IMG/VR virus record: IMGVR_UViG_3300008264_000017
Location: 1-29,239 of that record
From: a virus
Strand: one strand, 5' to 3'
DNA: 29,239 nt
Shown here: positions 1 to 29,239 of the stretch, one piece after another
Layout: each line of letters begins with the position of its first letter
How positions within the stretch are numbered: the stretch's first letter is position 1
Translations under genes and position numbers: made by a program
The notes under the pieces: model-generated
What the model was told of the DNA's origin: nothing
What the model saw: the letters and a program-made list of their open reading frames with translations, nothing else
The model's database searches: none

Positions 1-812
1 ACGATCTTAGCCACAACGAACAGCCGCTCAAGAACCTCTGGGTCCTCTACATCAGACGGCCTAATGGGGCCTGTAGGTAAGAGTTCAGGACTAACCCTCG
101 TTGCGATCTCTACGCAGACTGCGCCTAACGCGGGGCAGCTTTCTTCGTATCGGCAGAAACGGCAGTTTACCGAGGGGGTAACGTCGTCGATTTCAATCGA
201 GCCCGTCTCCCACTTGGGTCGTGTGATCTCTGCTTTCCTAATTATCTCAGAAATTTGGTTACGTAAGTCGCCCATTTGTTCGCGCTTAAATAACCCGCAA
301 AGGACACCGCCATTGAGTGGCACGATGAAGGCAAACTTAATCGTGTGTATGTGGGGGAACATCTGCAATACTGCCAACGCATATGCCTTAGATTGCCAGT
401 TCTTCTCAGGCTCGTCGATCTTGCTGATGCCTGTCTTGTAGTCGATCATTACGGCATCTCCTTCTGCGGTATGTACCAGCAGGTCGCATGTGCCAAAGGT
501 CGGTGTTGCTGCATCGAGTTCGAGGTGTAGCCGAATTTCTCGTTCAATAATCTTAGGGGTGTCACCGAAGACACCGTTGAGTATCTCTTCCTCGTCCGCA
601 AGGATGGCCTCATAGAGTTTGACTTCTTCCTCGTCGTGCAGAGCGGACGGGTCACGAACCTCCAGAGCTTCGTGGATGCGCGTTCCTTTTTCGGCTGCGC
701 CTGACGTTCCCTCCTTGCCGTGGTATCCGGCACAGGTGGCGACATACTTGAGGGATGATGGTCCGAACTCAGCATGAGCGCGTTCGGAATGGTTTGTGGT
801 TTCTTGATTCAT
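1..812 (-). CDS. PD-(D/E)XK nuclease, Cas4/RecB-like, with probable Fe-S cluster (3' end outside window)
   Basis: About 270 residues are visible; the C-terminus lies beyond base 1. The reading frame shows RecB/Cas4-type nuclease motifs: a motif-I-like H47 in GTRIHEAL, then D110 in GTCDLLV and D124-x-K126 in IDYKTG. One Cys near the N-terminus (C27) and a C-terminal CxxCx5C cluster (C217, C220, C226) match the four-cysteine iron-sulfur arrangement known for AddB and Cas4 nucleases. The family cuts or resects DNA ends using metal ions. The ATG at 812-810 overlaps the stop of the helicase as ATGA, so the two are probably translationally coupled and may act as a helicase-nuclease pair (inference). 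It belongs to the long minus-strand block that begins near 5294. No cas1/cas2 or CRISPR is near, so a CRISPR role is not supported. The family is secure; the exact role is not. Confidence 0.85.
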   Translation of the reverse strand, partial: MNQETTNHSERAHAEFGPSSLKYVATCAGYHGKEGTSGAAEKGTRIHEALEVRDPSALHDEEEVKLYEAILADEEEILNGVFGDTPKIIEREIRLHLELDAATPTFGTCDLLVHTAEGDAVMIDYKTGISKIDEPEKNWQSKAYALAVLQMFPHIHTIKFAFIVPLNGGVLCGLFKREQMGDLRNQISEIIRKAEITRPKWETGSIEIDDVTPSVNCRFCRYEESCPALGAVCVEIATRVSPELLPTGPIRPSDVEDPEVLERLFVVAKI

Positions 813-2107
813 AATTCTTGTTTCGTGTGAAGTGTTTCCATAGCTTTACGCTTCGCCTCAAGTGCTGTCAATACTTTTTCTTCAATAGTTTTTGATGCGA
901 TCAGAACCCTTTGAATAGAAGGGCTTTTTGAGTTTGCTCGGTGGATGCGTCCGAGTGTTTGGATATATTCTTTCACGTTAAACGTAGGGGAGATTAGGCT
1001 CATGCGCGGGTGCCCGCCGTGTTCATCGTGGAGGGATACGCCAACCCCACCAGCGGCAATGTTGCATAGGATCACGCGTGTTTGGTTGGTTTGGAACCGT
1101 TGCACGTTATCTTCGCGAACCATAGCCGACTGACCTCCGACCACGCACGACGCATCAGGGAATGCTGCGGCTAGTGCTTTGACCGTATCTACGAAGTTGA
1201 CGAACACGGCCACGCTGTAACCTTCTTCGTTTGCGTCTTCGATCATGCTGATGATGTCGGGCACTTTTGCTGCTTCCGCAAGTTGGCGAGCGCGGAGAAT
1301 CTCGACAAGGATATGGGGGCTCGCGCCACCGTCCTCCACGAACCGCTCTACGATCTCAGGTGTGACGCCGTGTTGCTTGTAAAATTTAGCGATGTCGCTC
1401 AGACCAGAAAACGCAAGTGGCTCCGTAATAACATGATTATCTGTGAATGCGGACGGCAGATCAGATGGCGCGAGCTTAACACATTTCACGCCGTAGAGTT
1501 CTTTATTGAGTTCAGCCAGCTTTGCAAGTGGACCAGCTATCCAGTTCTTCCAGTGGTCTTGCTTACAACCGTATTGCATCATCCACGAGAACCAACTCTT
1601 TAGTTTGCCAACAGGTTTGTTGAGTGAGTGTGCATCTAAAACAAAACCGATTGCACGCATCTCCGTCGGATCTTGGCACGCGGTAGCTGACAGCAGTAGG
1701 TTGTACAGACCCGCTTGCTTGGCTGCGATCAGCATCTGGGCGTTCTGGCTGAAAGGTGATTTGCACTTGTGGCACTCGTCCCAAATTAACAAGGTCTCTT
1801 GGGGTAGCTGCCAACGGAAAAGTTTCTTACCTACTTTGGCTAAAAACGAATTACCTCTTTTGAGTTTCTCGTAGTTGGTTACAAAGATTGGTGTGATGCC
1901 CACCTCTTTAAGCTCGCGTTCCCATGACGGGATAACGATCTTCGGACACACGACGGCAACTGGAATGCCTAACTCTAACGCAACTCTGGATGCGATAACT
2001 GTCTTGCCGACTCCCGTATGAGAGCCGTCAAGCGCGCCTCTATGCAGCTTGAGCGCAGCAATAAGGAAGTCAACGGATTCCCGTTGCTTGTCAAATAATG
2101 TTTTCAT
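809..2107 (-). CDS. DEAD/SNF2-like superfamily 2 helicase
   Basis: A 432-residue SF2 ATPase. Visible motifs in order are Walker A TGVGKT (residues 31-36), motif II DECH (110-113) in LLIWDECHKC, motif III SAT (140-142), motif V-like AAGGVGVSLHD near 350, and motif VI QTLGRIHR (383-390) with arginine finger candidates R387 and R390. This is a compact two-RecA-lobe enzyme, close in size to other phage SNF2/DEAD-like helicases, with no clear accessory domain. Such proteins use ATP to translocate on or remodel nucleic acid, commonly in phage replication or recombination. The start at 2107 overlaps the stop of the upstream ligase gene as ATGA, and its own stop overlaps the start of the downstream PD-(D/E)XK nuclease in the same way. 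That chain suggests one transcript and possibly a functional helicase-nuclease unit. Whether it unwinds DNA or RNA cannot be told from sequence. Confidence 0.9.
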   Translation of the reverse strand: MKTLFDKQRESVDFLIAALKLHRGALDGSHTGVGKTVIASRVALELGIPVAVVCPKIVIPSWERELKEVGITPIFVTNYEKLKRGNSFLAKVGKKLFRWQLPQETLLIWDECHKCKSPFSQNAQMLIAAKQAGLYNLLLSATACQDPTEMRAIGFVLDAHSLNKPVGKLKSWFSWMMQYGCKQDHWKNWIAGPLAKLAELNKELYGVKCVKLAPSDLPSAFTDNHVITEPLAFSGLSDIAKFYKQHGVTPEIVERFVEDGGASPHILVEILRARQLAEAAKVPDIISMIEDANEEGYSVAVFVNFVDTVKALAAAFPDASCVVGGQSAMVREDNVQRFQTNQTRVILCNIAAGGVGVSLHDEHGGHPRMSLISPTFNVKEYIQTLGRIHRANSKSPSIQRVLIASKTIEEKVLTALEAKRKAMETLHTKQEL

Positions 2108-2607
2108 TGCTTGCCTTTCGGTTGCTCGTCGTTATCAATGGTCTTCTTAAAGCCCACATTACCCGCAACATGATACACGACTACCCCTTCAGGGTTCATG
2201 TAGTTTGGGGCGGCTACACTTCCGTATCGTTTCAAATCACGAAGAGCCGCATCGACAACGGGGATGTCGTCGTAGGTATCATCAAAGAGGCACCGATCAA
2301 GGATTGGCACCACCTTGCAGCAAGCTGGGGCATTCTCGGTGAACTTGGGTTCCGCTTTCGGGTTTTGGTTCTCAATGACGTAGGTGGGTTTATCGTGTTC
2401 CACCCATCGTAAAGCGTTGAAGAGCGAGAAGAAACGCTCACCATTCTTGAAGCCGTATCCTCGTTGGATGCCAGAACCCCACCACTCGCCAAAGTGGTGT
2501 CCTTCGCCTAAGCCAAATAGTTCAGTAGCGTTATCAACAACCCAATTAGCAAAACCAAAGTTATCACTAGCAGTAGTAAGCCACCTAGTACGGCTCCCAG
2601 CCCACAT
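2104..2607 (-). CDS. RNA ligase, Rnl2-like, N-terminally truncated (no adenylylation motif I)
   Basis: From the ATG at 2607 the 167-residue product matches the middle and end of a nucleotidyltransferase-type RNA ligase. It has GSRTRW (4-9), motif III as HFGEWWGSGIQRGYG (38-52), a motif IIIa-like RFFSLFN (58-64), motif IV PEGVVV (139-144) and motif V GFKKTID (152-158). In this family the AMP-accepting lysine lies in motif I (KxDG or KxHG, then TN), roughly 20-30 residues before the GSRTR element. Here the same frame stays open only to 2661 and reads TNDTRIHTIFKKDGTVLG before the ATG, then meets a TAA where KxHG should sit. The catalytic lysine is therefore missing from this gene. It may be a remnant, a regulatory product, or half of a split enzyme. 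The stop overlaps the helicase start as ATGA. An ATG at 2657 in another frame gives only 15 codons. Confidence 0.75.
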   Translation of the reverse strand: MWAGSRTRWLTTASDNFGFANWVVDNATELFGLGEGHHFGEWWGSGIQRGYGFKNGERFFSLFNALRWVEHDKPTYVIENQNPKAEPKFTENAPACCKVVPILDRCLFDDTYDDIPVVDAALRDLKRYGSVAAPNYMNPEGVVVYHVAGNVGFKKTIDNDEQPKGKQ

Positions 2608-2690
2608 GCCTAAAACAGTTCCGTCTTTCTTAAATATTGTATGAATTCTGGTGTCATTTGTTTAGGTAGTGTGTGCGTGTTTTCATATTG

Positions 2691-3164
2691 TTAGAGGTGG
2701 CAGTCTTCGCAAGCCCAGCCCATGTTCCATGTGTAGATGAGCCTACGACCACACAAACATTCCATCTTATCTTCTGGTGGGCGACCTGTTTCCACACCAA
2801 ATTCTTCGGCTATAAATTCCGATCCGCAATGCGGGTTCTCAGGCTTCTTATATCGGTCATCCTGTAACGTGTTGCAGTGCTGGGCATCCAGTAGAATGTT
2901 GCAGCTACAGGCTATATGAGCTATGTGCGAGATACCGGATTCAGGATCTAGATCTTCACCGTCACGCCACGCGTTGAGGTGTCGCATGATGGCTGCTACA
3001 TATGTAGTCGCACAGACTCCAGTATCGCGCCAGTTGAACGGACCGTATTTCGCTGAGCCTAACTTGTGAACCCATGCGGTCTGCTCCATAGCAAACGGTG
3101 GGATCAATGCTAGTGGTGTCTTCGTAGCGCCTATTGCTCCTTTTGGATCATTCGGTGTGTTCAT
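2691..3164 (-). CDS. DUF5664-like protein (nucleotide pyrophosphohydrolase-like) with C-terminal zinc ribbon
   Basis: A 157-residue protein. The first ~100 residues follow the DUF5664 pattern: NDPKGAIGATK at the N-terminus, KYGPFNWR, then RHLNAWRDGEDLDPESGISH followed by helices ending in ILLDAQ. DUF5664 is linked to the dATP/dGTP diphosphohydrolase (MazG-like) group of phage enzymes, so a role in the nucleotide pool is plausible but inferred. The last ~60 residues add a Cys-rich tail with CLCGRR and, about 15 residues later, CEDC, plus an earlier HCGSEF; this looks like a zinc ribbon not typical of the core domain. The leader just before the ATG is A-rich with no SD box. The gene ends 30 bases before the open frame of the truncated ligase. 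No purZ or dpoZ partner is visible, so genome base modification is not supported. Confidence 0.7.
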   Translation of the reverse strand: MNTPNDPKGAIGATKTPLALIPPFAMEQTAWVHKLGSAKYGPFNWRDTGVCATTYVAAIMRHLNAWRDGEDLDPESGISHIAHIACSCNILLDAQHCNTLQDDRYKKPENPHCGSEFIAEEFGVETGRPPEDKMECLCGRRLIYTWNMGWACEDCHL

Positions 3165-3200
3165 AACTATTGTTTTTATTTTTATGGATAGTGCTAGATA

Positions 3201-3527
3201 TTAACTGCGGTGTTTGTAATGCTGTGACCACGGTCGAAGGAAGGTCGGCATAGGTATCCAACCCCTATCACGCCTAGTTACTCCGAACCTTAATCGGAAT
3301 CCAAACCAGTTGATAGCCAATCCACCGTAACATTGACGGTCAATACTCGGTAAGATACCACCTCTCAGGTGTGGGTAACTGCGACCTTTGGCAACATCCA
3401 CATCTACGGTTTTATAGTAATTCTGAAAGCTCATCCAGTTGCAATCAATATACCACCACGGATAGTGTGAATTTCCGTTTCGATCCAACGGAATCTTGAT
3501 CGCGACCTTCGGTTTTAGTTTACTCAT
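3201..3527 (-). CDS. Hypothetical basic protein, 108 residues
   Basis: I do not recognise this protein. It starts MSKLKPKVAIKIPLDRNG and is rich in aromatic and basic residues (HYPWWYIDCNW, NWFGFRLRFGVTRRDRGW), which suggests a small compact beta-rich fold; no catalytic motif is evident. It sits between the 92-residue gene upstream and the DUF5664-like gene downstream, with 36 bases to the latter. A sigma70-like promoter candidate and a dyad lie immediately upstream. The leader shows no SD box. The frame is preferred because it is the only long open frame here and it keeps the tight spacing of the block. Confidence 0.6.
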   Translation of the reverse strand: MSKLKPKVAIKIPLDRNGNSHYPWWYIDCNWMSFQNYYKTVDVDVAKGRSYPHLRGGILPSIDRQCYGGLAINWFGFRLRFGVTRRDRGWIPMPTFLRPWSQHYKHRS

Positions 3528-3550
3528 AGTTTTTCAGGTGTGCGTTGGAG

Positions 3551-3579
3551 TGCATACGACTTATCGAGTCGGTTGTCAA
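3551..3579 (-). promoter_or_regulatory. Candidate sigma70-like promoter for the minus-strand block
   Basis: On the minus strand a perfect TTGACA (-35, 3579-3574) is followed after exactly 17 bases by TATGCA (3556-3551), a weak -10 matching TATAAT only in its first half. Transcription would start near 3544, about 17 bases before the ATG at 3527. The only nearby dyad (3587-3616) lies just upstream of the -35. The weak -10 keeps confidence low. Confidence 0.35.
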
Positions 3580-3586
3580 ATATTTT

Positions 3587-3616
3587 TGTCACAAATCAGC
3601 TGGCTAACTTGTGACA
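3587..3616. repeat. 8-bp perfect dyad (TGTCACAA / TTGTGACA)
   Basis: TGTCACAA at 3587-3594 and its reverse complement TTGTGACA at 3609-3616 are separated by 14 bases. The dyad lies between the stop of the 92-residue gene (3619) and the -35 box of the candidate promoter at 3574-3579. It lacks a following T-run in the minus-strand sense, so it reads better as an operator or activator site than as a terminator. It is not the CRP consensus. Confidence 0.45.
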
Positions 3617-3618
3617 GA

Positions 3619-3897
3619 TCACAGTCTCCACGTGGTTGTAGTTACACTGTCACCGCAGGTCTCACACGAACCGTCTTCGGTTTCGTAATTATCCGAATCG
3701 AAGCAATCAATCAAGTCATCGACACGGACGTTGTTCCGCTTCAGTTCGTGCTTGAACCGTTCACATAGGTGGTCAACCAGTTCCATGATCTCTATGGGAG
3801 TCATCGGGTTGTATTCGCCGTAAAGATCCTTCCCGTTGGCGGTTGTGCCGAAGGAGAGGCATCCTTCTGATCTGATGATTTCGTATTTTTTTCGCAT
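3619..3897 (-). CDS. Hypothetical acidic protein with CETCG motif, 92 residues
   Basis: I do not recognise this protein. The first half (MRKKYEIIRSEGCLSFGTTANG) looks like a small beta segment, the middle (TPIEIMELVDHLCERFKHEL) is helical, and the acidic tail ends DGSCETCGDSV, half of a zinc-binding knuckle that would need other ligands or a dimer partner. It follows the 76-residue gene by 68 bases and precedes the dyad at 3587-3616. The leader is short with no SD box. Confidence 0.6.
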   Translation of the reverse strand: MRKKYEIIRSEGCLSFGTTANGKDLYGEYNPMTPIEIMELVDHLCERFKHELKRNNVRVDDLIDCFDSDNYETEDGSCETCGDSVTTTTWRL

Positions 3898-3965
3898 AGT
3901 TATTTCGGTTACTTAGTAAGTTCATCCTGATTTACTTTAAACACACCGACATATCAATTATTTTT

Positions 3966-4196
3966 TTAGAAAAGTTCGTCTTCCAAAAGAACGATCAGCT
4001 CTCGAAATGTTTCGGCAGTGTCGATGATAGAGTAGTCTGGCAAGTCAAACTCTTCAGCTACCATGTCTCTAAAAGCGACAAACTCTTCAGGCTCAAAGAA
4101 CGCTTCAAGCTCACTGCTAAAAGGGAGCTTTATCGCAGAGCCTGTGGTGTCTTCAACGATCGCCTCAAGAGCGTTTATGATGTAGCTTCGATTCAT
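3966..4196 (-). CDS. Hypothetical small acidic helical protein, 76 residues
   Basis: I do not recognise this protein. It is strongly acidic (EAIVEDT, FFEPEEF, LLEDELF) and predicted mostly helical; the tail DLPDYSIIDTAETFRELIVLLED has a vague acyl-carrier-like look, but no DSL serine motif is present, so that reading is not supported. Its ATG at 4196 overlaps the stop of the RuvC-like gene as ATGA, indicating coupled translation with that nuclease. Confidence 0.6.
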   Translation of the reverse strand: MNRSYIINALEAIVEDTTGSAIKLPFSSELEAFFEPEEFVAFRDMVAEEFDLPDYSIIDTAETFRELIVLLEDELF

Positions 4197-4696
4197 AGTA
4201 GTTGGTGGTCTCGATTGTAGTAAGCAATTAGGGCTGCGTCAATAATTCCATCGTGGGGTGTTTTGCTTCTGCTGGTAGCCAGCCACTGCTCTGTAGGCCA
4301 CAACTTGTTGGCAGCAGCTAGGGCGGCGACCTTGGTCATCCCCTTCGCAAGTCTCTTGCCGAGCACCGCGTCTTGCCACTCCTTGACCTGAACCCTTCTT
4401 ACTTCAAATCGTTTAGCCTCACACGCCCCTAGAATAAGACCAAATGAAATACTCATGGATCGCATCGCTTGTGAAGATTTGGCGTGTTTGAGTGGTTCTT
4501 CAACACAAACGATCATGTTGTTGCGATAAGGTTCCAGCCATTCAAGTAGTGCAGGAATATCCACTTCGGATGTTTTTGTAGTCTTTTTAATTGGCATCGC
4601 TCTATATGCAAGCACAGCGCCATCAAATGCCGCCACAGCGCAGAGACCACCACTGATCCCGTTGTCAATGCCTACGATAACAGTGTCATCATTCAT
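4193..4696 (-). CDS. RuvC-like Holliday-junction resolvase
   Basis: A 167-residue RNase H-fold nuclease. The N-terminal strand IVGIDNGISGG carries D11, the second acidic site is E66/E67 in CVEEP, and the C-terminal helix has H148-D149 and D153 in TPHDGIIDAALIA, the classic RuvC order D-E-(D/H)-D. Length is close to bacterial RuvC (about 170). The family cuts four-way junctions with magnesium. In phages it commonly clears branched DNA ahead of packaging, which fits its position directly after the candidate small terminase; the two overlap by 8 bases. The downstream 76-residue gene overlaps its stop. A more general Mu/phi-type RuvC-like nuclease role cannot be excluded. Confidence 0.85.
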   Translation of the reverse strand: MNDDTVIVGIDNGISGGLCAVAAFDGAVLAYRAMPIKKTTKTSEVDIPALLEWLEPYRNNMIVCVEEPLKHAKSSQAMRSMSISFGLILGACEAKRFEVRRVQVKEWQDAVLGKRLAKGMTKVAALAAANKLWPTEQWLATSRSKTPHDGIIDAALIAYYNRDHQLL

Positions 4697-5294
4697 CCGA
4701 CTCGTCGGGTTCTTCTGCGTCTATAACTACGGAAGCACTACCTCCGTTGGTTGCCCTGCTGTTATTGAGTATTGAGACGTCGATGGTGAGCGATCCTGAC
4801 CCACCGCTTCCGCCTTTGGGGTTGAGGCCGAGGTTGCGGCGAATCAACTGGTCGAGCTCTGATAACTCACGGACGGTTCTCGGACCGCGTACATTTATTA
4901 AATTGTCGCGCAGCATTTTAATTGCACTCGCTGCGACGTAGGCTTGATACTTGTCTGCCGGACTGGATTGATTCTCGGCTACTTCCAATAAGGCTTGCTG
5001 TTCCGTATCTCGCGCTGCCAGTTTGGCGTCGGCAACTATGGCAGTGGTGGAGTCTTCAAGGTTTTTGGCGAATGGTTCGGCTTCGCTGTCTGGTTTGTCT
5101 ACGATTACGTTTTTAAGCCACCGACAAACTGTGTCAGTGCTGACGCCAAGTTGCTCGGCAATACGAATCTTCATCACGCCTTGCTGATACAGCTCGATGG
5201 CGCGTTGGGTTCTCGCCGCTTTAGCTTGCCGACGTTCAGCTTGTCCTTTGCGTAGCTCTGCCGTTGGCGTTAACTTTTTTTTTCTTACGGGCAT
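4689..5294 (-). CDS. Candidate terminase small subunit (HTH protein)
   Basis: A 201-residue protein. A basic N-terminus (MPVRKKKLTP) leads into a helix-turn-helix at about residues 41-62, IRIAEQLGVSTDTVCRWLKN, a DNA-recognition fold typical of small terminases. A mid-region of helices (SPADKYQAYVAASAIKML, RTVRELSELDQLIRRNLGL) could drive oligomer formation. A Gly/Ser linker and an acidic tail (DAEEPDESDE) follow, where family members often contact the large subunit. The start is set at the ATG 5294; the frame also has a TTG at 5300 giving two extra residues. It is transcribed divergently from the large terminase, across an 87-bp gap, and overlaps the RuvC-like gene. The alternative is a transcription regulator with the same fold; location favours the terminase. 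Confidence 0.65.
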   Translation of the reverse strand: MPVRKKKLTPTAELRKGQAERRQAKAARTQRAIELYQQGVMKIRIAEQLGVSTDTVCRWLKNVIVDKPDSEAEPFAKNLEDSTTAIVADAKLAARDTEQQALLEVAENQSSPADKYQAYVAASAIKMLRDNLINVRGPRTVRELSELDQLIRRNLGLNPKGGSGGSGSLTIDVSILNNSRATNGGSASVVIDAEEPDESDE

Positions 5295-5359
5295 GTGCAA
5301 GTCAGAGAAGAGTATAAACTATTACTTGTCAAACTTTTTTAATGTCGTAGCCTCCACTT

Positions 5360-5383
5360 CACTTTACTTATCACTTTACTTAT
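5360..5383 (+). repeat. Tandem 12-bp direct repeat abutting the terminase start codon
   Basis: CACTTTACTTAT occurs twice in perfect tandem at 5360-5371 and 5372-5383. The terminase ATG (5382-5384) overlaps the last two bases of the second copy. The unit has no purine-rich SD. It may be a translation leader, a regulator site, or a slippage duplication. Confidence 0.8.
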
Positions 5384-7187
5384 GGGCCGACCAAGAAAAT
5401 ACGACCCCGACAAGGTCTCAACCTCCGTGCTGGAGCCGCGCATAGATCCCGCTACAAACAAAATGGATGTTGGGGGTTTCTTAATCCCTGTAACCAATAC
5501 CCTTACCGCTCTGTTGTGGGGTTTTGCTAACCATCCGTCCAACAAGGCGAAGGAGTTCTATTTCTGGCGCGTAGCGGATTTGCTATGGAACAGGGACGAT
5601 CTGCCTGAACACATGTTCCTCAAGCATCCGTGGGCGGAGCAGATTATCCGTGAGTGTATAGATAACAAGTATCTTGCTGTCGGCGGTGCAGCATCGAGTG
5701 GTAAGAGCCACACCCTAGCTGGCTACGGTATTGTCACATGGCTGGCGAGACCGCGTGATACCCTTGTCCTAATGACATCGACCACATTGCGTGAGGCTCG
5801 TAAGCGGATCTGGGGTTCGGTAATCTCTCTACTGTCTGTCATTGACGGTGCCCCGATCAACATTCGGGATTCGATTGGCAGTGCTAACTACATCGACGAG
5901 AACGGACAGACCTTCGATAGAGCGGGTCTTTCGCTTATCGCTGCGGAGAAAAGCCGCACACGTGAGGCTATCGGTAAATTCATTGGTCTCAAACAAAAAC
6001 ACGTTCTCCTAATCGGTGACGAATTAGGAGAACTCAGTGAGGCTATCCAACAAGCCGCACTTGCCAACTTAAGTAAGAACCCTCGTTTCGAGTTCAAAGG
6101 TCTGTCCAACCCTGCAAGTCGCTTCGATTCGTTCGGTATCTGGTCTACACCAAAAGAAGGATGGGAGTCCATTACGCCAGACGTAGACGACGAATGGGTT
6201 ACGAAGTGGGGCGGCAAGTACATTCGACTGGACGGTGAACGCAGCCCCAACGTGGCGGCTGGCTACACGGTATACCCGTTCTTGCCTACCATCGAGAAGA
6301 TCGCAGAAGATAAGGCGCTGTTAGGTGAGACTAGCCGTGCATACATGCGAATGGTTCGTGCTGTGTTCTTTGATAGCGATGAGGCGGAAGGTATCTACGG
6401 TGAGTCCGAGATACTCAAGGCGAACGGTATGAAGAGATCTGAGTTTATCGGACCTACTACGCTAATTGCAGGAGTCGATCCAGCGTTCACCAACGGCGGA
6501 GACAGGACGGTCATGTACACCGCTAAGGTCGGTCAGTTCGCGGACGGACAATATGGTATGCAGTTCGAGGAATACATAAGCCTAAACGATGATGCGACTA
6601 ACAAAGCAGTGCCGAGGACGTATCAGATCGTTCACCAAATTCGAGACACCTGTATACGATTAGGGATCAAACCAGAGAACGTTGCCATCGACTCAACTGG
6701 AGCGGGCTCGCCGTTCTGTGACGTTCTAGCAGGTGAGTGGTCAGACCAATTCCTGCGCGTGCAGTTCGGAGGAAAGGCTTCAGACAGGCGGGTTAGTATG
6801 AACAGCAAGCTAACTGGAGAAGAACTCTACACCAACCGTGTGTCAGAGCTGTGGTTTGTGGGCAAAGAGTTCCTACGCACTAAACAGATAATGGGGATCA
6901 GTGACGTACTGGCAAAGGAGATGTGCATCAGGCGATACGAGATGGTCAAATCCGGTAACCTGCGCGTCAAAGTCGAAACCAAAGCCGAACTCAAGCAGCG
7001 TATGGGGCAGTCGCCAGACATCGCCGACGCTGCATTTATCGCGCTGGATCTGGCAAGACAGCGTCACGGACTTGTCGCAGTGGACGCCCCGAGCAAAACG
7101 GAGATGGGTGTGTTTGGTCGGTCGGCACCGAGAACGATGAGAGATCTCGACGTGGTTAGCAGGTCGAGACACGCGTATCTGGACTGA
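5382..7187 (+). CDS. terL: Terminase large subunit (packaging ATPase-nuclease)
   Basis: A 601-residue two-domain packaging motor. The ATPase domain has Walker A GGAASSGKS (101-109) and Walker B VLLIGDE (208-214, D213 and E214). The C-terminal RNase H-fold nuclease has its acidic sites at D366 (LIAGVDPAFTNGGDRT), D437 (NVAIDSTGAG) and D546/D549 (SPDIADAAFIAL). The protein feeds DNA into the prohead and cuts concatemers, working with a portal and a small subunit. Length is normal for the family, and both active sites look intact. The N-terminus begins MGRPRKYDPD, a basic stretch. The start is the ATG directly after the tandem 12-bp repeat. The candidate small subunit is divergent, which is unusual, since the two are commonly co-directional. 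Downstream is an AT-rich repeat patch, then a convergent gene. Confidence 0.95.
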   Translation: MGRPRKYDPDKVSTSVLEPRIDPATNKMDVGGFLIPVTNTLTALLWGFANHPSNKAKEFYFWRVADLLWNRDDLPEHMFLKHPWAEQIIRECIDNKYLAVGGAASSGKSHTLAGYGIVTWLARPRDTLVLMTSTTLREARKRIWGSVISLLSVIDGAPINIRDSIGSANYIDENGQTFDRAGLSLIAAEKSRTREAIGKFIGLKQKHVLLIGDELGELSEAIQQAALANLSKNPRFEFKGLSNPASRFDSFGIWSTPKEGWESITPDVDDEWVTKWGGKYIRLDGERSPNVAAGYTVYPFLPTIEKIAEDKALLGETSRAYMRMVRAVFFDSDEAEGIYGESEILKANGMKRSEFIGPTTLIAGVDPAFTNGGDRTVMYTAKVGQFADGQYGMQFEEYISLNDDATNKAVPRTYQIVHQIRDTCIRLGIKPENVAIDSTGAGSPFCDVLAGEWSDQFLRVQFGGKASDRRVSMNSKLTGEELYTNRVSELWFVGKEFLRTKQIMGISDVLAKEMCIRRYEMVKSGNLRVKVETKAELKQRMGQSPDIADAAFIALDLARQRHGLVAVDAPSKTEMGVFGRSAPRTMRDLDVVSRSRHAYLD

Positions 7188-7251
7188 TGTTAATGCAAGT
7201 GTATTGCAAGAACTACACGTCAGAAAAGTCCAAAGAGTTTCTGGGATGTGG

Positions 7252-7311
7252 GTAATTCATAATAATTCAGTAAATAAGAGAATATGAATTACTGAGATAA
7301 TATGAATTACT
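7252..7311. repeat. AT-rich inverted and direct repeat cluster
   Basis: GTAATTCATA at 7252-7261 is the exact reverse complement of TATGAATTAC at 7283-7292 and again at 7301-7310. In direct orientation AATATGAATTACT occurs at 7281-7293 and 7299-7311. This sits in the 148-bp gap between two convergent genes (terminase stop at 7187, metallopeptidase stop at 7336). It could serve as a bidirectional terminator, a regulator-binding iteron or part of an origin; the sequence alone does not decide. Confidence 0.75.
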
Positions 7312-7335
7312 AAAGGAGAGAAAGATTATATATAG

Positions 7336-7620
7336 TCAAACTTTTCCGCTCACCTTCTCCCATGCTGGCCAGAACAGTTCGTCGAGTGCCCGCACGATCG
7401 GTTCCTGTGAGTAGGTATCGCTGTAAGCAACGCCTGAAAGAAACAGCGCCGCTTCGACCATCTCGTGCCTCAGTGTTTCGCGAAAGAGTTTCGCGTCTTT
7501 GGTTGTCTTCCTGTCTATTTCAATGACCTTCGCATCAGGTAGATACTGCCCGTAGCATTCATCGAGGTCTTTCACCCGTATCGGTATCCTGTATCCGGCA
7601 ATAGAAACACTTTTAAGCAT
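7336..7620 (-). CDS. Small zincin-like protein with HExxE motif
   Basis: A 94-residue protein from the ATG at 7620 (MLKSVSIAGYRIPI). A beta-rich N-terminal part (YRIPIRVKDLDECYGQYLPDAKVIEI) is followed by LRHEMVEAALF with H52, E53 and E56, then QEPIVRALDELF with a possible further acidic ligand. This order fits a group of small phage zincin-like proteins with a HExxE (often HExxEA) core. Activity is unproven and the target unknown. The frame is open further upstream to an ATG at 7809, but that extension lies antisense across the neighbouring plus-strand gene, so the shorter start is chosen. It is the only minus-strand gene inside the plus-strand late block, converging with the terminase. Confidence 0.65.
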   Translation of the reverse strand: MLKSVSIAGYRIPIRVKDLDECYGQYLPDAKVIEIDRKTTKDAKLFRETLRHEMVEAALFLSGVAYSDTYSQEPIVRALDELFWPAWEKVSGKV

Positions 7621-7735
7621 CGGGTTTATTCTACGGGTTAGTTGAGTAGGAGTCCAGTTAAATGACACAGGATACAGGTCACATGACCTAAAAAAATGTC
7701 TTGATTTTCTGACAGAAGATTGCAATATCTGCGGT

Positions 7736-8026
7736 GTGCCCGCCCAATTTAAAAGAACATCCAGCGGTAAGATCCAATACCGTGGCGAGTTGTTTTCTGG
7801 TTTCAACAAACCTAAGAAGGCTCCTGCCGGAGACCCTAAGAAGTATGTCGTGCTTGCAAAAAGCGGTAGTGATGTGCGTAAATTAAAGTTTGGTCAACGT
7901 GGGTATAAAGATTTCCTGCAACACAAGAACGAAAAACGTCGTTCTAATTTCAAGTCTCGGATGAACTGTTCGTCCGAAAAAAATAAACTAACGCCCAAAT
8001 GGTGGGCGTGTAACTATAACTGGTAA
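7736..8026 (+). CDS. Small conserved basic protein (DUF5872-like)
   Basis: From the GTG at 7736 the product is 96 residues. It shows the pattern of a small family found in phages and other large DNA viruses: GELFSGFNKPKKAP, YVVLAKSGSDVRKLKFGQRG, EKRRSNFKSRM and a terminal TPKWWACNYNW. I name this as DUF5872-like from memory of the pattern, so the label is tentative. Function is unknown; the basic, aromatic composition suggests nucleic-acid contact. The frame stays open upstream to 7646 and reads LTEDCNICG just before the GTG, including a CxxC that looks family-like, but contains no ATG; a CTG at 7709 is the only other NTG codon. The true start may therefore be upstream. It lies 7 bases before the 605-residue gene. 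Confidence 0.6.
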   Translation: MPAQFKRTSSGKIQYRGELFSGFNKPKKAPAGDPKKYVVLAKSGSDVRKLKFGQRGYKDFLQHKNEKRRSNFKSRMNCSSEKNKLTPKWWACNYNW

Positions 8027-8033
8027 GATCAAT

Positions 8034-9851
8034 ATGGGCACTAAGTACGACAAAAAGAAACAAATGGGTGAAGCCAAGAAGGCTGCTTTTAAAGCGGAGG
8101 AACTAGAGAGGGCTGGGGGTATCCCGATGACTGGATTGAATCCGCTCGGTATGCCTGAGTCCACTATTGGTATGTCTAAGAGTGAAAAGTTTTTTTCGGA
8201 AGGCAGAGCACTCGATAAAGTGCAACGGGAAGGCTACAAGACTTTCGGCGACAAGGCCACAGGTGAGCAGGAAAATAAACTGAGAGCGCTGCAAGGTCTC
8301 CCAGCGATATCGCACACACCTAAAGAGTTTACTGAGAACATCAACAAGTCCGTAGGTTTTGGTGGTAAGAGCGCACTGCTCGACCAAGAAGGTCGCGATA
8401 GAGCACTGAAGGGGGGCATCGGTGCTGGCCTAAGCTACGAGGAGGCTGATGCCGAAGTGACGAAAGCATATGATTTCCTGAAGAAAAAGTACGGTGGTAA
8501 GGATACACCAACTACACCAACCCCAACGCCTACAACAACCCCAACACCTACACCAACCCCAACACCGTCGCCGTCGGCACCTTCCTCGCCTACACTACCT
8601 CCTGAAGTGCCAGTAGAAAAAAACCCTATCGTGCAGTTTTTTGATGATGCTATGACGAGTGGTACCCCCGAGCGAGCCCTAATAAAAGGCGGATCTCTGA
8701 TCCTTAAAGGAACGGCGGAAGCCCGAGCCGCCAGAGCCGCTGCTGAAGCTGCTGCTGAAGCTGCCGCTAAAACCGCTGGCGCAGCAGGTGATGCTGCTAA
8801 ACCATTTAACATGGTAGATGACGCAGCCAAAACCGCAGATGAGGCACTCAAACAGAAATACAATTTTAGACCCGCTAGTGCTGTTGACGACGCCGCTAAA
8901 GCCGCCGCTAAAGTTGCTGGCGCAGTAGGTGATGCTGCTAAACCATTTAACATGGTAGATGATGCAGCCAAAGCCGCCGCCAAATACGCAGAAACTTCAA
9001 AGGCCGTGAATGCAACCCTTGACGCTGCTTCTGCGGCTGCTCAGAAAACTGGGATGCGTGTCTATAACGCTGCCCTACGGGCAGGACAATCTAAAGAAGC
9101 AGCGCTTGCCGCAGCTAATGCCGCTGAGAACGCTGCAATCCAAAGCGCATACAAAGACGTAATGGACAATTACGGTAAATCTTTCGACGCGGTAGATGAA
9201 GCCGCAGGTGCTACTGACGAAGCCGCAGGTGCTGCTGACGAAGCCGCTAGTGTTGCTGACGAAGCCGCTAGTGCTACTGACGAAGCCGCTGGCGCTGCTG
9301 ATGAAGCAGCCGCAGCCGCTGGAAAAGGAAAGGGCGCTATCGCTCGACTTGTCAACAAAGCCGCTAAATCAAGATTAGGGAGAATTGCACTTAAAGGTCT
9401 TAACGTTGGAGGTAAGGGGTTTAGGGTTTTTGGTAGAGCTGCTGGTCCGGTGCTAGAGATCTATGATGCGGCCAGATATTTTACGGGCGACCAAGAAGTG
9501 AAAGACCAGTATGCGAAGGACGTCGCGACCCTAGGACAACGAGTGTTCCAGCCCAAGTCCTTTGGCGAGTTCGCAGGAGGAGTCGGTGATGTATTAAGCC
9601 CGACTAAGAACGTACTCGGTACCGCTGAAGCAGTTAGACAGTTATTAAAAGCTCAGGAGGGCGCAAGAACCGCCGACGCTTCTCTTAAGTATGCGCAAAG
9701 TGTCATCAAGGCACAAAATGACAGACGGAAAGAGCTGTACCCTGACGAAGTTTTTGATAAACTACCGAAAGCACAACAAGTAAAAATCAAGCAAGCAATT
9801 AGGCAAGAGTTTAGCGACGCAGGTGTAAAGACATTCGGGCGATATCAATAA
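8034..9851 (+). CDS. Ala-rich repeat protein, probable structural or ejection protein, 605 residues
   Basis: I do not recognise a named family. The N-terminal ~155 residues are basic and mixed. Residues ~157-190 form a Thr-Pro linker (TPTPTP runs). Residues ~222-440 are a long Ala-rich helical region with two copies of a segment containing GDAAKPFNMVDDAAK, and then six tandem 7-residue units of the form DEAAxxx. The last ~160 residues (GRIALKGLNVGGKGFRVFGRAAG, YDAARYFTG) are more ordered and amphipathic, with a helical tail. The elongated, low-complexity architecture and its place right before the 4,289-residue gene suggest an internal virion or DNA-ejection protein (inference). Starts with an ATG 7 bases after the small upstream gene; no SD box is seen. 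A fibre or scaffold role is the main alternative. Confidence 0.7.
   Translation: MGTKYDKKKQMGEAKKAAFKAEELERAGGIPMTGLNPLGMPESTIGMSKSEKFFSEGRALDKVQREGYKTFGDKATGEQENKLRALQGLPAISHTPKEFTENINKSVGFGGKSALLDQEGRDRALKGGIGAGLSYEEADAEVTKAYDFLKKKYGGKDTPTTPTPTPTTTPTPTPTPTPSPSAPSSPTLPPEVPVEKNPIVQFFDDAMTSGTPERALIKGGSLILKGTAEARAARAAAEAAAEAAAKTAGAAGDAAKPFNMVDDAAKTADEALKQKYNFRPASAVDDAAKAAAKVAGAVGDAAKPFNMVDDAAKAAAKYAETSKAVNATLDAASAAAQKTGMRVYNAALRAGQSKEAALAAANAAENAAIQSAYKDVMDNYGKSFDAVDEAAGATDEAAGAADEAASVADEAASATDEAAGAADEAAAAAGKGKGAIARLVNKAAKSRLGRIALKGLNVGGKGFRVFGRAAGPVLEIYDAARYFTGDQEVKDQYAKDVATLGQRVFQPKSFGEFAGGVGDVLSPTKNVLGTAEAVRQLLKAQEGARTADASLKYAQSVIKAQNDRRKELYPDEVFDKLPKAQQVKIKQAIRQEFSDAGVKTFGRYQ
8775..8972 (+). 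repeat. 57-bp near-identical direct repeat pair inside the 605-residue gene
   Basis: Copy one is at 8775-8831 and copy two at 8916-8972; I count two mismatches in 57 bases. The offset is 141 bases, a multiple of three, so the frame and the encoded GDAAKPFNMVDDAAK segment are kept. The high DNA identity points to a recent in-frame duplication or ongoing gene conversion. Confidence 0.85.
9195..9320 (+). repeat. Six tandem 21-bp units encoding DEAAxxx heptads
   Basis: Six in-frame 21-base units (126 bases) encode DEAAGAT, DEAAGAA, DEAASVA, DEAASAT, DEAAGAA and DEAAAAA. Units differ mainly by synonymous or Gly/Ser/Val/Thr changes. A 7-residue period on a helix gives an acidic stripe and may form a coiled coil. 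Such arrays vary readily in copy number. Confidence 0.85.
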
Positions 9852-9857
9852 GATCCT

Positions 9858-10616
9858 ATGGCTGATAACGAAAAAACCGAAGAGAAAAACTTCTCCTATG
9901 AGGGTGACATTCAACCTCTGATGAATAAGTATTTCAGTGTGGCTGCTAATAGTGGCTTGAGTGGTGACGATCAAATATCGTTCCTGCAAAAACAGCGTCG
10001 AAGACTTGAAGGACAATCTGAAAGGGCTATGGACCTTAAACTAAAAGAACTCGCTTTCGAGGACGCTAAGCTGAGGTTGGAGGAAAATAGGAGGAAGTCC
10101 ATTAGCTCACGCGAGAACATGACGGCACTCGCCGCACTACAACAGACGTTAGATTACGGTCTGACGGAGGTACCAGAACCCCAACGACCTAACTATTTCG
10201 CTAGAGTCGGGGTTGCCAACGGTGCACTTATTGGTTCGGATGAAACTGCTAAGGCCATGTGGAGCAGTGTGACCAAAGACCAATCTTCCAGTAGGAGCGA
10301 TCCTAGTGTGGATTACCGGAACAACATCCTTAAGGGGCTCGACAGCGTTAAATTCGGGGAGGATTATGCGGGTAAACCGACTAATAGTTTCGCTGACGTT
10401 GGAGAAAAAGCCAAAGTGGAGCGTGTTGTTACACTCGGTACGCCGGAAGAACAACTACAGGCAGCTGAAATGAGCGCCGATGAACTTTATGGTCTTGCTA
10501 AAAACATCAGAACACGATATGACGCAAGCGCATTAGGCGTAGGGAAAACAGCTACATCCAATACCAGATCTCTATTCTCAAGTAAAAAGGCTCCACCGCT
10601 GGTGACGCCACCTTAG
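9858..10616 (+). CDS. Hypothetical helical protein, probable virion-associated, 252 residues
   Basis: I do not recognise this protein. Residues ~40-105 are a highly charged helix likely to form a coiled coil (SFLQKQRRRLEGQSERAM, LRLEENRRKSISSREN). The middle (QRPNYFARVGVANGALIGSD) is mixed and the C-terminus is Ser/Pro-rich and probably disordered (SLFSSKKAPPLVTPP). It starts 6 bases after the 605-residue gene and ends 29 bases before the giant gene. This implies co-expression and possibly assembly with both. No enzymatic motif is visible. Confidence 0.7.
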   Translation: MADNEKTEEKNFSYEGDIQPLMNKYFSVAANSGLSGDDQISFLQKQRRRLEGQSERAMDLKLKELAFEDAKLRLEENRRKSISSRENMTALAALQQTLDYGLTEVPEPQRPNYFARVGVANGALIGSDETAKAMWSSVTKDQSSSRSDPSVDYRNNILKGLDSVKFGEDYAGKPTNSFADVGEKAKVERVVTLGTPEEQLQAAEMSADELYGLAKNIRTRYDASALGVGKTATSNTRSLFSSKKAPPLVTPP

Positions 10617-10645
10617 ACAACATAATACCAAACCAAATTACCACC

Positions 10646-13600
10646 ATGCTGGAAATTAAACAATTCGACGACTGGCTCGCAAACCAAGAAGAGGCTGCCG
10701 AACCAACAACAAACCTTAAGAACTACACGGATTATGTTAGGTCTAGCTACTACAGCGCAGGACAACTAAACCAAGAGACTGAACAGGAGATCGCCGCCGG
10801 AGTTGCTGACCGTCTTAATAGTGATGGCTTGTTTACCGACGACATGTCCGAAGAGGACAAAAATAATTTATACTCTAGTGTTATTGGCGCGACGCGTAAT
10901 GCAGACACCGACGCTCGCTTTGTGTTGGACTACCTCCGCACGAATAGTGAAGGGCCAGCAAATGTCTTAGCAAACGAAGCTAAAGTCAGCAATCTTGCGA
11001 ACTACCTTACCCTACAAGAGAAATCCCCATCTGAAGCGGAGGGCTTTAAGCCATATGTCGATGAGATCCTTGCCGACAAGTCACTGATAAAACGTGCGCG
11101 TATGTCCGCTGTCGATCGCGGGGAATATAGCATCGCAGCACTCGACGAGGAAGACGGCACGCGCACCCTCTACGCTGGCCCAAATGCACGTCCTGAATCT
11201 ATTGCGGGTGAGGTCAAGTCACTTATTGCGACTGGTGCTCTGTCGTCCGCCGACCTATATCGGGTCAACGATTTCGTCAAACCATTAAACGGTGGTCTGA
11301 CCAATGGTGCTGAAGACTCCCGATATGAGACGTTCGCACGTACGATTAGTGATCTCGCAAAAAAAGATAAGGACTTAAATCAGTTAATCGAAAAAAATGC
11401 TTCCGATAAAATAGAGCAGAAGACAGCTGAACTCCGCACCACCGGAGAGAGTATATGGGGGGGAGTGAAGACGGTCATCAGTTACCCCTTTATCAAGGGA
11501 GGTGATCTTCTTCTTGACCTGTTTGACGGCGAACAGAAACAGCCGAAGTATGCGCCCGACACAAAGCTGTCTGACGCGGTCGCTGGTAATAGCGCGATCA
11601 ACCAACGCTTTAGCGCCGCTGAAATTGAAAAGTTCAGTGAGGCGCTTACGGACAGAGTTGCTGGAGCTCCTTATAGAGCCGACCGTCCTGAGACCGGAAT
11701 CACTACCGACTCGATGGGTAATGTTATTCTCGCCCCAAGCCTTTTAGCTAATGTAGAGCAGTTTAATCAAGCTGTCAGTAGCTCTTCGCTAAATAAAGAC
11801 CAGCAGAAACAAGCCTCTGTCCAACGTAAATTGTTATTGGAATCCGCTGCTCCTGACCTTATTCGGATGATCCTTGAAGAAGAACCTGAAGCGGTTAGCA
11901 GCTACGCAAAAGCAAAAGCCGATGGGCTCTCCCCTTCCGAGTTTGTCGAACAATATGTAGGTAATAATAAAAATTATGATGCGTTTGGTACTCGCTTAGA
12001 ACAGTTTGGAAAAAGCGCATGGAAAACTTTGGCTGAGATCCCTTTAGGTATTGCCGCCCTTGCTGGTAATGAGTGGGCTGCTACGACGATGGGCGACATG
12101 ATTAAAGACCAGACCAGACGTCAAGAGTTCTCCCGTCTCTACGGAGACGAGTATGGTTTGGGTTTCCAGATACTGAACACACTCCCACAGGTAGCTGCCG
12201 ACATCGGCCTAACTATTGGAACAGCTGGCGCGTTTGCTGGAGCCAAAGCACTTGCGAAAACAGGCGCGGCGTCGGCGCGTGCTATGATCCGGAATGGTGC
12301 CAAGATGGCACTCTCTGAGATTGATGATGCGGCAGCGGCTTCGTTCCGTAAAGCGGCGTCCGCTGAGGGCTCACAGTTTCTCGGTAAGGCTATCACAGAT
12401 GTTGGTAGGAGTTTTGGTAGCAAGTTCGGAGAGCTGGCTCCACTTGCCGCTGTCACGTTCACCCGATCAGCTGGCTCCTCATTCGGTTCCCTCTACAATC
12501 AGCTGCCGGACGACATGAGTCACGAGGAAAAATATAAGACCGCTCTTCCCGCTGCCCTTGCAATGGGCATCTCCACGTCTGTCATCACAGTGGGTCTGTC
12601 GGGATTGGGACTCGGTGCTGTTGAAGATATCGGCACAAACGTGGTTCGTAATAAAATTCTCGGTGGTGACACACTAACAACACGTGCTGCCCTTGAGGCT
12701 GCTGAGCGTGCTGTTCCAGTCAGTAAGATGAATTACCGACAAGCCAAACAGGCATACCAGAACGCAGCTAACGAAGGCCGCATCCTTAGCGACAAGGCGT
12801 TTAACGCCGCTGCCCGCGCAGCCGTCACCAGCACTTACAAAAACTGGTTGAAAACCACAATAAAGGGTGGACTTAGTGAGTCGTTTGAAGAGGCGCTAGA
12901 CCAAGGCGTCGGCATGGCTATTGAGAACGCTGCTCTCGATCGGGATGCTTCGCTTGCTGAGAAGGTTGCACAAGTGTTCGATGCAGGACTTATTGGTGGT
13001 GCTTTGGGTGCAGGTATTGCTGGTAGCACCCAGTTCGGCAGAGTTCGTAAATCAGAACAGAGTCTGGTGTTTGAGGGCAGAGCATCCGCATTTGAGGATA
13101 TCGCAAAGCGGCTCCGTAGTAACAATAGCAATTCTACCGCCGATGTATTGCAACGCCGTATCGACGAGGCGCGAGAGCAAGCACGACTCTCTGTCGAAAG
13201 AGATATCGCCGCGCAGAAAACTCAAGAGGAGGTCAAAGAACGCACTGTCGTTGCTGACCCCAACGAAAGACCCCTTAAAGGTAGACCTGTCTTTAACGAA
13301 GAGACAGGTCAGTGGGCACCCGCAGACGAGCCGTTCGACCCTCTGCTCGATGACATCCTAGGAGAGGAGATCGAATATAGTGGCTTTGAAGGCGTTCTGG
13401 AGCTAGACGCAGACGGCAGCTCTGTCGTCCTCCGACTCAATAAACCGTATACCACAGAGGGAGGCGGGTCAGTTGAGTTCATTAACTTGGGACCACGCTT
13501 CCAGAAAGCCTCAAAATTTACCGCCCCTCTCCTTACCATTGGGCAGGAGACTTTCGGCGTGCCCGCTGGCACCCCATACATATCAATGGGTGGTAAGAAG

Positions 13601-16600
13601 AAAACCAAATTTGCTTTTCCAGCAAAAGAGAAAGTGACCCCAGAGTCATTTGAAGTCTTTCGTGATGATGAAGGGAACGTGCGTAGCCTTATCGTTAAGG
13701 GTGGTCTCTCCCTTAAGGACGGGTCTACGACCATGAATATCCCCCTTACTAACTCTTTACAGATTAAAGCTATAGCAGAGTGGTACGGTATTGACATTAC
13801 GCCTAAACTGCCAGTGTCAGAAACCGCAGACGGTCAATTCGAGTTTGGGTTTGCTAACCGCAAGGATCTCGTCAAGTCGAAAGAAGAGTTCGGGTTCGTC
13901 GCCCCAGATGAACCAGAGATGACCGACGAAGAGCTAAAGGCAGAGACAGAGGACATCCTCGGTCGGTCATTCGCTCCTGTAATGGAGGGAGAGATGGAGC
14001 TCGTTACTGATAAACAGAACAGGACTAGAAGAATACTTGAGGGGTTCGACACTCAGATCTCCAGTAAGCAGAAGAACCTCAAGAAGGTTACCGATACCCT
14101 CGCGCCACTCAAAGATCTTAGTGACAAGCAGTTGACCGGAGACCAGAAGCTCATCAAACAACAGAGCATTGATCTTGAGAAAAAAATCAAAAAAGAAATT
14201 ACCGCACTTAGAAAAGCCAAGAAAGAGTTTAGTGAGGACGCGATCGAGCTCGGATCTTCGGCAACACAAGAACCACTAACTGCTACACCACAAGGCCCAC
14301 GCGTGTATCGGAGTTGGGATGAGTCACAGAAACAACTAGACCGCGATTTCGCTGAGTCCATCAATGGAATCAGGCAGAGTTATGTGGATACGGACGTGCC
14401 CGTTGATGTGGATCGTATTGAGAACATTATACGTATAGTACCACTCCGCAACAAGCTCGGCACATCTATTGCTCTCTCCGACGTCTCGATTGAAGAACTG
14501 GACGCCGTCGAATCAATGGCGGAGGACATTATTAGTTTTGCAGAGGACACCAATAATAAGGCTACGCCGAAGCAACGTCAACTAATCATTGATGACTACA
14601 GGGCTTTGGTTGCTCGGGTAAATATCATACAGCAGTACGCCGTTGAGCGTGAGTATGAAGAGGTTTTCGGTCTGGCGGTGTCGGAACTGAAAGCGTTACA
14701 GACGGAACCGGAACCCGAAGAAGAGGTCGAAACAAAAGCAAGCGACAATGACACGCTACACTACCTACTCTCCAATACACCTGAAGCGTTTACCACGATT
14801 GATGTAAAACCATTTGCTGACAAAAAGGTTTTAGGTACCCTGAAAAAAATGGGTGTTGAGATCGGCAAGCAACGCCAAGACAGTGTAGAAACGGTAACGG
14901 TTACAGGTTACGATCAAGAGACCAGAGAAATACTATACGAGAAGAGTGGCGTCACAGTGCGTGCTCCACTATCTACCGTCAACTTCGAGTCCCCTACTCT
15001 ACGCACCGCCATTGACGCCGCGAGCACAGAAGTTTTTGATATTACGCAACAAGCCAAAAAAGAAATGGCAGCGATTAAACGTAGAACGGCACGGCCAGTA
15101 CAAGACCGTGCGCGTGACTTCCTTATTAAGGTTAATGACTACGTCACTAAGAGCAAAGCATTAGACGAACGCCTTAAGGAAGTGGACAGAATGCCCGCAG
15201 CAAAGAGGTCCGCCGTCAAGCAACGCATCGAAGGGCAGCTGAAGGAGCTGAGAAAAAGTGCTACCAAATACGTCAACAGCGTTGGCTCTGTCCTACAGTC
15301 TGACTTTGATTTCTATAAAGACCTAGAGGAAGAACAAAAACAGGAAATAGCTGCCCAGATCCGCCGCTCGCTTTACGGTGTTGGGGGATTTAAACAAGAA
15401 GTGGCGCCTAGAGCTAGAGTCAAAGCCTTTAATCCAACGCCCGACATAAAAGTCACTAGGGTAGTATACGCCAAAGAGCAGTTCCGAAACGGCACGCAAG
15501 AGGAAGACATGCTTAATGAGCTAGTCGAAGGTGGTCACATCGTTAACCTGCCGGACACCGGAAAGGCCTTAGCCCAAGCTGGTCTTTTTATTACTGAGTC
15601 CGGTGTGAGTAAATTCCCAGCGTTCTCGCAATCTCAAGTTGAGTTAGTCGAGCAGGAAGGCCAAGAGGTAGCTGACACTAACGCTTACATCAAGGACAAG
15701 CACGAACTCCTTAGCGAAAAAGTCCTGTCTAAATACCCACAACTCGGCGAGCTGGTTACCATTACAGGTAGATCCAGAACCAAAGGAACCATTGGTGATG
15801 ATACCGCTATGCTCGACTCTATTGAGGTAGAGATCAATCGAATGAATAGCGCTATTGAGAAAGATGCGCTACTCGGCAGAAAAGTACCTTCCGAGTTCAT
15901 CAAGAAACGCGACGGGTTGGTGCAGCAATTAAAAGAAGCTAAGGTCAGAATAAAGGACGAAAGATATTACGAAATTGACGGAAAGAAATACGAAGTCGTT
16001 AATAGTAAAACGGACAGGAGTATTTACTTTCCGGTGGATAAAGACGGCCTGTTTGGTGTGTTCACAAACAACCCTAAGATCACAAGAGCGCAGATTGCGG
16101 CGGGTTATCGTGTGGTCATACCTGATAAGTTCGATAGAGATCTGTTTAACCCATCGCAGTATACACGGGACGGGCGTATTATCGAAGGATACTATATGCC
16201 CCGCAATCCAGAACCATCTACCGTAGGTAGTTTCGGTCGCGTATCGAACCCGAGGATTGATGAGAACGGCGAGCAGATACTCGACGAGAGATCGAACTTT
16301 GATAGCACACGCATTGAGTTGTTTGTGAATAACATGGTGAGTACGTCTGAGATTCAAGGGAATATGGGGGCTTACTTCGCCACCTCATTAAGAGAACTCA
16401 ATAAAATTACCCGCAACCTCCTCGCGTCGAAAAGAAATAGTGATTCAAGATTCCCTTGGTCAGAGACTTACATCGACAACACGGTATCAGACCTTACCCG
16501 AGGGTTTGCTGCCGAGTTAAATGAATACCGCTTGGCTCAAAACGTAGTACGGAGAGCCTTTCAGTCTTTGGAATTTCAAGATACGATTAAGATCGGGAAA

Positions 16601-19600
16601 GAGTTAGTAACTAGATATATTGACGAAGAGGGCAACACGATAGAGTTTTCTGATCTCCCACAGGAAATCAGAGATGAAAGTATTGTGGATAAACTCAAGA
16701 AAACGGATCTTGTTAAGTTCGTAACTGAGATGATCCCAGATCGTGATGTTAATTCGATAGCTGCCGACATCAAAAAGATATACAAGAACATCAAGGGCGA
16801 AGATTCTAATTCGGTTATTATCCAATACGCCAAATTGCTTTATGCTAACGCCACTGTTGCAGGTGGTAGGTTCTACTCACTACCAGATCCGAATACGTAT
16901 TTAAATCGTCCAGCTAATCTGACAGTTGTGGGGACCTCGGTCTTTAACACAGTAGCAAATAGGAATGCAAAAGCTGAACGAGCTAACCCCAACACCGAAT
17001 ATGTACCCTTAGATTACGTTACGCGAGATGGAGATGGGTTCTTCTTAGAGGAGATAATCGGAGCAGCGGGCGCGGACACAATCCAAGCGCTGCAAGATGA
17101 GATGGATCGGCGGAGACAGGAGAGCGGAGCAGATGCGGGAGTATATGATATGCTACTCACGGGTGAGTCGTATGCCAGCGCACTGGAATCGTCTGACCTT
17201 GTCTTTATGAACCGTTCAGCTTTGTTGGCGAGCGAACTATACCGCACTATCGCAGAGGACAAGACTGGCAAACTAGCCCAAGTCTTCAGGGATCTCGCGG
17301 TGCAGACCGGAGTAATCCCACAATATCAGGCAGACAACTTGTCTGATGCTGTGCTCGTCCAATCACTATCCGGCAGACTTAACACTGATTACGTCCTCCA
17401 CGCCAATAAAGGGTACGCTCGCACTGTGCTATCCACATTGTCCGGAACGGATTTAGGTAAGCAGGCCGCTGGTATTCTAATCGCCCTTAGATGGCTACCA
17501 CCTACAATGTCGCTTCCGTTGCGAGCACCAGCTGAACGGAAATCTGCAACACCTGCGGCGACAGCAACCACGCCACCGGATGAAGCCATCGCGGCAGGTA
17601 AAGCCTTACGCCAAGCAGAAGCAACAGATAGTGACACGATTGATTATGCCAGAAATTACCTAGAGGCATCTCAGGCAGCACTACCGTATCTGTTAAAGCT
17701 CGGCAGTGAGCGAAGGATAGCCCTCAACACAATCGAAGAAGCTCGCGCAGACATTTACGATTCGTTCCGTTTGCTGCGGACGCTTATTGGTCAGACAGAC
17801 CCCGAAGACATAGGACCTGTCCAGACGAAAACCAAAAGGCAGATCGCCGAAGGTATTGAGATCGGTCGCGTCGGAGTTACAACCGAAAGCGTTGCTGCGT
17901 TCCAAGACAAAAATGTTAGTGGTATCGAAGCAGAAATCCAGAAACTACAGGATACACGCAAGAGAACTGAAGATCTTATAAATGGAATAGGCTCTGTTCG
18001 GGCGAGGATTCTGGAGATCACTGATGGTCTCGTTTTACGAGACGAGGCGAGCAAAGCCATTGAGGTGATACCAGCTCTACTAAAACAGGCAAAGTCTAAT
18101 AAGGAAAGGACCGCGCTTAAAGCAGAACTGGCGGAGCTACAAAAGACTTACGAAGATATCTTCTATAGAGGCGACGAGACTCTCGCTGACTTGGATGCTT
18201 CGATAGTCACTAAACAAAAACAACTTGAAAAGGCTAAGGCTGTAAGAGAACTAAGTGGACCTACTCTAGTCAACAACCTAATTGAGAACATCGAAGCGGC
18301 CTACGCCCAAATAAATAACAATCGCGAGTTCTTGTCTGAGCTCTCTGAATCCGCTAGAGCTCGTATCCAAAGCGAAAGCCAACGGATTGAGCGCCTCCGT
18401 AAACTACCAGAGTGGCAACAATACGTTGAGATCATTGCTGGTTCGCCTACTATTTTACGCGGTAGAAAAGACATAGATGAGAAAGTGAGGCGTAAGATTG
18501 ATGAGATTGAGAGTGACGCGACAAAACGTAAGACATTTGACGATGCCGTAAAGGCACGGGCAAAAGCACTCGATCAAGCGCTGATTAAAAACGGCTTCAA
18601 CCTACCGAAGGCTGGTCTCATTACCCCATACGTTGATCCGATGGACTTCGTCGTTAGCAAGCCCCGATTCGAACCTTCTGAAGGTCAGACTACAGACCCG
18701 AATGTTCGTGGAGTTGGTCGCCCAAGTGGCAAAGTAGTCGCAACATTTAGCGAGCAGAATCTCTCAGCCGCTGAGCGCCAGCAGTCCACAGCGAAATCAT
18801 TCTCCGAAGTAGTTGCACCGATAGTACGCTCAGGTGAACGCTTTAGACCCGCTCTACCACCCCTCCCAACCAAAGAGGTCGGCGGCAGAATCAAAGTACT
18901 CAGCAAGCCGAAAGAATACGATCCGAACGACAAGTTCTTCTCGCTGTCTCAGATCGACCCATCCCTCCGCGACGAAGCAAGGGTAGAGAACCTGCGCGTA
19001 GCTGGACAACTCGGTCTCGTATCCGGTGACCCGAACTCTGTTCTCGGAGCCCTCCGTAGAATCACGCAGACTGGCACACCGAGGCAACAACTGATTGCCG
19101 AACTGCTGCTGACTGCGCCGGACTTCATTAGGGACATCAACTTCGTTATGGTCGAAGTAGACTTGGGCTTTGCTGGTCTTTATGACAAGACGAGCAACTC
19201 AGTCTTAGTTAACCTAAACGAACACAACGGTCGTGGTTTAGTGGACGTGCTCCTGCACGAATACCTCCACGCACCGACAGCTAAGGTTCTACTTAACCCT
19301 AAGACTGAGTCCCAACGGAAGGCAGTGGCACGTATCGAAGCGATTCGTAACTTCGCCATCGCTAATGCGGCTAAACTCGGACTGGACACAGATCCAGTTG
19401 TAAGGCTCGGCTTGTCCAACAACGCTGAGTTCTTGACCTACGCCCTTACTGCACCGGAATTCCAGAACATCCTTGCTGGTCTTGCACCGCTTGACCAACG
19501 CTCGATCCTGCGCCGTCTCGTTGACGCTATCCTTAACGTCTTTGGTCTTGATCCTAAGAAGCACGAGGTTGCCGCTGATGCGATCCAAGAACTACTCGAC

Positions 19601-22600
19601 TTCACCAAGATGTCCCTCGCCCATGCAGGTACGTTCAGCGTCGATAACAAATGGAGAGCGTTGGTTGGAACTGCTCGCAGCAAGAACGAACGCGCACAGG
19701 CTTACTCCAACCTTACCGCTGCTAATTTAATCAACGATGTGATTAGCCGCTACAACGAAGACGGGATACTAACCGACGAGGGCGGCGTCAATTACATCCG
19801 TGTCCCCGAACTCGAAGGCGACACAGCAATCGACGTGCTCGGTGAGATCCGACGCATCGCACCTGAAGGTATCAACATCGAGATCAACAACACTATGGTT
19901 GGTGCGATGGGCGCTAACCCAACCAAGCCTAACACAATACTCGTCAACGAGAATTTGGTAGCGACAATGGCAGCTGGTCTGTCGGCAGCTAATGCTAGGG
20001 CGGTAGTGCGCACGGCAGTGGACGAAGAGCTCGCCCACCTTGCATCATTCGCCGTATTCAAAACCGAAGACTTCGCCGCTATCGCAGCGGAGATCGGTCC
20101 TGATAGAGTGAACGAGATCCTCGACATGATCTACTCTAGCGCAGTTCCTGACGCCACTGAACGTGCGGCTCGCATTGCTGCTGATCGTGAGGCAGGCGTG
20201 ACAGGAGACGTTGACGCTGCTGCTGAGTGGGTGCGTATGGAGATCACTCGTTTGGCTACTGGCCGCACGAGGGAAGCTGACATCGCGTTCTTCTACACGA
20301 ACCCGTCACTGCTTGAGCGATTCCTCGAAGGACTCAGAGCGTTTATCAACAAACTCAAACAACAATTTAAGTCTGAGCCTACTGCTGGTACTGCCGCTCG
20401 CATCTCGCAAGCATCCCGTTCGTTCCGTAAACTACGTAACGGCGGCGCACTACCTACGCCGGAGCCGTCCGCAGCTAATGAGTACGGCGACTCCACCGCC
20501 TTCATCAACGCCATCAACGGCGACATCGCTGAAGGACAGGAAGACCGCACATACTTCATGCTCCCTGTATCCGGTACCGGTAACAGTAAGGCTGCCGTAA
20601 GCGGATTCTGGAAGACGGTACAGGATAAGATGTACAACCTGCCAATGGAGCTCCGGAAGTATTTGAGTCTGAGAGATGGCACTATCTCACAAGTTGAGTA
20701 TACGATTCAGGACTTCGACCGCCGCTTTCCGAAGATGCGTGACGAGGCTCTTGCTAGGGGCGCGAGCATCGAGGACATCGGCATGATCCTCGGAACTACT
20801 GCTCCGGTTGTACAAGGTGAAGCACGCAAAGAAATCCAAAGGAAGGTTCGCGAGTTCAAGACGAATAACGCAACTGATCCAGATCTTGAGCGTAAGGCCG
20901 ACGACTACGAGGCTAAGTTGACACAGCCAGAAGCTGACAAGTTCTTTGCGGCGTTCCGTAAACAACAGAAGGCAATGGAGGATAAACTCAAGAGCGCTGG
21001 CTTTGGAGACCTCGTTGACTACCTCGTTGAGTTCAGGGGCGAGATCAATAAATACAAGGCGGTCATCAACTTCGACGAGTCCAACGACGTATACCTCACT
21101 AGAACATTCAGGTTCTTCGGATCGGAAGGTTGGGCCAGCTTCGCTAAGACGGGCGGTGTTGCAATGCTCGACGGCAAAGAGGTAGACTTCAACAAGCTCC
21201 GTGCCGCTGCCGCTAAACACTTTGAGTGGGAGGTAAACAACGAGGCGAAGCAGACTGGTCAAACCTTTACTGCGGAACAACACGATAAGAAACTGGTTGA
21301 GTATCTCGATAAGTATCTTGAGAACCTCGAACTCCAAGCCGCCGACGCCAAAGAGTTAGGTGCAATGAACACTATCCGCAAGGATGTGAACCGCCTACTA
21401 AACAAGAAGGACTTCGACGAACCTTTGCGTATGTTGTTGGGCGAAGTCACTGACCCGTTTGAGAACGCAGTCCGCACCGTGTATAACGTCGGCAGGTTCG
21501 CAGCCAACGAGAGATTCCTACGCGACTTCGCAAGTCAGGCAATCGCAATCGGAGTAGCCAGCCGGACACGCAAGCCGGACATGGAGCTCCTCTTCCCACC
21601 GACTCAATCGGCACAGCTCGGAGACCTTGCTGGCTTGTATGTGAGGAATGACATTGCCGCTACCATCCGCGAGGAGTTAGGCATGAACGGAATGAAGCAA
21701 CAGTCCAAGGCGATGGAGCAAATCAATATGTTCGGTCGCTTCATAGCTAAGTTCTCCGGTCTTTCGATCACCGCAAAGACATTGGGCTCCGTTGGTTTCT
21801 ATCCTCGTAACGTATTGGGCGGCATTGCCCTGACTACATCACAAGGCATCGTTAATCCGGTCTACCTGAAGGAGGCGTTTCGCCTGTCGATCATCGCTAA
21901 CATGTCCCTCAACGGTAGGATTAAGGCGGAGTCGGAGGAGTCCCGTAATCTGATGCGTAGACTTGTTGAATTGCAGGTGCTGAAGGATGATACTCAGGGT
22001 CGTATCGCAATGGACATGCTTAACGGCTTTGTCAACTCTACGGATCAGCAACTCGAAGAGCTGCTTAACGATATCGTCGAGGCACAAGGCAGTGGCAACA
22101 TCGAGAAGATCATCAAGAAGTTCAAACTCAAAGGGACATGGGAAGCCACGAAACAAGCTGGCGGTTCTACTGTTGAGTTCCTTGCATCACTCAACAACGT
22201 AATCGACAGCGCGTTTAAACTTAACGCCTACTTCCACGAGTTGAGTGTGCTGAAGGAAGCCTACGGTGACACGGAATCCGAAGCCAAACTAGAAGTGGAC
22301 GCCGCACGCAAAGTTAAGCTGACGTTCCCAACGCACTCGGATCAACTCAGTCTTGCGAAGGCGTTTAACAAATCGCCGTTCTCGATGGTCGCCCTTCCGT
22401 TCGTCCGGTGGAAGACCGAGGTGTTCCGCACGATGTTCAACACCGTCCCGCTTGCTGTTGAAGAAATCAAATCAGGCAACCCGACCATGCGTAGTCGCGG
22501 CATCAAACGCCTGATTGGTTTCGTCACCACTATGACAGGCGGCGGTGCTGCCTACGGTGCAATATTCGCCACACTGTTTAGTCTCCTGACTGATGACGAA

Positions 22601-23515
22601 GAAGACGAGCGCGATGGCGTGCGTAAGCTCACCGACGAAGAGCTCGACGCGCTTCGTCAAGGTCTACCGAAATGGCAGCGCAACCACGGTATCTTCGCAC
22701 AGATGCTGCAAGACGGTAGCGTACAGGTCATCGACATGTCCAACATCCTACCACATAGCCAGCTTACTGACTTAGTTGGTCTGGCCTCTCGTGGTAACCT
22801 CAAGGGTATGGCCGACTACATCACCTCCGAGATGATTGGAACTCAGATCGCTGCCAGCACTGTGTTCGAACTCGCACAGAACCGCGATGACTTTGACCAA
22901 CCTATCTGGTTGGACACTGACGGCGCGGTCGGTGCCTTCGGTAAGTCTCTAGTGCATTTGGCTAAGGGTACGGTAGTGCCGTCCGCAGTTGACAAAGTGA
23001 TGAAGATTGGTAGATACGGCGAGCAAAACGCCAAGGAGATGATCGTCGGTGAGCTCACAGGTGTGAGACCGATAATCCACAAGGTAACCGATATCGAGTA
23101 CCGTGGCATGCGGAACTTGAAAGAGTCGGCTGATGCCGTGGTGTCACTCCTCTATCCGTTGTCTTCTGGCAAAGCTCTCGATCCGAGTAAGGTCGAGGGG
23201 GTTATGGAAGAACACCAATCGGCGTCCAACAAGAACCAACAGAAGCTGCACGACTTCCTCATGGGCATGCAGTCCATTGGTTCTACGGAGGCGTCGCTCG
23301 CGGCTACTGCACAACAGATGAAGTTCAGTAAGCAACGCTTCGGTGCTGCCCTTGCAGGAGAGAACATCCCTTGGGGGCCGAACGAACAGTGGTTCCGTAA
23401 GATGTATGATAACAAGGTACGGGTCGGTGAACAGAACCCTGATGAGATCGCCAGCGAAATCAACAGGGTCATGTCTAAGAAAGCCGATGGCTACAACACT
23501 AATTTCCTTGAGTAA
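10646..23515 (+). CDS. Giant 4,289-residue polyvalent protein with zincin-like domains; probable internal virion/ejection protein
   Basis: One uninterrupted frame of 12,870 bases. Seen in order: an acidic helical N-terminus; hydrophobic, Gly/Ala-rich segments at ~505-540, ~635-680 and ~781-795, the last after GLSESFEEALDQGVG; a beta-rich part at ~910-1060; charged coiled coils at ~1130-1200 and ~2420-2650; a Thr/Pro/Ala linker near 2300; a zincin domain with HEYLH at H2871-H2875 and a likely third ligand E2928 (NNAEFLT); a second zincin-like region where the site reads EELAH (E3127-H3131), hence without the first His; and a C-terminal ~1,000 residues with YLTRTFRFF, YPRNVLGG and a hydrophobic stretch at ~3958-3981. 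The C-terminal pattern resembles the LPD38-type regions of phage 'polyvalent' proteins. Those proteins are thought to enter the cell with the DNA. The leader has no SD box. No RNA polymerase motifs were seen, so an N4-type virion polymerase is unlikely. Confidence 0.85.
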   Translation: MLEIKQFDDWLANQEEAAEPTTNLKNYTDYVRSSYYSAGQLNQETEQEIAAGVADRLNSDGLFTDDMSEEDKNNLYSSVIGATRNADTDARFVLDYLRTNSEGPANVLANEAKVSNLANYLTLQEKSPSEAEGFKPYVDEILADKSLIKRARMSAVDRGEYSIAALDEEDGTRTLYAGPNARPESIAGEVKSLIATGALSSADLYRVNDFVKPLNGGLTNGAEDSRYETFARTISDLAKKDKDLNQLIEKNASDKIEQKTAELRTTGESIWGGVKTVISYPFIKGGDLLLDLFDGEQKQPKYAPDTKLSDAVAGNSAINQRFSAAEIEKFSEALTDRVAGAPYRADRPETGITTDSMGNVILAPSLLANVEQFNQAVSSSSLNKDQQKQASVQRKLLLESAAPDLIRMILEEEPEAVSSYAKAKADGLSPSEFVEQYVGNNKNYDAFGTRLEQFGKSAWKTLAEIPLGIAALAGNEWAATTMGDMIKDQTRRQEFSRLYGDEYGLGFQILNTLPQVAADIGLTIGTAGAFAGAKALAKTGAASARAMIRNGAKMALSEIDDAAAASFRKAASAEGSQFLGKAITDVGRSFGSKFGELAPLAAVTFTRSAGSSFGSLYNQLPDDMSHEEKYKTALPAALAMGISTSVITVGLSGLGLGAVEDIGTNVVRNKILGGDTLTTRAALEAAERAVPVSKMNYRQAKQAYQNAANEGRILSDKAFNAAARAAVTSTYKNWLKTTIKGGLSESFEEALDQGVGMAIENAALDRDASLAEKVAQVFDAGLIGGALGAGIAGSTQFGRVRKSEQSLVFEGRASAFEDIAKRLRSNNSNSTADVLQRRIDEAREQARLSVERDIAAQKTQEEVKERTVVADPNERPLKGRPVFNEETGQWAPADEPFDPLLDDILGEEIEYSGFEGVLELDADGSSVVLRLNKPYTTEGGGSVEFINLGPRFQKASKFTAPLLTIGQETFGVPAGTPYISMGGKKKTKFAFPAKEKVTPESFEVFRDDEGNVRSLIVKGGLSLKDGSTTMNIPLTNSLQIKAIAEWYGIDITPKLPVSETADGQFEFGFANRKDLVKSKEEFGFVAPDEPEMTDEELKAETEDILGRSFAPVMEGEMELVTDKQNRTRRILEGFDTQISSKQKNLKKVTDTLAPLKDLSDKQLTGDQKLIKQQSIDLEKKIKKEITALRKAKKEFSEDAIELGSSATQEPLTATPQGPRVYRSWDESQKQLDRDFAESINGIRQSYVDTDVPVDVDRIENIIRIVPLRNKLGTSIALSDVSIEELDAVESMAEDIISFAEDTNNKATPKQRQLIIDDYRALVARVNIIQQYAVEREYEEVFGLAVSELKALQTEPEPEEEVETKASDNDTLHYLLSNTPEAFTTIDVKPFADKKVLGTLKKMGVEIGKQRQDSVETVTVTGYDQETREILYEKSGVTVRAPLSTVNFESPTLRTAIDAASTEVFDITQQAKKEMAAIKRRTARPVQDRARDFLIKVNDYVTKSKALDERLKEVDRMPAAKRSAVKQRIEGQLKELRKSATKYVNSVGSVLQSDFDFYKDLEEEQKQEIAAQIRRSLYGVGGFKQEVAPRARVKAFNPTPDIKVTRVVYAKEQFRNGTQEEDMLNELVEGGHIVNLPDTGKALAQAGLFITESGVSKFPAFSQSQVELVEQEGQEVADTNAYIKDKHELLSEKVLSKYPQLGELVTITGRSRTKGTIGDDTAMLDSIEVEINRMNSAIEKDALLGRKVPSEFIKKRDGLVQQLKEAKVRIKDERYYEIDGKKYEVVNSKTDRSIYFPVDKDGLFGVFTNNPKITRAQIAAGYRVVIPDKFDRDLFNPSQYTRDGRIIEGYYMPRNPEPSTVGSFGRVSNPRIDENGEQILDERSNFDSTRIELFVNNMVSTSEIQGNMGAYFATSLRELNKITRNLLASKRNSDSRFPWSETYIDNTVSDLTRGFAAELNEYRLAQNVVRRAFQSLEFQDTIKIGKELVTRYIDEEGNTIEFSDLPQEIRDESIVDKLKKTDLVKFVTEMIPDRDVNSIAADIKKIYKNIKGEDSNSVIIQYAKLLYANATVAGGRFYSLPDPNTYLNRPANLTVVGTSVFNTVANRNAKAERANPNTEYVPLDYVTRDGDGFFLEEIIGAAGADTIQALQDEMDRRRQESGADAGVYDMLLTGESYASALESSDLVFMNRSALLASELYRTIAEDKTGKLAQVFRDLAVQTGVIPQYQADNLSDAVLVQSLSGRLNTDYVLHANKGYARTVLSTLSGTDLGKQAAGILIALRWLPPTMSLPLRAPAERKSATPAATATTPPDEAIAAGKALRQAEATDSDTIDYARNYLEASQAALPYLLKLGSERRIALNTIEEARADIYDSFRLLRTLIGQTDPEDIGPVQTKTKRQIAEGIEIGRVGVTTESVAAFQDKNVSGIEAEIQKLQDTRKRTEDLINGIGSVRARILEITDGLVLRDEASKAIEVIPALLKQAKSNKERTALKAELAELQKTYEDIFYRGDETLADLDASIVTKQKQLEKAKAVRELSGPTLVNNLIENIEAAYAQINNNREFLSELSESARARIQSESQRIERLRKLPEWQQYVEIIAGSPTILRGRKDIDEKVRRKIDEIESDATKRKTFDDAVKARAKALDQALIKNGFNLPKAGLITPYVDPMDFVVSKPRFEPSEGQTTDPNVRGVGRPSGKVVATFSEQNLSAAERQQSTAKSFSEVVAPIVRSGERFRPALPPLPTKEVGGRIKVLSKPKEYDPNDKFFSLSQIDPSLRDEARVENLRVAGQLGLVSGDPNSVLGALRRITQTGTPRQQLIAELLLTAPDFIRDINFVMVEVDLGFAGLYDKTSNSVLVNLNEHNGRGLVDVLLHEYLHAPTAKVLLNPKTESQRKAVARIEAIRNFAIANAAKLGLDTDPVVRLGLSNNAEFLTYALTAPEFQNILAGLAPLDQRSILRRLVDAILNVFGLDPKKHEVAADAIQELLDFTKMSLAHAGTFSVDNKWRALVGTARSKNERAQAYSNLTAANLINDVISRYNEDGILTDEGGVNYIRVPELEGDTAIDVLGEIRRIAPEGINIEINNTMVGAMGANPTKPNTILVNENLVATMAAGLSAANARAVVRTAVDEELAHLASFAVFKTEDFAAIAAEIGPDRVNEILDMIYSSAVPDATERAARIAADREAGVTGDVDAAAEWVRMEITRLATGRTREADIAFFYTNPSLLERFLEGLRAFINKLKQQFKSEPTAGTAARISQASRSFRKLRNGGALPTPEPSAANEYGDSTAFINAINGDIAEGQEDRTYFMLPVSGTGNSKAAVSGFWKTVQDKMYNLPMELRKYLSLRDGTISQVEYTIQDFDRRFPKMRDEALARGASIEDIGMILGTTAPVVQGEARKEIQRKVREFKTNNATDPDLERKADDYEAKLTQPEADKFFAAFRKQQKAMEDKLKSAGFGDLVDYLVEFRGEINKYKAVINFDESNDVYLTRTFRFFGSEGWASFAKTGGVAMLDGKEVDFNKLRAAAAKHFEWEVNNEAKQTGQTFTAEQHDKKLVEYLDKYLENLELQAADAKELGAMNTIRKDVNRLLNKKDFDEPLRMLLGEVTDPFENAVRTVYNVGRFAANERFLRDFASQAIAIGVASRTRKPDMELLFPPTQSAQLGDLAGLYVRNDIAATIREELGMNGMKQQSKAMEQINMFGRFIAKFSGLSITAKTLGSVGFYPRNVLGGIALTTSQGIVNPVYLKEAFRLSIIANMSLNGRIKAESEESRNLMRRLVELQVLKDDTQGRIAMDMLNGFVNSTDQQLEELLNDIVEAQGSGNIEKIIKKFKLKGTWEATKQAGGSTVEFLASLNNVIDSAFKLNAYFHELSVLKEAYGDTESEAKLEVDAARKVKLTFPTHSDQLSLAKAFNKSPFSMVALPFVRWKTEVFRTMFNTVPLAVEEIKSGNPTMRSRGIKRLIGFVTTMTGGGAAYGAIFATLFSLLTDDEEDERDGVRKLTDEELDALRQGLPKWQRNHGIFAQMLQDGSVQVIDMSNILPHSQLTDLVGLASRGNLKGMADYITSEMIGTQIAASTVFELAQNRDDFDQPIWLDTDGAVGAFGKSLVHLAKGTVVPSAVDKVMKIGRYGEQNAKEMIVGELTGVRPIIHKVTDIEYRGMRNLKESADAVVSLLYPLSSGKALDPSKVEGVMEEHQSASNKNQQKLHDFLMGMQSIGSTEASLAATAQQMKFSKQRFGAALAGENIPWGPNEQWFRKMYDNKVRVGEQNPDEIASEINRVMSKKADGYNTNFLE

Positions 23516-23597
23516 GCACTACGTACAACTGCCAGAAGAAGCACACTACAGCCCATAGGAACCATCCACCTAAGAAGAGGAAGCAGATTACTTGCAT
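23499..23597 (-). CDS. Predicted 32-residue single-span membrane peptide
   Basis: Reading the minus strand from the ATG at 23597 gives a 32-residue peptide, starting MQVICFLFLGGWFLWAVVCF and ending VVLTQGN, with one continuous hydrophobic, aromatic-rich span. Its ATG lies 8 bases inside the end of the 55-residue gene, in another frame, and its stop (TAG, 23501-23499) overlaps the 3' end of the giant plus-strand gene. The overlap with the upstream gene suggests coupled translation. Small single-span proteins are common in phages and sometimes act in lysis or at the membrane, but no specific role can be assigned. The chance that this is a spurious frame is real, though the sustained hydrophobicity argues against it. 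Confidence 0.5.
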   Translation of the reverse strand: MQVICFLFLGGWFLWAVVCFFWQLYVVLTQGN

Positions 23598-23755
23598 ACT
23601 TGCCTCCCTTCCTTAGCGGCTTGGGTTGCGAGCAACCCTTTCTTCATGGCTTTCAGTTCTTTGGTAGTGCGTTCATGGAACCAACGCAGTAGCTGGCTCT
23701 TCTCTGCGAACTCAAGGTGTGAGGACGTCTCTCTTTTTTTGTCTATTACTTTCAT
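23588..23755 (-). CDS. Hypothetical basic helical protein, 55 residues
   Basis: From the ATG at 23755 the frame reads MKVIDKKRETSSHLEFAEKS through ATQAAKEGRQVCK. It is charged and predicted helical throughout, with no recognised motif. It begins 4 bases after the stop of the 71-residue gene and overlaps the membrane peptide start by 10 bases (23588-23597). The dense packing of this minus-strand run supports it as a gene. Confidence 0.55.
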   Translation of the reverse strand: MKVIDKKRETSSHLEFAEKSQLLRWFHERTTKELKAMKKGLLATQAAKEGRQVCK

Positions 23756-23759
23756 ACGA

Positions 23760-23975
23760 TTACAGTTTGAGTTTGGTTCCGAAGTTAGCTAACCGGACAC
23801 GCCATAGCTTGTCGCCCCTGCCGACCTGCTTGTGCTCGACTATCAGGTGACCGTTGTCGATACTGATCTCAGGCTGGCACACGCAGCTGAGGGAGACAAC
23901 GTGCTCGTGTCCTGTATCCTTATTCGGTATGCTGTGTATCTGACTATTCTTGTGGTGTTTGTTTGTTATCTTCAT
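23760..23975 (-). CDS. Small conserved phage-type protein with His/Cys motif, 71 residues
   Basis: The product has the spacing HSIPNKDTGHEHVVSLSCVCQPEI followed by NGHLIVEHKQVGRGD, matching a common small phage protein pattern (H-x-x-P, then H, then CxCxP, then a His before a charged DGRE-like end). The His and Cys residues could bind one zinc ion. The function of the family is unknown to me. Its leader overlaps the stop of the 86-residue gene, with only 6 bases between. Confidence 0.65.
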   Translation of the reverse strand: MKITNKHHKNSQIHSIPNKDTGHEHVVSLSCVCQPEISIDNGHLIVEHKQVGRGDKLWRVRLANFGTKLKL

Positions 23976-23981
23976 ATGTTT

Positions 23982-24242
23982 TTATTGTAGAGCTGAGTCG
24001 ATGAACGCTTCGATTTCATCTTCGATGAAGCCGACCGTAACGTGCGGTTCGTCATTACTGACTTGACACGCGCTTATGACGGAAGCCACGAATGCTGTGG
24101 CGATCCTAGCCAGATGTAGCGTGCTACACCGAAGGGAGATGCCGTTGATGTATGCTGTTACGATAACTGTATCGCGCACAACAGAGGATTCGATCGTGAG
24201 AATCCCACTACCGACGTCGATTTGTAATTTACTATCTTTCAT
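23982..24242 (-). CDS. Hypothetical protein, 86 residues
   Basis: I do not recognise this protein. The first half is beta-rich (KLQIDVGSGILTIESSVV, DTVIVTAYINGISLRC), the second half helical (RIATAFVASVISAC) with an acidic end (GFIEDEIEAFID). It has an A/C-rich leader containing AAACAAACAAAC and no SD box, like its neighbours. It lies 26 bases after the 204-residue gene. Confidence 0.6.
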   Translation of the reverse strand: MKDSKLQIDVGSGILTIESSVVRDTVIVTAYINGISLRCSTLHLARIATAFVASVISACQVSNDEPHVTVGFIEDEIEAFIDSALQ

Positions 24243-24268
24243 ATTTAGTTTGTTTGTTTGGTTGGTGT

Positions 24269-24883
24269 TTAGATTGAACGGAACTTGTCGATGTGCATTA
24301 GTGCCTCACCGAGCAGTCCCTTCGGTGCCCCGTATGTATCGAACAGACACATCAGTCTGTCACGCTTTTCTTTTTCCTGTCGCCGGATACAGGATACAAG
24401 GTTGAGTAGCATGTCGTCGCCTACCGCAGCGCTGCCGAACTGCCACTTGTATAGTGGGGAGTCGTTAGCGAGGGTCGCACATAGTGACGGTATGCAGTCA
24501 GCCATCAGTATTAACTTACTTGTCTCGTCGTCCAGTGGCTCCGGCGTAAGTGGCGCACCGAACATCGCACTCGTATGGTAGAGCCCTTCCGTTACATCAT
24601 AGTAACTTAATTCCGTATGACCTATGAACCCGCCAACTAGCGGCGAGTATGCGGCGATAACATATGGGTCTCCTACCCTACACACTACCTTCACCTTATA
24701 TCCTGTGGCAACATACGCATAGGATTGAGTGTCATACTCTACGCACCTGAATGGTATCTCTGACAGCATGATCTCCGTATGGTTGCGGCGTAGGATGTTG
24801 TGATACCACTCGTACATTTTACCTTCGACCTGCTTCTCCGGCCTCTGGTATTTCTTTCTGAACTCTACTTTAGTCATTCTCAT
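24269..24883 (-). CDS. Hypothetical protein, 204 residues
   Basis: I do not recognise this protein. The N-terminus is basic and helical (MRMTKVEFRKKYQRPEKQ), the central part beta-rich (YAYVATGYKVKVVCRVGD, VIAAYSPLVGGFIGHTEL) and the C-terminus helical (IRRQEKEKRDRLMCLFD). No catalytic motif is evident. It directly follows the VWA gene by 32 bases and may be part of the same transcript, but a functional link to the AAA+/VWA pair is only positional. The leader is A/C-rich (AAACAAACAAAACTAAAT). Confidence 0.65.
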   Translation of the reverse strand: MRMTKVEFRKKYQRPEKQVEGKMYEWYHNILRRNHTEIMLSEIPFRCVEYDTQSYAYVATGYKVKVVCRVGDPYVIAAYSPLVGGFIGHTELSYYDVTEGLYHTSAMFGAPLTPEPLDDETSKLILMADCIPSLCATLANDSPLYKWQFGSAAVGDDMLLNLVSCIRRQEKEKRDRLMCLFDTYGAPKGLLGEALMHIDKFRSI

Positions 24884-24915
24884 ATTTCTTATTTAGTTTT
24901 GTTTGTTTTATTTTG

Positions 24916-26328
24916 TTATACATCAGTGATCTCGATAACCTCTCCTGCTTTAAATGCGTTGGTAGCAGCGCCAGTTGACAGCCAGAGCAAAGGAAAGTCC
25001 ACGTAGGTGATCTCGCTGAGGTCACTGGAGTAGCCGTCAGTCAGGTAGACCATGACATCCACATCCTGTACGTGCTCCGCCACCCAGTCGAAGGCTGGCT
25101 TGAACTTCGTACCGCCACCGCCCTTCAGCGAGGCTGGCACGGTGTCGCCTGCTTCAAGGGACACGGCATCGGCAACCACATGGGAGACGGATAGTAGGTG
25201 AACCCTCTCCGGCTTGAGGTCGTCGAGTACCGATTGCGCTTCACTGAGGAAGCGGTCATAGGTGCGCTGTCCGATCGAACCAGAGGTGTCGAGCACGAGC
25301 ACGATCTCTCCGGCATTGCGGGTGCGACGTCCAGCTGCAACGAGTCCAGTCGTCTGGAAGATCGCGTTGTTGAACGGCGAGTCCCATCCATTGCGTGATC
25401 TCTTAGACAACCATTCGCGTAGTAGATCAGGCCAGCTCAACGAGGAGCTGGTGCGCTGTCCTTGTAGGCGGCTGGCAGTTGTGCCGCTGTCGCTCTGCTG
25501 ACGTCGATCTATTTCATCGGCGATGAAGATCGAGTCGTTCGCTTCTTCGAGTCGGTCGATGGTTTGCTGTTGCGACTCTCCGTCTTCTGGTTCCGGCTCG
25601 AACGTATCCGGTGCGCCAGTGCCGACAAAGTCTGAGAGATCATCTCCGCTATCGCTGACATCAGAATCGGTATCACTACCACCACTACCAGAAGCATCGT
25701 CACCATCATCGTCTTGGCTGCTGTCTTGATCGTCGCTCTCCCCCTCTTGAGGAGTCTCGCCGTCGTCCGACGTATCATCATCGGCATCATCACCATCATC
25801 GGCATCATCGTTAGTATCATTGTCTTGTTGTGGTTTGGGGGTGGTCTGGTCTTGTTGTATTGGTTTACTAAGTATTCTGTATAGCTGCTCGGCTGAGTTG
25901 TTACCGGACAGCTCCTCGTCAAGCAGCACGCCACCAATGAAGGGGAATACCTCCTTGCCTATCTCACGATTGCGGTTGGCGATCATCGCGTTGATGACGT
26001 AGTCCGCTGCGATGTTTGCAGTTGTGTGGTTGCCTAACTTGGCGAGCCGCCAGCCGTGACCGAGCAGGGCATGCAACGCCTCATGCACTAGCAGGAATGC
26101 GATGAGTCCTGCCCCGTTGGGTTGGCGGGATAGCTTGTCGATGCCGTTGCGATTGAGGAGTAGCGTCGAGCCGTCCGTTGCACCGTAAGGCACAGCGTCC
26201 GACCACTGCCACTTCATGGACATCAGCTTGCTGTGGGTGAGGAACCAATACCTACTCGTTGTCCGCATGGCTACGGACAGAGGGTGGTTGGTGTCGAACT
26301 GTGTGGGGTCTATTGTATTTGTTGTCAT
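24916..26328 (-). CDS. Metallopeptidase-like/VWA fusion protein (DUF2201-like, CobT-like)
   Basis: A 470-residue protein in three parts. The N-terminal part (1-155) has HEALH at 82-86 followed by NIAADYVIN (D109), the pattern of the DUF2201 metallopeptidase-like domain. A linker at about 160-245 is almost only Asp, Ser, Glu and Gly. The C-terminal VWA domain (about 340-470) has a complete metal-ion-dependent adhesion site: DTSGS (D347, S349, S351), T407 in GGGGT and D431 in YLTDG. VWA proteins of this kind bind MoxR-type AAA+ ATPases and pass on their remodelling force; the ATPase lies two genes upstream. CobT-like annotation is common for such genes, but no chelatase large subunit is present. 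The leader is A/C-rich without SD. Confidence 0.85.
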   Translation of the reverse strand: MTTNTIDPTQFDTNHPLSVAMRTTSRYWFLTHSKLMSMKWQWSDAVPYGATDGSTLLLNRNGIDKLSRQPNGAGLIAFLLVHEALHALLGHGWRLAKLGNHTTANIAADYVINAMIANRNREIGKEVFPFIGGVLLDEELSGNNSAEQLYRILSKPIQQDQTTPKPQQDNDTNDDADDGDDADDDTSDDGETPQEGESDDQDSSQDDDGDDASGSGGSDTDSDVSDSGDDLSDFVGTGAPDTFEPEPEDGESQQQTIDRLEEANDSIFIADEIDRRQQSDSGTTASRLQGQRTSSSLSWPDLLREWLSKRSRNGWDSPFNNAIFQTTGLVAAGRRTRNAGEIVLVLDTSGSIGQRTYDRFLSEAQSVLDDLKPERVHLLSVSHVVADAVSLEAGDTVPASLKGGGGTKFKPAFDWVAEHVQDVDVMVYLTDGYSSDLSEITYVDFPLLWLSTGAATNAFKAGEVIEITDV

Positions 26329-26351
26329 TGTATTTTTATTTGTGTTGTAGG

Positions 26352-27236
26352 TTAGAGTCCCAATGCGGCGAGCGTCTCGTCAGCCTTGACCGATGCAGCC
26401 TCCGCTTTCTTGGCGATGCGGACACGCTCGTCTTGCGTCAGACTCCCATCAGGTATGCGGGCGGCATCTGCTACGGCAAGCACTACCTCTTCAATCTCTG
26501 GCAGCTCTAGGAAGTTCAGCTTCTGCACACGCCGTGCTTCGTCGCGCAGCTTGTCGAACTGCGAGAGGTGTAAGCGATCGGCGTTGCGTAAGCGGTTGGA
26601 GAACTCTGCGATGACTGCCTTGAGGTCGTTGATCGGACCAGCATGTGAGGCACGCAGCATCTCTGTCACTTGCCGCTGCGAGTCAGCACGCACACGGTTG
26701 GCTACCTCTTCGGTGAGTCCAACAAGCACGGCCCCGTCAACTGCAACGGGCTGGTTGATAACAGTCAGGCTCATGGTGAACCTGCTCGCTACTTCTGTGG
26801 CAGTAGGGATCTGCACCTCGGTGGCGAACGAACCGAGTCGCGTGTTCAATGCAGCGAGTAGGTCAGGGTATGTTGCGAGGATGTCCTCACGGATTGTATC
26901 GAGCTCAGCTTGTGCATCGTCAAAGATGTTCTGAACTTCAGTCACATCCTTGATACGTAGGTAGATACCTCCGGTCGGACAGAGCGAACCGCAACGGCGT
27001 ATGGTTACGCCTGTCTGTTGTTGTAGGCTAATGGCACGACCGACTGCTGTGCCTCGTGCCGTGAGGATCGTGTTGTATACACGAGCCGCATTGCGGTCAG
27101 CTCCGGCGGCGGACACCGCCCTTGCTGATGCGCTACGGTTGAGCGCGTTGGTTGCTGGTGCTGTTGTGCTGAAGTGGCACAGCACGATGGATTGGAACGT
27201 CTTGAGTTGCATTGTGTTATTGTTTTGTGGTATCAT
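26352..27236 (-). CDS. DUF3150-like protein
   Basis: A 294-residue protein, mostly helical. It matches the DUF3150 pattern, a family of unknown function typically found between MoxR-like and VWA genes in phages: an N-terminal strand (LKTFQSIVLCHFSTTA), a mid CGSLCPTGG segment, then helices with conserved Ala/Arg residues (EEVANRVRADSQRQVTEML, LRNADRLHLSQFDKLRDEARR). The start is placed at 27236, which follows an A-rich leader (AACAATAGAAATAAAATAAG); an ATG at 27212 would shorten it by 8 residues. The gene lies 30 bases after the ATPase and 23 before the VWA gene, so it is probably the third component of their complex (inference). No catalytic residues were recognised. Confidence 0.75.
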   Translation of the reverse strand: MIPQNNNTMQLKTFQSIVLCHFSTTAPATNALNRSASARAVSAAGADRNAARVYNTILTARGTAVGRAISLQQQTGVTIRRCGSLCPTGGIYLRIKDVTEVQNIFDDAQAELDTIREDILATYPDLLAALNTRLGSFATEVQIPTATEVASRFTMSLTVINQPVAVDGAVLVGLTEEVANRVRADSQRQVTEMLRASHAGPINDLKAVIAEFSNRLRNADRLHLSQFDKLRDEARRVQKLNFLELPEIEEVVLAVADAARIPDGSLTQDERVRIAKKAEAASVKADETLAALGL

Positions 27237-27266
27237 CTTATTTTATTTCTATTGTTTGTTGTTTGT

Positions 27267-28358
27267 TTACGCGAGAATGAGGTCACGGCTTTTCGGATGC
27301 TCGTCGAGCGGGATGCCACGACGGGTGGCGGAGCGGGCACCGAACTCACGGATGTCGCCACGGCAACGCAGCAGGAGGGACACGAGCCAGTCGAACCCGC
27401 CACTGTGCACGGCGATGGCGATGTCCTTAACCCCACGGGTAGCGGTGGCAAGGCAAGCTGAGACAAGGGCGAACTGCACCGCAGGATCTTCCGGCACGAC
27501 GAAGTTATCAGGGTCAGCCTTGAGGGTGGCGATGTCCGGCAGCTTGTCCACATGCTGGAGGAAGGCGAAGTAGGTGCTGGCTGCACGATCCCCGACACTA
27601 CCGCGAACGAACTTGCGGAACGCTTCTGGCTTGGTATCACGGAACGGATGTGCCAACGCCACTGCTTCCCATGTGCGGGGGCACGGATGGGGCACGCCGT
27701 CATAGGGCATGGTAACCGGAGGGTTGAAGTGATCGAGCCCGTCACCGCTTGTTGTGCCGAAGCGCAGGAACGCTGGCACATGAGACCCGCTCGACGCTAG
27801 TCTCGGCTGGCTGTCAAACCAGTCAAGCCAGTCAGCGACATTAGGCTCAAGTGTTACCTTGACGCAACGCTCGGTGAACGGGGCGTCTTCCACAGCGGAG
27901 CGCGTGCCGTCCTGTCTGCGGTTAGAAGCACAGACCACGAAGACATTCGAGCCTAGCTTATGCGGGCCAACCTTCCGGTCACCGGATGCAGGGTACAGGG
28001 AACGGAGGAGGGCACGGACAGCAGGATCGTAGTCGTTGCACTCGTCGAGGAAGAGGAGTGTTGGCTCGTCGCCGACTCGTGCTTGAGTTGGCCAGATGTC
28101 AGGAGCATAGAACGACATGTCGTCGCCGTTGGGTTTGCCGTAGCCAATCACCTCTTGAGGGCCTTGCCCGTTGAGGTTGACCTCCCACACCTTGCGACCC
28201 ATCTGCGGGGCGAGGACTTTGGTGACGATGCTGGTCTTGCCAGCGCCACCACTACCTACGATGAAGAGGAAGCGGTCGGTCGTGACCACCATCTCCGCGA
28301 GGTCGAGGAGTTCGGAAGGCTTGACAGGGTTGATGGAGTTACTTGTGTTGGTTGTCAT
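27267..28358 (-). CDS. MoxR-type AAA+ ATPase (CobS-like)
   Basis: A 363-residue AAA+ ATPase. Walker A is GSGGAGKT (35-42), Walker B is LLFLDE (101-106), sensor 1 is N146 in VCASN, and an arginine finger candidate is R164 in FTERC. The order NRRQDGT...FTERC mirrors the MoxR element NP..eGT..L...DRF. MoxR ATPases work as hexamers that remodel partner proteins, often with a VWA protein; one is encoded two genes downstream. A sigma70-like promoter candidate precedes it. The first codons (ATG ACA ACC AAC ACA) resemble those of the VWA gene, both giving MTTNT. The C-terminal ~150 residues are helical and should form the lid. It is likely the first gene of the module's transcript. Confidence 0.9.
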   Translation of the reverse strand: MTTNTSNSINPVKPSELLDLAEMVVTTDRFLFIVGSGGAGKTSIVTKVLAPQMGRKVWEVNLNGQGPQEVIGYGKPNGDDMSFYAPDIWPTQARVGDEPTLLFLDECNDYDPAVRALLRSLYPASGDRKVGPHKLGSNVFVVCASNRRQDGTRSAVEDAPFTERCVKVTLEPNVADWLDWFDSQPRLASSGSHVPAFLRFGTTSGDGLDHFNPPVTMPYDGVPHPCPRTWEAVALAHPFRDTKPEAFRKFVRGSVGDRAASTYFAFLQHVDKLPDIATLKADPDNFVVPEDPAVQFALVSACLATATRGVKDIAIAVHSGGFDWLVSLLLRCRGDIREFGARSATRRGIPLDEHPKSRDLILA

Positions 28359-28381
28359 ACTATTTATTTGTTTTCTTTTTT

Positions 28382-28410
28382 ATTATGTTGCCGACCATTT
28401 ATGCTGTCGC
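28382..28410 (-). promoter_or_regulatory. Candidate promoter of the AAA+/VWA module
   Basis: On the minus strand GCGACA (28410-28405, four of six to TTGACA) and CATAAT (28387-28382, five of six to TATAAT) are separated by exactly 17 bases. The start would be near 28375, about 17 bases before the ATPase ATG. A 5-bp hairpin TCGCA/TGCGA overlaps the -35 region. No other gene lies in 28359-28466. Confidence 0.35.
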
Positions 28411-28466
28411 AGTCGGCGTTGCGATCGTGTTGTAATTCAGTTTCCTGAAAGGGTCAATAAGGAATC

Positions 28467-28754
28467 TCAATTATTTTCCTCAGTATACAGTTTGGTTAAC
28501 CGGATTGCGGAGGCTATCAAGAAGTCGTCTTCTGGATGAGGTAGTTCGGGTAGCGTCATGCCGTCGGGGGAGATCGGGTGGACGCGAACCGTATCGACAT
28601 CCATTGAGTAGGTGTCACCTGATTCGGTGATCTCTCCTTGGATTAGAAACGGCATTCCGTTTGGCATGATTTCTCTTACAATATTTATAGTGGTGTTGGT
28701 TGGTATGTCGCAACAGCACGAATCCCATCCACATTTTTTACATTGCCCACTCAT
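28467..28754 (-). CDS. Small Cys-rich protein, putative zinc binder, 95 residues
   Basis: The N-terminus MSGQCKKCGWDSCCCD holds five cysteines in twelve residues, including CKKC and CCC, and probably binds zinc. The remainder is beta-rich (NIVREIMPNGMPFLIQGEI, YSMDVDTVRVHPI) with a charged helical end. I do not recognise a family. It lies 42 bases downstream of the 110-residue gene and its stop lies just upstream of the candidate module promoter. Confidence 0.6.
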   Translation of the reverse strand: MSGQCKKCGWDSCCCDIPTNTTINIVREIMPNGMPFLIQGEITESGDTYSMDVDTVRVHPISPDGMTLPELPHPEDDFLIASAIRLTKLYTEENN

Positions 28755-28796
28755 AATGTCTTATAGGTTAGTCGTTTAGTTTGGTTAGTGTGTAGG

Positions 28797-29129
28797 TTAT
28801 CGGTCATCGCTCCCTCCTTCCCACTTACCGATGGTGCGGAGATATGCTTCGGAGCGTTGGGCTGCGGTAGCGTGCCAATCGCCACAAATAAATCTCTCGT
28901 TTTTAGCAGAGCCTTCCGAATTGACTAGGTAACGCAGTTCCCTTGCGTAGTTTAGAAGTGTGAGGGTGTCATTGAGCATGGTCTTCTCCACTTCGTGCAT
29001 TGCGTTCAAGTCATTTAGATAATCTGGCAAATCGGTGACAAACGTGTAATTAGATGGAGCATGGTCGCCATCATGTAGATGGATGCCAACACTCTCTGCA
29101 ATCGCGATTCGTTGTGCTTCAGGACTCAT
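28797..29129 (-). CDS. Conserved phage-type hypothetical protein, 110 residues
   Basis: The protein begins SPEAQRIAIAESVGIHLHDG, continues LPDYLNDLNAMHEVEKTM and ends ATAAQRSEAYLRTIGKWEGG. This order is familiar from many phage and prophage hypothetical proteins (opening QRIAIAE, then PDYLNDLNAMHEAEK and ATAAQRAEAFLRTLGKW). Function is unknown; no catalytic or nucleic-acid-binding motif is evident. The ATG at 29129 overlaps the end of the next upstream gene by 11 bases. A GGAGG-like stretch lies immediately before the start, one of the few SD-like sequences in the window. Confidence 0.7.
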   Translation of the reverse strand: MSPEAQRIAIAESVGIHLHDGDHAPSNYTFVTDLPDYLNDLNAMHEVEKTMLNDTLTLLNYARELRYLVNSEGSAKNERFICGDWHATAAQRSEAYLRTIGKWEGGSDDR

Positions 29130-29239
29130 CGCTCCCTCCTTTCGGTCTTTGGCTTATCCATAGGTCAGCAAATTGCCAAGCAGCTGCAATCTCATCATTT
29201 GCTACTTTTCGCTTTCCTTCTAGAAATGCCATTGCGTTT
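29119..29239 (-). CDS. Hypothetical protein, C-terminal part or very short gene at right edge
   Basis: The frame ends TGA at 29121-29119 and reads from the edge: AMAFLEGKRKVANDEIAAAW, then QFADLWISQRPKGGSDES. An in-frame ATG at 29232 could start a 37-residue product, or the gene may continue beyond the window. It overlaps the start of the 110-residue gene by 11 bases, supporting it as a real coupled gene. No family was recognised. Confidence 0.45.
   Translation of the reverse strand, partial: NAMAFLEGKRKVANDEIAAAWQFADLWISQRPKGGSDES

Follow-up and report, generated by a model that had tools for sequence, protein, structure and literature searches.

A cysteine-free phage protein of 4289 residues is probably a polyvalent ejection protein

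What kind of protein does a phage encode in a single gene of 12.9 kb? The question is raised by a virus record of IMG/VR, linear and 29,239 bases long, the whole of which was analysed and is called the window here. Its plus strand carries, at positions 10646–23515, an open reading frame (ORF) of 4289 amino acids with an ATG start, the stop codon being included in these coordinates. The product has a mass of about 474 kDa and contains 22 tryptophans and no cysteine. The original prediction described it as one phage gene of mosaic, polyvalent architecture, and the reading proposed here is that this giant is probably a polyvalent ejection protein.

The gene is intact and conserved. A stop-free frame of this length has a chance probability of about 4e-90 under a 61/64 model, and the prediction of one uninterrupted gene is borne out by an identical 4289-residue protein from another metagenome (L002). 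A further contig (L003) contains residues 1–3774 with three differences before the contig ends, a 60,223-base contig from a third metagenome (L005) encodes an orthologue of 4532 residues that is 88% identical to the window giant, and a partial relative (L006) shows 84–86% identity. The 58,991-base contig L004 is identical to the window giant across the first 3000 residues and then has an 83-base deletion near residue 3041, which splits the gene into ORFs of 3045 and 1206 amino acids; the deletion may be a real polymorphism or an assembly slip. Its site coincides with the position at which L005 has an ART-PolyVal domain. The giant is larger than T7 gp16 (1318 aa) and, as had been pointed out, than N4 gp50 (3500 aa), but it is not singular in this respect, and complete members of its clade range from 3504 to 4532 residues.

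How is such a protein built? The N module (residues 1–850; 10646–13195) is rich in glycine and alanine, is described by profile A7 and includes, at residues 633–659, the single clear hydrophobic stretch by the Kyte-Doolittle scale, where several insertion-like segments had been expected. It is followed by a small clade-restricted domain (851–1060; 13196–13825; profile A9), a charged variable segment (1061–1580; 13826–15385), one or more clade-restricted middle domains (1581–2300; 15386–17545) and a second variable segment (2301–2775; 17546–18970), which is just 56–58 residues long in L027, L028, L030, and L032; both variable segments were delimited in the clade alignment. Beyond these lie zincin 1 (2776–3000; 18971–19645), a domain slot (3001–3068; 19646–19849), the zincin-like region 2 (3069–3239; 19850–20362) and a mostly helical C module (3240–4289; 20363–23512; profile A5), all on the plus strand. 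The clade alignment comprises eleven members of 3494 (cut short) to 4532 residues. Conservation is seen up to about residue 1050 and again over residues 2776–4289, and the stretch between these two parts is poorly conserved and variable in length. Ten members (the truncated L027 was omitted) share 304 invariant columns, 20 of which fall between residues 1051 and 2775. Along the clade giants, the N profile comes first, followed by those of the small domain, the middle, the zincin, and the C module. Between the window and L005, dN/dS is 0.16 overall, with segment values from 0.09 to 0.27. The lowest values belong to zincin 1, zincin 2, and the C module (0.09 to 0.10) and to the small domain (0.10); the N module has 0.13, the middle 0.18, the first linker 0.19, and the second linker 0.27.

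What do residues 850–2700 contain? The claim that this region matches nothing nameable stands, with no Pfam match over cut-off, PHROGs matches at E 0.2 or above, and PDB sequence matches at E 0.067 or above. The full giant likewise has no Pfam match over cut-off (best DUF1409, E 0.017), its best PHROGs match is phrog_36560 at E 0.2, and residues 1–2700 have no tblastn match in 50,697 phage records. PDB profile searches returned unrelated entries, the best E-values being 0.0073 for the C module, 0.043 for the N module, and 0.067 for the middle, and a PDB sequence search with the small domain returned no match. An AlphaFold2 model of residues 1581–2300 (pLDDT 64.1, pTM 0.38) gave no significant match in fold searches, the VIA matches mostly covering one helical hairpin. 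As residues 850–2700 are under purifying selection yet kept only inside the clade, the new effector domains originally proposed for them are no more than possible. The domain exchange that can be demonstrated lies elsewhere, in the slot at about residues 3001–3068.

The modules differ in their distribution. With the N-module profile A7, 54 loci were found in IMG/VR, and 35 of them were examined. Because the ORFs were selected by that profile, all 35 match it; a C-profile match is also present in 21, and each of the other 14 is still open where its locus ends. When only the complete ORFs of this set are considered, the C module is present in 10/10 and the zincin profile in 3/10. A search of IMG/VR with the C module found 95 relatives, 80 of which were kept, and the 47 loci examined among them gave 42 complete ORFs of 1286 to 4229 residues and five open at the 5' end. 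Among 44 far C-module ORFs outside the clade, the N profile matches two and the zincin profile four. These matches in N- and C-found ORFs give the C module a wide distribution and the N module a narrower one, and the zincin is patchy outside the clade. A search with a closer C-module set (A11) also returned 12 loci in contigs of bacterial genomes, including Pseudomonas, Azoarcus, and Marinomonas. ART-PolyVal (6 of 16), LPD5 (four), and LPD1 (four) are carried by relatives with the same C module, and further cargo in C-module relatives includes LPD3, LPD23, MuF_C, InPase, methyltransferase, and GGDEF domains.

Two zincin-like regions had been predicted, and the first of them is well founded. 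Zincin 1 has the motif HEYLH at residues 2871–2875 and an invariant glutamate, E2928, and both the HExxH motif and the glutamate are kept in 11/11 aligned clade members. The second region is degenerate: the window has DEELAH at residues 3126–3131 and has lost the first histidine, which is replaced in six members, while the HExxH motif is intact in 4/11 (L027, L028, L030, and L032). Matches to SprT-like metallopeptidases occur below cut-off in L028, L030, and L032. The place of zincin-like 2 is taken in L041 by an ART-PolyVal domain (E 4.3e-20).

The slot between the two regions is where close relatives diverge. In 8/11 clade members, the gap between the zincin parts is 52–86 residues long (68 in the window). 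In L005, the gap is 319 residues long and contains an ART-PolyVal domain (PF18760, E 1.4e-14), a domain that Pfam does not find in the window giant at E-values up to 1. The same site thus has an enzyme domain in one orthologue and is empty in another that is 88% identical. The slot was surveyed in six loci chosen for long inserts or a displaced zincin: inserts without a Pfam name occur in L030 (gap 214) and L027 (gap 445, residues about 2237–2680), and ART matches below cut-off in L137 (E 0.0036) and L130 (E 0.058). The pair formed by the window and L005 would allow the gain or loss of an injected enzyme to be studied in near-matched proteins.

Is there a link to proteins that are known to be ejected? 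At the sequence level, the giant is related to solved ejection proteins in the zincin region only. Among PDB sequences, the zincin profile matches 9sfn_G, an internal virion protein (E 6.3e-6), for which a literature search found no paper, and 8vb2_A, the tetrameric ejection protein gp48 of the Pectobacterium phage PhiM1 (E 1.2e-5). The motifs HEAVHA and HEAAHA of 9sfn_G and 8vb2_A align under HEYLHA of the window. In the paper on PhiM1, gp48 belongs to a three-protein ejectosome, and its residues 268–528, which cover the zincin-matched stretch, are called endolysin/exotransglycosidase-like and not a peptidase (PMC11440229). The zincin reading of this stretch disagrees with that label. The zincin profile does not match T7 gp16.

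The C module was modelled with AlphaFold2 (pLDDT 71.2, pTM 0.65). The first VIA match of the model is the T7 core protein 9jyy_I (Z 8.0, rmsd 8.4, 250 aligned residues) and the third is 8vb2_A (Z 7.0, rmsd 6.4, 247 aligned), with alignments that run from model residue 90 to residue 580 or 563; Z scores of 7–8 lie within the range of unrelated helical models and alone do not prove a shared fold. In the second match and nearly all the others, the alignment is short and helical and covers 47 to 95 residues. In PhiM1 gp48, the zincin-aligned stretch (382–499) precedes the helical part that aligns to the C-module model (558–915), which is the order found in the window giant. Foldseek found nothing in the PDB at E 0.001 or better, and a chain of the cyanophage A4 pre-ejectosome appears at rank 33 (E 2.6). 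Against the viral predicted structures of BFVD, 44 matches reach 0.001; the first is from Cellulophaga phage phi19:3, and 13 of the 44 are named large polyvalent protein associated domain proteins. At the sequence level, profile A5 could not be linked to T7 gp16, N4 gp50, or P22 gp16.

The original prediction also called the C-terminus LPD38-like, which is right as a remote relation. A profile of 69 LPD38 sequences (from 80 viral relatives collected) aligns in hhalign with the C-module profile A5 at a probability of 90.3 (E 1.5e-6), the segment being residues 3867–4093 inside the C module (22244–22924, plus strand), whereas five profiles of other regions (A2, A6, A7, A8, and A9, two of them from the N module) reach at most 0.6. 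The probability is 81.5 with A11, which shares members with A5, and a smaller LPD38 profile of three sequences reaches 67.6 with the C module. The Pfam model LPD38 (PF18857) is silent: it is over cut-off in 0/5 clade records and in 0/6 genomes with C-module relatives, where the controls were silent too, and it is absent from the families found at E 0.01 in sets of 16 and 17 far relatives. As a positive control, it matches in 3/185 genomes.

Which genes accompany the giant? The gene for the terminase large subunit (TerL) lies upstream at 5382–7187 (PHROG 2, E 1.7e-14), followed by a gene for a 605-residue Pro/Ala-rich protein (8034–9851) and one for a 252-residue protein directly upstream of the giant (9858–10616). 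All are on the plus strand, and the two small proteins, both free of cysteine, are probable co-ejected partners. In all 9 of the 13 loci that reach TerL, two or three small genes separate TerL from the giant, all on the same strand, with TerL identities of 60–85%, and TerL is upstream of the giant in 5/5 close relatives. The giant thus lies among late or virion genes in a recurrent arrangement. The window TerL has no tblastn match at E 1e-5 in the 50,697 phage records and relatives of 60–100% identity in IMG/VR; as judged by this gene, its lineage appears to have no close isolate in that collection. The 605-residue gene contains tandem repeats at 8512–8566, 8735–8768, and 9198–9307 (rich in Pro/Thr and Ala/Asp/Glu), and its counterpart is 558 residues long in L005 and 537 in L006. 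Also near the giant, and conserved in relatives, are minus-strand genes for a VWA-like/DUF2201 protein (24916–26328) and an AAA ATPase (27267–28358), a pair that resembles those of the MoxR-VWA type.

How might such a protein work? As a polyvalent ejection protein, the giant would be made late and packed into the virion head together with the two small cysteine-free proteins encoded directly upstream, and at infection the three would pass out through the tail ahead of the DNA. The C module, joined in its own lineage by the N module, may act as a chassis, one that is stowed in the virion, drawn through the tail, and reassembled to span the envelope, where the C module would form a hub-like part of the passage like the hub of T7 gp16 or PhiM1 gp48. 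The zincin, if active, could either open the cell wall or cleave the chain once it has entered. The middle and the slot would carry lineage-specific cargo, such as the ADP-ribosyltransferase of some relatives. A relative that points to the virion is gp123 of Cellulophaga phage phi18:3, the residues 953–1917 of which match the C module and the record of which annotates it as a virion protein from MS/MS. The chassis is not universal, with the N module and the zincin missing from most far C-module ORFs.

An alternative is that the giant is a head-packaged effector carrier like the Dar proteins of phage P1, which would be injected but play no part in a channel, its constant parts serving as packaging or entry signals. 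The polyvalent cargo of relatives with the same C module would suit such a carrier, as would a structural link to T7 gp16 that reaches a Z of 8 only. This explanation is nevertheless unlikely: the zincin matches two core or ejection proteins in sequence, and the same gene set recurs after TerL.

The chances are slimmer still that the giant is a tail tape-measure protein with enzymatic inserts. It is very long, it belongs to a late module, its C module is rich in helices, and some of the BFVD matches are in records named Myoviridae. However, C-module homologues are found in phi18:3, a podovirus (Pachyviridae in its record), and in Y3, which its paper names vB_PunP_Y3 and which that name marks as a podovirus. 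Complete C-module ORFs range from 1286 to 4532 residues, and the zincin match is to ejection proteins of the podophage type.

Could the middle instead be a diverged polymerase, the giant being a virion RNA polymerase like that of N4? N4 gp50 is also giant and free of cysteine, and it has one HExxH motif (HELVH at 2228); the zincin aligns weakly with it in hhalign (P 10.4, E 0.003), and in tblastn the zincin matches Vibrio phage phi 1 records annotated as virion RNA polymerase (E 4e-4). But conservation is lowest in the middle, much of which is absent from L028, L030, and L032, no polymerase match was found in Pfam, PHROGs, or PDB sequences, profile A6 reaches a probability of 0.3 against N4 gp50, and the pattern R-x3-K-x6/7-Y-G of polymerase motif B is absent from the giant, so that a polymerase is highly improbable. 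An assembly fusion of several genes, to which the split in L004 and the separate 1027-residue C-module gene of Y3 might point, has almost no probability, because the frame is open in the window and in the independent contigs L002, L003, L005, and L006, L004 alone being split, and the ORFs of relatives are long as well.

Another feature that bears on a polyvalent ejection protein is its composition. With the average cysteine content of window ORFs of at least 100 residues (1.2%, overlaps removed), 52 cysteines would be expected in the giant. With a structural baseline from G004 (19 in 4385 residues of eight chosen structural ORFs, other ORFs of that module being left out), about 18 would be expected, and the log10 probability of finding none is about -8.0. 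The eleven clade members together have one cysteine in 43,868 residues. All 90 ORFs of the set, the window, duplicates, and truncated ORFs included, have 12 in 242,202, and the 56 that are non-redundant after dereplication at 70% have 10 in 160,481. The 27 genes between TerL and the giant in 13 loci, again with the window, encode none in 9,869 residues.

Is this pattern shared by known ejection proteins? Cysteine is absent from T7 gp15 and gp16, from N4 gp50, gp51, and gp52, and from P22 gp7, gp20, and gp16. The exceptions in T7 are gp14, with one cysteine, and gp13 (labelled internal virion protein in its record), with three in 138 residues. Both Y3 proteins, phi18:3 gp120, gp121, and gp123, and HTVC027P gp85 are free of cysteine too. 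Other virion proteins mostly contain cysteine: five in T7 gp12 and three in the T7 portal, 11 in N4 gp65 and two in the N4 portal, and eight in the P22 spike and four in the P22 portal. On its own, the absence of cysteine is neither specific nor strict, and in a short protein it says little, because the N4 MCP (401 aa), N4 gp57 (405 aa), and the product of the window VWA gene lack it as well. In two papers, virion RNA polymerases of the N4 type are described as cysteine-free, and passage through the tail or periplasm is suggested as the reason (PMC3715699, PMC3915230); no statement of a general rule of cysteine exclusion for ejection proteins was found in the open-licence literature, and the single place where the paper on phage SU10 mentions cysteine concerns a mass-spectrometry setting.

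The near-total lack of cysteine fits passage through the cell envelope. It is tentatively suggested, with chances somewhat short of even, that cysteine exclusion is a mark, readable from sequence, of large proteins on the ejection route, their cargo included. If so, all 4289 residues of the giant, the unnamed middle among them, would cross the envelope, and next to the zincin there would be an exchangeable slot for effectors. Raw genomes could then be searched for injected proteins without recourse to homology, and the cysteine pattern would be a cheap and testable predictor of injected phage proteins.

How does the giant compare with known systems? Like PhiM1 gp48 and T7 gp16, it belongs to an adjacent set of genes, here for probable ejection proteins, but it is much longer than gp48 (1263 aa) and gp16 and has an N module, a middle, and a domain slot in addition. 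T7 gp16 shares its freedom from cysteine but matches neither the C module in sequence nor the zincin profile. N4 gp50 resembles the giant in size, in the absence of cysteine and in its HExxH motif, and its layout of an N part, a centre and an encapsidation part (PMC5512222) is also that of the giant. They differ in that no polymerase was found in the window giant, the middle of which is hypervariable.

A comparison with the Pseudoalteromonas phage Y3 suggests a re-reading of one of its genes. Its genes for proteins of 3421 and 1027 residues lie at 819–14193 of L020. Like the giant, the 1027-residue protein is free of cysteine and has a C module (its residues 150–1023, profile positions 60–943), here behind an ART domain. 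Unlike in the giant, the C module is in a gene of its own, and the C-terminal end of the preceding 3421-residue protein is a second copy of the first part of the module (residues 3247–3412, profile 60–210, E 5.7e-45). The larger protein also matches ddrB-ParB, LPD1, LPD5, ART, and methyltransferase domains. In the paper on this phage, the 1027-residue gene is printed as an auxiliary ADP-ribosyltransferase gene (PMC11654794); it would instead be read as encoding a C module of the ejection type, preceded by an ART.

The polyvalent proteins of the LPD38 group (Iyer et al. 2017, PMC5512222) resemble the giant in having a zincin, here a zincin-like metallopeptidase with HExxH and E2928, in the LPD38-like end, in a late-gene neighbourhood and in the ART-PolyVal domain of close relatives. 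They differ from the window giant, which has no domain above the Pfam cut-off and is mostly unnamed; zincin 1 is the only enzymatic domain that it shows, to which the L005 orthologue adds ART-PolyVal. As a polyvalent ejection protein, the giant would join in one chain the polyvalent proteins, known from sequence, and the ejectosome proteins, known from structure. Outside the viral records, an LPD38 match was also seen in a bacterial genome (L181), in an open frame of 4954 residues that exceeds every protein studied here.
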